DNA from: Thioalkalivibrio nitratireducens DSM 14787
Lineage (GTDB): Bacteria; Pseudomonadota; Gammaproteobacteria; Ectothiorhodospirales; Ectothiorhodospiraceae
Assembly: GCF_000321415.2 (NCBI RefSeq)
Contig: NC_019902.2
Location: 3,348,001 to 3,412,000, forward strand
Length of the DNA: 64,000 nt
Direction of reading: 5' to 3'
Of the stretch, positions 1-64,000 are shown piece by piece. How positions within the stretch are numbered: position 1 is the first letter of the stretch; each line of letters opens with the position of its first letter. Made by a program: the position numbers and the translations under genes. Under the pieces are notes generated by a model that saw only the letters and a program-made list of their open reading frames with translations, did no database searches and had not been told where the DNA came from.

Positions 1-2
1 CT

Positions 3-22
3 CCCCCATGACCGGGTGGGGG
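3..22 (-). terminator. Possible terminator hairpin downstream of the ligase gene
   Basis: A six-base CCCCCA/TGGGGG stem with an eight-base loop lies 18 bases beyond the stop codon of the ligase gene, which reads leftwards. There is no T-run that I can see inside the window, so it is only a weak candidate for transcription termination. Confidence 0.3.
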
Positions 23-39
23 CTCTTCCGCATGGCCCA

Positions 40-1080
40 CTAGGGGTTGCGGATGCCGCGGTAGAGCGCGTCGATCCGGCAGCTGATCTCGTCGACCAGT
101 CCGGGGTCGAGCCGGGAGCCGAGACCCGCGCGCAGCACCAGCCGCTCCGGTGCAAGACCGATCACGTTTTCCTGGAGCACGCGGTCGATTCGGGGTTCCT
201 CGCACCAGATGCGGCGGATCCGGGTGCCTGTCACGTGCAAGCGCAGGCGGCCGCAGCGCGAACGAGTCTCGAATACGTGGTTCGCACGGTTGATGCGGAT
301 GCCGCCGGGAACCGCGGGCCGGGTCTCGGCCTGCTCCATCTCGTCCAGTTCTTCCCGCCCCCGGGCAATCCAGTGATCGCGGGCGGCCGGAGCCAGGGTC
401 TCGACCTGGGGTGTCACGCCGAATCGCTGCAACAGCGCGGTGTGCAGGGCCGCGCGGAAAGCCTCGACGTCTGGCGTCAGCGCCAGTTCGTGCTCGCAGT
501 CGGTGACGCCCTCGCGCAGGGCCGGCAGGATCCAGTCCCGGTACCCCTCGCTGGGCTCGTGGATGCAGGCGAGGAAGCGCTCGGCCGGGAAATGCTGGAG
601 AAAACTCGCACCGAACACGCAGCCATTCTCCAGCGTCGCCGCGCCGGTCCCCATGATCTTGCGGCCATGGACCCAGATATCCTGGCTGCGCATTTCGACA
701 TCCTCGAGCCCGAGTTGTCGCAGCACAGCCACCGCGAGCCCCATGCCGAGTGAGAACAGGTGCCGATGACCGCGCGCGAGGGCCCTGCGCGGCAGCACCA
801 GGAAAAAACAGGGCTGGTCGGAGTCGATCCACACCGCACCGCCCCCGAGGGACCGCCGCACCACCGGGATACCCTGGGCAACACAACCCGCGAGATCCAG
901 GTCGGCAGCGGCATTCTGGCTCGCACCCACGGACACATGGGCCTCGGCGCTGACCAGCCACAACACCCGCATCGGATCCGCCTCGCCAGTGCAGGCGGTC
1001 ATGCCGGTGTACAAGGCATGCATCGCAGGGGCAGAGAGGCTGCCCGCATCCAGAAAAGCGAGCGCCGGAGGACGGATCAA
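40..1080 (-). CDS. lplA: Lipoate-protein ligase (LplA-like), probably dedicated to LbpA
   Basis: A 346-aa biotin/lipoate protein ligase. It should activate lipoate with ATP and attach it to a lysine of an acceptor protein. Residues 75-81 (RRSLGGG) are the family's RRxxGGG substrate-binding motif, and K141 in GRKIMGTG is the expected catalytic lysine. The C-terminal ~90 residues form the accessory domain found in bifunctional LplA. I chose the TTG start because residues 3-20 (RPPALAFLDAG...) already belong to the conserved N-terminus, and a GAGG sequence lies 9 bases upstream inside the preceding gene. It is 4 bases downstream of the 144-aa gene, so the two are co-transcribed. Two lipoate-binding proteins (8.9 and 9.7 kb) lie in the same sulfur-oxidation cluster, which makes them the likely acceptors; that assignment is inference. 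Confidence 0.85.
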   Translation of the reverse strand: MIRPPALAFLDAGSLSAPAMHALYTGMTACTGEADPMRVLWLVSAEAHVSVGASQNAAADLDLAGCVAQGIPVVRRSLGGGAVWIDSDQPCFFLVLPRRALARGHRHLFSLGMGLAVAVLRQLGLEDVEMRSQDIWVHGRKIMGTGAATLENGCVFGASFLQHFPAERFLACIHEPSEGYRDWILPALREGVTDCEHELALTPDVEAFRAALHTALLQRFGVTPQVETLAPAARDHWIARGREELDEMEQAETRPAVPGGIRINRANHVFETRSRCGRLRLHVTGTRIRRIWCEEPRIDRVLQENVIGLAPERLVLRAGLGSRLDPGLVDEISCRIDALYRGIRNP

Positions 1081-1084
1081 GAAA

Positions 1085-1519
1085 TCAGCCCTCGTGGTCG
1101 CCCTGGGGACCGCTCGACCGCTCATCCGACGGGTTCTGAGCGTCGTCCGGACGGTAGAAGTAGCGGAAGTAGAAGTCGCTGCGGGACAGGTCTTGGTAGA
1201 GTTTGGCGCGCTCCTCCACGCCACCGCGGAGGATCCGGACCAATGCCTGCGCCTGCTTCCCGTCGACGATATGCATCGCCCCGACCAGTTCCTGATCCGT
1301 GTCCAGGATATGCGCCGCGAGTTCATCCGGCTCCTGGACATAGACCAGAAACGACGTACAGTCCGGATCCTGCGGGTCCAGAGGCTGCATCACGACCCGT
1401 CCGAGCCAAGCCAGCCTCGCGACCTGATTGAACTGGTGGATGTCGAGCTTTCTGCCCCGCCGGTACTTGTTCAATTCGTTGCGGATCTCACCGATGTGGG
1501 TGATCTTCTGGGATTTCAT
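1085..1519 (-). CDS. Conserved 144-aa protein of unknown function, upstream of the lipoate ligase
   Basis: I do not recognise a family. The protein has no signal peptide and no membrane segment. It begins MKSQKITHIGEIRNELNKYR, is rich in charged residues, and ends in a disordered tail (DERSSGPQGDHEG). The start was placed at the ATG at 1519 because sequence upstream in the same frame is low-complexity Arg/Pro translation without protein character. Its stop is 4 bases from the ligase start, so the two are probably translated together. The pairing suggests a role linked to lipoylation or to the sHdr pathway, but nothing in the sequence proves this. Confidence 0.6.
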   Translation of the reverse strand: MKSQKITHIGEIRNELNKYRRGRKLDIHQFNQVARLAWLGRVVMQPLDPQDPDCTSFLVYVQEPDELAAHILDTDQELVGAMHIVDGKQAQALVRILRGGVEERAKLYQDLSRSDFYFRYFYRPDDAQNPSDERSSGPQGDHEG

Positions 1520-1766
1520 GCACACGGCCCTGCTGCGGCAATCCGAAAGAGCATACAAAAGCGGCCGTGGCCACCCTAAATGGCCCCGGGGAACCGGGGT
1601 AGTGGGCACCGCAACGACGCCGCATAGCCTGCGCTGTGCGGGGAAATACCTTCGGAATCCGGCCCGGCGCGATACCCGGCGAGAGCATGCGCGCGAGACC
1701 GGCACTGCACGGACCACGCATCCGCCGCGGCTCAAGCCCGGGCAAGGAACGCACGGCACACGCGAC

Positions 1767-2044
1767 TCACGCTAACTTTCATGGCCAGCGGCCACCCCGC
1801 AAGATGAAAAGACGAGCCACGGAAAGCACGGAAAGACACGGACAAGGGGTTGGATCCGTCTCATCTTCCGTGATTTCCGTGTCCTTCCGTGGCTGCATTT
1901 TCACGCTAACTTTCATGCCCTCGGCCGCGAGGCACCCCGAAGGATGAAACTACGATTATGAATCAGAGACATACGATTCTCGGGCGGCGTATTTTCACGC
2001 TAACTGTCATGCCGCCGGGCGCGCGGCACCCCCGATGATGAAAG
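1767..2044. repeat. Cluster of short palindromic repeats (MITE/REP-like)
   Basis: Three units start with CACGCTAACT(T/G)TCAT, near 1769, 1901 and 1995. Each closes with ATGAAA, so each can fold through TTTCAT/ATGAAA arms. Between the first two lies a larger inverted repeat: 1815-1841 (AGCCACGGAAAGCACGG...) pairs with 1868-1894 (...TTCCGTGGCT). Related copies are at 4576-4714 and, in part, at 12167-12190. No protein-coding gene is visible between 1520 and 2146. Confidence 0.75.
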
Positions 2045-2048
2045 AGGC

Positions 2049-2146
2049 GTAGGGCGGAAGAGGCCGAAGGCCGTCATCCGCCAGCCGGCGCTGGGGATGC
2101 TGCGGGCGCCTGGGCACTGCGAACGCCATGTGGCGGATGACGCTGC
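2049..2146. repeat. REP pair (BIME-like); second unit cut by the IS
   Basis: One unit at 2049-2082 begins GTAGGGCGGAAGAGG and ends GTCATCCGCC. The second, in opposite orientation, begins GGCGGATGACGCTGC at 2132-2146, where the insertion sequence starts. Its other half, TGCGCTCTTCCGCCCTAC, lies beyond the IS at 4527-4544, so the two halves make one palindrome. Confidence 0.7.
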
Positions 2147-2173
2147 GAGACCGTGAAAGAATGGGCACCGATG

Positions 2174-4415
2174 CTAGGGAGCAGGCGTGAAACGCACTGG
2201 GACGAACGGAGCCGCGCGTGGACGGTGCGAGCCGCTAACGGTCCCGGCCATGGGCCACGGGTCATCGCGACCCCAGAACGGCTGGCAGAGGCGCTCGAGG
2301 AGCCCGTACCAAGCCGCAAGAAAGCCGCGCGCAACGCCCCGCGCCTGGCAGTAGGCGATGAAGGCCGCAACCCCCAGGATGCTGAGCACGCGGCGGAAGT
2401 TGTAACTGTGCACGATCATCGCCATCTCACCGCGCACCTTGTCAAACCCCCGTACCAGGAAGTGGTCCCACCCCAGCCAGCGCTTCAGGGTTCCGAACGG
2501 GTGTTCGCAGAGCGCCGCGCGCTGGCGCATCACCTGCGGCGCCGCCGCCATCCGTTCCCGATGCCGCTCCACCGCCTCGGCGTGCTCGGAGCGGAGAATC
2601 TCCCGACGCTTGCCGGCCGGCGGCAGGCACTGCGCCTTCAGAGGACAGGACTGGCAGACCGACGCGCGGCTGCGATAGCGCCGGTAGTTCACGCCGTTAC
2701 GGGTATCCGGCTGGCCGTACGGATGCAGGGCTTCCCCACCCGGACAGCGGTACCGGTCCTGCTCGGCGTCGTAGACAAACTCCCGGGCGCTCAGACGGCC
2801 GGCCCGCTCGGCCGCACCGGTCTTCTCCGGAACCGGCACATACGGCACGATGCCCCGCGACGCGCAGGCCGCGATGTCGGACTCGGTGAAATAACCGGCA
2901 TCCGCCAACACCTCGAGCGGCTGTGCGGCTTCCGTGGTCTGCCCATCGAGCAGCATCTGCCGGGCCTGTTCCGCCATCGGCACCAGTTGGCCCAGGTCGT
3001 TTCCGGCGTTGGTGACCTCGTGGGTCAGGATCAGGTGGTGCTGGTCATCGACCACGCTCTGCACGTTGTAGCCGGTCACTTTCTGCCCGTTCTTGCTCAG
3101 GCGCCGGGCGTCCGGATCGGTCCGCGAGATCTGGGTCTCGCCGGTCCGGGCCAACTCCTCGAGTTGCTCTCGCCGGCGCTGCGCGCGCGCCTGCAGATCC
3201 GCAAGCTGCTGCGCGCTGACCGTTGTCGCTTCGGCCGCCGCTGCGTCGGCGTCCCCTCGCTCCAGCGCTGCCAAGTAGCCGTCGATGTCCTGTTCCAGTG
3301 CGGCCAGCTCCGCTTCCAACTGCTTCTTGGTCTTGACGCTGGCGGCACTCGCATTGCCGTGGAAGAAGCTCCCGTCCACCCCCACCCGGGTCCCGCTGAT
3401 CAGCCCCAGCTCCCGGCACAGCAGCACAAACTCCCGGTTCGCCGCCTTCAGTGCCGCGGCGTTGTTCTTACGAAAATCAGCGATCGTGTGATAGTTTGGG
3501 CGCAGCCCGTTCAGCAACCACATCACCTCGAGGTTGCGGCGGCACTCGGCCTCCAGACGCCGGCTGGAATGCACCCGCTCCTGATAGCCATAGAGATACA
3601 ACTTCAGCAGATCGCCGGGCGCGTACGCCGGCTGCCCCACCGTGAGCGCACCCCCGGCATGCCGAAAGCCCAACCGCTCCAGGTCCAGCATCTCCACGTA
3701 GGCCGCGATCGCCCGCACCGTTGTCGCTTCGGCCGCCGCTGCGTCGGCGTCCCCTCGCTCCAGCGCTGCCAAGTAGCCGTCGATGTCCTGTTCCAGTGCG
3801 GCCAGCTCCGCTTCCAACTGCTTCTTGGTCTTGACGCTGGCGGCACTCGCATTGCCGTGGAAGAAGCTCCCGTCCACCCCACCCGGGTCCCGCTGATCAG
3901 CCCCAGCTCCCGGCACAGCAGCACAAACTCCCGGTTCGCCGCCTTCAGTGCCGCGGCGTTGTTCTTACGAAAATCAGCGATCGTGTGATAGTTTGGGCGC
4001 AGCCCGTTCAGCAACCACATCACCTCGAGGTTGCGGCGGCACTCGGCCTCCAGACGCCGGCTGGAATGCACCCGCTCCTGATAGCCATAGAGATACAACT
4101 TCAGCAGATCGCCGGGCGCGTACGCCGGCTGCCCCACCGTGAGCGCACCCCGGCATGCCGAAAGCCCAACCGCTCCAGGTCCAGCATCTCCACGTAGGCC
4201 GCGATCGCCCGCACCGGATGGTTCGCCGCCACGTAGTCGTCCACGCACGCCGGCAGCAGCAGCGGCTGCTCTCCCGACGGCCCTTCCTTGTACCGCCGCG
4301 ACCGGGGCAACGGCGGGCGCGGCTCCGGACCGGCCGCCGCCGGGGGTCCACCGTCCTCCGGGGACGGCCACAGGGTCAACGCTTCCGGTGGTGCAGACTC
4401 AGGCTCGCTCAGCAT
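2174..4415 (-). pseudogene. IS1182-family transposase, internally duplicated and twice frameshifted
   Basis: This encodes a DDE transposase of the IS1182 type. The N-terminal domain (VRAIAAYVEMLDLERLGF, then LLKLYLYGYQERVHSSRRLE) is followed by a catalytic region (VDGSFFHGNAS; YNVQSVVDDQHHLI; VLADAGYF), a Cys-rich segment (CQSCPLKAQC) and HPFGTLKRWLG...RGFDKVRGEMAM near the end. The 166-codon segment from 3219 to 3716 is repeated immediately upstream at 3717-4212. The upstream (5') copy has lost one C from each of two five-C runs, near 3880 and 4150. Reading from 4415, the protein therefore passes through three frames and cannot be made intact. A shorter product starting inside the duplication is unlikely to be active because the N-terminal domain is missing. 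Confidence 0.85.
3219..4212. repeat. 498-bp direct tandem duplication inside the transposase
   Basis: Copy one is 3219-3716 (498 bp, 166 codons) and copy two is 3717-4212 (496 bp). Apart from CCCCC becoming CCCC at two places in copy two, I see no differences. This implies a recent event, or an assembly or sequencing artefact. Confidence 0.85.
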
Positions 4416-4575
4416 CGGCTTTCCTCAATCGCCCCATGCACGTGGGGGGGGGCATCACAGCGTGCGCCAATTCTACCAAGCCCCCACCCCCGAACCGAGA
4501 CTCGGGGCGAATACTTTCACAGTCTCTGCGCTCTTCCGCCCTACGGGTCGCCAGGGACACGAGACAGGCCGTGAC

Positions 4576-4714
4576 TTTCACGCTAACTTTCATAGCCAGC
4601 GGCCACCCTGCAAGATGGAAAGGCGAGCCACGGAAAGCACGGACAGACACGGGAAAGGGTTCAATCCGCTTCACCTTCCGCGATTTCCGTGTTCTTCCGC
4701 GGCTGGATTTTCAC
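4576..4714. repeat. Second copy of the 1.8-kb palindromic repeat
   Basis: The copy starts TTTCACGCTAACTTTCATAG and contains CGAGCCACGGAAAGCACGGA followed by the partial complement TTTCCGTGTTCTTCCGCGGC. It closely matches 1768-1895, in the same orientation, on the other side of the insertion sequence. No gene is visible from 4416 to 4788. Confidence 0.75.
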
Positions 4715-4788
4715 GTTACCTACGCGCGTGCATCAACGCGTCCGCGTGGCCGGGGACCACGCGTGCCGCAGGCGGCGCGGCGGGGTTT

Positions 4789-5124
4789 TCAGGCATCGTC
4801 GCGCCACTCCTCGAAGCCGCAACTCGAGCAGTGCCAGAGGATCTCCTCGGCTCCGTCCGCGCCTTCCCGCACCTGCTCCGGCACCGGATGCAGGCTGCGG
4901 ATCGTACACCGCGGGCACTTCTCCACCTCGTCCCTGCGACGCGCCGGCTTCCGCCGGCGGGCAGGTCGGGGCACGGAGCCGGAAGAACCGGTCAACGTGT
5001 CCAGCTCCCGCAACAGATCCTGCGCGCGCTGGGCCAGGGATGGCTGCCCGGCCTCGGTCAATTCCCGTTGAAGATCGGCCAGCCCGGCGCGGATGGGCCG
5101 CAACCGGGACGCGATGTCGGTCAT
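4789..5124 (-). CDS. Small zinc-ribbon protein, unknown function
   Basis: A 111-aa protein with an N-terminal helical segment (LRPIRAGLADLQRELTEAGQ), a basic linker (RPARRRKPARRRDE) and a C-terminal CPRC...CSSC pair (from about residue 70 to 104) that should bind one zinc. It has no signal peptide or membrane segment. It stands alone between the repeat copy and the DUF302-like gene. I know of no assigned function. Confidence 0.6.
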   Translation of the reverse strand: MTDIASRLRPIRAGLADLQRELTEAGQPSLAQRAQDLLRELDTLTGSSGSVPRPARRRKPARRRDEVEKCPRCTIRSLHPVPEQVREGADGAEEILWHCSSCGFEEWRDDA

Positions 5125-5189
5125 GGGGTAGGCCCTCCCGTGGACACGGATCCCTGCGGTTGCCGCCTGGCACGGCCGGGCTTCATGCC

Positions 5190-6092
5190 CTAGCCCCCGG
5201 CGGCCAGGCTCAAGGCCCGTTCCACCGCAGCCGGCGAGCGCCGCAACTGCACGAAGGAATTTTCGCCCACCATGCGCAGATCCGGAAAGTGCAACGCCAT
5301 CCGGAAACGCATGTGCAGAGCCTCGACGCGGCCACCTTCCACCAGGATTTCGTACGGTACATAAGCCGTGTGGCGCCGGTCCCCGACATCCACGGTGGCC
5401 AGCTGGTGGGCATCGGCTGCATTGCGCTCCGCCCCGGCGTCTTCGCGGATCGCGACGCCGATCAGCGTCGCGTCACGGCCCGGCATATCCACCCGGTAGA
5501 CCTCGCGCACGCCACCCCGGCTCTCCCCGAGGTTGGCACCAAGCGCGGCCAGTGCCGCCTCGCGATCCGGGTAATGCGCGAGCTCGTAAGGATCGTTGAA
5601 ACGCTCCATCCCGAACGCGTACCGGTAGCGGGACAGTACCGACGGGCTCAGCCCCTCGGCCCCGAAGCTCTCCAGTGCGCCCAGGGCATCGGCCAGCACG
5701 GCCATCACTGGCTCCAGCGATCGGTCGATCCGGTAGGCGTGGCGGAAGTATTCGAGGTGGTTGTAGCTCACCTGCACCTCGCCATCGACGCGCGTCACCG
5801 CCACCCGCAGGGGCGCGATATAGGCCGCCCGAGGCATGCTGGCCGCCACTTCCAACAGCGCCGGGGAGGTCGCCACCAGCACATGGGACGAATCCGTCAC
5901 CGAGTAGTCGCCGAGAATCCGGAAACCCGCTTCGCCCAGGCGCTCCCGTACCGTCGCGACTTCCGCCTCGACATCGGTACCGGGCTTGGCATACGCCAGC
6001 ACCATCGGCCGCAGGTAGTCGGCGTGCACGACGCTTGCGACCCCCAGCAACAGCAGGACCAGCACCCCACGGGTCAGGATCGAAATCGGCAT
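5190..6092 (-). CDS. Periplasmic DUF302-like protein
   Basis: A 300-aa protein with a classical signal peptide: ILTRGVLVLLLLGVASVVHA, then cleavage before DYLRP. Residues ~30-120 resemble the DUF302 fold: a paired-strand region with VATVRERLGEAGFRILGDYS, then PLRVAVTRVDGEVQVSYNHL followed by EYFRHAY. The C-terminal half contains a second strand-rich region (VYRVDMPGRDATLIGVAI) that I cannot place. The start is the ATG at 6092 with GGGAG about 7 bases upstream. It is transcribed away from a TonB-dependent receptor gene, suggesting a shared substrate, but the substrate cannot be told from sequence. The family assignment is moderate. Confidence 0.6.
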   Translation of the reverse strand: MPISILTRGVLVLLLLGVASVVHADYLRPMVLAYAKPGTDVEAEVATVRERLGEAGFRILGDYSVTDSSHVLVATSPALLEVAASMPRAAYIAPLRVAVTRVDGEVQVSYNHLEYFRHAYRIDRSLEPVMAVLADALGALESFGAEGLSPSVLSRYRYAFGMERFNDPYELAHYPDREAALAALGANLGESRGGVREVYRVDMPGRDATLIGVAIREDAGAERNAADAHQLATVDVGDRRHTAYVPYEILVEGGRVEALHMRFRMALHFPDLRMVGENSFVQLRRSPAAVERALSLAAGG

Positions 6093-6592
6093 GGCGTTCT
6101 CCCAGTGGTTGCGAACAGTGGTTGCGAAACGGTTCGGGCCGGGCGCGCGGGAAACGCCGCCGCGCACGGCGATTTTCCGGGCATTCTGATTGCGGCCAGC
6201 ACCATCGGCCGCCCTGTACCGATGACCAGCACGCAGAAGCCCCGCTTGGCGACGGGGCTTCTGCGTGCAGGTGACCATGGGCCGGAATCTAGGCCCTTTT
6301 CCGGCCGGCGTCAAAACCCGATTCCGAGGCCGAAGGCAGGCGTTATCGAGCCGTCGGCCGTGCGGTCCGCATATTTCGTCCGGTACCATGGGTTCAGCGT
6401 GCTTATATTGTGAAACAATGGTTGTGTCACCACAGGTTCCAGGTGGCACACAGGATCCACGGCGTTGGCCTGCCGGGAACAGGGGCAAGCCCGCCGCTTC
6501 GTTTCGATGCAAGTGCTGCCCGCCCGGGAGTCTTACGCGACCGGCTTCACCGGGGGGTGTCCACCGACCGCAGAATCCCAGGGGGGATGCAG
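6093..6592. promoter_or_regulatory. 500-bp divergent control region with hairpin and palindrome
   Basis: This gene-free stretch lies between the DUF302-like gene (leftward) and the TonB receptor gene (rightward). It holds a perfect 16-bp-stem hairpin at 6229-6268 (GCACGCAGAAGCCCCG / complement, 8-base loop, no T-run). It also holds a 13-base palindrome ATTGT-GAA-ACAAT at 6407-6419 in a locally AT-rich patch, which could be an operator. I looked for cobalamin-riboswitch sequence and did not find it. Confidence 0.45.
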
Positions 6593-8701
6593 ATGCGCCG
6601 TAACGCAACCGCTGTTTTGAGCCTGACCGCGGCCATTGCCGCGGCCGTTGCACACGCCGACGAGGCGCTTGTGCTGGAACCCGTCACTGTTACCGCGAAG
6701 GGCTACGAGGCCCTCGTGTCCGAAACCGCGGCATCGGTGAACGTGATCGAGGCCGACGAGATCCGTCGCCGCGAGGCCCGGACGCTGGGCGACCTGCTCC
6801 GAGGCGAACCGGGAGTATCGCTGGCGGTGGACGGTTCGGTCGGGGTAGATCCGATCATCCGCGGCCTGAAGCGGGACCAGGTGCTGGTATTGATCGATGG
6901 CGTACGCGTGAATGCCATGCAGCCCCCCGCCCGGGGCTCGCTCGCGTCGTACGTAAACGTCGACCTGGTCGAACGCATCGAGGTGATTCGCGGCCCGGGG
7001 TCGGTCCTCTATGGGGCCGGCGCGATGGGCGGGGTGATCAACATCATCACCCGCGGTGGCCGCTTCACCGACGAACCCGACGTGAGCGGCTGGACCCGCC
7101 TGGGCTATACCTCGGTGGACGACGGCTTTCGGGGCGCGGTAGGCACCTCGCTGTCGAACGCCACCCAGCTGCTCGACCTGTCCGCTGCGTGGCTGGATGT
7201 CGGCGACTACAAGACCGGCGCGGGCGAACGCCTGGACGACAGTGGCACCGACCAGGGGGCCCTGCATCTGCGTTACCGCGCGCGGCTTGCACCCGGGCAC
7301 GAGGTGCAGTTGCGTACCCAGCGCGACCGGCGCGAGGATGTGTGGTACCTCGCCTCGAGGCGCTTTCTCGAAGATCCGATCGTGCCACCGCCCGGAACCG
7401 GGCTGCACCAGCCGGACGGCCTGAACACGCATTACACCCCACGCCAGCAGCGGGATCTGGTCGAAGGCCGTTACGAGGGCGAGCTCGGCGGCCCGTGGGG
7501 CGCGCGCCTGACGGCGTCGCTCTATCGTCAGGATCTGGAGCGCGGCAACTACGACTGGAACCGTGAGCGCGCCCAGGACTACCGAACATCGGACACCGAT
7601 TTCGACACCCGGGGCGGCCGCCTGCAGGTCGAACTGTCGCCGCATCCGCGCCACGTGGTGTTGGCCGGCGTCGAGGGCTGGCAACTCAAAGCCTCCCCCG
7701 TCTCCTTCGTGGGCTTCGCACCCGATTTTCAACCCGACGTCCGGATGCAGCTGATCGACAACGGACGCCTGGAGTCCCGCGGGGTGTTCGTGCAGGACGA
7801 CATCTACCTGCACGACTTCACCGTGACCCTCGGCGCCCGCTACGACGAGGTCGAGGGCAGCGCCGACCGCGCGCTGGGCGTAACCGCGCCGCTGGACAAG
7901 ACGGACTACAACCTGTCGTGGTCCGCCGGCGTGATCTGGGAGCTCGATCGCGGTTTCAGTCCCTTTGCCAGCGTAGCCGAGGGGTACCGCTCGGCAGGGC
8001 TGCTGGAGCGCTACCTGACCTACCCCTACAGCGACGGCTTCACCTGGTTCAGCAATCCGCAACTCGAGCCCGAGCGCAACCGCAGCGTAGAGGTCGGGGC
8101 ACGGGGCCAGATCGGAAACACCCGCTACACCGTCGCGGCCTACGAGAGCCGCGTGCGCGACTACATCGGCGGACAGGTGATCGCCCCGACCGTGAAACAG
8201 ACCGTGAACCTGGACAGCGCGAGGATCCGGGGCGCCGAGTTCAGTGTCGATCACGACCTCGGCGACGGTCTGTCGGCCTTTGCTTGGGGAACCTGGCTGC
8301 GCGGCGACAACCGGGATCCGGCGTTCCGCGAACCCCTGTACCAGATGCCGCCTTCCGAATTGAGCGTGGGTCTTGCGCAGCAATCTCCCCGTGCATGGCA
8401 GTGGCGGGGACAGGTCCGTACCGTGGCGAAACAGGATCGCACCGCGGATCGGTTCAGCGGGGGATCCGAACGCAAGACCCCCGGCTTCACGACCGTCGAT
8501 GCAGCGGTCGGCTACCGCTTCGGTCCGTCCACCGGACTGAAGGGCCAAGAGCTGACGTTGTCGGTCACCAACCTGTTCGACCGCGATTACCGCGAACACG
8601 TGAACGAAATGACGCAAGACCGGATCGACCCTGCCAATGGCGTCCAGGATCTGCGGGCGCCCGGTCGCAGCATCGGGCTGACCTGGTACGCGGAGTTCTG
8701 A
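6593..8701 (+). CDS. TonB-dependent outer-membrane receptor
   Basis: A 702-aa outer-membrane transporter. A signal peptide (MRRNATAVLSLTAAIAAAV) is followed by a TonB box (EPVTVTAKG). The plug domain (residues ~35-150) has the motifs TLGDLLRGEPGVSL, IIRGLKRDQVLVLIDGVR and RIEVIRGPGSVLYGAGAMGG, and a ~550-residue beta-barrel follows, ending in the usual aromatic residue (...LTWYAEF). The start was chosen at 6593 because AGGGGGG lies 6 bases upstream; an ATG at 6587 is the alternative. Plug and barrel resemble the haem/haemoglobin and siderophore class, but the ligand cannot be assigned. The gene converges on the sHdr/LbpA operon. Confidence 0.9.
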   Translation: MRRNATAVLSLTAAIAAAVAHADEALVLEPVTVTAKGYEALVSETAASVNVIEADEIRRREARTLGDLLRGEPGVSLAVDGSVGVDPIIRGLKRDQVLVLIDGVRVNAMQPPARGSLASYVNVDLVERIEVIRGPGSVLYGAGAMGGVINIITRGGRFTDEPDVSGWTRLGYTSVDDGFRGAVGTSLSNATQLLDLSAAWLDVGDYKTGAGERLDDSGTDQGALHLRYRARLAPGHEVQLRTQRDRREDVWYLASRRFLEDPIVPPPGTGLHQPDGLNTHYTPRQQRDLVEGRYEGELGGPWGARLTASLYRQDLERGNYDWNRERAQDYRTSDTDFDTRGGRLQVELSPHPRHVVLAGVEGWQLKASPVSFVGFAPDFQPDVRMQLIDNGRLESRGVFVQDDIYLHDFTVTLGARYDEVEGSADRALGVTAPLDKTDYNLSWSAGVIWELDRGFSPFASVAEGYRSAGLLERYLTYPYSDGFTWFSNPQLEPERNRSVEVGARGQIGNTRYTVAAYESRVRDYIGGQVIAPTVKQTVNLDSARIRGAEFSVDHDLGDGLSAFAWGTWLRGDNRDPAFREPLYQMPPSELSVGLAQQSPRAWQWRGQVRTVAKQDRTADRFSGGSERKTPGFTTVDAAVGYRFGPSTGLKGQELTLSVTNLFDRDYREHVNEMTQDRIDPANGVQDLRAPGRSIGLTWYAEF

Positions 8702-8821
8702 CGGCGGGCATCAGGCACTGAGCGCTCATTCGGGGTCAGGGTAAGTGTCGTTGCGTTGCGGCAGGGCCGCGCACTGCACCCTCCCCACCCCCTCCCTCGC
8801 GATCGGGGGCGGGGCTTTTCT

Positions 8822-8847
8822 ACCCTCTCCCGCTTGCGGGAGAGGGT
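8822..8847. terminator. Hairpin between converging genes
   Basis: ACCCTCTCCCGC and its complement GCGGGAGAGGGT form a near-continuous palindrome between the TonB receptor and the last lbpA gene. It could end transcription from either side. Similar CCCTCTCCCGCTTGCGGGAG sequences are common dispersed repeats in proteobacteria, so it may simply be a repeat. Confidence 0.5.
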
Positions 8848-8856
8848 CACCAGGTC

Positions 8857-9294
8857 TCAGCAGCCGCCGAAGCCGTCGCTGTCCATCTTTGCCTCGAACG
8901 CGGCCAGCGCATCGCCGCCGGTCTTCAGGTCTCCGGTCTCGCCATCCCAGTCATCCGGCTTGATCTTCACGAGCCAGCCCTCGCCGTAGGGATCCTCGTT
9001 GATCAACCCGGGCTTCGCGGCCACCGCGTCGTTGGTCGCGACCACCTCACCGGAGACCGGCGTCTTCGCCGGCCCGACCCATTTGCCCGACTCGACGGTG
9101 GCGCAGGACTTGTCCTTCTTGACCGCCTTGCCGACCTTCTTCGGCGTATAGGAAACGATCTGCCCGGCCAGCGAGCACGCATAGGAGGTCAAACCCACGG
9201 TAGCGGTTCCGTCGCTCTCCTTGCGGATCCAGACATTATTGTCAATGTTGTAAAGCAGGTCCTCAGGAACCTCACAGCCCCGCACTACGCCCAT
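8857..9294 (-). CDS. lbpA: Lipoate-binding protein (LbpA), distal copy
   Basis: A 145-aa GcvH-like protein. K71 in ATVESGKWVGP is the lipoylation site. The ESGKW(V/A)GP context is typical of LbpA proteins of the sHdr pathway and differs from the ESVK of glycine-cleavage H protein. Cys residues at 7 and 40 and a C-terminal GGC are extra features. In known sHdr systems LbpA carries sulfur intermediates on its lipoyl arm to the cytoplasmic sHdr complex. It is the last gene of the sulfur operon, 33 bases after dsrE, and shares only moderate identity with the other lbpA in this operon, so the two may have different partners. Confidence 0.9.
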   Translation of the reverse strand: MGVVRGCEVPEDLLYNIDNNVWIRKESDGTATVGLTSYACSLAGQIVSYTPKKVGKAVKKDKSCATVESGKWVGPAKTPVSGEVVATNDAVAAKPGLINEDPYGEGWLVKIKPDDWDGETGDLKTGGDALAAFEAKMDSDGFGGC

Positions 9295-9327
9295 GATGCC
9301 CTCCAGAAATCAAGAAATGAGATGGAA

Positions 9328-9726
9328 CTAAAAGGTAAGTGTCTTGTCGCTTTGCAAAAGCAGGTCGGCAAGCTCGCTGGCCCGGTTCACCTCATCGACC
9401 TCGGGAATGAGGTCGGTGGATGGCTCGATTTTATACCCCGGCAAAGCGGGGTGGCAAACATGCAGCGCGACACCCGCACGCTTTGCATCGCGAATGAAAT
9501 CGATAATCGGTTTTCCGCCCTCCATGGCCGCCATGCCCTCTGCAACGCCGGTCTGCATCAGGCGCACACCCTCCATCGTGAAAAAAATCCGCACCTCGTT
9601 GTCCATCGCGGCTAGCACCGAACCAAGATAGAACGGTGTCGCACAGCGTGCCGGCTCGGAGGGCCCCGAAGTCATAATGATCACGACCTTTTGTCCCTCG
9701 TTGTCGAGATAGTGTTCCGCCGTCAT
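9328..9726 (-). CDS. DsrE-family sulfurtransferase (DsrE3-like)
   Basis: A 132-aa DsrE/DsrF-like protein. The N-terminal strand KVVIIMTSGPSEPARCATPF carries C28, the likely persulfide-bearing cysteine; a second cysteine lies in LHVCHPA. The segment YLGSVLAAMDNEVRIFFTME is typical of the family. The start at 9726 is preferred because GAGG lies 9 bases upstream, with an ATG at 9732 as the alternative. It is placed between the two lbpA genes, as in other sHdr clusters, where DsrE proteins pass sulfur to or from TusA. Confidence 0.85.
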   Translation of the reverse strand: MTAEHYLDNEGQKVVIIMTSGPSEPARCATPFYLGSVLAAMDNEVRIFFTMEGVRLMQTGVAEGMAAMEGGKPIIDFIRDAKRAGVALHVCHPALPGYKIEPSTDLIPEVDEVNRASELADLLLQSDKTLTF

Positions 9727-9743
9727 CAACATGACCCTCGAAC

Positions 9744-10190
9744 TCAGCGCGTGCTGCGCTGGCAATGGATGTCCTCGTCGCGCACACGGTGGCAATAGCC
9801 GTCTTCGGCCTCGTCGCCCGTAAGAAATGCGCGCAGCGCGGCGTCGGCACCCTCCACGGCCTCGACGCGCGCGATCCAGGCATTGTACGGGTCCGAATTC
9901 AGCAGGACCGGATTCTCCAGCACCTGCGAATTGGCTTCGACGATCGTGCAGTCGATGAAGTTCGGGACCGGGCCAGCCCACTTTCCGCTCTCGATCGTGG
10001 CCACCGGCTTGCCCGGCGGGCGACGCGTACCAGGCCGGCGGACCCGCACATGAATGATCTTGCCCGCGATAGTCTGTGCAAGGTCGGTCATACCCACGGT
10101 CAGGGTGTCGTCGTCCTCGCGCCGGAGCCAGACCTGGAACTCGTCGTCATAAAACAGTTCCGGGTGAAACTCGCAGCCGTTGCATTCCAT
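9744..10190 (-). CDS. lbpA: Lipoate-binding protein (LbpA), proximal copy
   Basis: A 148-aa GcvH-like lipoyl carrier. K70 in ATIESGKWAGPV is the predicted lipoylation site. N-terminal C3 and C6 (MECNGCEFHP) are unusual for H proteins. GAGG lies 6 bases before the ATG at 10190. About 260 bases separate it from sHdrB2, so it may have its own promoter as well as read-through from the hdr genes. The basic insertion VRRPGTRRPPGK before the lipoyl loop is not present in the distal copy. Confidence 0.9.
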   Translation of the reverse strand: MECNGCEFHPELFYDDEFQVWLRREDDDTLTVGMTDLAQTIAGKIIHVRVRRPGTRRPPGKPVATIESGKWAGPVPNFIDCTIVEANSQVLENPVLLNSDPYNAWIARVEAVEGADAALRAFLTGDEAEDGYCHRVRDEDIHCQRSTR

Positions 10191-10451
10191 CGATGGCCTC
10201 CTGTCGGACCTGCGGCCCGTCGCGGCGAACACGCCCGGCGGCGGGTAAACGCCGCGCTCGTCCTCCCCACTCCGACGCATTGCAGGGCGCAACAGGCCAG
10301 AGCCCGTGATCCGCCGCTCGGCGCCCGGGCAAACCCGAACGTACGCAACGCCAGCGCCGGCCAGTTCGCGTGACTTGGCGAACGACGATTCGCCCTTCCG
10401 CCCCACCCGTCACCGGAGAACCGCGACCCAATCGCCCACCGGGGCGCTTCC

Positions 10452-11363
10452 TCAAATGACGCCCTTCTCCTTCAGCAGGCCGATCGAGTCGCTGACGTTC
10501 TCGTGGATGCCGAGCTTGCGCGGGGACAGACCCAGCGCCAGACCCAGCAGCTGGGTGAAGTACAGCACCTTGACGCCAGTCCTGATCCCGAACTCGGTCT
10601 CGGCACGCACCTGGTGCATTTCGAGGCCCGAGTGACAGGTCGGACACTCGGTCGCGATGACCTCAGCGCCGGAATCCTCCGCCGACTGCAGCAGGTTCAG
10701 CACCAGCTGGGTCGAGGTGTCGGAGTCCGACAGCGTGTGCGCACCGCCGCAGCAGGCCGTCTTCAGCGGGTACTCAACGTTCACCGCGCCGGCCGCGGCG
10801 AGCAGGTCGTCCATGAAATGCGGCTGGTAGCTGGACTCGGAGCCGGGACCCTGGTCCTTCTCGGGGAAAATCTGCCGCGGCCGCGTATACATGCAGCCGT
10901 AGTAGTTCGCGATCCGGATCCCGTTCAGGCTCCTGGTCATCCTCTGCTTGATGCCGTCCGGTCCCAGCTCCTCCATCAGCCACTCGAGCAGGTGCAGCGT
11001 GCGCACGTCGCCCGTGTACACCGGGTCGTCTGCCTTGCGCGCGAGATCCTGCACCGTGTCCATCACCTGCTGCGAAGTCGCGGTCTCGAACTCGGCCTTC
11101 TTCAGGTTGTGGTAGCAGCCGTTGCAGGGCGCCATCACGGTGTCGAGCCCCATCTGTTCGGAGGCGATCGCCAGGTTGCGCGCGGACAGGTACGTCTGCA
11201 GCATCGGGTGGACGTTCTTCACCTCCATCGCGCCGCAGCAGTTGTAGTCGCGCAGGTTCTCCATCTCCAGGCCCAGCGCCTTCACCAGGTGCCGGGTCGA
11301 GCGGTCGTAAGGGCCGCCGGACCCCTCCAGCGCGCAGCCGGGGTAGTATGCAACCTTAGCCAT
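10452..11363 (-). CDS. shdrB2: sHdrB2: CCG-domain subunit of the sulfur-oxidising Hdr-like complex
   Basis: A 303-aa protein with two CCG domains: YYPGC, then DYNCCGAME and PCNGC in the N-terminal half; YYGC, then TACCGGAH and ECPTC in the C-terminal half. These motifs bind non-cubane [4Fe-4S] clusters in HdrB and are the expected site of disulfide or sulfur chemistry in sHdr. Its start overlaps the end of sHdrC2 by 8 bases, indicating translational coupling. Confidence 0.9.
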   Translation of the reverse strand: MAKVAYYPGCALEGSGGPYDRSTRHLVKALGLEMENLRDYNCCGAMEVKNVHPMLQTYLSARNLAIASEQMGLDTVMAPCNGCYHNLKKAEFETATSQQVMDTVQDLARKADDPVYTGDVRTLHLLEWLMEELGPDGIKQRMTRSLNGIRIANYYGCMYTRPRQIFPEKDQGPGSESSYQPHFMDDLLAAAGAVNVEYPLKTACCGGAHTLSDSDTSTQLVLNLLQSAEDSGAEVIATECPTCHSGLEMHQVRAETEFGIRTGVKVLYFTQLLGLALGLSPRKLGIHENVSDSIGLLKEKGVI

Positions 11364-12072
11364 GTGCGGCCTCCTTCTGCTCGCGGACGTAGGCCTTCAG
11401 CACCTCGCCGGTCTTGCCCCAACTCTTCGTCTTCGGGGTGAAGACCACGTTCGTACCGAGGCGGACCAGGTGCGCGACCGGCAGCCTCTTGATCATCCGC
11501 TTCGTGAACTCGACGAGCCAGCCCTGCACCAGCGGCTGCCCGCTCTCCTTGAAAAAGTTCTTCATCACCTTGGAGTCCTCGATCCGCCCGTAGTCGTAGA
11601 CCTGGTCGGTGAACTCCTCGTCGAAGATGCGCGACGGCGACTTCTCGGTAATGCCCTCCTCTTCCAGCCAGTGCGAGAGCGCCTTCATCACGCCCTCGGG
11701 CTTTACGTCCTTCGGGCAGATGTTGGTGCACTTGTTGCACGAGACGCACTGCCAGATGATGTCCTTGTCCTTGATCAGTTCGTCCGTCAGACCGAGCCGG
11801 GTCAGGTAGATCCAGTACCGGGGATTGAACTGGACGTTCTGGGCGTACATCGTGCAGGAATTGGTGCAGGAACCGCACTGCCAGCAGCGGTGCACGTACT
11901 CCCCGCCGACGTAGGACTGGATCTTCGCCTCGAAGTCATCGTCGTAGTCGACGATCGTCCGAGGGGTAATCATCGTATTCCATTGGCCGGAGACATCGAC
12001 GCCGTCGACGACGAGCGAATCGTGCTCCAGCAGCCGTTCCGTTTCGATCAGTGACTTCTCGTGTATCGCCAT
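11356..12072 (-). CDS. shdrC2: sHdrC2: two-[4Fe-4S] electron-transfer subunit
   Basis: A 238-aa HdrC-like protein. Two cysteine motifs, CWQCGSCTNSC near residue 60 and CVSCNKCTNIC near residue 108, each bind a [4Fe-4S] cubane. It has no membrane segment. It should pass electrons between the sHdrB2 CCG clusters and the rest of the soluble complex. It overlaps shdrB2 and follows the unknown gene by 158 bases. Confidence 0.9.
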   Translation of the reverse strand: MAIHEKSLIETERLLEHDSLVVDGVDVSGQWNTMITPRTIVDYDDDFEAKIQSYVGGEYVHRCWQCGSCTNSCTMYAQNVQFNPRYWIYLTRLGLTDELIKDKDIIWQCVSCNKCTNICPKDVKPEGVMKALSHWLEEEGITEKSPSRIFDEEFTDQVYDYGRIEDSKVMKNFFKESGQPLVQGWLVEFTKRMIKRLPVAHLVRLGTNVVFTPKTKSWGKTGEVLKAYVREQKEAAHG

Positions 12073-12166
12073 GACCTTCCTTCTCCCGGAACCCGGAGTA
12101 CCGGGCTCAGCCTACGGTGACGCGAAAATCAGCCACGCAATGAAATGGATCGGTCAGCCATTCGCT

Positions 12167-12190
12167 GTGTTCCCGTGCTTTCCGTGGCTC
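12167..12190. repeat. Fragment of the palindromic CCGTGCTTTCCGTGGCTCG repeat
   Basis: CGTGCTTTCCGTGGCTCG here is the reverse complement of the arm found at 1814-1830 and 4623-4640. It lies in the 158-bp gap between the unknown gene and shdrC2, inside the sulfur operon. Confidence 0.6.
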
Positions 12191-12230
12191 GCCCGTACAC
12201 GGTTCGGCAGCGGCGGCTGGCCACCGGCAG

Positions 12231-13058
12231 TCAGTGCAGCGGCTCGTCACGTACCGCCTTCAAGCGCCCGCCCGGCGCATCGATGCCGAGGATCTTCACC
12301 ACGAGCTCCAGCGGATCCTGCCTGGCGCCGAACTGCGCGTCGATCAGGCCCAGGTGCATCGACAGCGACCGTGCATAGTCCGAATACGCCTGTGCCCAGA
12401 CCAGGTCGGTCACAAACGGCAGATCCCGGTAGAAACCCTCGTCGGAAAGCGCCGCGTAGAACCACTGCCGTGCGCCCTCGATCGCGGCGAGTCCGTCGCC
12501 GATCGGAACCTGGCGCAGCGTGTCATTGCCGCGGATAAACTCGCGCAGGGCGCCGGTCGCGGTACCGGTATCCCAGACCCAGCGGCTCCCGGGCGGCACC
12601 TGTTCGGGAGCGCTGAAGTGCAGGATCTCCGCACCGAAGTCCCACAGCCCCCGGCGCAGCTTCCGGTCCTCGCCGGCCAGTGCCGCGAGGGCGTGCAGGC
12701 GGTCGTCCGCCGACAAGCCGGACGCCAGAAGCTCGCGCACGCCCCGGGTCAGCGCACCCTCGCGCTCGGCCAGTACCGGGGCGAGCCGGCGCCGCACCGA
12801 GAACACCAGCCCGCCGAGGGTGCGCAGGTCCGCACCGTCGAGCGCGTCTCCCTTCGCGGCAATGCCCGCGAATACCTCGTGCTTGCTGCGCAGTGCCTCG
12901 ATGAAGGTCGCCAGCCCGTCGACCCCACCGGCCTCCCGGATCGCCGCGCGCAGATGCGCGAGCTTCGCCGCCAGGATTTCGCGGTCGAAGGTCACCTGGA
13001 GCGGCTCGGGCGACACCTCCGCGCCGCCGGGGTTAGCCTGCCTTGCGAACCAGCGCAT
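12231..13058 (-). CDS. Unknown protein encoded between sHdrA and sHdrC2 (hyp of sHdr clusters)
   Basis: A 275-aa soluble protein without recognisable cofactor motifs. It is mostly helical by appearance (LAALAGEDRKLRRGLWDFG; VWAQAYSDYARSLSMHLGLI) and has few cysteines. An uncharacterised gene at this exact position is a conserved feature of sHdr operons, so it is likely part of the complex or its assembly. The ATG at 13058 overlaps the end of shdrA by 26 bases; a GTG near 13017 is an alternative start. Confidence 0.75.
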   Translation of the reverse strand: MRWFARQANPGGAEVSPEPLQVTFDREILAAKLAHLRAAIREAGGVDGLATFIEALRSKHEVFAGIAAKGDALDGADLRTLGGLVFSVRRRLAPVLAEREGALTRGVRELLASGLSADDRLHALAALAGEDRKLRRGLWDFGAEILHFSAPEQVPPGSRWVWDTGTATGALREFIRGNDTLRQVPIGDGLAAIEGARQWFYAALSDEGFYRDLPFVTDLVWAQAYSDYARSLSMHLGLIDAQFGARQDPLELVVKILGIDAPGGRLKAVRDEPLH

Positions 13059-14085
13059 AGAGATCACCGACAGCACGCCCCGCGGCCGCCGCACCTTGCG
13101 CGATCGAGTCGTCGATCGACTCGGGGCCGTACGCAGCGCCGCAGGAATAGATCCCGCGGCGGGTAGTGCCACAGGTATTGGTGTAGATCTCGGCGTGCTC
13201 GATGAAACCGTGTTTCTCGAGTCCGACGCCGAACACCTGCGAGAGCTCCGGGTTATCTAGGTTCGGGTCCATGCCGATCGCGTGCACCACGATGTCGAAC
13301 GGTATCACGATCGGGCGTTTGACCAGCGTGTCTTCGCCCTTCACCAGCAGGCGTCCGTCGCCGGAGGCAGTCACCTCGGCGATCCGCGCCTTCACAAACT
13401 TGGTCTTGAACTCCTCCTGGGATTTCCAGTAGAACTTGTCCTCATAGAGTCCGTAGGTGCGGATGTCCATGTAGTAGATGAACACGTCGGTCTCGGGCGA
13501 GATTTCCTTGATCTCCATCGCCAGGTTCGCCGACACGGTGCAACAGACCTTGGAGCACCATTCGCGGCCGATCTGGCGGTCCCGAGAACCGACGCACAGC
13601 AGGATGCAGACGCGCTCGGGCACGCGCCCGTCGGACGGGCAGGCGACCTTGCCCGCGGCGACCATCTGCTCCATCTGCGTCGTCGTCAGCACGTCCTCGA
13701 AGGTCCCGAACCCCCATTCCGGCTTGTTGATCGAGTCGAAGTGGGTAAACCCGGTAGCCAGCACCACGGCGCCGGCGCTCACGGTCTCGCCGTTGCCCAG
13801 CGTCGCGGTGAAATCACCGGCGTCGCCGTCGAGCGTCGTGACCTTCGTGCCCTTGTGGACGGTCACGCGGCCGTCGTCCTCGACACGCTGGACCATGCGC
13901 CCGATCGCGTCTTTCGCCCACTCGCCGGACGGCACCAGCTTCGCGTAGCCGGAAAGGATCGGCGCGCCGCCGAGCACGTCCTCCTTCTCGACCATCACCG
14001 CCTTGTAACCGGCCGCGGACACATTGGCCGCGGCCGAGAGCCCGGACGGACCCGCGCCGACGATCAACACCGTGTCCTGACTCAT
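13033..14085 (-). CDS. shdrA: sHdrA: FAD-binding subunit
   Basis: A 350-aa flavoprotein. The N-terminal IVGAGPSGLSAAANVSAAG is a dinucleotide-binding motif for FAD. VVLATGFTHFD and YSCGAAYGPESIDDSIAQGA are flavoprotein signatures, and a central Cys cluster (CVGSRDRQIGREWCSKVCC) resembles the HdrA cluster region. It is much shorter than methanogen HdrA, as is normal for sHdrA. Its ATG overlaps the shdrB1 stop (ATGA) and GGAGG lies just upstream. Confidence 0.92.
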   Translation of the reverse strand: MSQDTVLIVGAGPSGLSAAANVSAAGYKAVMVEKEDVLGGAPILSGYAKLVPSGEWAKDAIGRMVQRVEDDGRVTVHKGTKVTTLDGDAGDFTATLGNGETVSAGAVVLATGFTHFDSINKPEWGFGTFEDVLTTTQMEQMVAAGKVACPSDGRVPERVCILLCVGSRDRQIGREWCSKVCCTVSANLAMEIKEISPETDVFIYYMDIRTYGLYEDKFYWKSQEEFKTKFVKARIAEVTASGDGRLLVKGEDTLVKRPIVIPFDIVVHAIGMDPNLDNPELSQVFGVGLEKHGFIEHAEIYTNTCGTTRRGIYSCGAAYGPESIDDSIAQGAAAAGRAVGDLYALVRKAG

Positions 14086-15488
14086 ACCTTGCCTCCATAC
14101 GCGAGCTCGGGGTTGTACAGGTACTCGATGTTCCCGGCCTCGACCTCCTTCAAGTAGGCCTGGAAGTGCTTCTTGGCCTCGGACCAGGAGATGCCCATCT
14201 TTTCGACCAGATCCTCGCAGGGCGAGGCGTGCCACTGCAGCTGCACGATCTTCAATGGATCGGCACCGCAGGCCAGTGCGGCGAACTGCACCTCGGCCAT
14301 GATCGGCACCTGGAAGTTCTGCTCGTGCGCCTTGCCGATCCACTGGTTCTTGTCCATCGTCGTCACGCAGCCGGTGTCGTTGGTGAGCAACACGTCGGCG
14401 TTGGCCTCCTCGCGCACGACCCGAATCTTGCGGTCCATCGTGAACGAGCGGGTGAACTCGCGCTCGGAGATGATGTGCCGGAATCCGAAACCGCAACAGT
14501 CGTACCAGGTCGAGTAGTCGATCACCTGGGCGCCCAGCGCCTTCGCGGTCGAGGTGATGATCGCGGTGCGGTTGCCACCGAGCACATCCGGATCGTAGAT
14601 CGCGTCCTCGTGCACCATCTTGTAGTAGTGGCAGGCGACATGTGCCGTCGTGCGGATGTTCGATACGTCGATCGTCTGCAGCTCGGAGGCGATCCGGTTG
14701 CGCATCACGTGCACCCACTCGGAGTAGTGGATGATCTCCTCCGGTATCACCAGCTTGCCGTCGACCAGGCGGCCCAGCTTGCCGAGGATCTTCGTGACCT
14801 TCTCGCGGAGTTCGGCCGATTCGATCAGGTACTTTCTGATCTCCTTGTAATTCCCGAAGGAGGTGCCGCAGTGCACCAGCGGGAAGAAGTGGCCGAGCTC
14901 GTGGCCGTGCTGCTTTCCGGAGACATAGGCCTGGTGGAAGTTGCGCAAAAACACCGCGGCCAGCGACTCGACATTGCCGATCCCTGAGCCGTGGTAGTTC
15001 CATGCGGTACACGAGGTCTGGTCGGTCTCGTCGAGGTAATCCTTACCGGGCACGAAACCGAACCCGTTCATCAGCCACAGCAGCGAGGTCGGGTAGCCGG
15101 GAATGTTGCCGCACTGCCCGCAGGACTTGTGATGCCAGAGCTGCTTGGTCGGGATCTGCTTGTCCCAGCCGAACAGGGTCTTCACGGTCACCGGTTCGTG
15201 CTGCTCGCCGATCCGGTGGATGATGATCTGGCCGTCCTTCTCGAGCTCGTACATGTGCTCACGGGCATCGTCCATCCGGTCGCCAAGATCGATGGTACGG
15301 CGGTCGACGTGCTTGCGCACCCAGTCGGTCGCCTTGATCGCGTCCTCGCGCGCGAGATCGGTGGCCTGGAAGAACGAGCCGTGACCGGCGATGCCCTGGC
15401 CGTCGGTGTTGTGGAAGCCGGGTTTCATCGTGCCGGGACCGGCACCCTGCGCGGTCTGGTTGTGGTTGCCTGGGGTGTGGTCGCTCAT
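14082..15488 (-). CDS. shdrB1: sHdrB1: CCG-domain subunit
   Basis: A 468-aa HdrB-like protein, longer than sHdrB2 through an N-terminal ~120-residue extension. Cysteine motifs include KSCGQCGNIPG, LVHCGTSFG, HVACHYYK, WYDCCGFGF and TNDTGC; the WYDCCGFG segment is the recognisable CCG site. The start at 15488 (MSDHTPGNHNQ) fits the end of shdrC1 44 bases away. It should form the second catalytic or electron-carrying B subunit of the sHdr complex. Confidence 0.9.
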   Translation of the reverse strand: MSDHTPGNHNQTAQGAGPGTMKPGFHNTDGQGIAGHGSFFQATDLAREDAIKATDWVRKHVDRRTIDLGDRMDDAREHMYELEKDGQIIIHRIGEQHEPVTVKTLFGWDKQIPTKQLWHHKSCGQCGNIPGYPTSLLWLMNGFGFVPGKDYLDETDQTSCTAWNYHGSGIGNVESLAAVFLRNFHQAYVSGKQHGHELGHFFPLVHCGTSFGNYKEIRKYLIESAELREKVTKILGKLGRLVDGKLVIPEEIIHYSEWVHVMRNRIASELQTIDVSNIRTTAHVACHYYKMVHEDAIYDPDVLGGNRTAIITSTAKALGAQVIDYSTWYDCCGFGFRHIISEREFTRSFTMDRKIRVVREEANADVLLTNDTGCVTTMDKNQWIGKAHEQNFQVPIMAEVQFAALACGADPLKIVQLQWHASPCEDLVEKMGISWSEAKKHFQAYLKEVEAGNIEYLYNPELAYGGKV

Positions 15489-15532
15489 CGTCTGTGCTCC
15501 TGGTGCGGGCGGACGGTTCGGACGGCGGGTGC

Positions 15533-16225
15533 TCAGGCGCCGTCGTCTTCTTCCTGCTCTTCGAGCCATTCCTCGTAGTCTTCACGCTTCTCGTCGATGA
15601 AGTCTTCGATGACGTCGAAGAGGTTTTCGTCCATGAGCTCGAGGGACTTCAGAACCCCGGTCATCTCCCAGATCGTGTACATCTCGACCGAGGTCTTCAG
15701 CGAGACCTCCCACGCGGTCTCCACGGTCTGCAGGGTTTTGACCGGGATCGCCTTGCGAAGGATCCGCAGGTCACCCTCCACCTTCTGGATGTTCGGGCCC
15801 CAGTCGGGGAAATGGTCCGGCTGGATCATGTCCGGCGAGAGCTGGTTGCCGGTGGTGATCAGCTTCAGCATCACGCGACCGAACGGGCGCAGCACGTCCT
15901 TGGCCGACTGCATCTCGTGCTTGATCGCGACCTCACGCATGATCGCGACGAGGCCACCGGGGGAATTCTTGAACGGGCACCGGGCGGCGCAGGTCATGCA
16001 CTGCGCGCAGGCCCAGATCTTCTCCTGCATCGCGTCGTAGATCTGCTCGACGTTCTCGGTCCAGAGCAGCTGCACGATCTCGCGCGGAGAATAGTCGTAG
16101 AACTGCGCCGACGGGCAGGTCGCGGTGCAGATGCCGCAGTTCAGGCAGCCGTTCAGTTCATGGTCGTAGCGGAAGTCGCCACGGATGTCGTCGAAGATCT
16201 GCTGCATCTCGGCATACGTCGCCAT
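15533..16225 (-). CDS. shdrC1: sHdrC1: two-[4Fe-4S] electron-transfer subunit, first gene of the operon
   Basis: A 230-aa HdrC-like protein with CLNCGICTATCP and CAQCMTCAARCP cubane-cluster motifs in the first 110 residues and a very acidic C-terminus (EEWLEEQEEDDGA). The start at 16225 (MATYAEMQQ) has AGAGG 5-6 bases upstream. A perfect palindrome lies ~52 bases before the start codon, so the operon promoter is probably there. Confidence 0.92.
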   Translation of the reverse strand: MATYAEMQQIFDDIRGDFRYDHELNGCLNCGICTATCPSAQFYDYSPREIVQLLWTENVEQIYDAMQEKIWACAQCMTCAARCPFKNSPGGLVAIMREVAIKHEMQSAKDVLRPFGRVMLKLITTGNQLSPDMIQPDHFPDWGPNIQKVEGDLRILRKAIPVKTLQTVETAWEVSLKTSVEMYTIWEMTGVLKSLELMDENLFDVIEDFIDEKREDYEEWLEEQEEDDGA

Positions 16226-16276
16226 CTCGCACCTCTTCTTCGCTGTGCGGGGCACCGGGAACCCGGAAATCCTAGG

Positions 16277-16291
16277 TTAGACTCGGTCTAA
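16277..16291. promoter_or_regulatory. Perfect 15-bp palindrome upstream of shdrC1, candidate operator
   Basis: TTAGAC-TCG-GTCTAA is a perfect inverted repeat 52 bases before the first gene of the sHdr operon. A related half-site, GGTCTAAG, occurs upstream of tusA near 16669. Known sHdr operons are controlled by ArsR-type repressors; whether this site binds one is inference. Confidence 0.5.
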
Positions 16292-16358
16292 GCCGGACCT
16301 CCATTTCCCTCAGGGTGAACGCCGGATTTCCCGCCCGCTGTACTCAGGCATTCACGAA

Positions 16359-16393
16359 AAAAAATGGCCGATCCCTCGGGGACCGGCCATTCG
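16359..16393 (-). terminator. Intrinsic terminator of tusA
   Basis: On the minus strand a 13-bp stem (AATGGCCGGTCCC / GGGATCGGCCATT, one mismatch) with a three-base loop is followed by eight T residues, 15 bases after the tusA stop. It separates tusA from the sHdr promoter. Confidence 0.9.
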
Positions 16394-16407
16394 GGGCTTG
16401 CCAGGAT

Positions 16408-16638
16408 TCAGCCCTTCTTCATCAGAAAGAAGAACTTGCCTCCTTCCTCCCGGTGTTCCAGCAACTCGTTCCCAGTCTGCTTCGCGAATGCCTGAAAGTC
16501 CTTCACGGCACCGGGATCGGTTGCGATGATGTGCAGAACCTGGCCAGCCTCCATCGCGGCCAGCGTCTTCTTGGCGCGCAGGATCGGCAGCGGACAATTC
16601 AGTCCGGAGGCGTCCAGTTCTTGGTCGAAATTGGCCAT
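16408..16638 (-). CDS. tusA: TusA-family sulfur carrier protein
   Basis: A 76-aa SirA/TusA-like protein. C15 in LNCPLPILRAK is the sulfur-carrying cysteine of the CPxP motif. It begins at the ATG at 16638 with GGAGAGGAG upstream. TusA proteins relay persulfide sulfur between rhodanese, DsrE proteins and the oxidising machinery, and the position directly before the sHdr operon fits this. It is probably co-transcribed with the rhodanese gene and ends at the strong terminator next to it. Confidence 0.93.
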   Translation of the reverse strand: MANFDQELDASGLNCPLPILRAKKTLAAMEAGQVLHIIATDPGAVKDFQAFAKQTGNELLEHREEGGKFFFLMKKG

Positions 16639-16772
16639 TACTCGTTTCTCCTCTCCATTTCTCAGCAGGTCTAAGTGAATGTCCGCCGCAGTCGGCATGC
16701 GCGAGACCGGTACAGCATCGCAGAATGGTCGCGAAACTGATAGACGAACACGGGCGCTAATACAAGAAAGTA

Positions 16773-17105
16773 CTAATCTGGTGCGACAATGGGCTTCCCG
16801 GACCGAGCCCAGCCCGCGATCCCGCCAACCAGGTTGTGCACGTTCGTGATTCCCTGCTGGGCGAGAAACGCGCACGCCTGCCCCGAACGGGCCCCGGTCT
16901 GGCAGTACAGCACGACCGGCCGGTCACCGGACAGTTCGTCCTTGCGCAACGGGATCAGGTGCAGCGGAACGAGTTCCGCACCAGGCAACACGCCCCGCTC
17001 CGTTTCCGCCATCGAACGCACGTCCACCAGGCGGTAGGGGCGGCCTTCGGCGTCCCATTCCTCAAGGGTCTGAGGCGTTACTTCTGAGATCGATATTCCG
17101 AACAC
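16773..17105 (-). CDS. Single-domain rhodanese
   Basis: A 110-aa rhodanese. C68 in CQTGARSG forms the active-site loop, preceded by YRLVDVRSMAETERGVLPGA and followed by VHNLVGGIAGW, all typical of the fold. It has no signal peptide, so it is cytoplasmic. The start is a GTG at 17105 with GGAGGA 5 bases upstream. It probably loads TusA with sulfane sulfur and is the first gene of the rhodanese-tusA unit. Confidence 0.9.
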   Translation of the reverse strand: MFGISISEVTPQTLEEWDAEGRPYRLVDVRSMAETERGVLPGAELVPLHLIPLRKDELSGDRPVVLYCQTGARSGQACAFLAQQGITNVHNLVGGIAGWARSGKPIVAPD

Positions 17106-17370
17106 GGCACTCCTCCCGTCGGATCCAGCCCGCTCCGCAACGACCGTCCCCAGCAGACTCGGGAGGGACCTCGCCGCCGGAAGCGGGGACATGTCGGATT
17201 CCGGATGCCGCCACAGGGCAAGCGCCCGGAAACGCGTAGCCAGGAAGCATAGTCCATATATAAGCGAATGCCAATATACACGCCGCCCGCAGTGTGGCCT
17301 TGCCGCAGCGGGCAGCTACCATGGTAGTGTGTCAGGGTTTGGAATGACCAGACCCAGGAGGGCGCATCCC
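17106..17370. promoter_or_regulatory. Divergent promoter region, AT-rich core
   Basis: The 265 bases between the rhodanese gene and the rightward 103-aa gene contain a distinctly AT-rich patch near 17255-17281 (CCATATATAAGCG, CCAATATAC) in otherwise GC-rich DNA. It is the likely promoter and control zone for both directions. No exact -35/-10 pair can be assigned. Confidence 0.35.
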
Positions 17371-17682
17371 GTGGAGAAAAGTGCGTTCAGGCCCGACGGC
17401 CATTATGCCGTGACCCTCCGCAACCGCGACGGACGGCTGCGTCCGGCCAACCTCTACGTGCACCGGACCGAGGACGATTACATGATCGCCCGACACACCT
17501 CGGGGCAGCACATCGGCCTGTTGGTCAAACTTCGCTATGATGACGTGGTCAGAATCGTGCGGACCCACCCGGTACTGGATCGCAAGCGCTTCATGCTTCC
17601 GGAAGCAATGCTGAAACCGAGCCTGTGGGAATCGCGCGACAGCATGCGGACGTATTCCTCGGCACCCGGCCTGGGCAAGTAG
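17371..17682 (+). CDS. Small conserved unknown protein
   Basis: A 103-aa soluble protein of mixed strand character (YAVTLRNRDGRLRPANLYVH; KLRYDDVVRIVRTHP). I do not recognise the family. The start was set at the GTG at 17371 because AGGAGG lies exactly 9 bases upstream; an ATG at 17344 lacks such a site. It precedes the M48 protease gene by about 54 bases, so the two may form an operon. Confidence 0.6.
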   Translation: MEKSAFRPDGHYAVTLRNRDGRLRPANLYVHRTEDDYMIARHTSGQHIGLLVKLRYDDVVRIVRTHPVLDRKRFMLPEAMLKPSLWESRDSMRTYSSAPGLGK

Positions 17683-17736
17683 CCTGGCCCCTGGAGGACC
17701 GGGTTGCGAGTGTCCGCCACCACGGACTCTCGATCG

Positions 17737-19161
17737 ATGAAAAGCCCCCTCACCGTTCTGCTGTTCCTCGCGACACTGGCGCTGGGCACCGGCACGCTCG
17801 CCCAGTCACCCCGACTGCCCAGCCTCGGCGATGCCTCGGGCGGTCTGCTGACCACCACCGAGGAGCTTGAACTGGGACGATCGCTGCTACGCGAGATCCG
17901 GCGTGCAATGCCGCTGGTCGACGACCCGGAGATCAACTTCTACCTCGACGCGTTGGGGCAGCGGCTGGTTTCGAACGCGCCCGACACCACCGGCGCCTTT
18001 CACTTCCTGGCGGTCGACAACCGCCAGATCAACGCCTTCGCGATGCCCGGAGGGATCGTGGGCATGCACAGCGGCCTGATCCTGGAAACGCGGGACGAGG
18101 CCGAGCTTGCTGCGGTGATGGCGCACGAAATCGCCCATGTCACGCAACGCCACATCGCCCGCATGTTCGCGCGCGGGCGCGACATCAACTTCGCCACCGG
18201 GCTGGCGGTACTGGCCGGGATCCTGGCTGCCAGCATCGATCCGCAACTGGCCCAGGCCGCGATTACCGGGGGGATGGCTGCTGGCATCCAGTCCCAGATC
18301 GACTACACCCGCGCCAACGAGGCCGAAGCCGACCGTGTCGGCATCCAGGTGCTGGCATCGACGGGGTTCGATCCGCATGCGATGGCAGACTTCTTCGAGC
18401 GCCTGCAGGAACTGACCCGCGGGGCCGAAGACGCGGTGCCCGAGTACCTGCGAACGCACCCGGTGACCCTGGGCCGCATCAGTGACGCGCGCGGCCGTGC
18501 CGAACAGATTCAGGGCAGCTTCACCCGCGACGAAACCGGTGCCTTCCCGTGGGTGCAGGCCCGGGTGCGAGCACTGGGAGACCCCCAGCGCAGCGTGCGA
18601 CGCTTCACGGCCACCAGCGACCACGATCCGGTTCAGCTCTACGAGGCCGCTGTCGCATATCTCGAGCTGGGCCAGACCCGCGAGGCGGCGAGACTACTTG
18701 ACCGTATTCCCCCGCTCGAAGCGCCGACCCTTACGCTGACGCTTGCCGAGGTCGCACAGATGCGGCGCCGGAACGACCATCCTGCGGCACTCGAACGGCT
18801 CGATGAACTCGACTCGATCTATCCCGGCAACCCGGTGGTTCGGCAGCTGCAGGCCCGGGTGCTGCACGAATCCGGCAGGCACGGAGACGCGGTACGGGTC
18901 GTGGATCGACTGCTGCGCAACCAGATCACCCCGGACCCCGCCCTGCTGCGCCTGAAGGCCGAGGCCGCCGACGCCGGCGGCCGCATCGCGGTCAGCCGTG
19001 AAGCGATGGCCGAGTATTTCTTCCACCGAGGCCAGTACACGGAGGCCGTGCGCCAGTTCGATGATGCACTGGCGGCGCGGGACGCCAGCCCGCGGGACAT
19101 CGAACGGATCGAACACAAGCGGGACACGGCCCGCCAGGTCGCGCAGGACATGCCACGCTGA
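17737..19161 (+). CDS. Periplasmic M48 metalloprotease with TPR domain (BepA-like)
   Basis: A 474-aa protein with a signal peptide (MKSPLTVLLFLATLALGTGTLA). HEIAHVTQRH is the zinc-binding HExxH motif and EAEADRVG supplies the third ligand; this is the Ste24/BepA M48 family. The C-terminal ~200 residues are TPR-like helical repeats (AVAYLELGQTREAARLLDRI). BepA-type proteases act in outer-membrane protein assembly and quality control. The start at the ATG at 17737 puts the signal peptide at the N-terminus. Confidence 0.88.
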   Translation: MKSPLTVLLFLATLALGTGTLAQSPRLPSLGDASGGLLTTTEELELGRSLLREIRRAMPLVDDPEINFYLDALGQRLVSNAPDTTGAFHFLAVDNRQINAFAMPGGIVGMHSGLILETRDEAELAAVMAHEIAHVTQRHIARMFARGRDINFATGLAVLAGILAASIDPQLAQAAITGGMAAGIQSQIDYTRANEAEADRVGIQVLASTGFDPHAMADFFERLQELTRGAEDAVPEYLRTHPVTLGRISDARGRAEQIQGSFTRDETGAFPWVQARVRALGDPQRSVRRFTATSDHDPVQLYEAAVAYLELGQTREAARLLDRIPPLEAPTLTLTLAEVAQMRRRNDHPAALERLDELDSIYPGNPVVRQLQARVLHESGRHGDAVRVVDRLLRNQITPDPALLRLKAEAADAGGRIAVSREAMAEYFFHRGQYTEAVRQFDDALAARDASPRDIERIEHKRDTARQVAQDMPR

Positions 19162-19285
19162 GCAGCGGCGGGCACCACCATGGGGAATGAAGGCCTGTGG
19201 CCACGCGTCCTGTAGATTGTTTGCTCCCTGTCGTGTCGTACGGAGCCGCTGGAACCCTACCCACTCAACTGGAGGTTGAACACCG

Positions 19286-21058
19286 ATGCTCATGAACCGT
19301 CGCCAATTCCTGCAGATCCTGGCCGCCGCCAGCGTCGCGGGCTTCCCGCTGCACAGTTTCGCCGGCAGCAACGGCCGCTCGCTGTACGATCTGCCCCGCT
19401 ACGGCAACGTCAGCCTGCTCCATTACACGGACTGCCACGGACAGCTGAACCCGGTCTACTTCCGAGAGCCCAACATCAACATCGGCGTTGCAGGGATGCG
19501 CAACCAGCCCCCGCACCTGGTTGGCGAGGCACTGCTGAAGCACTTCGGCATCGACGGCGGTGGCAAGCTGTCGCATGCGTTCACCTACCTGGACTTCGTC
19601 AAGGCAGCCGAGCAGTACGGCCGCGTCGGCGGTTTCGCGCACCTGTCCACACTGGTGAAACAGATGAAAGCTTCGCGGCCGGGCGCACTGCTGCTGGACG
19701 GCGGCGACACCTGGGGCGGCGGCACCGGCACCGGCGTCTGGACCTACGCGCAGGACATGGTCGATGCACAGAAGCTGCTGGGCGTCGACGTCATGACCGG
19801 GCACTGGGAATTCACCTACGGCGCCGACCGCGTATCGGAGATCGTCGAGAACGACTTCGCCGATGCGGGGATCGACTTCGTTGCGCAGAACGTGACCGAC
19901 GTCGACTGGGGCGACCAGATCTTCAAGCCCTACGTGATCCGCGAGATCAACGGCGTGAACGTGGCCATCGTCGGCCAGGCGTTCCCGTACACCCCGATCG
20001 CGAACCCGCGCTTCATGGTCGAGCAGTGGACCTTCGGCATCCGCCCGGACGACATGCAGCGCCAGGTCAATGCAGCCCGTGCCGAGGGCGCCGAGATCGT
20101 CGTGGTGCTGTCGCACAACGGCATGGACGTGGACCTGAAGATGGCCAGCATGGTCGACGGCATCGACGCGATCTTCGGCGGCCACACGCACGATGGCGTG
20201 CCGGCACCGACCCCGGTGAAAACCCCGAACGGCGGCACCTGCTTGGTGACCAACGCGGGTTCCAACGCGAAGTTCCTCGGCGTGATGGACTTCGACTTCC
20301 GCGACGGCAAGATCCAGGGCTGGAAGTACAACCTGCTGCCGGTGTTCTCGAACCTGATCGAGGGCGACGCCGAGATGCAGGACTACATCACCACGATGCG
20401 CAACCAGGAGGTCACCTTCGACGGCGAGACCTTCAACATGGAGCAGAAACTATCCGAGGAACTGGCGGTCACCGAGAGCCTGCTGTTCCGTCGCGGCAAC
20501 TTCAACGGCACCTTCGACCAGTTGATCGTCGACGCGTTGAACGAACAGATCGATGCGCAGATCGCGTTCTCGCCGGGCTTCCGCTGGGGCACCTCGGTGC
20601 TGCCGGGAATGCCGATCACCTTCGAACACGTGATGGACCAGACCGGCCTGACCTACCCGGCTGTGACCCGAAACGTGATGACCGGCGCACAGATCAAGAC
20701 CATCCTCGAGGACGTCGCCGACAACCTGTTCCACGAGGATCCGTTCTTCCAGCAGGGCGGCGACATGGTCCGCGTCGGCGGCCTGAAGTACGCGATCAAC
20801 CCGGGCAACAGTATTGGCGAGCGCATCCTCGAGATGGAGTTCGACGGCAAGCCGCTGGATCCCGACAAGGAATACGTGGTGGCGGGCTGGGCCAGCGTGC
20901 AGGAACAGCCGGCGGGCGACACCGGGCGCAAGATCTGGGACGTGGTCACCGACTACCTGCGCGACCGCAAGACCGTGCGCATCGACGACCTGAACGAACC
21001 CGTGGTCAAGGGGGTCGGCGAGGACAACCTCGGCTACGTGCCGACCGCGAAGACCTGA
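19286..21058 (+). CDS. soxB: SoxB thiosulfohydrolase
   Basis: A 590-aa periplasmic dimanganese thiosulfohydrolase. It hydrolyses the terminal sulfonate from SoxY-bound S-thiosulfonate, releasing sulfate. R5R6 in MLMNRRQFLQIL begin a twin-arginine signal ending at SFAG. Metal-site motifs are HYTDCHGQ, LLDGGDTWGGG, DVMTGHWEFTYG, LSHNGMDVD and FGGHTHDGVP. The C-terminal 5'-nucleotidase-like domain is complete. GGAGG precedes the ATG. No other sox genes are in the window, so it stands apart from soxYZ/AX, as in other sHdr organisms that use a partial Sox system. Confidence 0.95.
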   Translation: MLMNRRQFLQILAAASVAGFPLHSFAGSNGRSLYDLPRYGNVSLLHYTDCHGQLNPVYFREPNINIGVAGMRNQPPHLVGEALLKHFGIDGGGKLSHAFTYLDFVKAAEQYGRVGGFAHLSTLVKQMKASRPGALLLDGGDTWGGGTGTGVWTYAQDMVDAQKLLGVDVMTGHWEFTYGADRVSEIVENDFADAGIDFVAQNVTDVDWGDQIFKPYVIREINGVNVAIVGQAFPYTPIANPRFMVEQWTFGIRPDDMQRQVNAARAEGAEIVVVLSHNGMDVDLKMASMVDGIDAIFGGHTHDGVPAPTPVKTPNGGTCLVTNAGSNAKFLGVMDFDFRDGKIQGWKYNLLPVFSNLIEGDAEMQDYITTMRNQEVTFDGETFNMEQKLSEELAVTESLLFRRGNFNGTFDQLIVDALNEQIDAQIAFSPGFRWGTSVLPGMPITFEHVMDQTGLTYPAVTRNVMTGAQIKTILEDVADNLFHEDPFFQQGGDMVRVGGLKYAINPGNSIGERILEMEFDGKPLDPDKEYVVAGWASVQEQPAGDTGRKIWDVVTDYLRDRKTVRIDDLNEPVVKGVGEDNLGYVPTAKT

Positions 21059-21088
21059 CCTCGCCGGGCACGCTCGGCACAGGACCGG

Positions 21089-21117
21089 AACCCCGCCATG
21101 CGGCGGGGTTCTTTCTT
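21089..21117 (+). terminator. Intrinsic terminator of soxB
   Basis: AACCCCGCC and GGCGGGGTT form a nine-base-pair stem with a four-base loop, followed by CTTTCTT, 31 bases after the soxB stop. Confidence 0.85.
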
Positions 21118-21182
21118 GGCGCTTCGCCTCCGGCCGGATGGATGGGACTCGCGATATCGATGCCGCGGAAACGAGGAGCGCG

Positions 21183-22268
21183 TCAGGATTCGGCGACGCG
21201 CAGGCGCTCGGCGACACGGGTCAGCAGTTCGTAGCTGATCGTGCCGGCCGCGCGGGCGATGCGTGCGACCGGCAGCCCCTGCCCCCAGAGCGTGACGCTA
21301 TCCCCGACCCTGGCCTCTGGAACGCCGGTCAGATCAATCTCGAGCATATCCATCGACACCCGACCGATCAGCGGGCATTCACGCCCGTGCACCCGCACGG
21401 GCGTTCCGGAAGGTGCGTGCCGAGGATAGCCGTCCGCGTAACCGATCGCGACCACTCCGGCCCGCGTCGGCCGCTCCGCGGTCCAGGTCGCACCATAGCC
21501 CACGCTGGCCCCGGGCTCGAGGGACTTCAACGCGATCAGCGGCGCGGTCACCGTCATTGCCGGACGCAGCCCGCGTTCCGGGCCGTTCTCGCCGTCAAGC
21601 GGGCTCGCGCCGTAGAGCATGATCCCCGGGCGGAGCCACTCGCCGAGCTTCGTCGCGCTGGCAAGCCCCGAGACCACGGCGGCGGAATTCGCGAAACTGC
21701 GCTTTCCAGGAAGTTCCGCTACTGCATGCGAGAAGGCCTCCAGCTGCACCGCGTTCTGCGGGTGTTCAGGCTGGTCGGCACAGGCCAGGTGCGTCATCCA
21801 GTGCAGGCCGTTTCGGGCAGCCGGATGGCGGTGCAGCTGGGCGTACAGCGACTGCGCCTTCAACGGCACGAAACCGAGCCGGTGCATGCCCGTATCGAGC
21901 TTGATCCACAACCCGGGCAGCGGCTCACGCAGCGCCTCCAGTCCCGGAAGCTGTGCCTCCTCGTGCAGCACCGGCTGTAGGTCGTGCGATGCACAGAGCC
22001 GCCATTCGGCCGCGCTGCGCGGCCCCTGCAGCACCAGGATCGGTGCGCCGATACCGACGTCGCGCAACGCCCGCGCCTCTTCCAGGCAGGACACCGACAG
22101 CCCGTCGGCTACGTCCTCCAGCACGCCGGCCGCCCACTCCATCCCGTGCCCGTAGGCATCGGCCTTGATCACCGTCCAGACATGGCGGCCGGGTGCCAGC
22201 GAGCGCGCCAGTGCCAGATTGTGGCGCAGCGCCCGCGGACTTCGATGGATGACGGCGGCACGCTTCAC
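21183..22268 (-). CDS. alr: Alanine racemase
   Basis: A 361-aa PLP enzyme that interconverts L- and D-alanine for peptidoglycan. K35 in WTVIKADAYGHG is the PLP lysine. VGYGATW carries the second catalytic tyrosine, and RVSMDMLEID is a conserved PLP-phosphate/active-site segment. Its ATG overlaps the dnaB stop (ATGA), so it is translated with dnaB. Confidence 0.95.
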   Translation of the reverse strand: MKRAAVIHRSPRALRHNLALARSLAPGRHVWTVIKADAYGHGMEWAAGVLEDVADGLSVSCLEEARALRDVGIGAPILVLQGPRSAAEWRLCASHDLQPVLHEEAQLPGLEALREPLPGLWIKLDTGMHRLGFVPLKAQSLYAQLHRHPAARNGLHWMTHLACADQPEHPQNAVQLEAFSHAVAELPGKRSFANSAAVVSGLASATKLGEWLRPGIMLYGASPLDGENGPERGLRPAMTVTAPLIALKSLEPGASVGYGATWTAERPTRAGVVAIGYADGYPRHAPSGTPVRVHGRECPLIGRVSMDMLEIDLTGVPEARVGDSVTLWGQGLPVARIARAAGTISYELLTRVAERLRVAES

Positions 22269-23626
22269 GCCTCGGCGCCGACACCGTAGACGTCGGGGTG
22301 ATAATTCTCGAAACGCGTGTACTGGCCCCGGAACGTCAGGCGCACCGTCCCGATCGGGCCGTTGCGCTGCTTCGCCACGATGATCTCCGCGGTGCCCTTG
22401 TCCGGGCTTTCCTCGTTATAGACCTCGTCACGATAAACGAAGACGATCAGGTCCGCGTCCTGTTCGATCGCGCCCGATTCGCGCAGGTCGGACATCACCG
22501 GGCGCTTGTTGGGGCGCTGCTCCAGCGAGCGGTTCAGCTGCGAGAGCGCGATCATGGGAACACTCAGTTCCTTGGCCAGCGCCTTCAGCGAGCGCGAGAT
22601 CTCGGAGATCTCGGTCGCGCGGTTCTCGCGCCCGCCCGGCGACTGCATCAGCTGCAGGTAGTCGACGACGATCAGGCCCAGCCCCTTGTGCTCGCGCATC
22701 AGGCGCCGCGAACGGGCGCGCAGCTCGGTCGGCGACAGCGCCGGGGTATCATCGATGTAGAGCGGGGCTTCCGACAGCATCGACACCGCACTGGTCAGCC
22801 GCGGCCAATCGCCATCGTCGAGGCGGCCCGAGCGCAGTTTTTGCTGGTTGATCCGCCCCATCGACGACAGCAGGCGCATTGCGATCTGCTCGCCGGGCAT
22901 CTCCATGCTGAACACCGCGATCGGCTGCGCCGTCTTCATCGCCACGTACTCGGCGATGTTCATCGCGAAGCTCGTCTTGCCCATCGAGGGCCGCCCGGCC
23001 ACCACGACCAGGTCACCCGGATGCAGCCCCGAGGTCAGCTCGTCCAGATCCTGATACCCGGTCGGGGTGCCGGTGATCGGGCTCTTGGTTTCGAACAGGT
23101 ACTCGATCTGTTCCACTGCGGCCGCGAGCAGCGGCTTCATGCCCCGAAAGCCCTGGGTTCCGCGGGCCCCGTGCTCCGCGATCCCGAACACCTTCTGTTC
23201 GGCCAGGTCGAGCAGTTCCCGCGTCGGCCTGCCCTCAGGGACAAACGCCGAATCGGCGATCTCGGTGCCTACCGCGATCAGCGAGCGCAGCACCGAGCGA
23301 TCGCGCACAATGTCTGCATACGCGCGGATATTCGCGGCGCTGGGGGTCTGCGACGCCAGCTGCCCGAGATAGGCCAGTCCCCCGGCGTCCTGCAGTTCGC
23401 CGGTAGTCTGTAGTTGCTCCGCGACCGTGACCATGTCGAACGGAGCGTTGCGGTCCGCCAGCGCCGCCACCGCCCGGAAGATCAGCCGATGATCGTGGCG
23501 GTAGAAATCGTCGGCGCCGAGCCGGTCGGCGATGCGGTCCCAGGCATCGTTGTCCAGCATCAGCCCGCCGAGCACGGACTGTTCCGCCTCGACCGAATGC
23601 GGAGGAACCCGGATACCAGAGGTCAT
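22265..23626 (-). CDS. dnaB: Replicative DNA helicase DnaB
   Basis: A 453-aa hexameric 5'-3' helicase. The N-terminal primase-interacting domain (EAEQSVLGGLMLDNDAW) is followed by a RecA-like ATPase: Walker A GRPSMGKTSFA, Walker B GLIVVDYLQLM, and QLNRSLEQRPNKRP with DLRESGAIEQDAD. Length and order are normal for the family. The rplI-dnaB-alr arrangement is usual in gammaproteobacteria. Confidence 0.97.
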   Translation of the reverse strand: MTSGIRVPPHSVEAEQSVLGGLMLDNDAWDRIADRLGADDFYRHDHRLIFRAVAALADRNAPFDMVTVAEQLQTTGELQDAGGLAYLGQLASQTPSAANIRAYADIVRDRSVLRSLIAVGTEIADSAFVPEGRPTRELLDLAEQKVFGIAEHGARGTQGFRGMKPLLAAAVEQIEYLFETKSPITGTPTGYQDLDELTSGLHPGDLVVVAGRPSMGKTSFAMNIAEYVAMKTAQPIAVFSMEMPGEQIAMRLLSSMGRINQQKLRSGRLDDGDWPRLTSAVSMLSEAPLYIDDTPALSPTELRARSRRLMREHKGLGLIVVDYLQLMQSPGGRENRATEISEISRSLKALAKELSVPMIALSQLNRSLEQRPNKRPVMSDLRESGAIEQDADLIVFVYRDEVYNEESPDKGTAEIIVAKQRNGPIGTVRLTFRGQYTRFENYHPDVYGVGAEA

Positions 23627-23688
23627 CGCCGACTAGTGGCAACAGCAACGCACACTCCGCCCGCGACCGGGCGGAGTGACCGCGTCGA

Positions 23689-24138
23689 TCATTCCTCGCC
23701 GATCACGATCACGCGGATCTGTGCGTTTACGTCGGTGTACAGGTGCACCTCGAGCTCGTACTCGCCGGCCTGGCGCAGCGGGCCCTCGGGCAGGCGCACC
23801 TCCCGCTTTTCGACTTCGATCCCCCGAGCCGTCACTGCATCGGCGATGTCCGCAGCGCCGATCGAGCCGAACAGTTTACCTTCGCCACCTGCCTTCGCGG
23901 TGATCTCCACCACCATGCCATCCAGGCTTTCGCGGCGCGCCTCGGCGGCGGCCAGCGCCTCGGCGGCGGCACGTTCGAGTTCCGCACGGCGTGCCTCGAA
24001 CTCGGCGATGTTCTCGGGCGTGGCAAACTTGGCTTTGCCCCGGGGCAGCAGGTAGTTACGGGCATACCCCGGACGCACGCGAACCTTGTCGCCCAGACCG
24101 CCCAGATTGTCGACCTTTTCCAGCAGAATGACTTCCAT
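23689..24138 (-). CDS. rplI: 50S ribosomal protein L9
   Basis: A 149-aa L9: [19 protein letters not shown] is the signature N-terminal domain binding 23S rRNA; a long connecting helix and the C-terminal domain ([15 protein letters not shown]) follow. The start at 24138 gives the canonical N-terminus. Confidence 0.97.
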
Positions 24139-24366
24139 CGTGGTTTTCCTGTAAAGCTGAAACGTTGAATGAATCCACACCGGCCGCGCAAGTGTACACG
24201 CGAACCCCGGGCCGAGCATGCTCGGCGTGGGCACCGCCCCGAACCGGGAATCGTCGCGCGGGTTCCCGCGGCCTTTGCGCAGCGGCCACCGGACGATCGT
24301 CGCGACACTGCCGGGGCTCAGTCAGGCGCCCCGGCACCCGGCAGAAGGGGGTTGTCGCGCGCGCCT

Positions 24367-25281
24367 TTAGTCCCCCGACCCCTTGTCCTGTGCCGCCAGG
24401 CGCTCCCGCAGCCGCGTCACGCCGTCGACCGCGCCGAGAGCCGTGATCAGCAGGAACATCTGCGGCAGCGCCAGAACCAGCAACACGTACAACCCCACCA
24501 GCCAGAACGCGTTCATGCTTCGGGCATGGGTCAGGCCGTGCATCACCGCGAGTCCCTGCAAGAAGAACAGCACGGCGAGGATAAAGGCGAGTTCCAGCGC
24601 CAGCGGCGTGGCCAGCAACTGCCCAGCCAGCGCGAGCCCGACCATCGCCAGCGCGGGTCCGGGGCCCAGTTGCAGCGCACGGAACTCGGTTCCGAAGGCC
24701 CCAGGGTTATACAGCAGCGCCTGCCAGTACCGTGCGATCACCAGGCTGAGCACCATGCTCAGCAGGAAGATCCCGGCAAGCAGGCCGGTCAGGAACGGTG
24801 CGACCTGAACCAGCACCCCTTCCAGGTCCTCTGCCTGGGTGCCGTTTGCCTCGATGAACGGCGCGAGCATCTGCACCCCCACTGCCACCCACGCCGACTC
24901 GAGGTCCGGCACCACCAGCCGCGCTGTCAGCACCAGCGCTCCGGCCACCACCGCCGCCACCGACAGCGTGACGCGCCAGGAAACGGACTGCCGGAGCACC
25001 TCGCCCATCGCCGCGACCGGGAGCCACTGCGCGAGCCCGGCGAACACTCCGACCAGCGGTGATCCGCCCGTCAGCGCAAACACCACCGCGCCGAGGAACA
25101 GGGAACCGAACCCGGCGACGAACAGCGCCTGCCCGATCCCCAGGCGCAGCGCGACCAGCCCGACCACCGCGCCGCTGAGGATCGCGACCGGCGGAACGAA
25201 GACCCCCAGCGCGCCCAGTGCCGCGACGGATCCGACGGCCCGCCACCGGCCCTGCATCGCAAAATCGGCCAGTACGCGCAT
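24367..25281 (-). CDS. DUF2232 membrane protein between rpsR and rplI
   Basis: A 304-aa integral membrane protein with about eight hydrophobic segments (VAALGALGVFVPPVAILSGA; GIFLLSMVLSLVIARYW; LVGLYVLLVLALPQMFLLIT). A YybS/DUF2232 protein at this position is common in gammaproteobacteria; its function is unknown. Confidence 0.75.
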   Translation of the reverse strand: MRVLADFAMQGRWRAVGSVAALGALGVFVPPVAILSGAVVGLVALRLGIGQALFVAGFGSLFLGAVVFALTGGSPLVGVFAGLAQWLPVAAMGEVLRQSVSWRVTLSVAAVVAGALVLTARLVVPDLESAWVAVGVQMLAPFIEANGTQAEDLEGVLVQVAPFLTGLLAGIFLLSMVLSLVIARYWQALLYNPGAFGTEFRALQLGPGPALAMVGLALAGQLLATPLALELAFILAVLFFLQGLAVMHGLTHARSMNAFWLVGLYVLLVLALPQMFLLITALGAVDGVTRLRERLAAQDKGSGD

Positions 25282-25308
25282 CGGCGCCTCCCGCGAGCCG
25301 GAAGCGGT

Positions 25309-25536
25309 TCAGAACTGGTTGTCGGTATACGGCAGCAGAGCCAGGAAACGGGCACGCTTCACTGCAGTCGCCAGCTGGCGCTGGTAGCGAGCGCTGGTCC
25401 CGGTAACCCGGCTGGGCACGATCTTGCCCGTCTCGGTAATGAAATTCCTGAGCAGATTCAGATCCTTGTAGTCGATGTACTCGATGCCTTCGGCAGTGAA
25501 ACGGCAGTACTTGCGACGGCGGGAAAAACGGGCCAT
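25309..25536 (-). CDS. rpsR: 30S ribosomal protein S18
   Basis: A 75-aa S18 with the typical [12 protein letters not shown] start, [12 protein letters not shown] core and basic [19 protein letters not shown] end. It lies between rpsF and the DUF2232 gene. Confidence 0.97.
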
Positions 25537-25590
25537 GGGAGAGCTCCTCGAAATGGGATGGACAGCAGGGAAACCGGGATGGGAACGCGG

Positions 25591-26013
25591 CTATCCGCGC
25601 GCACGGGGCCGCGCGTCGCCTTCATCTTCTTCATCCTCGTCACGATCGCTGCGATCTTCGCGGCGGCCGCGACCTTTACCGGTCTCCTCTTCCTCGCGGC
25701 CCTTGGCCAGCGGCGAGGGCTCGGTCTCAGCCTTGTCCATCCGGACCACCAGATGGCGCAACACCGCGTCGTTGAACCGGAACGCGCTGACCAGTTCGTC
25801 CAGCGCCGCTTCGCCGGCCTCGACGTTCATCAACACATAGTGCGCCTTGACCAGCTTCTCGATCGGGTAGGCGAGTTGGCGGCGGCCCCAGTCCTCGAGC
25901 CGGTGGACGACACCCTCCTGGGCCTCGATCATGCTGCGATAACGCTCGACCATCGCCGACACCTGCTCGCTCTGGTCAGGATGGACCATGAACACCACTT
26001 CATAGTGACGCAT
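25591..26013 (-). CDS. rpsF: 30S ribosomal protein S6
   Basis: A 140-aa S6: [18 protein letters not shown] and [20 protein letters not shown] are diagnostic. The C-terminal ~35 residues form a mixed acidic and basic charged tail ([20 protein letters not shown]), longer than usual. Such tails are a site of glutamate addition by RimK in E. coli; whether that happens here is unknown. Start at 26013. Confidence 0.96.
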
Positions 26014-26189
26014 GTAACGCTCCTTTCGGGTAACAGCCTCCCGCCAGGGACGAACCCGGAAGTGAGGCAAGAAGTCGCCGATACCGGCGAGAAAAACGCG
26101 GCAGCTTAAACCAGGTCACCCCGGCGGTGCAAGCCTGGAAACGCATGGCATCATCAGGTCGCCGCCGCGGCGGTTCGAGCACCGTGCGC

Positions 26190-26951
26190 CTACTGCGCTC
26201 TCCCGCGCCGGATGGCGGCCTGGCGCTGCCGCACGGCTTCGAACAGCGCGATGCCGGTGGCGACCGAGACATTGAGGCTGCCGACGGTGCCCAGCATCGG
26301 GATTGCCGCGAGATGATCGCAGTGCTCGCGGGTCAGGCGCCGCAGCCCCTCGCCCTCGGCGCCGAGCACCAGCACCGTGGGAACCGTCAGGTCCAGGTCA
26401 TACAGCGTGCCGCCGGTATCGCCGGCCAGACCGACCACCCAGAAGCCCTGGTCCCGGAGCTGGCGCAGGGTACGGGCAAGATTCGCGACCGCCACCACCG
26501 GCACGGTCTCGGCGGCGCCGGACGCGGCCTTCGCGGCCGCCGGGGTCAACTGGGCACTGCGGTCGCGCGGTACGATGACCGCCGCGGCGCCGGCGGCGTC
26601 GGCACTGCGCAGGCAGGCACCCAGGTTGTGCGGATCGGTCACCCCGTCGAGCGCCAGCAGCAGGGTAGCCCCCGCCGCGACCCGATCTGCCAGGTCGACC
26701 TCGGTCGCGCGGTCGCGCGGCTTCACCCAGGCCAATACCCCCTGGTGCCTCAGCCCGCCGGCGGCGCGCTCGAGCCGCTCGCGCTGGACCCGCTCCACGC
26801 TGATACCGAGCGCCCGGGCACGGGTCGCGACCGCCGCGACCCGGGCATCAGCGGCGCCTGCCGCCACCTGTATCCGCTTGACCCGCTCGGCCCCGTGGCT
26901 CAGCAGCGCCTCCACCGCATGCAGCCCCCCGACCACCTCGGGCGTGTTCAC
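26190..26951 (-). CDS. rlmB: 23S rRNA (guanosine-2'-O-)-methyltransferase RlmB
   Basis: A 253-aa SpoU/TrmH-type methyltransferase. The N-terminal substrate-binding domain (GGLHAVEALLSHG) precedes the knotted SPOUT domain with VTDPHNLGACLRSADAAG, GAEGEGLRRLT and GSLNVSVATGIALFEA. It should 2'-O-methylate G2251 (E. coli numbering). The GTG start overlaps the rnr stop (GTGA), so the two genes are coupled. Confidence 0.95.
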   Translation of the reverse strand: MNTPEVVGGLHAVEALLSHGAERVKRIQVAAGAADARVAAVATRARALGISVERVQRERLERAAGGLRHQGVLAWVKPRDRATEVDLADRVAAGATLLLALDGVTDPHNLGACLRSADAAGAAAVIVPRDRSAQLTPAAAKAASGAAETVPVVAVANLARTLRQLRDQGFWVVGLAGDTGGTLYDLDLTVPTVLVLGAEGEGLRRLTREHCDHLAAIPMLGTVGSLNVSVATGIALFEAVRQRQAAIRRGRAQ

Positions 26952-29800
26952 GAATCGTCCTGCCGCTTGCGCCTCGAGCCCCGCCGGGCGGATTGGGCCG
27001 GCGGGTCACTGGCCCTGGCCTCGCCACCGTCGCCGCCGGCCGGATCGGAAGGCCTGTCGTCCGTCTGGCTGCCGGCCTTGCGGGAAGGCTGGATCAAGAG
27101 CGCGACCTCACCGGCAGGCTGCACGCTGCGCCGGCGCCGGCGGGGGCGCGGCCGCCCGGTCGGGCGCTCGGCTTCGGCGTCGGACGCGGCCTCTGCCGGC
27201 GCCCCGGCCTCCACCGGTGCAGGCCGCGCCGTTTCCGGGCGGCCTTTGCGCTCCGGCGCACTGGGCCGTCGACCACCGGGACGCTTCTTCCTGCCCGGGG
27301 CTGCAGCGCCTTCGTCCCGCCGCTCTCGGGTGTCCGGCGCCGGCGCGGCCGCTGGTTTGCGCTTCCTGCGGGTCGCCCTTGCGGTCTCTCCTCCGGTTTG
27401 GGCGTCCGTCTCCAGCGCCTCGGCATCGGCGTCTCGATCTCCGGCCGCGCGCGCCGGTGCTTCCCCGGCCGGCACCGCCGCGCCCCCGGCGGGATCCCGG
27501 CGGCGACCGCGGCGGCGGGACGGTTTTTCCTCCGCAGCCGGGGCCTCCGGTGCGGTGGCCTCCGCGCCCGGCTGTGCGCGGCCGGCGCTTCTCTTATTCT
27601 CGGGACGCGCAGGCCGCTCCTCGTCCATCAGACGCAGGTCGATCTTGCGATCGTCCAGGCTGACACGGATCACCTGCACCCGCAGCCGGTCGCCGATCCG
27701 GAAGGTGCGGCCGCTGCGTTCCCCGGTGAGCCGGTGGCGAACCGGATCGAAGTGATAGTAATCGTTGTCGAGGCTGGTCACGTGCACCAGACCATCGATG
27801 AACACGTCGACGATCTCGACGAAGAGCCCGAACCCAGTGACCCCGGACACCACGCCGTCGAAGACATCGCCGACCTTGTCCTGCATGTATTCGGCCTTCA
27901 GCCATGCGACCGCGTCGCGGGTTGCGTCGTCGGCGCGGCGCTCGGTCATCGAACAATGCTCGCCCAGGTGCTCCATGTCCGAATGCGAATACGCGAAGCC
28001 CCTGGCCTTGCCATCGCGCAGCACATGGCGGATGCCGCGATGCACCAGCAGGTCGGGGTACCGCCGGATCGGCGACGTGAAGTGGGCATAGTCGGCCAGC
28101 GCCAGGCCGAAGTGGCCGCTCAGACTCGGCCCATAGTTCGCCTGGCTGAGCGAACGCAGAAGCACGGTCTGGATCAGCTGCCAGTCCGGCCGGTCGGCAG
28201 CGGCCCGCAGCACCGCCGAGTAGTGCGCCGGCGTCGGTTCATCGCCGCCTTCCAGCGTCAGCCCGACGCCGGACAGAAAGTCGCGCAGCGCGTCGATCTT
28301 CTCCGGCGGCGGTCGGTCGTGCAGCCGGTACAGTGCCGGGACCTTGTGCTTTTTCAGGAACTTCGCGGCCGACACGTTCGCCGCGATCATGCATTCCTCG
28401 ACCAGGCGGTGCGCATCGGTTCGCTCGACCGGCACGATGCGCTCGATCTTGCGCTCGGGGCCGAACTCGATCCGAGTCTCGGTGGAATCGAAGTCGATCG
28501 CGCCACGCCGGTTACGTGCACCGTTCAGCGCACGGAACGCCGCGTGCAGGCGTTCGAGGTGCGGAACCACCGACGCGTACCGTTCCCGCAACGCCTCGTC
28601 GCCATCGACCAGCATCGCCGCAACCTGGGTGTAGGTCAGCCGCGCGTGCGAGCGCATCACGCCCTCGTGGAAACGGAAGCCCCGAATGGCACCGCGCTTG
28701 CCGATTTCCATTTCGCATACCATGCACAGGCGATCGACGTCCGGATTCAGCGAGCACAGGCCGTTGGACAGCACCTCGGGAAGCATCGGGATCACCTGGT
28801 TCGGGAAATACACCGAGGTGCCCCGGGTACGTGCTTCCTGGTCCAACGCACTGTCCTTCTCAACGTAATGGGAGACGTCGGCGATCGCGACCCACAGGCG
28901 CCATCCGGTCTCCGTCGCCTCGCAGAACAGCGCATCGTCGAAGTCGCGCGCGTCCTCGCCATCGATGGTCACCAGCGGCTTCTTGCGTAGATCCAGGCGC
29001 CCGCGCTTGGCGGTCGCCGGAACCTGCGCGCCGAAGCGATCGGCGGCCGCGGTCACCTCGTCGGGCCACTGGAACGGCAGGCCGTGGGCGCGGATCGCGA
29101 TGTCGATCTCCATACCCGGCGCCATGTGTTCGCCCAGCACCTCGATCACCTCGCCGCGCAGGCGAGCCTTGCGCGACGCCTGCGGCCGGATCCGGACGAC
29201 GACGATCTGGTCGTCGCCGGCTGCGCCGAGCCCGTCCGGGGGAATCAGAATGTCGTGGGTGATGCGCTTGTTGTCCGGCGTCACCACGCCCACGCCGTCC
29301 TCGACCCGGATGCGCCCGACGATCTGCTCGGATCCGCGTTCGAGTATCTCGATGATTCCACCCTCGCGACGCCCGCGGTGATCGACACCCATCACGCGGC
29401 CGAGCACCCGGTCCCCGTGCAACACTCCGCGCATCTGCCGGGGCGACAGGAACAGGTCGCCGGTCTGATCGTCGGGCACCAGGAAGCCGAAACCGTCGGG
29501 ATGGCCGATCACCCGACCGCGAATCAGGTCGGCCTGACTCACCGGCAGGTAGGAGCCGCGGCGGTTGCAGAGCACTTGGCCATCGCGCTCCATCGCACGC
29601 AGACGCCGGCGCAGGGCCTCCGTCTGCTCCTCGCCGTCGATCCCGAGACGCGCCGCGATCTCGTCGAAACCCAGCGGATTACCCGCCTCGACCAGCTGTT
29701 CCAGGATCAACTCGCGGCTCGCGATCGGATTGTCGTACTTCTGCGCCTCGCGCTCGAAATACGGATCGACCTGCGGCTGCTGACTGCGTTTCTTCGGCAT
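26948..29800 (-). CDS. rnr: Ribonuclease R with a long disordered C-terminal tail
   Basis: A ~950-aa 3'-5' exoribonuclease. Helix-turn-helix (residues ~20-90), cold-shock domains, RNB catalytic domain (IDGEDARDFDDALFCE; SHYVEKDSALDQEA; FTSPIRRYPDLLVHRGIRH) and S1 domain (GDVFDGVVSGVTGFGLFVEI) are all present. After the S1 domain comes a tail of about 220 residues dominated by Ala, Pro, Arg and Glu (RPRPRRRRRSVQPAG; RRGRRRDPAG), far longer than in E. coli. The ATG at 29800 has no well-spaced Shine-Dalgarno sequence; an in-frame GTG at 29809 is the alternative. Confidence 0.95.
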   Translation of the reverse strand: MPKKRSQQPQVDPYFEREAQKYDNPIASRELILEQLVEAGNPLGFDEIAARLGIDGEEQTEALRRRLRAMERDGQVLCNRRGSYLPVSQADLIRGRVIGHPDGFGFLVPDDQTGDLFLSPRQMRGVLHGDRVLGRVMGVDHRGRREGGIIEILERGSEQIVGRIRVEDGVGVVTPDNKRITHDILIPPDGLGAAGDDQIVVVRIRPQASRKARLRGEVIEVLGEHMAPGMEIDIAIRAHGLPFQWPDEVTAAADRFGAQVPATAKRGRLDLRKKPLVTIDGEDARDFDDALFCEATETGWRLWVAIADVSHYVEKDSALDQEARTRGTSVYFPNQVIPMLPEVLSNGLCSLNPDVDRLCMVCEMEIGKRGAIRGFRFHEGVMRSHARLTYTQVAAMLVDGDEALRERYASVVPHLERLHAAFRALNGARNRRGAIDFDSTETRIEFGPERKIERIVPVERTDAHRLVEECMIAANVSAAKFLKKHKVPALYRLHDRPPPEKIDALRDFLSGVGLTLEGGDEPTPAHYSAVLRAAADRPDWQLIQTVLLRSLSQANYGPSLSGHFGLALADYAHFTSPIRRYPDLLVHRGIRHVLRDGKARGFAYSHSDMEHLGEHCSMTERRADDATRDAVAWLKAEYMQDKVGDVFDGVVSGVTGFGLFVEIVDVFIDGLVHVTSLDNDYYHFDPVRHRLTGERSGRTFRIGDRLRVQVIRVSLDDRKIDLRLMDEERPARPENKRSAGRAQPGAEATAPEAPAAEEKPSRRRGRRRDPAGGAAVPAGEAPARAAGDRDADAEALETDAQTGGETARATRRKRKPAAAPAPDTRERRDEGAAAPGRKKRPGGRRPSAPERKGRPETARPAPVEAGAPAEAASDAEAERPTGRPRPRRRRRSVQPAGEVALLIQPSRKAGSQTDDRPSDPAGGDGGEARASDPPAQSARRGSRRKRQDDS

Positions 29801-29881
29801 TCCCTTCACTCGTTTTCATGGGCCGCCCGCTGGTCGCGGCGGCGGGACTTCCGCGGTCGCGCCCCGGAATCCTCGTATGGA

Positions 29882-29910
29882 TTGACACGCCCCGTGGGGG
29901 GCTCTATATT
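29882..29910 (+). promoter_or_regulatory. Sigma-70 promoter of tRNA-Leu
   Basis: TTGACA (29882-29887) and TATATT (29905-29910) are separated by exactly 17 bases, with the tRNA starting 40 bases after the -10 box. A GC-rich run follows within the spacer and discriminator, as expected of stable-RNA promoters. Confidence 0.9.
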
Positions 29911-29950
29911 TCGCCTTCCTGAAGCGCAGGATCGCAAGATCCACCCTCGT

Positions 29951-30037
29951 GCCGAGGTGGCGGAATTGGTAGACGCGCTAGCTTCAGGTGCTAGTGGGCG
30001 TAAGCTCGTGGAGGTTCAAGTCCTCTCCTCGGCACCA
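29951..30037 (+). tRNA. tRNA-Leu (anticodon CAG)
   Basis: An 87-base type II tRNA. The acceptor GCCGAGG pairs with CCTCGGC, followed by the discriminator A and an encoded CCA. The D-arm contains AATTGGTAGACGCG, the anticodon loop is TTCAGGT (CAG), a variable arm is present, and the T-arm contains GGTTCAAGTCC. No integrase or attachment-site duplication is visible next to it. Confidence 0.95.
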
Positions 30038-30368
30038 CCCCCCCCTTCAAGACCTTCGTCATCAGCCCGCAGGGGCCCGCGTCCATTGTGCGCAGGCCGT
30101 CTCCGCCCCCGTCGGACGGGAACGGTGTGAGGCCAGCATCCACCATACCGGCGCCAATCCGTCCGCGGGGCAAACCCGCAGGCCGAATGCCGGATGACAC
30201 GGCGCCGTTCCGCACTACCTCGCGGCTCCCCTTCGTGGGGCGGAAACATCCGGAGGCCGTCATTCGCCGCATCAGCGCCAGGCACAGCATCTGCACGCGG
30301 GATACCTCTGCGCGCGGCGGATGGCCTGTGCCCCTCCCCCCGTACGCGGGCCCAGAACCGCCGCCGGT
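30038..30368. other. Gene-free 330-bp stretch after tRNA-Leu
   Basis: I see no credible gene, terminator with T-run or repeat here. Open frames on both strands have the Arg/Pro/Ala character of non-coding GC-rich DNA. Confidence 0.5.
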
Positions 30369-32866
<2,498 letters not shown>

Positions 32867-32869
32867 GGT

Positions 32870-33058
32870 TCAGCCGCGCACCCAGGCCAGCAACGCAAGA
32901 CCGAGCAGCATGGAGATCAGCCCGAACAGCCTGAGCGTTCCCTCCGGCAGACGGGCGATCTCGAGCAAGTACTCCCGGTACCGGCGCGGTACCAGAAACG
33001 GCAGCAGCCCCTCAAGAACAAGCAGCAGCGCGAGCGCTGCTGCCAGGTCCGACCACAT
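32870..33058 (-). CDS. DUF2065 small membrane protein
   Basis: A 62-aa protein with two hydrophobic segments (LAAALALLLVLEGLLPFLV and LFGLISMLLGLALLAWV) and the FLVPRRYREYL linker. This YjeT-like family is regularly found between hflC and hisZ or purA; its function is unknown. Confidence 0.88.
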   Translation of the reverse strand: MWSDLAAALALLLVLEGLLPFLVPRRYREYLLEIARLPEGTLRLFGLISMLLGLALLAWVRG

Positions 33059-33075
33059 GGCTCAGACCGCTGCCG

Positions 33076-33960
33076 TCAGGGCTGCAGCGGCGCGCGATCC
33101 CGCGATCCCAGGGGATCCTGGAAATAGCGGAAGAACTCCGACGACGGTTCCAGCACGAAGGTGTTGCGATCGCCGGTCAGCGAACTGCGGTAAGCGAGCA
33201 GGCTCCGGTAGAACCGGAAGAAGTCCTCGTCCGCTCCGAACGCCTCGCCCAGGATTTCCGTAGCCCGCGCATCGCCGGCACCCCGGATCTCTTCGGACTC
33301 CCGATAGGCATTCGCCAGGATGACCGTCCGGTCGCGGTCGGCCCGGGACCGGATGCGCTCGGCTTCCTCCTGACCACGTGCCCGGAAGTCCTGGGCCACG
33401 CGTTGCCGCTCGGCGCGCATGCGATCATACACCGATTCCGAAACCTCGTCCGGGAGGTCGATGCGCCGAATGCGGACGTCGACCAGGTTCACGCCGAGTT
33501 CGCGCGCGGTTCCCCGGGCCACGTCACGCACCGCGCCCATGATCGTCGTGCGCTCACCGGAGACCACCTCGGCCAGCTCGTAACGCGCGAACTCGTTGCG
33601 CATCCCGTCACGCAGGATCTGCGCCAGCCGTTCCTCGGCGTTGCGCTCGTCGCCGCGCGTGGCCCGGTAGAACTGGCCGGTGTCGTGAATCTGCCACTTG
33701 GCGTAGAAGTCGACGATGACGTTCTTCGCCTCGCTGGTCAGGAACCGGTCGGGCGGGATATTCAGCGTCATGATGCGCTTCTCGAAGGTGCGCACGTTGT
33801 TGATCAGCGGGAACTTGAAGTGCAGCCCCGGCTCCAGGTCGAGCTTGCGCACCTCACCCAGCGAGAACAGGATAACCCGCTCGCGCTCGTCTACGGTGTA
33901 GGTGGACAAGGCGACTACGATCACCGCGACGACCGCGGCTATTGCTGCTATGCGAAACAT
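33076..33960 (-). CDS. hflC: HflC, SPFH-domain protease modulator
   Basis: A 294-aa membrane-anchored SPFH protein: an N-terminal membrane segment (IAAIAAVVAVIVVALSTYTV), then the band-7 domain (DERERVILFSLGEVRKLDLE) and a coiled-coil region rich in Glu/Arg/Ala (QDFRARGQEEAERIRSRADR). It forms with HflK the complex that modulates FtsH. Its start overlaps the hflK stop by one base. Confidence 0.95.
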   Translation of the reverse strand: MFRIAAIAAVVAVIVVALSTYTVDERERVILFSLGEVRKLDLEPGLHFKFPLINNVRTFEKRIMTLNIPPDRFLTSEAKNVIVDFYAKWQIHDTGQFYRATRGDERNAEERLAQILRDGMRNEFARYELAEVVSGERTTIMGAVRDVARGTARELGVNLVDVRIRRIDLPDEVSESVYDRMRAERQRVAQDFRARGQEEAERIRSRADRDRTVILANAYRESEEIRGAGDARATEILGEAFGADEDFFRFYRSLLAYRSSLTGDRNTFVLEPSSEFFRYFQDPLGSRDRAPLQP

Positions 33961-35171
33961 CAGCGTACCTCCCGAGCACGCGGATCAGGCCGGGTCGTAC
34001 CCAGGCGATTGACCGTGCCGCCCGGCACGCTGGGGCTGAACACACCGCGCGTCGTATCCAGCGGCTGCGGAGCGTCGGCCGGCGCGGTGCCGGGAGTGGT
34101 GCCCTTCAGCAACTGATCCAGCGGCAGCAGCGTCAGGTTGTGGCTGGAGCCGATGTCCAGCAGCACCTTGTTCGATCCCTGGAACACCGCCTCGACCATC
34201 TCCAGGTACAGGCGGTCGCGGGTCACGCTCGGCGCGACCTGGTACTCGGCCAGCAACTGGGTGAAGCGCGCGGCATCACCCTCGGCCCTCGCGATCACCT
34301 GGTCGCGGTAGGCCTCGGCCTCTTCGAACACCCGCGCCGCTTGCCCTCGGGCACGCGGGATCAGACCGTTCGCGTAGGCCTCGGCCTCGTTGCGGAACCG
34401 GGCCTCGTCCTCGCGCGCGCGGATCGCATCGGCGAAGGACTCCTGCACCGGCTCGGGCGGCTGCGCCTGCTGCATCGACGTCGCCGTGATGATGATACCG
34501 GCGCCCTGCGAACCGGGCGGCCCGTAGGAGTCCAGCGCCTGCTGCAGGGTCTCGCGGGCACTCAACGCGATCTCGCCACGGCCCTCGCCCAGGATGTAGT
34601 CGAGGTTGTGCTTGCCCACACGCTCGCGGATCGCGGATTCCATCGCCTGCTGCACCGTGGCATCCGGATTGCGGACGTTGAACTTGAAGTCACGCAGATC
34701 CTTCACGCGGTACTGCACCGCGATATCGACGTCGATGATGTTCTCGTCCGCCGTCAGCATCAGCGCGCGGTTCTGCAGCGTGCGAATGTTGTCGACGTTC
34801 TCGATCTCGACGCGCTCGATCGGATACGGCAGGTGCCAGTGCGGCCCGGGCATCGATTCCTTCTGGAAGGCACCGAAACGGAAGACGATCCCGCGATCGC
34901 CTTCGCTGACGATGTAGAAACCCGACGCCAGCCACACCACCACCGCGATGATCACCGCCAGGCTGGCCACGGCCTTCGAGTGACGGCCCATGCCGCCGCC
35001 ACCGTCGGAGCCGCCGCTGCCCCCACCGCCGAAGATCCCGCTCAGCTGCTGGGAAAGCTTGCGCATCATCTCTTCGAGATCGGGCGGCCGCTGACCACCG
35101 CCACCGCCGCCACCGCGCGGCCCACCGCTCCAGGGGTCGCGCTGATTGTTTCCTGGTTCGTTCCAGGGCAT
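33960..35171 (-). CDS. hflK: HflK, SPFH-domain protease modulator
   Basis: A 403-aa protein. The Gly-rich cytoplasmic N-terminus (GGPRGGGGGGGQRPPDLEEM) is followed by a membrane segment (VASLAVIIAVVVWLASGFYI), the SPFH domain (EGDRGIVFRFGAFQKESMPG) and a coiled coil (QAARVFEEAEAYRDQVIARA). This is the standard HflK layout. First gene of the block; the 172 bases upstream should hold the promoter, which I could not define. Confidence 0.95.
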   Translation of the reverse strand: MPWNEPGNNQRDPWSGGPRGGGGGGGQRPPDLEEMMRKLSQQLSGIFGGGGSGGSDGGGGMGRHSKAVASLAVIIAVVVWLASGFYIVSEGDRGIVFRFGAFQKESMPGPHWHLPYPIERVEIENVDNIRTLQNRALMLTADENIIDVDIAVQYRVKDLRDFKFNVRNPDATVQQAMESAIRERVGKHNLDYILGEGRGEIALSARETLQQALDSYGPPGSQGAGIIITATSMQQAQPPEPVQESFADAIRAREDEARFRNEAEAYANGLIPRARGQAARVFEEAEAYRDQVIARAEGDAARFTQLLAEYQVAPSVTRDRLYLEMVEAVFQGSNKVLLDIGSSHNLTLLPLDQLLKGTTPGTAPADAPQPLDTTRGVFSPSVPGGTVNRLGTTRPDPRAREVR

Positions 35172-35343
35172 CTAAAAACTCCGCTGTTGTACCAACCGGT
35201 AGGAACGCAAACCCGGCCGTTGGTTCCGGCGAGGGTCACGCAGAACCGAGCATTCTAGGTACCCCCTTCCCATCGAGCAACCCCTGGCCCCGGCCTCCGG
35301 GTCCTGCAGACCGGCACGCGGCCGCGGCAGGCAGTGGTCCGAT

Positions 35344-37017
35344 TCAGTCCACGTAGCTGGCGTACCGCGGTTGGTACATCTGTTCCTGCATGAACGCACG
35401 CAAATCCGCCGGGCGGTCGATCCCGGCCAGCCCCTCGGAGAACGCGATCCCGGCCACCGCGGCGGCGATGTCCGCCGAGACCTCGCGCACCCGCGACAAC
35501 GCTGGAAACAGGCTGCCCTGTGCGAGATCGTCTTCGCCGACCGCATCGGCAAGGGCTTGGGCCGCGACCGAGAACATCGAATCGGTGACCCGCAGCGCCT
35601 GCACCGCGACCAGCCCCAGGCCGACGCCGGGAAAAATATAGGAGTTGTTCCCCTGGCGTGCCACGAAGCGGCGGCCGCCCACCTCGACCGGGTCGAACGG
35701 GCTGCCGGAGGCGAACAGCGCGCGGCCTTCGGACCAGGCGTACGCCTGTTCAGCAGTGCATTCGGCTTTCGACGTCGGGTTGGACAGCGCGAACACGATC
35801 GGGCGTTCGTTGATCTCGGCCATCGCGGTGATCACCTCGCGGTTGAACGCCTGTGCGGCGGCGCCCACGCCGATGATCGCGGTGGGTTCGAGCGTCCGCA
35901 CCGCCTCGACAAAACCGGTGACCTGCGCGTGGGGGTGCGCGTACGGGCGCTTGTGCTCGATCAGGTCCGTGCGCTCGCCGACGACCAGGCCTTTCGAGTC
36001 GACCATCCAGCAGCGCCCGCGCGCCGCGACCGCGTCGAGCCCGTCGGCGACCATCGCCTGGGTCAGCAGGTCGGCGATTCCCGTGGCCGCCTCGCCGGCA
36101 CCCAGGAACAGGAAAGTCTGCTCGCGGAGCGGCCGGCCGGTCACCCGCAGCGCCGAAAGGATTCCCGCCAGCGTGACCGACGCCGTGCCCTGGATGTCGT
36201 CGTTGAAGCAGCAGATGCGCTCGCGGTAGGCACGCAGCAGGCGGAAAGCATTGTGGTTCGCGAAGTCCTCGAACTGCACGACGATGCCCGGAAACACCTC
36301 TTGGCTGGCCGCGATGAACTCGGCCATCAGATCGTCGTAGGCCGGGCCGGTAAGCCGGCGCTGCCGCAGTCCGAGATAGAGCGGGTCCTCGAGCAGCGAC
36401 TCGTTGTTGGTGCCGACATCGAGCATCACCGGCAGGCAACGGCGGGGGTGTACCCCGGCGCAGGCGGTATACAGGGCCAGCTTCCCGGTCGGAATCCCCA
36501 TGCCGCTGGCCCCGAGGTCGCCCAGCCCGAGAATGCGTTCGCCGTCGGTGACCACGATGATGCGGGCATCGCGGTAGGGCCAGTTGCGCATGATCTCCGC
36601 CACCCGGCCCCGGTCCTTGCCGGAGATGTACAGGCCGCGCGGGCTGCGGTAGATGTGTCCGTACTGCTGACAGGCAACCCCAACGGTCGGCGTGTAGATC
36701 ACCGGCATGGTTTCGTCCGGATGCTCCATGATCACTCGGAAGAACAGCGCCTCGTTCCGGTCATGCAGGCTCTCGAGCATGATGTAGCGCTCGAGCGGGG
36801 AATCGAGCCGCCGGAAATTCTCGAGCACCCGGTCGACCTGTTGCTCCAGGGTGGACACGTGCGGAGGCAGCAGGCCACGCAGGCCCAGCACCTCGCGTTC
36901 CCGCTCGGTAAACGCAGAGCCCTTGTTCAGCGCCGGGTCGCGCAGCAGCGCCAGGCCTCGGGGAAACCATTCGGGAAGCGGTCCCGGCAGTACCCCGCCG
37001 GTCGTCTGCTGCGGCAT
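35344..37017 (-). CDS. maeA: NAD-dependent malic enzyme
   Basis: A 557-aa oxidative-decarboxylating malate dehydrogenase (malate to pyruvate and CO2). Motifs in order: PVIYTPTVGVACQQYGHIYR with the catalytic Tyr, TDGERILGLGDLGASGMGI, QFEDFANHNAF and CFNDDIQGTASVTLAGI (metal ligands), FLFLGAGEAATGIADL (NAD site) and FALSNPTSKAECTAEQAY. The start at 37017 was chosen because GAGG lies 9 bases upstream; an ATG at 37026 is possible. Confidence 0.93.
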   Translation of the reverse strand: MPQQTTGGVLPGPLPEWFPRGLALLRDPALNKGSAFTEREREVLGLRGLLPPHVSTLEQQVDRVLENFRRLDSPLERYIMLESLHDRNEALFFRVIMEHPDETMPVIYTPTVGVACQQYGHIYRSPRGLYISGKDRGRVAEIMRNWPYRDARIIVVTDGERILGLGDLGASGMGIPTGKLALYTACAGVHPRRCLPVMLDVGTNNESLLEDPLYLGLRQRRLTGPAYDDLMAEFIAASQEVFPGIVVQFEDFANHNAFRLLRAYRERICCFNDDIQGTASVTLAGILSALRVTGRPLREQTFLFLGAGEAATGIADLLTQAMVADGLDAVAARGRCWMVDSKGLVVGERTDLIEHKRPYAHPHAQVTGFVEAVRTLEPTAIIGVGAAAQAFNREVITAMAEINERPIVFALSNPTSKAECTAEQAYAWSEGRALFASGSPFDPVEVGGRRFVARQGNNSYIFPGVGLGLVAVQALRVTDSMFSVAAQALADAVGEDDLAQGSLFPALSRVREVSADIAAAVAGIAFSEGLAGIDRPADLRAFMQEQMYQPRYASYVD

Positions 37018-37273
37018 CGAGGTCATCCTCGGCGGGCCGGGAACCGGGGGTTCTGGAAGCCTGCAGCGATCCGGACCCGGTGCTCCACCATCGACCTTCG
37101 CAGTATCCGGGCGCACGCCGGGCCGGGTCAACCGGTCGCACGAACCCGCGGGTGCAGCACGACCGCCGACGCAGGGGTGTAGCGCCTTCTGCGTCGGCAC
37201 AAGCTACGATGACACCACACGCAGCCGCTGCGACACGCTCGAACGTCCGGAAATCGGCCCCGGCGCGGCCGGA

Positions 37274-38242
37274 TCAGCGGCCGTACGGGGCGGTGAAGTC
37301 CAGCTCGGGACCGCGCGGGACGATACCGCTCGGGTTCAGGTTCCGGTGGCTGCCGTAGTAATGGGTCTTGATCTGGTCGAGGTTCACCGTGTCCGCGATG
37401 CCCGGAACCTGGTACAACTCGCGCGTGTACGCCCAGAGGTTCGGGTAGTCGATCAGCCGGCGCCGGTTGCACTTGAAGTGGCCGTAATACACTGCATCGA
37501 AGCGCACCAACGTGGTGAACAGCCGCCAGTCGGCCTCGGTCCGGTGCTCGCCGACCAGGTGACGCCGGCCGGAAAGGCGCTCCTCCAGCCAGTCCATCGT
37601 CTCGAACAGGCGATCGTAGGCACGGTCGTACGCGGCCTGCTCGGAGGCGAACCCGGCTCGGTAGACGCCGTTGTTCAGCGTCTCGTACACGCGCTCGTTC
37701 ACCGCGTCGATCTCCGCGCGCAGCGGCGGCGGGTAGTAGTCCTCGCGCCGGCCGGTCAGCGCGTCGAAGGCAGTGTTGAACATCCGGATGATCTCGGAGG
37801 ACTCGTTGTTCACGATCGTCTGGCGCTTGCGGTCCCAGAGCACGGGCACCGTCACGATACCGGTATACTCCGGCTCGGCCAGCGTGTAGGCCTGATGCAG
37901 GTATTCGAAACCGTTCACGTGATCCTCGGTACTGCCCGGATACGGGTGGAAACTCCAGCCGGGCTCGAACATGAACGGGCTGACCACCGACACCGAAACC
38001 AGGGCTTCCAGACCCTTCAGAACCCGGAAAATCAGCGTGCGATGCGCCCAGGGGCACGCCAGCGACACGTACAGGTGGTAGCGCCCGGCCTCGGCGGGAA
38101 AACCACCCTCACCACCCGGGCCCGGCGACCCGTCGGGCGTGACCCAGTGGCGGAACTGCGAGTCCTGACGCACGAACTCGCCGTCCTCTGTCTCCTCGTC
38201 GAGCCAGTCGCTTTGCAGTTTCCCACGGATCAGCAGGCTCAT
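37274..38242 (-). CDS. Glutathionyl-hydroquinone reductase-like GST (YqjG/ECM4 family)
   Basis: A 322-aa omega/xi-class glutathione transferase. LACPWAHRTLI contains the catalytic cysteine of S-glutathionyl-hydroquinone reductases (CPWA). TVPVLWDRKRQTIVNNESSE is the glutathione-binding segment, and the C-terminal helical domain has TEADWRLFTTLVRFDAVYYG and NLWAYTRELYQ. It reduces glutathionylated quinols. Start at 38242 (MSLLIRGKLQ). It is transcribed away from the 123-aa gene. Confidence 0.9.
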   Translation of the reverse strand: MSLLIRGKLQSDWLDEETEDGEFVRQDSQFRHWVTPDGSPGPGGEGGFPAEAGRYHLYVSLACPWAHRTLIFRVLKGLEALVSVSVVSPFMFEPGWSFHPYPGSTEDHVNGFEYLHQAYTLAEPEYTGIVTVPVLWDRKRQTIVNNESSEIIRMFNTAFDALTGRREDYYPPPLRAEIDAVNERVYETLNNGVYRAGFASEQAAYDRAYDRLFETMDWLEERLSGRRHLVGEHRTEADWRLFTTLVRFDAVYYGHFKCNRRRLIDYPNLWAYTRELYQVPGIADTVNLDQIKTHYYGSHRNLNPSGIVPRGPELDFTAPYGR

Positions 38243-38410
38243 AACGGTCTCCTCATCGGTGGCGCAGTCGGCGCCCGGTGTTGCCGAATACGACCCGGCG
38301 CGCACCGGATCGTTGCACCCGCCGCCGGTCGGCCTTTCACTTCGGCGCCGAGTCAGCGCACAATGGCGGCCCGTCGCCATATCATCATAACCACAGGCCG
38401 GGGGAGCACA

Positions 38411-38782
38411 ATGAACGCAGGAAGACTGAATGCCCATCGCAGCATGGGCGGCGGACTCGTCGGAACCGTCGTCGCGGTACTGGTGGTGGCCGGGCTCTAC
38501 GTCGGCGGCGAATGGTTCGTGGCCCAAGACGTAAAGGCCGGACTCACCGAACTGCTGAGCGAGGGCCGCAGCCGGCAGGTCGAGATCGAGGCGGTGGGCA
38601 TGGACGGCTGGCTCCTCAGCGGGAAGCGCTCGGGGAACGCGGTGGTCATCACGCCCTCGGGCGAGCGAGTGCCGGTGGAATTCTCGCTGACCGGCAACCC
38701 GATCACCGGATCCACGATCGACGTGAAGGGCGAGGAACGGCTGAGGCTGATGCTGCGCGAGCTTTTCGGCACATTGCGCTGA
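38411..38782 (+). CDS. Small membrane-anchored unknown protein
   Basis: A 123-aa protein with one N-terminal membrane segment (GGGLVGTVVAVLVVAGLYVG) and a ~75-residue extracytoplasmic domain (VEIEAVGMDGWLLSGKRSGN; PVEFSLTGNPITGSTIDVKG). The start ATG follows GGGGAG. I do not recognise a family. Confidence 0.6.
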   Translation: MNAGRLNAHRSMGGGLVGTVVAVLVVAGLYVGGEWFVAQDVKAGLTELLSEGRSRQVEIEAVGMDGWLLSGKRSGNAVVITPSGERVPVEFSLTGNPITGSTIDVKGEERLRLMLRELFGTLR

Positions 38783-38986
38783 CAGGATCAGCGCCGTCCG
38801 GGTCCGGGGCGCACCGGGAACGCGACCCGCATGGGCCCACCCGGACGGGTCCACCCGGGCGGGGCGGTTCGCGCCCCGCCAGCCGCATACAGCTGGAAGC
38901 CACCCGATCCGCGGGCCTTTTCTCCGCTCCCGGGTAGCGCCCGTATACTCCGCTGCGCACTCCACCCATCTCGCGAGGAACCTGCG

Positions 38987-39382
38987 ATGGACGGCGGACC
39001 ACCCGGCAGAGACCCGGCCCTGAACGTGCTCGGCCAGCCACTCGCGCCCTGCTCGCTGGGCGAACCGGTAACCGGCTTCTACCGCGACGGCGACTGCGCC
39101 ACCGGCCCGGACGACCTCGGGCGCCACGTCGTTTGCGCACGCGTCACCGGCGAATTCCTGGAGTTCTCGAAGCGCCAAGGCAACGACCTGTCGACGCCCG
39201 TGCCGGCATTCGGCTTCCCCGGCCTGAAACCCGGCGACCGCTGGTGCCTGTGCGCAGCGCGCTGGAAGGAGGCGCTGGACGCCGGCGCCGCGCCGCGGGT
39301 GGTGCTGATGGCCACCCACCGCAAGGCCCTGGAAATCGTCGACCTCGACGACCTGAAGCGCCACGCGATCGACCTCTCCTGA
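38987..39382 (+). CDS. DUF2237 family protein
   Basis: A 131-aa cytoplasmic protein of the DUF2237 family: LNVLGQPLAPCSLGEPVTGF, YRDGDCATGPDDLGRHVVCA, PAFGFPGLKPGDRWCLCAAR and a VLMATHRKALEIVDLDDLKR end are all typical. Function unknown. GAGG precedes the ATG. A fragment of a second copy lies at 41.7 kb. Confidence 0.85.
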   Translation: MDGGPPGRDPALNVLGQPLAPCSLGEPVTGFYRDGDCATGPDDLGRHVVCARVTGEFLEFSKRQGNDLSTPVPAFGFPGLKPGDRWCLCAARWKEALDAGAAPRVVLMATHRKALEIVDLDDLKRHAIDLS

Positions 39383-39435
39383 CCGCCGGCCCAGGGGCCG
39401 GCCCCGGCACCGGACGGCAACGAAAAGGCAGACGC

Positions 39436-40563
39436 ATGCGCAGGACGAGCCTGCTGGGGCCCCTCGCACCCCTCACCGACGACATCGGCGGCCCGTCGCA
39501 GGCGACCGCTGCGCGCACCCTGGCCGGTCTCGGGGTCGGCATCACGGGGGGCGCGCTGTTCGCCTTCGCGGGCGCCCCGCTCGCCTGGATGCTGGGGGCT
39601 CTGATCGCGGTCACGGTCGCGAGCCTCGGCGGCGCCCGGCTCGCCATTCCCGCGCGGCTGCGTACCATGATGGTCGCGGTGCTCGGGGTCATGCTCGGTT
39701 CCGCGTTCACCCCGGAGATTGCCGACCAGATCGCTGCCTGGAGCGGCGCGGTGCTGGTGCTGCTCGGCTTTCTCGTGGTCACGATGGCGCTGGCCGTGAT
39801 CTTTCTGCGGTTCGGCTTCGGGATGGACCGGATCACCGCGTACTTTTCGGGTGCGCCCGGCGGGATCACCGAGATGACCCTGGCCGGCGAATCCCACGGC
39901 GCCGACAGCCGCATCATCGCGCTGATGCACGCAACCCGGATCGTGGTCATCGTCGCGGTGATCCCGTTCCAGTTCCGTATCGTCGGGGGACTCGATGTGC
40001 CGACCCTGCCGCCAGCCGCGGCGAGCCTGCTGGAGACCCCGCTGTCCGACGGCCTGCTGATGGCGGGCTGCGCGGTGTTCGGTTACGCGGCTGCCAAATT
40101 CCTGCGCTTTCCTGCAGCGGCGCTGGTGGGCCCGATGCTGCTCAGTGCCGCGGTGCACGTGGCGGGCTGGACCGCGGCGACACCCCCGTTCGAACTGATC
40201 GCCGCGGCCCAGGTGGTCGTGGGCACCGCGCTGGGTGCGCGCTTTGCGGGTGTGTCGGTGCGGCGGGTCTGGCCCTACCTGCTGGTGGGCACCGGGTCCG
40301 CCGCGATCATGATGGCGTTATCGTGGCTGGCCGCGATCGTGTTCGCGGAGCGCGTGGGCGTGGAACCGGCCGGCCTGCTGCTGGCGCTGATGCCGGGGGG
40401 GCTGGTCGAGATGGGGCTGATCGCGCTATCGCTGGGGATCGACACGGCCATGGTCTCGACGCTGCAGGTACTGCGCATCGCCGTGATCATGCTCGCCGCA
40501 CCCGCCGTCTTCATCATCGTTGACCGGTACCTCGTACACCGCTGGCGCAGCGGGCCCCGGTAA
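39436..40563 (+). CDS. AbrB-family membrane protein (PF05145 type)
   Basis: A 375-aa polytopic protein with about ten membrane segments in two similar halves. Each half carries a conserved stretch with a Gly-Pro-rich loop (YFSGAPGGITEMTL; LLALMPGGLVEMGLIALSLG). This family is often named AbrB or mislabelled ammonia monooxygenase; it is probably a transporter or regulator of unknown substrate. It follows DUF2237 by 53 bases and may be co-transcribed with it. Confidence 0.8.
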   Translation: MRRTSLLGPLAPLTDDIGGPSQATAARTLAGLGVGITGGALFAFAGAPLAWMLGALIAVTVASLGGARLAIPARLRTMMVAVLGVMLGSAFTPEIADQIAAWSGAVLVLLGFLVVTMALAVIFLRFGFGMDRITAYFSGAPGGITEMTLAGESHGADSRIIALMHATRIVVIVAVIPFQFRIVGGLDVPTLPPAAASLLETPLSDGLLMAGCAVFGYAAAKFLRFPAAALVGPMLLSAAVHVAGWTAATPPFELIAAAQVVVGTALGARFAGVSVRRVWPYLLVGTGSAAIMMALSWLAAIVFAERVGVEPAGLLLALMPGGLVEMGLIALSLGIDTAMVSTLQVLRIAVIMLAAPAVFIIVDRYLVHRWRSGPR

Positions 40564-40605
40564 GCGACTTGCCACACAGAAACATGCACAGAAACATGAA
40601 CACAA

Positions 40606-40890
40606 CATGGGGTCACAACATGCGAACGAACATGGGGTCACAGAACGAATATGGGGTCAGGTCTCTCTCGGTAGCACGAACAACACACAACATGGGGTCA
40701 GGTCTCTCTCGGTAGCGAATATGGGGTCACAAGCGAATATGGGGTCAGGTCTCTCTCGGTAGCATTCCCACACACGACTCAATGGAATGCCACCATGCGA
40801 GACCTGACCCCAGGCACGCCCCCGACTCAATGGAATGCCACCATGCGAGACCTGACCCCAGGCACGTGCGTGACCCCAGGCACGCCCCCC
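40606..40890. repeat. Array of REP-like GGGGTCAGGTCTC repeats in both orientations
   Basis: ATGGGGTCA occurs six times rightwards between 40607 and 40747, three of them extended to GGGGTCAGGTCTCTCTCGGT. Inverted copies (GAGACCTGACCCCAGGCACG) follow near 40799 and 40846, with a short TGACCCCAGG at 40871. The arms can pair; for example 40739-40769 pairs with 40783-40813, with GGTAGCATTCC opposite GGAATGCCACC. Such sequences accompany REP-associated tyrosine transposases in other proteobacteria, but no such gene is visible here. The whole gap 40564-40956 is gene-free. Confidence 0.8.
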
Positions 40891-40956
40891 AGGCATCCGG
40901 GCTCATCGTGTACACTCGGGCATTCATTTCAGCTCCCCTTACCGCGGCGATCATCC

Positions 40957-41169
40957 ATGAGAGAACCAAGCGCACCAGAATTTCGGCAGCCCTCCCTCTG
41001 GGACTTCGACGCGTCCGTGCTTCCGCAGGATGCCTGCATCCCCGGAACGCAGGCCTTCGAGGTTGCCACAATCACCGGGCACGGTGATTTCCTTCAGGGA
41101 ATGGATCCCGGCACCCGGTTTGAGCGCGCGTACCGGATGGCGCTGTCGATGGGCGAGGACCAGCCGTGA
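40957..41169 (+). CDS. Small unknown protein, first of an overlapping pair
   Basis: A 70-aa soluble protein (MREPSAPEFRQPSLWDFDAS...; FERAYRMALSMGEDQP). I do not recognise it. Its stop overlaps the next gene's GTG by four bases, which argues that both are real and translated together. Confidence 0.5.
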   Translation: MREPSAPEFRQPSLWDFDASVLPQDACIPGTQAFEVATITGHGDFLQGMDPGTRFERAYRMALSMGEDQP

Positions 41170-41690
41170 GCGCGATACCGGAGGCCTACTGGAAGATGGT
41201 TGCGCCGCTCGTCGAGCGGGCGCGGGTTCTTCTCGAGGATGGCGAGAACCTTCGCCCCATCGCCTTCGTCGGGTCGTCGGAGAAGCGAACGATCAGCATC
41301 GTTGTGCTCAACACCGCCGATGGCGACGTGCAGGACACTTCCGCCGAGCAGGTGCGCCGCGCGGCATCCCGGGAGGATGCGGACTTCGTCTTCACAATCA
41401 TGGAAGCCTGGGGGCTGCCACCGGAAAAGGCGGGCAAGTACCAGGCCATCCTGGAACAGTACGGATCGATCGAGACGTCGCCCTATGCCGTCGATCTCGT
41501 TTCATTCGCGCTGGAAACCCGCCAGGGATCTTGGGTCGCGCAGGTCCAAGTAAAGCCGAAGGGTATCTCGAAGCGGAAGAAGACCTTCGACGAGCCGCGC
41601 TTCCGGCTCTTCACCGAGTCCGCGGACAGGTTCGCGGCACTACTGCCGCATCGAGCAGAAGGCAGCGATGGCGGCAGCACACTGCACTGA
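41166..41690 (+). CDS. Unknown protein, second of an overlapping pair
   Basis: A 174-aa soluble protein without cysteine motifs, signal peptide or membrane segment. It contains VFTIMEAWGLPPEKAGKYQA and DLVSFALETRQGSWVAQVQV. It starts with GTG inside the stop of the 70-aa gene. The layout (small protein plus larger partner, overlap of four, bounded by repeats) would suit a toxin-antitoxin or similar accessory pair, but there is no family evidence. Confidence 0.55.
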   Translation: MSAIPEAYWKMVAPLVERARVLLEDGENLRPIAFVGSSEKRTISIVVLNTADGDVQDTSAEQVRRAASREDADFVFTIMEAWGLPPEKAGKYQAILEQYGSIETSPYAVDLVSFALETRQGSWVAQVQVKPKGISKRKKTFDEPRFRLFTESADRFAALLPHRAEGSDGGSTLH

Positions 41691-41735
41691 TCCCGACGAT
41701 CGCCCCAGAAAGGTACCAGAGGGTCAGGTCTCGCC

Positions 41736-41930
41736 TTGTACTCGGCGCCAGCACCCGGCTTCGGATTCACCTGCCTGAAACCGGGCGACTGCTGGTACAC
41801 CTATGCCTCCGCAGGGCGGAAGGAAGTGCCGGACGCCGGTGGCGCGCCTGGCAGTCTTCATGGCCACCTGCCGCAGGTCCTGCAAATGGTCCACCTCGAC
41901 GACCTGAAACGCCGCCCGATCGACCTCTCG
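41736..41930 (+). pseudogene. C-terminal fragment of a DUF2237 gene
   Basis: The translation SAPAPGFGFTCLKPGDCWYT ... HLDDLKRRPIDLS matches the second half of the intact DUF2237 protein at 38987-39382 (PVPAFGFPGLKPGDRWCLCA ... DLDDLKRHAIDLS) with clear divergence. The first ~60 codons are absent; instead a GGGTCAGGTCTCGCC repeat adjoins the break at 41721. No stop codon follows the family's C-terminus. The surrounding 41691-42101 holds nothing else recognisable. Confidence 0.75.
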
Positions 41931-42101
41931 TGCCCCCCGCGCCGTATTGGCGGCGCGACACGCGTCCGGTGCCTGTGCGGGGTGTGGCACCCGTGTCCAG
42001 GCAGCGAAATGTGTGACCCGCGCGACTGGGGCTGACTCCACCCGAACAGGCATACCTGTCGGCTGCGATCCGTGCGACCCGCGCGACCGGGCCTGATTCC
42101 C

Positions 42102-42764
42102 CTACGCGCCAGGCGCGCCGAACAACCCGACCAGGGATGGCGACAGCACGAAGTCGAACGATGCCACGAGTTCCGCGACGGGGTCTTCCACGGGCTGGAA
42201 GTCCGCCAACAGCAGCGGGTGCAGGTGCTCCGGAACCTGGCGGAACAAGGCATCGTCCGCGTTGCGCGGTTCGCCCGCCACGTAGATCTGGGTGACGAAC
42301 GGCGAGTCACCCTCCCGGAAGACCGCCGCGTGGATGTGCGGCGTGCGGCCGGGGTAGGGAACAGGCCGGATGATGCGGAAGCGGTAGCGGCCCTCGGCGT
42401 CCGTCACCGTATGGCCGAAGCCCTGGAAGTTCGGGTCCGCCGGCGCAGTGTGCCGATCGCGCGGGTGCCGATACCGTCCGTTCGCATCGCACTGCCAGAT
42501 CTCCACACGAACGCCCGCGAGCGGCCGCCCGTCCACCTCCATCACCCGCCCGGACAGATCGCTGATCCGGCCCGCAGCCCGCTCGGACCGGCCGGCGACC
42601 CGGGTTAGATCGTTGTCCTTGTGCAACGGGGGCGTCACCGGGTAGAACGGCCCGGCCGCCTGCCCCGGGGTCAGGACACGCTGCGCAGCCCCCAGCGGCA
42701 GCGACAGCAGCGCCGCGCCTCCGCCCAGAACCAGCCGCCGGCGCACTCTCGCATGATGGGACAT
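42102..42764 (-). CDS. Tat-exported intradiol ring-cleavage dioxygenase-like protein
   Basis: A 220-aa protein related to protocatechuate/catechol dioxygenases. A twin-arginine signal (HARVRRRLVLGGGAALLSL) precedes GPFYPV, and the iron-site region has GVRVEIWQCDANGRYRHP (Tyr), NFQGFGHTVTDAEGRYRF and PGRTPHIHAAVF (His ligands). Periplasmic intradiol-type proteins of this small class are widespread; their substrates are largely unknown. No aromatic-degradation genes are nearby. Confidence 0.85.
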   Translation of the reverse strand: MSHHARVRRRLVLGGGAALLSLPLGAAQRVLTPGQAAGPFYPVTPPLHKDNDLTRVAGRSERAAGRISDLSGRVMEVDGRPLAGVRVEIWQCDANGRYRHPRDRHTAPADPNFQGFGHTVTDAEGRYRFRIIRPVPYPGRTPHIHAAVFREGDSPFVTQIYVAGEPRNADDALFRQVPEHLHPLLLADFQPVEDPVAELVASFDFVLSPSLVGLFGAPGA

Positions 42765-42861
42765 CGGTCATCCTCCTGAATGATGGTTCATGCGGTTCCG
42801 ACACCGAACCGCGTCGCGAATTCATCGCCCGGAACGACAGGACCCTTTGTTCAGCGTTTCC

Positions 42862-43491
42862 CTAGCGGCAGAACGGAGCAAACTGGTAGAAACGCCGGCA
42901 ACGGAACTCGGATTCGCAGGCATCCAGCTGGCTCCGGTAGCGGGCGGCGCGCTGGGCGACCTGGCGTGCCGCCCGCTGTACCCCGGGCTTGCCGCGCCAG
43001 GTACCGCGATTGTAGCCACCCTGGCCCTCGTGATAGGCGAGATAGAGGTGCTCGGCGTTTTGCAGCGACACCCCGGTCATCCGGTTCGTGCGCACGTTGT
43101 ACCAGCCGATGAAGTCGGTGGCATGCTTCATGTGTGTGCGCCGCGCAGTCAGGCTGCCGGCCTCCGCGCGATACTCGCCCCAGACCGGATCCTGCGCCTG
43201 CGCGTACCCGTAGGCCGAAGAGGGACGACTCCAGGGAATGATCCCGAGCAGACGCTTGCGATCCGGCCGCACATGGCTGCGGAACGACGACTCCTGCTGG
43301 ATGAAGGCCATCTGGATCGCGATCGGCGTACCCCACTCCCGCGCGGAATCCCGGGCATAGTCATACCAGCGCGGATGCTCGCTAAAGATCTCGCACAGGT
43401 TGTCCTGCTGGGGCGGCGGAGCGGGTCCAAGCGTCGCACAACCGGCAATCGTGAGCCCGATCAGCCCCAGGACGAGCAGCGTACGAACCAT
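42862..43491 (-). CDS. Lipoprotein lytic transglycosylase (SLT domain)
   Basis: A 209-aa lipoprotein: signal MVRTLLVLGLIGLTIAGC with a lipobox ending at the cysteine. The SLT-like domain has AFIQQESSFRSHVRPD, where E of QES is the expected catalytic glutamate, and AYGYAQAQDPVW and YLAYHEGQGGYNRG, typical of murein lytic transglycosylases. The start at 43491 puts the signal peptide first. It should cleave peptidoglycan from the outer-membrane side. Confidence 0.88.
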   Translation of the reverse strand: MVRTLLVLGLIGLTIAGCATLGPAPPPQQDNLCEIFSEHPRWYDYARDSAREWGTPIAIQMAFIQQESSFRSHVRPDRKRLLGIIPWSRPSSAYGYAQAQDPVWGEYRAEAGSLTARRTHMKHATDFIGWYNVRTNRMTGVSLQNAEHLYLAYHEGQGGYNRGTWRGKPGVQRAARQVAQRAARYRSQLDACESEFRCRRFYQFAPFCR

Positions 43492-43679
43492 GGTGGCCCT
43501 GCGTGGAAATTGCATCTGCATGGTCCCGCTGCGTCTGGAGGCCTGCCTTCAGCTTACCAAGCCGGCGCTCGGATGCACCACGGGGCGATAACCGCGGGCG
43601 AGGACGTTCGCCACCGAGGTGTGGGCACCACCAGGACAGTACCGACTGGGCGATCCAACCCGGACATGGCATCCGCTTA

Positions 43680-43707
43680 TTGACATTGAATGTACATCGG
43701 ATATTTT
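43680..43707 (+). promoter_or_regulatory. Promoter with overlapping palindrome for the toxin-antitoxin pair
   Basis: TTGACA (43680-43685) and TATTTT (43702-43707) are 16 bases apart, immediately before the BrnT-like gene. The palindrome ACATT-G-AATGT at 43683-43693 overlaps the -35 box, a natural place for autorepression by the antitoxin complex. Confidence 0.6.
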
Positions 43708-43715
43708 CTAGCCGC

Positions 43716-44006
43716 ATGTACGAACCGGCCAGGATCGAATGGGACGACGAGAAGAATCAAAGGCTGCTGGATGAACGCGGCATCGGCTTCGAGGATGTGC
43801 TGGAAGCGATCGAAAGCGGTCGCATCCTGGCTGACGAGGCTCACCCCAACCCCTCCCGGTACGGTCATCAGCGCATACTGGTCGTTGAGATCAGCGGTTA
43901 CGCCTGTGTCGTACCCTACGTTCAGGAAGGCAACCGGCGGTTCCTGAAGACCATCTACCGGAGCCGGATCTACCAGAAGAAATACCTGCTGAGACGAGAA
44001 GCATGA
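43716..44006 (+). CDS. BrnT-like toxin
   Basis: A 96-aa protein. ARIEWDDEKNQRLLDERGIG and the VVPYVQEGNRRFLKTIYRSR end resemble the BrnT/RelE-fold toxins (WDxxKNxxN...HGI/VxF pattern). It is followed by an overlapping CopG-type antitoxin gene, and toxin-first order is typical for BrnT/BrnA. BrnT toxins are ribonucleases. Family assignment is moderate. Confidence 0.75.
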   Translation: MYEPARIEWDDEKNQRLLDERGIGFEDVLEAIESGRILADEAHPNPSRYGHQRILVVEISGYACVVPYVQEGNRRFLKTIYRSRIYQKKYLLRREA

Positions 44007-44302
44007 AGAAAGCCAAGCACACGGGCCATGACGCGCCGTTCCTGGACGACGAGGAGCGAACCGTGATCGAGGCCGCAGAACGCGGTGAGTTCCAGTCGGA
44101 CCCCGACCGCGCCGCACGGGTCGCCGAATGGCAGACAGTCGCCTCCGATACGTCGAGGAAGCGAGCCATCACCGTCCGCCTCCAGGAACGCGACATCCAG
44201 CGCATCAAGGCCATCGCGCTGCGCAAGGGCATGCCCTACCAGACGCTGGTGAGTTCGATCATCCATCAGTACGCATCGGGAACACTGAAGGAAACGGACT
44301 GA
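44003..44302 (+). CDS. BrnA/CopG-like antitoxin
   Basis: A 99-aa protein. The C-terminal half (SRKRAITVRLQERDIQRIKA then LRKGMPYQTLVSSIIHQYAS) is a ribbon-helix-helix DNA-binding domain of the BrnA/CopG type; the N-terminal half should bind the toxin. Its ATG overlaps the toxin stop by four bases. It probably represses the promoter at 43680-43707. Confidence 0.8.
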   Translation: MKKAKHTGHDAPFLDDEERTVIEAAERGEFQSDPDRAARVAEWQTVASDTSRKRAITVRLQERDIQRIKAIALRKGMPYQTLVSSIIHQYASGTLKETD

Positions 44303-44350
44303 AGTCCTGCGCGACCCGGTACCGCGGCCACCCTGCACGCGCTCGAGCGG

Positions 44351-44428
44351 TTATCGGAACACCTCGTCCAGCGTCGCTGCGGTGAGCACACGCTCGGACC
44401 AACGCAGCAACGTATCGGCATCCGCAGA
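44351..44428 (-). pseudogene. C-terminal fragment of the transposon-split Rpn/DUF4351 gene
   Basis: Reading leftwards from 44428, the translation DADTLLRWSERVLTAATLDE VFR-stop is the typical DUF4351 C-terminus. It continues in frame from HVESA at 47880 once the transposon and one copy of the CGCAGA duplication are removed. Confidence 0.85.
44423..44428. repeat. Target-site duplication, left copy
   Basis: CGCAGA directly precedes the transposon's left end. The same six bases are at 47880-47885 directly after its right end. Confidence 0.85.
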
Positions 44429-44570
44429 TGAGCACGGTCATGGCTGCTGATGGGATTTGCGGCTGGAATGATCAGGCAGCGTGAGGTTTGAGGGGGGATC
44501 CCCCTCGGGGAGCTTGAACAAACGCGCCCTTCGGGGGAGTCTCTGGTTACCACGCCAAGAGACGCTCACA

Positions 44571-45131
44571 GTGTGCCACGTTCCGTTGTCCGATCCCCAG
44601 TTTTTCCGCTTTCTGACCTACATCGATGAGACCGTGGCGGCTGAGGTCCAGGCGGCGGGGTGTCCGTACTGTGGCGGTGCCTTGCATCAGGCGAACTATC
44701 CGCGCAAGCCGCGTGGCTGTCCGGGTGCGTTCCGCGTGGAGTATTCGACCCGGCTGAGTTTTTGCTGTCATCAGTGTCGGCGCCGGACCACCTCGAGGTC
44801 GGTGCGGTTCCTGGGGCGGCGGGTGTGGTTGGGCTGGGTGGTGGTGTTGGGGTCGACCCGGGTGGGCGAGCGGACCCCGGCGGCATCCGCACTGTGTGAA
44901 GCGTTGTCGATTCCCTGGCGGACTCTGGCGCGGTGGCGCCGGTGGTGGCGCGAAGGCTTTGCGCAGAGTGCGGTGTGGCAGGTGCTGGGTGCGCGGTTCC
45001 TGCCGCCGGTGGCGGTGGTACGGTTGCCGGCCGGTCTTCTGGAGCGCATCCCGGGCCAGGGGCAGGCACCGTTGCTTGCGTTACTGACGTGGCTCTGGCC
45101 GCTCACGGTCACGGCTCCCGAGGGGCGCTGA
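44571..45131 (+). CDS. Transposon zinc-ribbon/HTH protein (DUF6431-like)
   Basis: A ~186-aa protein. CPYCGG and CCHQCRRR make a zinc ribbon; ALCEALSIPWRTLARWRRWW looks like a helix-turn-helix; the C-terminus is hydrophobic. Proteins of this layout are found in transposons with rve transposases and ExeA-like ATPases; their role, perhaps target or end recognition, is not established. The GTG at 44571 is one of several possible starts. Confidence 0.65.
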   Translation: MCHVPLSDPQFFRFLTYIDETVAAEVQAAGCPYCGGALHQANYPRKPRGCPGAFRVEYSTRLSFCCHQCRRRTTSRSVRFLGRRVWLGWVVVLGSTRVGERTPAASALCEALSIPWRTLARWRRWWREGFAQSAVWQVLGARFLPPVAVVRLPAGLLERIPGQGQAPLLALLTWLWPLTVTAPEGR

Positions 45132-45228
45132 GTTTCCGCAGAGGATGTCAATAGGCAGAGCCGAGCGTAACAAATAGCCTCCTCAGGAGGGTGGTACCGC
45201 CGGTACCGCCGACACTGGGAGAAGGCTT

Positions 45229-46668
45229 TTGACCACAGGCAACGATCCACGCCACCGCGATCGCTGGGCGCGGCTGCGCTTCTCGATCATTGGTCCTTTG
45301 TTCGCGGCGCCACCCCAGCCGGGTGCGTTGCAAGCGGCGCTGGCAGCACTGGCCGAACGCGACTGGCGGCATCCGGTCACCGGAGGCCCTGTGCGCTTCG
45401 GCGTGTCGACGCTAGAGCGCTGGTACTACGCGGCCCGCGCGGCCACCGATCCGGTGGCCGCCTTGCGCAACCGGCGCCGGCCCAAGGGCCACTTCATGGC
45501 CCTGACGCCGGTAGTGATCGAGACCCTGGTGCAGCAGTACCGGGAGCATCCCGGCTGGACCGCGCAGTTGCACTTCGACAACCTGTGTGCGGCCTTCGCC
45601 GGCTGCACGGAGGGGATGCCCTCGTACGCCACGGTGCGGCGGTACCTGAAGGCGCACGGGATGCACCGTCAGGCGCGTCCGCGCCGGGATACTGAAGGGG
45701 CCGAGCGGGCCCGTGACCGGTTCGAACGGCTCGAGGTACGCAGCTACGAGCTGGAGCATGTCGCGGCCCTGTGGCATCTGGACTTCCATCACGGCTCGCG
45801 CAAGGTGCTGACCCGGGACGGAACCTGGGCCAAGCCGTATCTGCTCGGCATCCTGGACGATCGCTCGCGCCTGATCTGCCATCTCCAGTGGTACCTGGAC
45901 GAGAGCGCCCAGGGTCTGGTGCACGGCCTGTCGCAGGCGTTCATGAAGCGCGGCCTGCCGCGGGCCTTGATGACCGACAATGGCGCTGCGATGCTGGCCG
46001 AGGAAACCGTCGCCGGACTGCAACGCCTGGGCGTGCTGCACCAGACCACGCTACCGTATTCTCCGCATCAAAACGGTAAGCAGGAGTCCCTCTGGGGACG
46101 TATCGAAGGCCGTCTGCTGCCGATGCTGGAAGGGCACACGCCACTCACCCTGGAGGTGCTGAACCAGGCCACGCAGGCCTGGGCCGAGCAGGAGTACCAC
46201 CGCACTCACCACAGTGAACTCGGCACCACCCCGCTGCAACGCTATCTGGCCGGACCCAACGTACGCCGGGACTGCCCGCCGGTCGCGGCCCTGGCCGACG
46301 CCTTCCGCATCGAGGTCACCCGCCGCCAGCGGCGCTCCGACGGCACCGTCTCGCTGGACGGGCAGCGCTTCGAAATCCCCGCCCGCTACCAGCACCTCGA
46401 CCGGGTGCACCTGCGTTACGCGCGCTGGGATCGCAGTCGCGTCGATCTGGTCGATCCGCACACCGGCACCCTCCTGTGCCCGGTGCTGCCGCTCGACAAG
46501 TCCGCCCACGCCCACGGCCAACGCCGCACCCGACCCCCTGCCACGCCCCCGCTGGATCCGCTGCCGCCCTCGGGCATGGCGCCATTGTTACGCCAGCTGC
46601 TCGCCGACTACGCCGCCACCGGTCTGCCGCCAGCCTATCTGCCGATCCCCGAGGAGGACGACGCATGA
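45229..46668 (+). CDS. DDE transposase (rve integrase core)
   Basis: A 479-aa transposase. The N-terminal HTH region (FGVSTLERWYYAARAATDPV) is followed by the catalytic core with WHLDFHHGSRKVL (first Asp), RALMTDNGAAM (second Asp) and HQNGKQESLWGRIEG (Glu), then a C-terminal beta-barrel-like domain (DGTVSLDGQRFEIPARYQHL). The TTG start has GGGAGAAGG upstream. It should cut and join the transposon ends with help from the ATPase encoded by the overlapping next gene. Confidence 0.92.
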   Translation: MTTGNDPRHRDRWARLRFSIIGPLFAAPPQPGALQAALAALAERDWRHPVTGGPVRFGVSTLERWYYAARAATDPVAALRNRRRPKGHFMALTPVVIETLVQQYREHPGWTAQLHFDNLCAAFAGCTEGMPSYATVRRYLKAHGMHRQARPRRDTEGAERARDRFERLEVRSYELEHVAALWHLDFHHGSRKVLTRDGTWAKPYLLGILDDRSRLICHLQWYLDESAQGLVHGLSQAFMKRGLPRALMTDNGAAMLAEETVAGLQRLGVLHQTTLPYSPHQNGKQESLWGRIEGRLLPMLEGHTPLTLEVLNQATQAWAEQEYHRTHHSELGTTPLQRYLAGPNVRRDCPPVAALADAFRIEVTRRQRRSDGTVSLDGQRFEIPARYQHLDRVHLRYARWDRSRVDLVDPHTGTLLCPVLPLDKSAHAHGQRRTRPPATPPLDPLPPSGMAPLLRQLLADYAATGLPPAYLPIPEEDDA

Positions 46669-47510
46669 ACCCGAAATTACTCGCCCTCTACGGGCTGAAG
46701 TGGAACCCGTTCGCCACCGAAATCCCGATCGAGGCACTCTATGTGCCAGCACGGGTCGAGGACTTCTACTGGCGCATCGAGCAGGGACTGATCCGGGAAG
46801 GTGGCTTCGCCATGGTCCACGGCGACCCCGGCACCGGCAAAAGCGCCGTCCTGCGCCTGATCGCGGAACGCCTGGCACGGCTGCCCGACCTCACCGTCGC
46901 CGCGATCCATCACCCGCAGAGCCATCTCGCCGACTTCTACCGCGAGATGGGTGATCTCTTCGGCGTGCCCCTGCGCCCGCACAACCGCTGGGGTGGCTTC
47001 AAGGCTCTGCGCGAGAACTGGTTCGCCCACCTGGACACCACGCGCCGGCGCGCCGTGCTCCTGATCGACGAAGCCCAGGAAATGAGCCCCGCGGTCCTGT
47101 CCGAACTGCGCCTGATGGCCAGCGCCCGGTTCGACTCCCAGACCCTCCTGTGCGTGGTCCTCGCCGGCGACGCCCGCCTGCCCGAAAAGCTGCGCCGCGA
47201 GGAACTCATCCCGCTCGGCTCGCGCATCCGCACCCGCCTGGTCACCGAAGCCGCCAGCCGCGACGAACTCCAAGCCTGCCTGCAACACCTGCTCGACACC
47301 GCCGGCAACGCCAGCCTCATGACCCCCGCGCTCCAGCACACCCTCTGTGACCACGCCGTCGGCAACTACCGGATGCTCACCACCCTGGCCGCCGAACTGC
47401 TCGCCGTCGCCGCCCAACGCGACCTGCCGCAGCTCGACGAAAAACTCTACCTCGACGTCTTCGCCCCCAACGAAAAACCCATCCCGCGCCGCGCCGCCGC
47501 ACGCCGCTGA
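46665..47510 (+). CDS. ExeA/TniB-like AAA ATPase of the transposon
   Basis: A 281-aa AAA+ protein: Walker A MVHGDPGTGKSAVL, Walker B AVLLIDEAQEMSP, sensor region LCVVLAGDARL. The start KLLALYGLKWNPFA is characteristic of the ExeA/GspA-like transposon ATPases. It probably selects target DNA and activates the transposase, like MuB, TnsC or TniB. Its ATG overlaps the transposase stop (ATGA). Confidence 0.9.
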   Translation: MNPKLLALYGLKWNPFATEIPIEALYVPARVEDFYWRIEQGLIREGGFAMVHGDPGTGKSAVLRLIAERLARLPDLTVAAIHHPQSHLADFYREMGDLFGVPLRPHNRWGGFKALRENWFAHLDTTRRRAVLLIDEAQEMSPAVLSELRLMASARFDSQTLLCVVLAGDARLPEKLRREELIPLGSRIRTRLVTEAASRDELQACLQHLLDTAGNASLMTPALQHTLCDHAVGNYRMLTTLAAELLAVAAQRDLPQLDEKLYLDVFAPNEKPIPRRAAARR

Positions 47511-47528
47511 AACCCTCTGGAGACCCTC

Positions 47529-47756
47529 ATGCGCTCATCCTCCTCTCCCCAATCGCTGCCCTGGCCCGAACTCAGCGACGCCTCCGTCGTCGCGTTGCAG
47601 GCCCTGTTCAGCGACTTCCTGGTCTTGTTCGAATCCCACTACCTCGGGCAGATCCATCGCTACCACGACGAACGCTCGCAGGAAAACCTGACCCAACTGA
47701 GTTTCCTGTCCGACGATCCCATCCCACACGAAGACCCGGACAGCCCGCCGTTCTGA
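47529..47756 (+). CDS. 75-aa protein, last gene of the transposon
   Basis: A small acidic protein (SDASVVALQALFSDFLVLFE; YHDERSQENLTQLSFLSDDP). It lies 18 bases after the ATPase gene and inside the transposon boundaries, so it is probably an accessory transposition factor. No family is recognised. Confidence 0.6.
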   Translation: MRSSSSPQSLPWPELSDASVVALQALFSDFLVLFESHYLGQIHRYHDERSQENLTQLSFLSDDPIPHEDPDSPPF

Positions 47757-47783
47757 AGCTCTCCCAAGCCCTGCGCTCGAGAC

Positions 47784-47814
47784 GCCGCCGAACCCCCTCC
47801 CGGGGTTCGGCGGC
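47784..47814 (+). terminator. Strong hairpin at the end of the transposon operon
   Basis: GCCGCCGAACCCC and GGGGTTCGGCGGC form a 13-bp stem with a five-base loop 28 bases after the last transposon gene. The following TTAGTG gives only a poor T-tract. Confidence 0.7.
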
Positions 47815-47879
47815 TTAGTGCTGAGCAGACCCCTCAACGAACGTGATCAGCGCAACATCAAATCAGGTGATCACACTCA

Positions 47880-47885
47880 CGCAGA
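47880..47885. repeat. Target-site duplication, right copy
   Basis: CGCAGA immediately follows the right end of the transposon and is identical to 44423-44428. Confidence 0.85.
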
Positions 47886-48325
47886 TTCCACGTGTTCGTG
47901 GGCGCTCTGGGGCAGAACTCCGAAGCGCAAGTTCAGCAACCTCAGCAGCATGTGCGCCTCACCCTGCCGAATACCCTTCTCCACACCCCGCTCCAGACCC
48001 TGCTCAAGGCCCTCTTCCCGGCCCTTTTCGATGAACCGCTCCGCAAACCGCGTCATCTCTGCCACCTCCTCGGGATAGCGCTGGCGGTAGACGATGCGTT
48101 CATTCTCGTCCAGCGCCGCGTAGATGTCGATGAAATCCAGGTACTTGAGTTGCCGCTCCGGGTCGGGCTTCAGATCCGTCAGCCCGCGCACGGCCATGGT
48201 GTACACCTCCAGCTTCCCGTCCTGCGCGAACGCCACGCTCGGCAGTTCAGCCGGGCGACCAGGTTCGGGCTGTCGAAGTGCCCCGGGCCGGCATCCGGGG
48301 CAATGAAGCTGCTATGGCTTGCCAT
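47880..48325 (-). pseudogene. Rpn/DUF4351 nuclease-family gene, truncated, frameshifted and split by the transposon
   Basis: The readable part (GKLEVYTMAVRGLTDLKPDP; FIDIYAALDENERIVYRQRY; EEGLEQGLERGVEKGIRQGE; LLRLLNLRFGVLPQ) matches the C-terminal half of the Rpn/PD-(D/E)XK transposase-associated family, including the Glu/Gly-rich repeat and DUF4351. Upstream, APDAGPGHFDSPNLVARLN is in another frame, so there is a frameshift near 48250. The N-terminal nuclease domain is absent. The C-terminus continues at 44351-44428 beyond the transposon. The gene was probably already decayed before or soon after the insertion. Confidence 0.85.
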
Positions 48326-48366
48326 ACTGCGGGTAAGCTCTGTTTGCTGACGCCAGTGCCAGCATC

Positions 48367-48593
48367 ATGAACCTCGAAGACAGAATCGTCGTTGACCCGT
48401 CGATTCGCAGCGGCAAGCCGTGTATTCGGGGCGCCCGGATCACCGTTTATGATGTGCTCGAGTATCTGGCGGGCGGGATGTCCGAGGCCGAGCTGCTACA
48501 AGATTCCCCGATCTCAGCACCGAAGATGTCCGCGCGGTGCTTGCGTTCGCCGCCGCCCGCGAGCAGCGGCTGGCCATCTCGCCCGCGGCTTGA
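48367..48593 (+). pseudogene. DUF433 antitoxin gene with a one-base deletion
   Basis: MNLEDRIVVDPSIRSGKPCI RGARITVYDVLEYLAGGMSE is the DUF433 family start. After AELLQD the frame is lost. Adding one base near 48506 restores FPDLSTEDVRAVLAFAAARE QRLAISPAA-stop, the normal family ending. DUF433 proteins pair with DUF5615 PIN-like toxins, whose first codons follow here. Confidence 0.85.
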
Positions 48594-48685
48594 GACTCCT
48601 GCTCGGCGAGAACCGCAGCCCACGGCTTGTCGCCCTGCTCGCCGACGTTGTGGAAACACGGCGCGGGACGCCCTATTCTTGCCCC
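48590..48685 (+). pseudogene. N-terminal remnant of a DUF5615 PIN-like toxin
   Basis: LRLLLGENRSPRLVALLADV starts on a TTG overlapping the DUF433 stop and matches the (M)KLLLDENLSPRLxxxLA start of DUF5615 proteins. After about 24 codons the similarity ends, and the frame runs directly into the nucleotidyltransferase gene. The rest of the toxin is missing. Confidence 0.65.
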
Positions 48686-49033
48686 ATGCGCAACGCATCG
48701 ACCATCGACCCGCACACACGCTCGGCGCTGGCAGCGTTCGAGCCCCTGGTGCGAAAGCGTTATGGCGCGCATTTTGCGGGCATGGTGCTCTTCGGTTCGC
48801 GAGCCCGAGGCGATCACCGGCCCGACAGTGACGCCGACGTGGCCATCTTCATCGATGCCACTGACGACCCGATACGGGAACAGATGGACATCGCCGAAGA
48901 TGCCTATCAGGTCTTTCTCGATACTGGCGTTCTCATCCAACCGTGGGTGTTTACCGGCCGGCCGGACGCTCCGTGCGCGTCACCCGCTGAAGGGCTTCTC
49001 AACGCGGTCGAAGAGGAAGGCCTTCTGTTTTGA
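48686..49033 (+). CDS. MNT-type nucleotidyltransferase (MntA-like antitoxin)
   Basis: A 115-aa minimal nucleotidyltransferase. VLFGSRARGDHRPDSDADVA carries the GSx10DxD active site. In MNT-HEPN modules this protein AMPylates and silences the HEPN ribonuclease. Here the next open frame is only 28 codons, so the partner toxin is missing or truncated. The ATG at 48686 is the natural start, although the frame is open upstream into the DUF5615 remnant. Confidence 0.85.
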   Translation: MRNASTIDPHTRSALAAFEPLVRKRYGAHFAGMVLFGSRARGDHRPDSDADVAIFIDATDDPIREQMDIAEDAYQVFLDTGVLIQPWVFTGRPDAPCASPAEGLLNAVEEEGLLF

Positions 49034-49116
49034 ACGCGAGCCGCCTGCGAGCCAAGGCGGAGCGCGCCGTGAAGGAACCGCGGGCGTTTTTCGAGTGGGT
49101 CCGGCTCACCCCCTGA
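49030..49116 (+). pseudogene. Possible truncated HEPN partner of the MNT gene
   Basis: A 28-codon frame starting with TTG overlaps the MNT stop (NASRLRAKAERAVKEPRAFF EWVRLTP). Position and overlap suit a HEPN gene, but too little is left for the family motif (R-x4-6-H) to be present. The alternative is chance. Confidence 0.3.
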
Positions 49117-49167
49117 TCCACCCCCTCCCCTATACTCCGGACCCATGGACAGGGGGAAGCACCACGG

Positions 49168-52100
49168 ATGACCGACACGGTCGGCTACTACGACCGGAAT
49201 GCCGCGCGGTATGTCGCCGACACCGCGGGGGTCGACCTGTCGGCGCTACGTGAACGCTTCCTGGCTGAAATCCCCGCCGGCGGGTTCATCCTCGACGCCG
49301 GTTGCGGGTCGGGGCGCGACAGCCTCGCCTTTCTGCAGCAGGGCTACCGCGTACGCGCCTTCGACGCCGCCCCGGAGATCGCCCGGCTCGCGGCCGAGCG
49401 CATTGGCCAGCCGGTGCAGGTGCAACGCTTCGAAGAGCTCGACGAGCGCGCCACCTACGACGGTATCTGGGCCTGTGCCAGCCTGCTGCACCTGCCCGCG
49501 GCGGAACTCCCGAACACGCTGCAGCGCCTCTGGGCCGCACTGAAGCCCGACGGCGTGCTGTACCTGAGCCTGAAGCACGGAGACGGCGAGCGCGTCGACG
49601 CCGAGGGCCGCCACTTCACCGATGCCACCGAAGCGCGCCTGCGCGACTGGCTGGCCGCGCTGCAGGAAATCGCCGCGATCGACTGCTGGCTCACCCGCGA
49701 TGAGCGCCCGGACCGCTCCGAAACCTGGCTGAACGCGCTCGTGCGCCGGGAAACCGCACCCGCCGCCCGGCTCGTAACCGGCGACCCGACCAACCCGTTC
49801 CAAACGCAACTCTGCGACGCGATCGCCCACGCCGACGAAATCGACTTCGCCGTCAGCTTCGTGAAAGTCACCGGCCTGCGCATGCTGCTGCCCGACCTGC
49901 AGGCCGCACTGAGCCCCGACCGCGCCCAGACCCCAAACATCCTTGAGCGCCCCCGGAACCACGAGACCCGTCGTTGCGAGCGCAGCGCGGCAACCCATAC
50001 AGAGCCGGACACATCCACGCCGCATGGATCGCCACGTCGCTCCGCTCCTCGCGATGACAGTGGAGGTGTCCGGACGTCACCGCGAGGAAGCATCGCCAAC
50101 GTGGCAGTCCAGCCGCTGCCGGGATCGCCTCGAGCCTCCGGCCCTCGCGATGACCCGCCCACCCGCCCCCCGGCCCGTATCCGCATCGTCACCAGCGACT
50201 ATCTCGACGTGACCGACCCCGAGGCGCTGCGCCTGCTGATGTTGCTGCAGGAACAGGGCGCGCAGGCCCGCGTTTTCCGCGCCGCCGGCACCAGCTTCCA
50301 CCTGAAGGCCTACCTGTTGGCCCGCTTCGGCGCGAACCACCAGCTGCGCGGCACCGCGTTCATCGGCTCCAGCAACATCAGCCGCCAGGCGCTCACCGAC
50401 GGGCTAGAGTGGAATTACCGCGTCGAATTCCCCGGCGACGACGGCTTCCTCGAAGCGCGCGCCCGCTTCGAGGAGATCTTCCGCGACCCGCGCACCGTCG
50501 CGCTCACCGACGACTGGATCGACGCCTACGAAAAGCGCCGCGTCCCGCCGCCGCGCGCGATCGCGCCGGGCAGCCAGGAAACCGAGCCGCCGCCGGAACC
50601 CACGCCGATCCAGTCCGAAGCCCTCGCCGCCCTCGAAGCCACCCGGCACGACGGCTACCGGCGCGGGCTCGTCGTGCTCGCCACCGGTCTCGGCAAGACC
50701 TGGCTCGCCGCCTTCGACGCCGAGCACATGGATGCCCGGCGCGTGCTGTTCGTCGCCCACCGCGAAGAAATCCTGAACCAGGCCGCGGACACCTTCGCCC
50801 GCATCCGCACCCGGGCACGCATCGGCTACTACATGGGCCAGACCCGCGACGCGCAGGTCGACGTGCTCTGCGCCTCGGTGCAGACGCTCGGCAAGAGCGC
50901 ACACCTCGAGCGCTTCCCACCGGACCACTTCGATTACATCGTGATCGACGAATTCCACCACGCCGCCGCGCCCACCTACCGGCGCCTGCTCGGCCACTTC
51001 GAGCCGCGCTTCCTGCTCGGCCTCACCGCCACCCCGGACCGCACCGACCAGTCCGACATCCTGTCGCTGTGCGACGACAACCTCGTGTTCAACCGCGACC
51101 TGTTCGCCGGGATCGAGGCCGGGCTGCTCGCGCCGTTCCACTACTACGGCATCTGGGACGAATCCGTCGACTACCGCGAGATCCCCTGGCGCAACGGCCG
51201 CTTCGACCCGGAACAGCTCTCGAACAAGCTGGCCACCCTCGCCCGCGCCCGGCACGCGCTGAAGCAGTGGCGCCGACGCTCCCAGCAGCGCACGCTGGCC
51301 TTCTGCGTGTCGATCCGGCACGCCGAGTTCATGGCGGCACAGTTCCAGCGCGACGGCATCGCGGCCGCCGCCGTCTACGGCGGCTCGAGCCTGAGCCGGG
51401 GCGAGGCGCTGCAGCGGCTCACCGACGGCCGCCTGCAGGTCATCTTCTCGGTGGACCTGTTCAGCGAAGGCGTCGACCTGCCCACCATCGACACCATCCT
51501 GATGCTGCGCCCCAGCGAGTCGAAGATCCTGTTCCTGCAGCAGCTCGGGCGCGGGCTGCGCAGGGCGGAGGGGAAGGAGAAGCTCGTCGTCCTCGACTTC
51601 ATCGGCAACCACCACGCCTTCCTGCACAAGACCCAAGCGCTGGCCCAAGCCGGCGCGACCTACCGCGAACTCGCCGCGTTCGCGCGGAAGCTGGAAGCCG
51701 GACGGCTCGAACTGCCCGACGGCTGCTTCATCAACTACGACCTCGCGCTGATCGACTTCCTGAAGGCGCTCGACTCCGACGGCACCGCCAAGGACTACCA
51801 GGCCCTGAAGGACGGCCTCGGCCGGCGCCCGACGCTGGCCGAGTTCTACCGCTCCGGCGCGAACGTGCAACGCATGCGCAAGGAGTACGGCAGCTGGTTC
51901 GAACTGGTCGCGGCGAACGAAGACCTGGGCGAAGCCGAGGCACAGGCCGCGGCAACCCATCGCGAGTTTCTGCGCGACATCGAAACCACCCCGATGACCA
52001 AGAGCTTCAAGATGGTGCTGCTGGAAGCCTTCCAGGAACTCGACGGCTGGGCCACGCCGCCCGACCTCGAGCGGCTCGCGCAGCGCTCCCGCGCCGTGCT

Positions 52101-53256
52101 CGAACGCCGGCGCCCCCTGCTGAGCGACCTGCCCGAAACCATGCGCGCCGGCGGAGACGGTTCCAGCACTGCCTGGCAGCGCTACTGGCGCGGCAACCCG
52201 GTGAACGCCTGGATCGGCGGCAACCAGCCGGCCACCGCACGCACCTTCTTCCGCGTAGCCGACGAACGCTTCGAGCCAACCTTCGACGTGCCGCCCGAGC
52301 ACCGCGAACCCTTCACCGGACACGTGCAGGAACTGATCGACTACCGCCTCGCCACCTACGAGGCGCGGGCCGCCGCGACGGCGCCGGCAAACAACGTCGT
52401 TCCCTTCGAGCGGACCCGCGCCGACGGCACCGAACTGCCATTCTTCCCGAACCTACGCGTCGCCTGCGGCCACTTCAAGACCGGCCGCGCCGACGCCGAG
52501 GAACACCGGAGCCTCGGTTCTGGCCACGGGGCTCTCGACCCGGCGCGGCACTTCATCGCCCGCGCGACCGGAAACTCGATGGACGGCGGCAAGAACCCGA
52601 TCCACGACGGCGACTACCTGCTGCTCGAACTCGTGAGCCCGCAAAACGCCGGCTCGATCACCGGCACGGTGATGGCGATCGAGCGCCAGGACGAAGCCGG
52701 CGACAACCAGTACCTGCTGCGCGTCGTTACAAAAGCCCCGGACGGCCGCTACATCCTCAAGGCCAACAACCCCGCGTTCGAGGACCTGGAAGCGACCGAA
52801 TCCATGCGCACCATCGCCCGCCTGCGGGCCGTGCTCGAACCGCTGGAACTCGCGGTCGGTGAATCCTTCCTGCGCGAGGAGATCCCGCCCCTGCTCGGCG
52901 AGAGCTTCAACCCAGGCAACTGGAACAGCGGCCACGTCGTACTCGCAGACCAGAACGCGCACGTGCTGCTGGTGACGTTGAACAAGCAGGGCAAGGCAGA
53001 AGACCACCGCTACCTGGACCACTGGATCGACGACCACACGTTCCACTGGCAGACCCAGAACTCCACCACCCCGCAGAGCAAACGCGGCCGGGAGATCATC
53101 GAACACGAGCGCCGCGGCATCGCACTCCACCTGTTCGTGCGCGACACCAAGCTCAGCGGCGGCAAGGCCGCGCCGTTCGTTTACCACGGCAAGGTCCGCT
53201 ACCAGAGCCACACCGGCAGCGGACCGATGAGCGTGATCTTCGAGGTGGGTGGCTGA
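49168..53256 (+). CDS. Methyltransferase-PLD-helicase-DUF3427-S24 fusion protein
   Basis: A 1362-aa multidomain protein. Residues 1-195 are a SAM methyltransferase (FILDAGCGSGRDSLAFLQQG). Residues ~205-440 are a phospholipase-D-like nuclease domain (FHLKAYLL and GSSNIS give the HxK...N/S pattern) interrupted at ~268-330 by a translated palindromic repeat. Residues ~480-830 are an SF2 helicase (Walker A ATGLGKTW; DEFHHAA; GLTATPDRTD; QQLGRGLRRAEGKEK). DUF3427-type sequence follows. Residues ~1090-1190 resemble an S24/LexA peptidase (ATGNSMDGG, Ser in the usual place). The ATG lies about 30 bases into a clear gap after the MNT remnant. The next gene, a NUDIX hydrolase, starts one base after the stop. 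The setting in a defence island suggests phage or plasmid defence; this is inference. Confidence 0.88.
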   Translation: MTDTVGYYDRNAARYVADTAGVDLSALRERFLAEIPAGGFILDAGCGSGRDSLAFLQQGYRVRAFDAAPEIARLAAERIGQPVQVQRFEELDERATYDGIWACASLLHLPAAELPNTLQRLWAALKPDGVLYLSLKHGDGERVDAEGRHFTDATEARLRDWLAALQEIAAIDCWLTRDERPDRSETWLNALVRRETAPAARLVTGDPTNPFQTQLCDAIAHADEIDFAVSFVKVTGLRMLLPDLQAALSPDRAQTPNILERPRNHETRRCERSAATHTEPDTSTPHGSPRRSAPRDDSGGVRTSPRGSIANVAVQPLPGSPRASGPRDDPPTRPPARIRIVTSDYLDVTDPEALRLLMLLQEQGAQARVFRAAGTSFHLKAYLLARFGANHQLRGTAFIGSSNISRQALTDGLEWNYRVEFPGDDGFLEARARFEEIFRDPRTVALTDDWIDAYEKRRVPPPRAIAPGSQETEPPPEPTPIQSEALAALEATRHDGYRRGLVVLATGLGKTWLAAFDAEHMDARRVLFVAHREEILNQAADTFARIRTRARIGYYMGQTRDAQVDVLCASVQTLGKSAHLERFPPDHFDYIVIDEFHHAAAPTYRRLLGHFEPRFLLGLTATPDRTDQSDILSLCDDNLVFNRDLFAGIEAGLLAPFHYYGIWDESVDYREIPWRNGRFDPEQLSNKLATLARARHALKQWRRRSQQRTLAFCVSIRHAEFMAAQFQRDGIAAAAVYGGSSLSRGEALQRLTDGRLQVIFSVDLFSEGVDLPTIDTILMLRPSESKILFLQQLGRGLRRAEGKEKLVVLDFIGNHHAFLHKTQALAQAGATYRELAAFARKLEAGRLELPDGCFINYDLALIDFLKALDSDGTAKDYQALKDGLGRRPTLAEFYRSGANVQRMRKEYGSWFELVAANEDLGEAEAQAAATHREFLRDIETTPMTKSFKMVLLEAFQELDGWATPPDLERLAQRSRAVLERRRPLLSDLPETMRAGGDGSSTAWQRYWRGNPVNAWIGGNQPATARTFFRVADERFEPTFDVPPEHREPFTGHVQELIDYRLATYEARAAATAPANNVVPFERTRADGTELPFFPNLRVACGHFKTGRADAEEHRSLGSGHGALDPARHFIARATGNSMDGGKNPIHDGDYLLLELVSPQNAGSITGTVMAIERQDEAGDNQYLLRVVTKAPDGRYILKANNPAFEDLEATESMRTIARLRAVLEPLELAVGESFLREEIPPLLGESFNPGNWNSGHVVLADQNAHVLLVTLNKQGKAEDHRYLDHWIDDHTFHWQTQNSTTPQSKRGREIIEHERRGIALHLFVRDTKLSGGKAAPFVYHGKVRYQSHTGSGPMSVIFEVGG
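49970..50154. repeat. Two palindromic repeats inserted in frame in the fusion gene
   Basis: Unit one (49970-50058) has arms GTCGTTGCGAGCGCAGCG and, reversed, GTCATCGCGAGGAGCGGAGC. Unit two (50086-50154) has arms GTCACCGCGAGGAAGC and, reversed, GTCATCGCGAGGGCCGG. These match the widespread GTCATTGCGAGGAGCGAAGC-type interspersed palindromes. The host frame stays open through both. Confidence 0.85.
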
Positions 53257-53257
53257 A

Positions 53258-53695
53258 ATGCCGCCGATCAAACAAGTCGTCTGCGCGGTCATCCGCGACA
53301 CAGACGGGCGCATCCTGCTCGCCCGCCGCGCGCCTGGGCAGCACCTCGAAGGGCACTGGGAACTCCCCGGCGGGAAAGTGGAACCGGGCGAATCACTGGA
53401 GTCCGCGCTACAGCGGGAACTGCTGGAAGAACTGGGGCTCGTGGTGACGGTAGGCGAAGAGCTGGCGCGAACCGAGTACGACTACGATCGGGGGAGTATC
53501 GAGTTGATTGCCCTGCAGACCTTGGCCTCGGGTGACATCACGCACATGACCGTTCACGATGCCTTCGACTGGTTTGCACCGGACGAAACCAAGGCGATTG
53601 CCATCGCGCCAGCAGACATCCCTTTGCTGGGGTCGGTGTGGTATGGCCAGCAGGCCATTATTGGAATACCTCTACGCAAAGAACCGAAGCGCTGA
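53258..53695 (+). CDS. NUDIX hydrolase (MutT-like)
   Basis: A 145-aa NUDIX protein. GGKVEPGESLESALQREL followed by LEELG is a full Nudix box (Gx5Ex7REUxEExGU). VCAVIRDTDGRILLARRAPG and HLEGHWELPGG resemble the 8-oxo-dGTP/CTP pyrophosphohydrolase class. The start is one base after the helicase-fusion stop, with GAGGTGGG 10 bases upstream, so the two genes are coupled. A NUDIX partner for a DUF3427 helicase suggests nucleotide-derived signalling or nucleotide-pool control, but this is not proven. Confidence 0.9.
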   Translation: MPPIKQVVCAVIRDTDGRILLARRAPGQHLEGHWELPGGKVEPGESLESALQRELLEELGLVVTVGEELARTEYDYDRGSIELIALQTLASGDITHMTVHDAFDWFAPDETKAIAIAPADIPLLGSVWYGQQAIIGIPLRKEPKR

Positions 53696-53755
53696 AGCGC
53701 TGTAACATCCTCACAAGCAGGCTGTTTCGACCCACAGTGTAGGCAGGATGCGGGC

Positions 53756-55567
53756 TTGGCCACTCTGATACCTTCCATCAACTCCTGCCTCCCGCGAATG
53801 ACGGGAGGCGAAAAGCGCTTCGCCCGTCGCCTCGAGGCCAAGCTGGAGGACGACTATCTCGTTTGGTACGACGTTCCCGTGGGTTCCCGAGGCTTTCACC
53901 CCGATTTCATCGTGCTCCATCCGCGCCGTGGGCTACTGGTACTCGAGGTGAAGGACTGGCGCCTCGACACGATCAAGGCTATCCATCGGTTCAGGGCGTC
54001 CATCCTTACCGCCCGCGGGTTGGTGAGCGAGGCCAACCCCCTGGAGCAGGCCCGAGGGTACGCCTGTGCGATTGCTTCCCTGCTCCAGAAAGACCCGGCC
54101 CTCGTCGCATCAGGGGGCCACCCGTACGCGGGCAAGCTGCTCTTCCCGTGGGGCTACGGGGCGGTGCTCGCCAACATCACGCGTAGGCAGTTCGAGTCGA
54201 CCGATCTTGGCGAGGTGCTCGCGCCGCACCAGGTGATCTGCCAGGACGAGATTCTGGAGGACGTGGACACCGAAGCGTTCCAGCAGAAGCTCTGGGGAAT
54301 GTTCTCCGTCCAGTTTGGCGAGGTGCTGACCCTGCCCCAGATCGACCGGATCCGATGGCACATCTTCCCGGAGATCCGAATCGGCGCTGCGCAGGCGGAA
54401 CTGTTCGAAAACACGGAAGAGCCGCTGCCCGACCTGCTCCGCGTCATGGACCTACAGCAGGAACAACTCGCGCGCAGCCTTGGTGAGGGGCACCGCGTGA
54501 TCCACGGTGTCGCCGGCTCCGGCAAGACAATGATCCTCGCCTACCGGTGCTTACACCTTGCGCGGGCGATGAACAGGCCCATCCTCGCGCTCTGCTTCAA
54601 CGTGCCACTCGCCACCCGCCTCGAGGCTCTGCTGCGCGAGCAGGGGCTTGAGGACCAGGTGAGTGTGCGCAGCTTTCACGCCTGGTGCCGGTCGCAGCTC
54701 GTCCACTATCACGTCCCGCTGCCGAGCGATGGCAAGGACTACGCTGACCAGCTTGTGCAGCGTGTGATCAAGGCAGTCGACCGCCAGCAGATTCCGGCCG
54801 GCCAGTACGGAGCCGTCCTCATCGACGAGGGACACGACTTCGCCGCGCACTGGCTGAAGCTTCTCGCGCAGATGGTCGACCCCGCGACCAACGCCCTGCT
54901 GCTCCTGTACGACGACGCGCAGTCGATCTATGGCAAGAGCCGCCGCGGCAAGTTCAGCTTCAAGAGCGTCGGCATCCAGGCACAGGGCCGCACCACCATC
55001 CTGAAGTTGAACTACCGCAACACGACCGAGGTGCTCAGGCTCGCCCATGCCTTCGCCAAGGACGTGCTGACACCTGCCGATGCCGACGAGGACGGGGTAC
55101 CGCTCGTACTTCCGGAAAGCAGCGCCCGGCACGGTCCGCCCCCGGAACTTGTCCGACTCCCGAGCTTCAGCGCCGAGGCCGACTACATTGCGGATCGCCT
55201 TTGCGCACTGCATGGCGAGGGCACCCCGTGGCGCGACATGGCGATTGTGTACCGAAACCACTTCATGGGCGAGAAACTCACCAGTCGCCTGGCAGCCGCC
55301 GGCGTCCCGGTCGACTGGCTCCATCGTTCGCATGACAGCCGCCGGTACCGCACCGGCGAGGACAGCGTGAAGGTCGTCACCTTCCACTCCAGCAAGGGCC
55401 TGGAATTTCCGGTCGTGGCTATCCCCGGGATGGGCTATCTGCCTCATGAGCACGACGACCCTGAAGACGAGGTCCGCCTCATGTACGTAGCAATGACACG
55501 AGCGATGGAACGGCTCGTGATCACATACCACCGGGAGTCGGCGTTTGTCGCGAGGTTGGCAAGGTGA
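53756..55567 (+). CDS. NERD nuclease-domain SF1 helicase
   Basis: A 603-aa protein. The N-terminal NERD domain (residues ~15-120) has HPDFIVLHPRRGLLVLEVKD, with D and ExK in PD-(D/E)xK positions. The C-terminal UvrD/Rep-like helicase has HGVAGSGKTMILAYR (Walker A), YGAVLIDEGHDFA (Walker B), LKLNYRNTTEVLRLA and VVTFHSSKGLEFPVVAIPGM, ending with LMYVAMTRAMERLVITY. The TTG start is chosen because ATLIPSINSCLPRMTGGEKR is the usual family N-terminus; an ATG at 53798 is the alternative. Such NERD-helicases occur in mobile and defence regions. Confidence 0.9.
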   Translation: MATLIPSINSCLPRMTGGEKRFARRLEAKLEDDYLVWYDVPVGSRGFHPDFIVLHPRRGLLVLEVKDWRLDTIKAIHRFRASILTARGLVSEANPLEQARGYACAIASLLQKDPALVASGGHPYAGKLLFPWGYGAVLANITRRQFESTDLGEVLAPHQVICQDEILEDVDTEAFQQKLWGMFSVQFGEVLTLPQIDRIRWHIFPEIRIGAAQAELFENTEEPLPDLLRVMDLQQEQLARSLGEGHRVIHGVAGSGKTMILAYRCLHLARAMNRPILALCFNVPLATRLEALLREQGLEDQVSVRSFHAWCRSQLVHYHVPLPSDGKDYADQLVQRVIKAVDRQQIPAGQYGAVLIDEGHDFAAHWLKLLAQMVDPATNALLLLYDDAQSIYGKSRRGKFSFKSVGIQAQGRTTILKLNYRNTTEVLRLAHAFAKDVLTPADADEDGVPLVLPESSARHGPPPELVRLPSFSAEADYIADRLCALHGEGTPWRDMAIVYRNHFMGEKLTSRLAAAGVPVDWLHRSHDSRRYRTGEDSVKVVTFHSSKGLEFPVVAIPGMGYLPHEHDDPEDEVRLMYVAMTRAMERLVITYHRESAFVARLAR

Positions 55568-55657
55568 GGTGAAACGGGCAGTGTGGAGCGCCAGCTGCGC
55601 TCGCGCGTATGGGCATGTCGGCCGGGCCGCCCGATCGGCGATGACCGGCTTGCCTCG

Positions 55658-56461
55658 CTACCCGATCTCCTGCGTCACTCGGCATTTGGGATAGCCAGAG
55701 CAACCCCAGAACTGCTGACCCGCACGGGCACCGCGGCGAACGTTGCGGATCACCATCGGGCTACCGCAGGCCGGACACGCGCGCTCGGCGGTGGGATCCG
55801 CGCGCTTCTTCAGGTTGCTCACATGGTTCCGGTGTGTCTCCATCGATGGCCGCATGCGGCCCGATTCCAGGTCGGAAACCAGTCCCCGAACCTGCTCCTC
55901 CGCGAACACGCGCTCGTGGAACGACTTGATGTGACGAATGTATCCGAGACCCTTCGTCACGTTCGGCGGCATCGGCGTCTTGAAACGGCTGTCGCCCATG
56001 AAGACCACCACGGAGTGGACCGTGTCGGACGGAACCCCGAGGATTTCTTCCACCGCCTTCACGTGCTTGTAGTTCTGCCGCAGGGGGTTCTGAAAGCGGA
56101 AGGTTTTCCGGAAGATCTTCTGCGTCCATTGCGGCTCCCGCTCCCCGCCGAAGATCCAGCCGCCCATGTTCTTCGTCTCGATCACGAAGATACCGAAGGG
56201 GGACACGATCACGTGGTCGACTTGAGTGGTGCCGTCACGCGTCCGCAGCGTGACATTGTGCAGCGGAACATAGGTGTCGGGATCCAGCAGCCTCCGGGCC
56301 GAAACGCGCACCACCCACTCTCCCAGATAACCTTTCACGGCTGGAAGAGCCAGTAACGCGAACAGAAGCCCCAGGACCGCAGGAATCGCAAACAGCCACC
56401 AAGCCTGAGCGAAGGCCTGGATAATCGGAGTGATGAAATCCATAGGCGGCATCTCGGCCAT
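55658..56461 (-). CDS. Membrane-anchored NERD protein with topoisomerase-type zinc finger
   Basis: A 267-aa protein. An N-terminal membrane segment (WWLFAIPAVLGLLFALLALP) is followed by a NERD nuclease domain (HNVTLRTRDGTTQVDHVIVS then PFGIFVIETKNMGGWIFGG: D and ExK present) and a C-terminal C4 zinc finger (ACPACGSPMVIRNVRRGARA, FWGCSGYPKC) like that of topoisomerase I. It converges on the NERD-helicase gene. Starts at 56461 or 56443 are both possible. Confidence 0.85.
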   Translation of the reverse strand: MAEMPPMDFITPIIQAFAQAWWLFAIPAVLGLLFALLALPAVKGYLGEWVVRVSARRLLDPDTYVPLHNVTLRTRDGTTQVDHVIVSPFGIFVIETKNMGGWIFGGEREPQWTQKIFRKTFRFQNPLRQNYKHVKAVEEILGVPSDTVHSVVVFMGDSRFKTPMPPNVTKGLGYIRHIKSFHERVFAEEQVRGLVSDLESGRMRPSMETHRNHVSNLKKRADPTAERACPACGSPMVIRNVRRGARAGQQFWGCSGYPKCRVTQEIG

Positions 56462-56503
56462 TGAAAGCAACTCGGTTAGACGCGATTCACCACTCCGCAG
56501 CCT

Positions 56504-57070
56504 TCAGCACGGTGCTGCGATCCAGAAGCGATTGTCCGGATTGTAAAGCGCCTCCCTCCGCAGGGCATCCCAATCCCAGCGTGACCAAACGTCGCTGGAT
56601 ACCCGGATGTGCATGGAACGTGCCTCCAACCGCGCCAGGGCAGCCTGGCGGTCGTGATGCAGATCCTCATCAACCGTGACCATGATTGCGATCCGTCCTG
56701 ATCCAAACCAGGAGCCTTCGATGTCTACCACGACACCGTCACGTTCGACATCGGCGCGACAGTCACCCAATGGCCCACGCTCGCCTGAGGGTAAGGCAAC
56801 CGCCTGGTCGGCAACAATCAGTTGTTTCGCCGCCCAGCGCAAAGCTTCCTCCGGAGCCCGAGGACAAGGCGTGCCACACTCGTGCTCGAAATGGTCCGGC
56901 TGCCCAGCGCCTCGTCTCGGCAGTACGATCTCTCCGCAGATTGGGCAACAATAGGCTGGCTCGTGAGCGCCGCTCAAAGGTTCATCGAAGACGCAGACTG
57001 ACGAGTGAAGCGTGCCAGGTGGCTCGGGGACGGCGGCGGCGAAAGTCTGAAACAGCGGGGATCGAGGCAT
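56504..57070 (-). CDS. CoiA-like protein with zinc motif
   Basis: A 188-aa protein. YCCPICGEIVLPRRGAGQPD then HFEHECG resembles the CoiA family's N-terminal zinc element (CxxC...HFxH). The C-terminal part has strand-helix pattern with VVVDIEGSWFGSGRIAIMVT, possibly a nuclease-like core. CoiA-like proteins act in DNA uptake and are also seen near defence genes. Similarity is weak outside the zinc region. Confidence 0.5.
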   Translation of the reverse strand: MPRSPLFQTFAAAVPEPPGTLHSSVCVFDEPLSGAHEPAYCCPICGEIVLPRRGAGQPDHFEHECGTPCPRAPEEALRWAAKQLIVADQAVALPSGERGPLGDCRADVERDGVVVDIEGSWFGSGRIAIMVTVDEDLHHDRQAALARLEARSMHIRVSSDVWSRWDWDALRREALYNPDNRFWIAAPC

Positions 57071-57117
57071 GGAACATCTCCGTCGGCATGAGTGGAATTC
57101 ACGGTCATGGAGCGAAG

Positions 57118-58179
57118 ATGGCAGGGAGCGAACAGGAAAAAACCGGGCAAAACCCGACAGAAAACCGACATGAACTCGCTGCCGCAGCGAAGATTCTGGG
57201 CGGCATCGCGGAAAACTGGGATGAGCGCAACCAGAAACCCGTCACCCTACTCCGGGCGCTTTGCCGCCTCACTGCGGAAGCTTCCGGAGCACGGACCCCC
57301 TTGTTCTCCTTCGAAGATCTCGCGAGAGCAGCGGCAGGGATCGATGGGAAGGCGTGGGCCTGGGGCATCGACCGCAACAGCAAACTCGACCTCGATTCCA
57401 AAAAGGAGCCGCGAGCGAGCCGCAAAGTCCGTACCGCCTTCGATAGCCTGCAAGCAATCTGGGCTCGCAAACAGGAGGGCGTCGCGCAGCACTTCCGCGA
57501 TGATCTGGGTTGGGCCGAGGTTCCAGAGCTCGGCAAGAATTCTGGTGGTGGAAGGGGACACCCAACCGAGTACTTTCTGATCCTCCAGGCGCTTTCCAGT
57601 CAAACCGACCCGCCCAGCGATCGACGCTATCGGGTCCCTGAAGGAGGCCTGCGATACCACACGGACGACAGCGAGCAGCGGCGATGGCTGACCCGTGCGA
57701 TGTCGGAGGGCTTTCTCCTGACCGGATGGCGAGCCGGATTCTTCGTTCTGTTGATCTTCGGCTCGCTGTTGTTTGCCTTACTGTTTGGCTCCGTGGCGCT
57801 GGCGGGAATTCTGGGATGGTTTCCGCTTCCCACCACCCTTGCGGCAATTTTTCTCGCTGCGGCCGTACTCGTAAGCGGCGCAATGCCTCTCAAGCGCCTC
57901 GCTGAAGATCGAATGATCCGCGCACCTTGGTGGCTCCAGGGGATTTTCGATCCCCATGACGACAAGCTCCTTCTGCTGCGCCGCAACCAAGCACGACAGG
58001 CGAACGAAGTGGTTCTCATGCGCTTCCTGGCGAAATGCCCGATCTGTGGCTCCAAGGTGCGTGTTCATCCGGGCGGGCGGGAATTCCACGGGCGAATCGT
58101 CGGCCGCTGCGGACAGGTTCCACTGGAACACGTGTTCGCGTTCGATCCGTTTACCCGTGTCGGTAAGGCGTTGCGGTGA
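57118..58179 (+). CDS. Unknown membrane protein of the island
   Basis: A 353-aa protein: a soluble N-terminal part (KILGGIAENWDERNQKPVTL; RALCRLTAEASG), two adjacent membrane segments (FFVLLIFGSLLFALLFGSVA; TTLAAIFLAAAVLVSGAMPL), then a cytoplasmic end with a helix (NQARQANEVVLMRFLAKCPI) and a CPIC...RCGQ zinc motif. Start at 57118, preceded by GGAG. I do not recognise the family. It is divergent from the CoiA-like gene and lies ahead of the type III-like operon. Confidence 0.65.
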   Translation: MAGSEQEKTGQNPTENRHELAAAAKILGGIAENWDERNQKPVTLLRALCRLTAEASGARTPLFSFEDLARAAAGIDGKAWAWGIDRNSKLDLDSKKEPRASRKVRTAFDSLQAIWARKQEGVAQHFRDDLGWAEVPELGKNSGGGRGHPTEYFLILQALSSQTDPPSDRRYRVPEGGLRYHTDDSEQRRWLTRAMSEGFLLTGWRAGFFVLLIFGSLLFALLFGSVALAGILGWFPLPTTLAAIFLAAAVLVSGAMPLKRLAEDRMIRAPWWLQGIFDPHDDKLLLLRRNQARQANEVVLMRFLAKCPICGSKVRVHPGGREFHGRIVGRCGQVPLEHVFAFDPFTRVGKALR

Positions 58180-58345
58180 CGAGCACGGCGTGTGAGAAGC
58201 CGCGTCAACTCCACTAGACTGACAGTGCAACACGCCAACCGGATTGCCCGGCCGGCACTGCACCGGCCAAGACATTTCGCGAAGATTTGCCGGGCCCGCC
58301 ACCGCCCATAGTGGCATTCGGCCCCGACTGGACGAGAAAAAGCGC

Positions 58346-61300
58346 ATGCCCGAAACCTTGAACCGCATCCAGGAAACCCTGCTGGCGCTGTTGCCAGAGG
58401 ACGGGAGCAGCATCGGGAATATGGCAGCGCGCCAACGGCTGTCCGAGACCCTTGGCGAAGATGTGTCCGGTGCCGATTACGAGGCGGCACGCCATGCGCT
58501 GCTGCGCGACGGGCGTATCGGCAAGGGCCGTGGTCGCGGTGGTTCAATCCATCGAATTCAGCATGCGACCCATGGCGACACTGAATTCAGCCTACGCACC
58601 CTGGAGGCCCCAGGGCCGGCGGCCCCGAAACCGCCTGGAGGCCAAAGCCCGCGAACCGAGCGCGCACCGTGCGGCGCGCGTGGCCTATCCAATCAGGTTC
58701 TCTCGTACCGCCACGACGACAAGCGCAAGAACAACCCACATGTCGGCATGGTGGACACCCACTCGGATGGCGTCGAGGAACGAAAGACCTGGCGCTACGA
58801 TCCGCATCTGGCCCCGGAACTGCAATTCGACGTCGGCCGGGCGCAGATCGAACGGATCATCGACGACGCCCTGGCCTCCGGCGAGCCGGAGCAGATGCAG
58901 GCGGCGCTGGAAGAACTCAAGCGGCTGCAATCCCCCTTTCTGAACTGGGCCGGCAAGGCCGAGCGCACCGCCTTCACCGTCGATACCGTGTCGCTGCATG
59001 TGCACGAACGCATCGACCCGGCCACGATCCTGGCGGCATTGCAGAAGCGCCTCCGCGACAGCAAGGGCAAGGCTGCGCCCGCCTTCCAGCCCGACCTGTT
59101 CCATGCCCCGTTCGAGAACCTGCCGCTGCGTGACGCCATCGACTTCTACAAGCACGACCGCGACTGGGCAAACCGGCTGATCACGGGTGATTCGCTGCTG
59201 GTGATGAACTCGCTGCTGCAGAAGGAAGGCATGGCCGGCCAGGTCCAGATGATCTACATCGACCCGCCCTACGGCATCAAGTACGGCTCCAACTTTCAGC
59301 CCTTCGTCAACAAGCGCGACGTGAAGGACCGCAACGACGCAGACCTGACCCAGGAACCGGAAATGATCAAGGCGTTCCGGGACACCTGGGAGCTGGGGAT
59401 TCATTCGTACCTGACCTATCTTCGCGATCGGCTGTTGCTGGCACGGGAACTGCTGCATGAGTCGGGGAGCGTGTTCGTGCAGATTTCGGATGAGAACCTG
59501 CATCATGTGCGGGAGATCATGGATGAAGTGTTCGGAGAAGATAATTGTAGTGGCGTGATCCCTTTCCTGACCACCACGTCGCAAAGCGCAGTTGGCATCG
59601 GATCTGTTGCTGATTACCTGATTTGGTATTCAAAGAACAGAGGTGTATTAAAGTACCGACAGCTATATTTGAATAAGGTTACAGCGGCAACGGGGGGATG
59701 GGCCTTGAATCATGCCAGATTCGACGGGTACGTCCTTAGACCACTTACAAGGCACGAACGGAAACACCGGGATCGCTTGCCAACGAACGTTTCTCTTTAC
59801 AGGCTCGATAATCTAACCTCTCAAGGAGTGACTCCTACAGGCACAGTACGTTTCTCCTTCCATGGGCAACATTTTCACCCCGGCGACCGAAACCACTGGA
59901 AAACGACAATTTCAGGAATGAGATTTCTTGCAAAAGCTGGCCGACTTCAGCAATCCACCAACTCAGTCCAGTATGTTCGGTATTTCGACGATTTTCCGGT
60001 TCAGCCTATTACTAATGTGTGGTCAGATGTTACACAAGCAGGGTTCGTGGACGAGAAGTCTTATGTTGTGCAAACGATCACGAAAGTCATCGAGCGCTGC
60101 GTCCTGATGACCACCGACCCGGGCGACCTGGTGCTCGATCCCACCTGCGGATCCGGAACCACCGCCTTTGTCGCCGAGAAGTGGGGACGGCGCTGGATCA
60201 CCTGCGACACCTCGAGGGTTTCGGTTACGCTGGCGAAACAGCGGCTGATGACCGCGAGCTACGACTACTACGAACTCAAGCATCCACACGAGGGCTTGCG
60301 AGGCGGTTTCATTTACAAGACGGTGCCTCATGTCACGCTGAAGTCGATCGCGAACAATCCGGAAATCGACGAAATCCATGCGCGCATGCACCCGGCGGTC
60401 GTGCAAGCGCTGGACGAGCTGAACGCAGCGCTGAAGGGCAAGGCGCCCCGGTTCAAGGTCACGGAGGGCGGGCGCAAGGGCACACAGGTGGATTTCTCCG
60501 CCCCCGCCAGCGCCACTGTAGAGTTACCCTCCGGTGAGCAGGTCGCCGCCAACGCCCTGTTGGAATGGGAGGTGCCCTTCGATTTCCCGCCGGACTGGCC
60601 GGAGGCCGCGCGCACGGTTTTCGATGGCTTCCACGCTGCACGGCGGGCGATGCAGCGGGCGATGGACGCTTCGATCGCGGCTCACGCCGGGCAGGAAGTG
60701 CTGTACGACCAAACCGATGTGAGCCGCCAGAAGCTGCGCATCTCGGGGCCGTTTACCGTCGAGGCGGTACCGTTTGCGACCGTGCTCGGTCTGGACGAGG
60801 CCGAGAGGCCACGCGAGGCCGACGTGGCCGTGGCGCGCTCGGGTGCGACGTCCCGGCAAAAAGTCTGGCGTGAAGAGTTGCTGAAGGCCGGGATTCGCGG
60901 CAAGGGCGGGCAGAAGCTGCGGCTGATGGACCTCGACACCCTACCCGGTACCCATTACATCCACGCCGTTGGCACCGTCGCGGACACCGGCGAGCGCGTC
61001 GCGGTGAGTTTCGGTCCGGAGCACGCAGCGCTGGAGCAGCGACAGGTCGAGATCGCGATGCGCGAAGCGGGCGAGCTGTTCCCACTGCCGAGGCTGCTGG
61101 TGTTCTGCGCTTTCACCTTCGACCCGGAAGCAGCGAAGGATATCGACAACATCAAGGGTATCCAGGCGCTGAAGGTACAGATGAATACCGACCTACTGAC
61201 CGAAGACCTGAAGAAGGCGCGCGCCGGCAACGAGTCGTTCTGGCTGATGGGCCAGCCGGATGTCGAGGTCCGCACGCTCAAGGACGGCCAACTGCAGGTC

Positions 61301-61645
61301 GAGGTGCATGGCTTCGACTACTTCGATACCAAGACCGGCGAGCTGCGCTCCGGCGGCAAGAAGAACATTGCGCTGTGGGAACTGGATACCGACTACGACA
61401 ACCGTTCGCTGTACCCGCGGCAGGTCTTCTTCCCGATGGCCGGTGGCAAGGAAGGCTGGTTCAAGCTGCGCAAGGACATTCGCGCCGAGTTGAACGAAGA
61501 CCTGCTGGAGCGTTTTCATGGCACGAAGTCCCTGCCGTTCGTGCCGGGCGACAACCGCTGCATCGCGGTCAAGATCGTCGATGATCGTGGCATCGAATCG
61601 CTGAGGGTGATCCGGCTGGACGCAACGACAGGTGACGGACCATGA
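58346..61645 (+). CDS. mod: Type III-like DNA methyltransferase (Mod)
   Basis: A 1099-aa beta-class N6-adenine or N4-cytosine methyltransferase. An N-terminal winged-helix-like segment (residues 1-70) precedes MIYIDPPYGIKYG (motif IV, ~307) and FxGxG-like DPTCGSGTTAFVAEKWG (~598), in the order used by type III Mod proteins. Residues ~402-582, between the motifs, form the target-recognition domain and are encoded by clearly AT-richer DNA. The C-terminal ~450 residues are Mod-specific. It is longer than most Mod proteins (~650 aa). The ATG at 58346 has GAGAAAAA upstream. The ATPase gene starts inside its stop codon. Confidence 0.9.
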   Translation: MPETLNRIQETLLALLPEDGSSIGNMAARQRLSETLGEDVSGADYEAARHALLRDGRIGKGRGRGGSIHRIQHATHGDTEFSLRTLEAPGPAAPKPPGGQSPRTERAPCGARGLSNQVLSYRHDDKRKNNPHVGMVDTHSDGVEERKTWRYDPHLAPELQFDVGRAQIERIIDDALASGEPEQMQAALEELKRLQSPFLNWAGKAERTAFTVDTVSLHVHERIDPATILAALQKRLRDSKGKAAPAFQPDLFHAPFENLPLRDAIDFYKHDRDWANRLITGDSLLVMNSLLQKEGMAGQVQMIYIDPPYGIKYGSNFQPFVNKRDVKDRNDADLTQEPEMIKAFRDTWELGIHSYLTYLRDRLLLARELLHESGSVFVQISDENLHHVREIMDEVFGEDNCSGVIPFLTTTSQSAVGIGSVADYLIWYSKNRGVLKYRQLYLNKVTAATGGWALNHARFDGYVLRPLTRHERKHRDRLPTNVSLYRLDNLTSQGVTPTGTVRFSFHGQHFHPGDRNHWKTTISGMRFLAKAGRLQQSTNSVQYVRYFDDFPVQPITNVWSDVTQAGFVDEKSYVVQTITKVIERCVLMTTDPGDLVLDPTCGSGTTAFVAEKWGRRWITCDTSRVSVTLAKQRLMTASYDYYELKHPHEGLRGGFIYKTVPHVTLKSIANNPEIDEIHARMHPAVVQALDELNAALKGKAPRFKVTEGGRKGTQVDFSAPASATVELPSGEQVAANALLEWEVPFDFPPDWPEAARTVFDGFHAARRAMQRAMDASIAAHAGQEVLYDQTDVSRQKLRISGPFTVEAVPFATVLGLDEAERPREADVAVARSGATSRQKVWREELLKAGIRGKGGQKLRLMDLDTLPGTHYIHAVGTVADTGERVAVSFGPEHAALEQRQVEIAMREAGELFPLPRLLVFCAFTFDPEAAKDIDNIKGIQALKVQMNTDLLTEDLKKARAGNESFWLMGQPDVEVRTLKDGQLQVEVHGFDYFDTKTGELRSGGKKNIALWELDTDYDNRSLYPRQVFFPMAGGKEGWFKLRKDIRAELNEDLLERFHGTKSLPFVPGDNRCIAVKIVDDRGIESLRVIRLDATTGDGP

Positions 61646-62808
61646 AGCCCAAGAGTCTCTCGCTGCGAGAGTTCGCACAGATCCGCGAAGCCGATGTCCA
61701 TTTTGGCGATCTGACCGTTCTGGTGGGGCCCCAAGCCACGGGCAAGAGTGTCTTCCTGCAACTGCTCAAGCTGATTGTGGACTGGCCGTCAATTCACGAT
61801 GAGTTCCGGCGGTTCAACATCGACTGGGGCGGAGACCTCGCCAGCTTCCTGGAACTCTATTTCGGCGAAGGAATGTCTGGAATCTGGTTGCCGAATACCA
61901 GCCGCCTGACGGTCGACGGCGCTGAGACAGACCTGGCCGACTTTGCCAAAGGCCGCCGCAGAACAGCCCGCGACGAACGCTTTTTCTTCATTCCGGCCCA
62001 GCGTGTAATGAGCCTGCGCGACGGGCTTACCCGAACGTTCACCGAGTACCGTTCCGGAGACCCGTTTGCGCTGCGTGCGTTCAGCGAACGTTTGCATCAG
62101 CTTATTCAAAATGAGTTTGCACAGAAGCCAGAACTTTTCCCCCAAAGCAACCGGCTGAACAACGCGTACCGCGAACTGATCTCCAAACATATTTTCGGCG
62201 GATTCGGCTTGGAAAGCGGGTCGGAGAAATTCCAGCGGCGGGTGACCCTGAAGGCACCGGGAAACGGCAGCGCGCTGCCCTATCTCGTCTGGTCGGCCGG
62301 GCAGCGGGAGTTCGTTCCCCTGCTGCTGGGGTTCTACTGGCTGATGCCGCCGAGCAAGGTCTCCCGGCGCGACAAGCTGGAGTGGGTCGTGATCGAGGAA
62401 CTCGAGATGGGACTGCACCCGAACGCGATCTCGGCGACGATGGCGCTGGTCCTGGAGCTTCTCTGCCGCGGCTATCGGGTCTGTCTGTCCACACACTCGA
62501 CCCATGTCCTCGACGTGGTCTGGGCCCTGGGTTTTCTCAAGAAGAACGGTGGGCAGGCCAAGGATGTGCTCCGCATGCTCGGGTTGAAGTCGACGGCTCG
62601 CACGAAGCAGATCGCGGGCGACGCGTTGAGCAAGGACTGCCGGGTCTACTACTTCAGGCCGGACGGTGTGGTGAAAGATATTTCGGACTTGGATCCCGGG
62701 GCGGCTGACGAGGCCGAATCCGGATGGGGTGGACTCAGCGGCTTCTCCGGGCACGTCGGGGATGTCGTGGCCGAGGTGGCAAATCGTGGTCCCTCGGAGA
62801 AGCGCTGA
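61642..62808 (+). CDS. AAA ATPase (OLD/RecF-like) embedded in the type III operon
   Basis: A 388-aa SMC/ABC-type ATPase: Walker A LVGPQATGKSVFLQ, signature-like LVWSAGQREFVPLLLGF, Walker B EWVVIEELEMGLHPNAI and H-loop LSTHSTHVLDVVW. There is no TOPRIM domain. Its ATG overlaps the mod stop and its stop overlaps the next start (TGATG), so it is made together with Mod and the downstream proteins. ATPases of this kind are typical of defence systems such as OLD, Septu and retron-associated ATPases. Its presence between mod and res is not part of classical type III restriction. Confidence 0.85.
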   Translation: MKPKSLSLREFAQIREADVHFGDLTVLVGPQATGKSVFLQLLKLIVDWPSIHDEFRRFNIDWGGDLASFLELYFGEGMSGIWLPNTSRLTVDGAETDLADFAKGRRRTARDERFFFIPAQRVMSLRDGLTRTFTEYRSGDPFALRAFSERLHQLIQNEFAQKPELFPQSNRLNNAYRELISKHIFGGFGLESGSEKFQRRVTLKAPGNGSALPYLVWSAGQREFVPLLLGFYWLMPPSKVSRRDKLEWVVIEELEMGLHPNAISATMALVLELLCRGYRVCLSTHSTHVLDVVWALGFLKKNGGQAKDVLRMLGLKSTARTKQIAGDALSKDCRVYYFRPDGVVKDISDLDPGAADEAESGWGGLSGFSGHVGDVVAEVANRGPSEKR

Positions 62809-63287
62809 TGAAATTCAAGGAGGCAGTGGAAGCCGCCGCGCACCCGTTGAACGACAGCTACAACCCCGGAAAGCAGGCCCTGAAGCGCGAGCACCGCGCT
62901 CAGGTCCGGGGGCGCGACCGTGCGTTCACGGGGAGCGTCGACATCGATGGAGCGTTACAGGCGGACCCCCGATATCGTCATGATCCGCGCTGGGATTACG
63001 GCTTGGGTTATGAACATCGGTCGGGTCACGAACAGGCCGTGTGGATTGAAGTGCACCCTGCCTCGACCAGCGAAGTGCGTGCAGTCATCCAGAAGCTGCA
63101 ATGGCTGAAGCGATACCTGAGCGACCGCGCACCAGCGCTGAATCGTATAACCGTGATGATGGGTAAGCAGAAACCCTTCGTGTGGCTGGCGACGTCCGCG
63201 GTAAAAATTCCACCGAACACGCCGCAAGCCCGTCTGTTGCGGGCGCACGGTCTGGACCTGCCACGCCAACAGATCACACTTCCATGA
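62808..63287 (+). CDS. Small protein of the type III-like operon, possible PD-(D/E)xK relative
   Basis: A 159-aa protein. RWDYGLGYEHRSGHEQAVWI EVHPASTSEVRAVIQKLQWL has the spacing of a PD-(D/E)xK nuclease core (D...E-x-K, then helix), with His where Lys is usual. The start overlaps the ATPase stop by one base, and the end overlaps the res start by four. It is likely a partner of the ATPase. The nuclease idea is inference; a non-catalytic or immunity role is equally possible. Confidence 0.65.
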   Translation: MKFKEAVEAAAHPLNDSYNPGKQALKREHRAQVRGRDRAFTGSVDIDGALQADPRYRHDPRWDYGLGYEHRSGHEQAVWIEVHPASTSEVRAVIQKLQWLKRYLSDRAPALNRITVMMGKQKPFVWLATSAVKIPPNTPQARLLRAHGLDLPRQQITLP

Positions 63288-64000
63288 ACACTCCGACCTC
63301 GCTGATCCTGAACTCGCCGTACGATCCCCCGGCCCGCCATTGGGAGCAGGACGCGAATGGCAAGGTGCTGCAGGTGGTGGATGGTCGCCGACGGGCTGCC
63401 TACGAGCTGTACGACACCCGGAACAACACCCGGCGCATCGAAGATCTGGAGACGGTGAACCGGATTCGCGAGCGTGTGGACCAGTGGCGCGCGCACGGCT
63501 GGCCCGGAGTCACCAGCGTCACGCGGCAGTTGCTGGAGCACTGGCACGCGCGCGGCGAGTGGGTGCCGGGTTCCAGGAGCTGGATCGGCGGGCCGCGGCC
63601 ATTTCCGTTCTACTTCTGCCAGTTGGAGGCGATCGAATCCCTGATCTGGTGGCTGGAGGCGCCGGACCCGTACCGGCAGGGCATCTACCTGCAGGGCGAT
63701 GGTGGGCCGTGGGAACGCGTCTGCAACAAGATGGCTACGGGCTCCGGAAAAACCCCGGTCATGGCCCTGATCATCACCTGGCAGGCTTTGAACGCGATCC
63801 AGTACCCGAAGGATCGCCGCTTTTCGCGCGCTGTTCTGGTGATCGCCCCGGGGATTACCGTGAAGAACCGCCTGCAAGTCTTGTACCCCGGCGACCCGCG
63901 CAACGTCTACGACGAGTTTCACCTCTGCCCGAACGAATCCCTGCGGCAGCGGCTGAACCAGGTCGAGGTGCGCGTGGAGAATTGGCACACGTTGATGCCG
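63284..64000 (+). CDS. res: Type III-like restriction helicase (Res), start only
   Basis: The first 239 codons of a gene running off the window. NSPYDPPARHWEQDANGKVL and ESLIWWLEAPDPYRQGIYLQ are typical of Res N-termini. NKMATGSGKTPVMALIITWQ is the helicase Walker A motif. The remaining helicase motifs and the C-terminal endonuclease domain must lie beyond 64000. Its ATG overlaps the previous stop (ATGA). Confidence 0.88.
   Translation, partial: MNTPTSLILNSPYDPPARHWEQDANGKVLQVVDGRRRAAYELYDTRNNTRRIEDLETVNRIRERVDQWRAHGWPGVTSVTRQLLEHWHARGEWVPGSRSWIGGPRPFPFYFCQLEAIESLIWWLEAPDPYRQGIYLQGDGGPWERVCNKMATGSGKTPVMALIITWQALNAIQYPKDRRFSRAVLVIAPGITVKNRLQVLYPGDPRNVYDEFHLCPNESLRQRLNQVEVRVENWHTLMP

Follow-up and report, generated by a model that had tools for sequence, protein, structure and literature searches.

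The window, a 64,000-nucleotide stretch of the Thioalkalivibrio nitratireducens DSM 14787 genome, ends within an operon of four ORFs in the order mod-A-B-res, with further defense-type genes in its surroundings:

58346..61645, + strand: mod, beta-class (type III) DNA methyltransferase, 1099 aa
61642..62808, + strand: A, ABC-type AAA_21/AAA_15 ATPase, 388 aa, PADLOC PDC-M56A
62808..63287, + strand: B, 159 aa, PADLOC PDC-M56B, putative nuclease
63284..64000 (first part within the window), + strand: res, BPTD_3080-family SF2 helicase-nuclease

The complete res encodes 940 aa and runs past the window end to genome position 3414106 (L002:7284-10106). Successive genes overlap by 4, 1, and 4 bases, with the junction sequences ATGA (mod/A), TGATG (A/B), and ATGA (B/res), which together with the ORFs confirm the four positions and the 1–4 base overlaps described in an earlier note made from the sequence alone. 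That note had read the locus as a candidate undescribed system, a four-gene hybrid of type III restriction and ATPase-type defense.

Its family calls for the outer genes were borne out, and by profile and motif Mod and Res are assigned to a type III-like restriction-modification system of the NCBI BPTD_3080 family. Mod matches PADLOC MTase_III (4.1e-183), shows the beta-class motif order, with DPPYG at residue 306 followed by CGSGT at 601, and has Mod-type relatives in the PDB (6k0w, 3.1e-18; 4zcf, EcoP15I, 3.7e-16). The complete Res protein reaches 1146 bits with NF046055, above the NCBIfam cut-off of 800, and contains SF2 helicase motifs (Walker A GSGKT at 153, DEAHH at 277) followed by a C-terminal PD-(D/E)xK nuclease motif (PD at 874, EVK at 889). 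PADLOC REase_III models cover short parts of Res only (best 9.3e-16), phmmer at 0.01 found no PDB relative of Res, and a literature search for BPTD_3080 gave no paper. The unusual length of Mod, also pointed out earlier, is real when set against the 644 aa of the EcoP15I Mod chain, but intact-looking Mod ORFs of homologous operons vary between 874 aa in Planktothrix and 1126 aa in G035, and the N-terminal stretch is similar in mods of cargo-free operons (G310, R. etli, S. herbicidovorans, and R. wittichii). The length is thus a trait of the family and was rejected as part of the novelty.

The first of the two middle genes, A, matches PDC-M56A over nearly its full length (1.7e-149), while its match to PD-T4-4_A is far below this (8.4e-7), so that A does not belong to PD-T4-4. 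Its Pfam matches are AAA_21 and AAA_15, ATPase-type only apart from a sub-threshold DUF5906, and its motifs comprise a Walker A (GPQATGKS, 29–36), a signature (WSAGQRE, 217–223), a Walker B (IEELE), and STHS. Domain and fold are OLD/Rad50/PtuA-like, in agreement with the OLD/RecF-like ATPase proposed previously. The copy in the window has EELE where 9 of 9 other homologs have EEPE, and STHSTH where 7 of 9 have STHSP; given these deviations, its activity may be altered.

B matches PDC-M56B over nearly its full length (1.3e-45), its sole PADLOC match at E up to 1. Across eight aligned orthologs, D63, E81, and H83, the D...E-x-H core noted earlier, are invariant, as are W62, Y64, K96, and W126, and such conservation is well beyond chance. 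The structure model of B is poor (pLDDT 52), and a Foldseek search with it returned 999 matches at E up to 10 and none at 0.001 or better. Some restriction enzymes and XisH were among these fold matches only at E 0.28 or worse and were disregarded. A profile search of PDB sequences gave C-reactive protein as its best match (0.11). Assignment by sequence to HNH or another known nuclease family was rejected, as B has no Pfam match at E up to 1 and PDC-M56B alone in PADLOC; kinship with PD-T4-4_B was likewise rejected, as hhalign against PD-T4-4_B-like partners gave 6% probability. B is regarded as a putative small nuclease-like effector.

Both PDC-M56 models are therefore matched by adjacent genes, here with a 1-base overlap and, as the distinguishing feature, between mod and res. 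On these profile matches A and B together are identified as PDC-M56, a candidate system already catalogued in PADLOC, and the two genes cannot be called undescribed. According to PMC12988326, PDC entries are unpublished and unvalidated ‘guilt-by-embedding’ candidates; none of the papers in the library searched mentions PDC-M56 by name.

The A-B pair is a separable two-gene unit, since other bacteria, and also a phage, carry it by itself. B adjoins A in 8 of the 10 ATPase homologs examined, with no detectable B beside the remaining two (L075 and L077). Mod and res adjoin two of these eight pairs, namely the present operon and a decayed mod-A-B-res copy in a Desulfuromonadales MAG (L007), in which the gene overlaps are kept and the junctions are comparable; the other six pairs lie away from mod/res, which contradicts the idea of a fixed four-gene unit. 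A relative of the pair is carried on a phage contig (L014). A search of genome contigs for relatives yielded one relative, and PDC-M56B had no match in 50,697 phage records. Weak B-like matches were not counted: L006/L081 (G026) is a stretch of 42–44 residues (E 3e-4 in one search and 1e-5 in another), and L010/L080 (G273) has five internal stops, with tblastn of Mod, A, B, and Res against L080 giving nothing at E 0.01. L013, with an ATPase match of 31 residues, was also left uncounted.

The mod-res junction was compared across 29 loci, comprising G000, 20 places from a class search, and 8 plasmids (opened of 56 matching records). Eighteen loci, in which the end of mod and then the start of res were both in view, were kept. 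Left out of the junction count were 11, for res-then-mod order (L059 and L062–L066 from the class search, and plasmid L026) or with no mod in view (L056, L058, L068, and L070). G646 duplicates the R. etli locus and was likewise dropped. In L056 and L058, ATPase genes stand ahead of res at the contig end. Not all of the 18 are intact: mod or res is truncated or partial in G347 and G348, res is fragmented in G181, mod has undergone rearrangement in G262, and in Sphingobium CAP-1 mod contains IS21 genes.

The junction is occupied in 10 of these 18 operons and empty in 8, counts that are not independent events because of kinship among the loci (three Sphingobium/Rhizorhabdus loci are close relatives, as are the Rhizobium loci). 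A and B are present at the junction here and absent from the 17 other BPTD_3080 operons. With this and with the unlinked A-B pairs, the loci compared show both patterns that the earlier note had named as refuting its unit idea; the four-gene order itself was found once more, in the decayed Desulfuromonadales copy. Seven of the ten occupied junctions contain an ATPase gene, drawn from at least four PADLOC families that include HEC-01 and PD-T4-4, and in related operons the slot is often filled by other ATPase-plus-partner pairs. Other cargo includes toxin-antitoxin genes (in G276 a toxin-antitoxin-like set of BrnT and a PIN gene), a Schlafen-like gene, and DUF3800. A literature search for HEC-01 together with PADLOC gave no paper. 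An earlier junction profile had been built partly from junction ATPases, so a profile built without them served as the independent test; among 709 ORFs it matched junction genes only, although it missed two junction ORFs (the second ATPase of G262 and the second piece of G181) and so may also miss remote ATPases in the flanks. In these operons the junction between mod and res serves as a slot for varied cargo.

Several known systems resemble this arrangement in part. PD-T4-4 and HEC-01 likewise pair an OLD-type ATPase with a small partner and occupy the same slot in related operons, but their ATPase families differ from that of A. Septu (PtuAB) shares with A the PtuA-type ATPase fold, whereas its partner PtuB is an HNH protein, a domain for which B gives no Pfam match. 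PrrC combines an ATPase and an anticodon nuclease in one polypeptide; its nuclease is of the HEPN type and its locus type IC, whereas A carries ATPase-type domains only and its partner is encoded by a separate gene, in a type III-like locus. PMC12707154 describes PrrC as an effector inside the EcoprrI restriction operon that is released when restriction is inhibited. WonAB, an OLD-ABC ATPase with a PD-(D/E)xK nuclease, is similar as a two-gene set of ABC-ATPase and small partner. In V. cholerae it is prophage-encoded (PMC12137116), just as a relative of the A-B pair is phage-borne. The likeness drawn here concerns gene layout, with B as a putative nuclease.

We propose, with a probability of about 0.68, that a type III-like (BPTD_3080) operon carries an embedded, separable PDC-M56 defense module in its mod-res cargo slot. 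The gene order, the overlaps, the family matches, the independent A-B pair, and the alternative cargo are direct observations. The idea of a hybrid survives insofar as restriction-modification and ATPase-type defense are combined in one overlapping set, though not as one obligate new four-gene system. Unmethylated incoming DNA would be cut by Mod/Res, while A would dimerize as an ABC-ATPase gated by ATP and detect some sign that the cell is infected. By analogy with WonAB, and with PrrC beside a type I enzyme, A may then license B, the small nuclease-like effector, leading to cell shutdown; presumably co-transcribed with the restriction genes, the module would form a second layer behind restriction. 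The embedded-module reading is compatible both with cargo wired to the enzyme and with cargo that merely rides along.

That the cargo only hitch-hikes is a fairly unlikely alternative. In this reading the restriction locus is mobile, and its junction offers genes functionally unrelated to the host operon a place to land where they are safe and expressed. The variety of cargo and the 8 of 18 empty junctions favor it, and embedding of defense genes is a known pattern elsewhere (PMC12255303; PMC12988326). However, the ATPase genes were matched in junctions only and none in the sequence flanking them, which is more selective than random landing would suggest, although common ancestry of some loci weakens the point.

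A narrower version of the embedded-module reading, in which the module is wired to the restriction enzyme, seems unlikely. Here A would monitor the integrity of Mod/Res or the DNA ends that these produce, and would unleash B only once restriction has been disabled by a phage, in the manner of PrrC in EcoprrI. It gains from the ATPase genes of several families in 7 of 10 occupied junctions, from the overlaps retained in the decayed copy, and from the precedent of PrrC and PARIS, which PMC12707154 presents as guardians of restriction. It is disfavored by the 6 of 8 A-B pairs found without mod/res, which can presumably act alone, and by the toxin-antitoxin, Schlafen-like, and DUF3800 cargo, which fits general defense cargo in the slot. 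In its boldest form, which we offer as a conjecture of low probability, the junction would be a dedicated socket into which varied ABC-ATPase and effector pairs plug repeatedly because the ATPase senses what state the type III enzyme, or the DNA ends it leaves, is in; PDC-M56 would then be to type III systems what the PrrC fail-safe is to its own.

It is very unlikely that A and B are a selfish, toxin-antitoxin-like pair keeping the restriction locus in the cell, as the BrnT and PIN set in the G276 slot might suggest, for work on the analogous WonAB excluded simple sequestration as its mechanism (PMC12137116). That A and B are obligate working subunits of a new four-subunit restriction enzyme is hardly tenable: the overlapping operon and its decayed second example in another lineage speak for it, but close mod-res relatives lack A/B or have other genes in the slot (17 of 18 operons), and the pair is alone in six of eight cases.

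The embedded-module reading suggests that type III-like operons, like type I, may carry swappable defense modules at a fixed internal site. PDC-M56, an unvalidated catalog entry, gains a definite genomic context along with phage-borne and stand-alone relatives, and the conserved residues of the module are pointers for mutation. If the ATPase does guard the enzyme, bacterial protection of type III enzymes against phage anti-restriction would become testable.

The last genes of the window form a four-gene operon on the forward strand, and the window end falls within res (G-numbers denote compared genomes and L-numbers fetched loci; L002 holds the operon and its downstream sequence).

Genes of the operon in the window
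58346-61645, +: mod, type III-like modification gene
61642-62808, +: A, ABC-type ATPase
62808-63287, +: B, 159-aa putative nuclease
from 63284, past the window end (L002:7284-10106), +: res, 940 aa

Consecutive genes overlap by 4, 1 and 4 bases, in agreement with the overlaps of 1-4 bases reported in the earlier note. The host genome is a single contig of 4,002,350 bases; GC content is 61% in mod, A and B and 63% in res, against 66% for the window. Membership of the NCBI BPTD_3080 family suggests that Mod and Res would restrict DNA; A and B match the two components of the PADLOC candidate defence system PDC-M56.

Eighteen operons with the end of mod and the start of res in view, all in mod-to-res order, were compared. 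The junction between the two genes is too short for a gene (-1 to 86 bases) in eight of them (G310, G244, G385, R. etli, S. herbicidovorans, R. wittichii, Sphingobium CAP-1 and R. beringeri) and is occupied in the other ten, with an ATPase gene in seven of these.

Contents of the occupied junctions
Window: PDC-M56
G035 (Res 76% identical to the window Res): HEC-01A/B
G347: PD-T4-4
G181: PD-T4-4, with a transposase-like ORF between ATPase parts
G228: PD-T4-4_A-like, with weak PDC-M47B-like partners
G262: PD-T4-4_A-like, with weak PDC-M47B-like partners; also a second, OLD-like ATPase
Planktothrix: NsnB-like ATPase and an unassigned partner
G276: BrnT and PIN genes
G348: Schlafen/AlbA_2 protein
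Thermus: DUF3800

The junction between mod and res acts as a cargo site. In the papers searched we found no description of such a slot in BPTD_3080 operons or of its preference for an ATPase plus a partner, part of which may be covered by the PDC source preprint.

The preference was controlled with a profile built only from six non-junction ATPases and searched against 709 ORFs from the compared loci and the window's upstream region. At E values up to 10, seven ORFs matched, one in each of the seven ATPase-bearing loci and all judged by length to be the junction ATPase ORFs (weakest G181, E 0.0033), and no flank ORF among the 709 did; junctions make up 12% of the compared sequence (22.1/181 kb, summed by hand). 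The profile missed an annotated DNA-repair-type AAA ATPase upstream of mod in S. herbicidovorans, so remote ATPases can escape detection. The ATPase bias of junctions is a strong tendency rather than a tally of independent events, several loci being related.

Other arrangements were seen around these genes. The G262 mod ORF (L057:3335-4717) has a Res-like N-terminal stretch joined to a C-terminal mod portion, resembling the outcome of a rearrangement in an older copy. Upstream of a BPTD_3080-like res at L056 (G088), a Multi_ubiq, E2 and ThiF/JAB set (bacterial ubiquitin-like conjugation) lies beside an ATPase and a small gene. More distant BPTD_3080-like loci (L059, L062-L066) have the order res-mod, with ~0.9-1.5 kb separating the two genes in five of the six.

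Ten ATPase homologues of reasonable length were examined: the window copy, L007 (Desulfuromonadales MAG), L011 (Opitutaceae plasmid), L012 (G088), L014 (phage contig), L048 (G638), L049 (G444), L050 (G498), L075 and L077. B adjoins A in eight, and was not detected by tblastn at E 0.01 at L075, where A is truncated at the contig end and then followed by a gene on the other strand, or at L077, whose ATPase has 39% identity. The earlier note had treated A and B as a unit with mod and res; this is weakened by 17 of the 18 mod-res operons, which lack A and B, and by six of the eight A-B pairs, which stand apart with no mod/res homologue in the fetched flanks (only ~400 bases past B at L048). A and B form a pair that is separable from the restriction genes. 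On the phage contig (IMGVR_UViG_3300048575_000521) a PDC-M56-like pair lies at 5112-6802, on the opposite strand, between major head protein and head-tail adaptor genes, and in G088 the pair and a BPTD_3080-like res are on different contigs. PDC-M56B was matched in 3/369 class genomes (one weak and full of stops) and 3/96 relatives (one weak), A in 4/398 phylum genomes (threshold 1e-40) and 2/18 genomes of G444's family, and the pair on 1/72,556 plasmid records. Res was matched in 20/369 class genomes at 1e-80, 2/398 phylum genomes at 1e-150 and 56/72,556 plasmid records at 1e-5.

The search for the four-gene order in other genomes yielded a second copy, at L007, in decayed form. There, a mod-like tail (VDDRGIESLK...) shares 4 bases with the start of A (64% identical to the window A). 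B comes next, with a 4-base overlap between its end and a stretch that opens with ATG and resembles Res residues 1-48, after which comes a piece resembling residues 685-732. Another lineage therefore once had the order mod-A-B-res too, and the T. nitratireducens genome is not alone in it.

The window A carries IEELE as Walker B and STHSTH as the next motif; the other nine homologues have EEPE in 9/9 and STHSP in 7/9 (exceptions L075 and L077), so the activity of the window copy may differ. Eight B orthologues all share G21, A24, S43, D47, W62, D63, Y64, E81, H83, A85, K96, W126 and V132. D63, E81-x-H83 and K96, the last on the helix predicted next, would fit a PD-(D/E)xK-like site whose lysine is displaced, and we hypothesize that B is a nuclease. 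The structure model of B is of low quality (pLDDT 52, from three sequences); among its elements are strands 64-71 and 74-81, then a helix at 87-107, and it gave no confident match to solved structures.

Further genes lie on either side of the operon. At window 49168-53256 (+), an unusual fusion protein of 1362 aa combines methyltransferase, PLD-like, type III res-type helicase, S24 peptidase-like and DUF3427 domains (PADLOC mREase_IV, 1.6e-113). Two more defence-type genes stand alongside the operon:

53756-55567, +: NERD and UvrD helicase protein (PADLOC C3a187, 1e-199)
55658-56470, -: NERD and topoisomerase zinc-ribbon protein

Downstream of res, beyond the window, L002:10714-13079 and 12998-14362 match PD-Lambda-2_B and _C, followed on the other strand by an HTH and PIN-domain pair.

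The best-studied parallel that we found for A and B is WonAB, described as an ABC-ATPase and a predicted PD-(D/E)xK protein, both genes of which are required; toxicity of the partner depends on the ATPase, and activation leads to inhibition of translation (PMC12137116). The same source assigns WonAB to a broader group of ATPase sensors with nuclease effectors and remarks on its resemblance to PD-T4-4. Among restriction loci, PrrC, inside a type IC locus, is reported to be switched on upon restriction inhibition (PMC12707154), and DarTG2 or, in four genomes, an ATPase pair is embedded between hsdS and hsdR (PMC12255303). Type III systems with an additional helicase-like ATPase 5' of mod have been described (PMC8259958), although that ATPase is a different gene from A and in a different place. 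The earlier note had put the four genes forward as a candidate undescribed system; mod-A-B-res is instead a genuine, well-formed operon in which a restriction system of known kind carries a known candidate defence module in its cargo slot.
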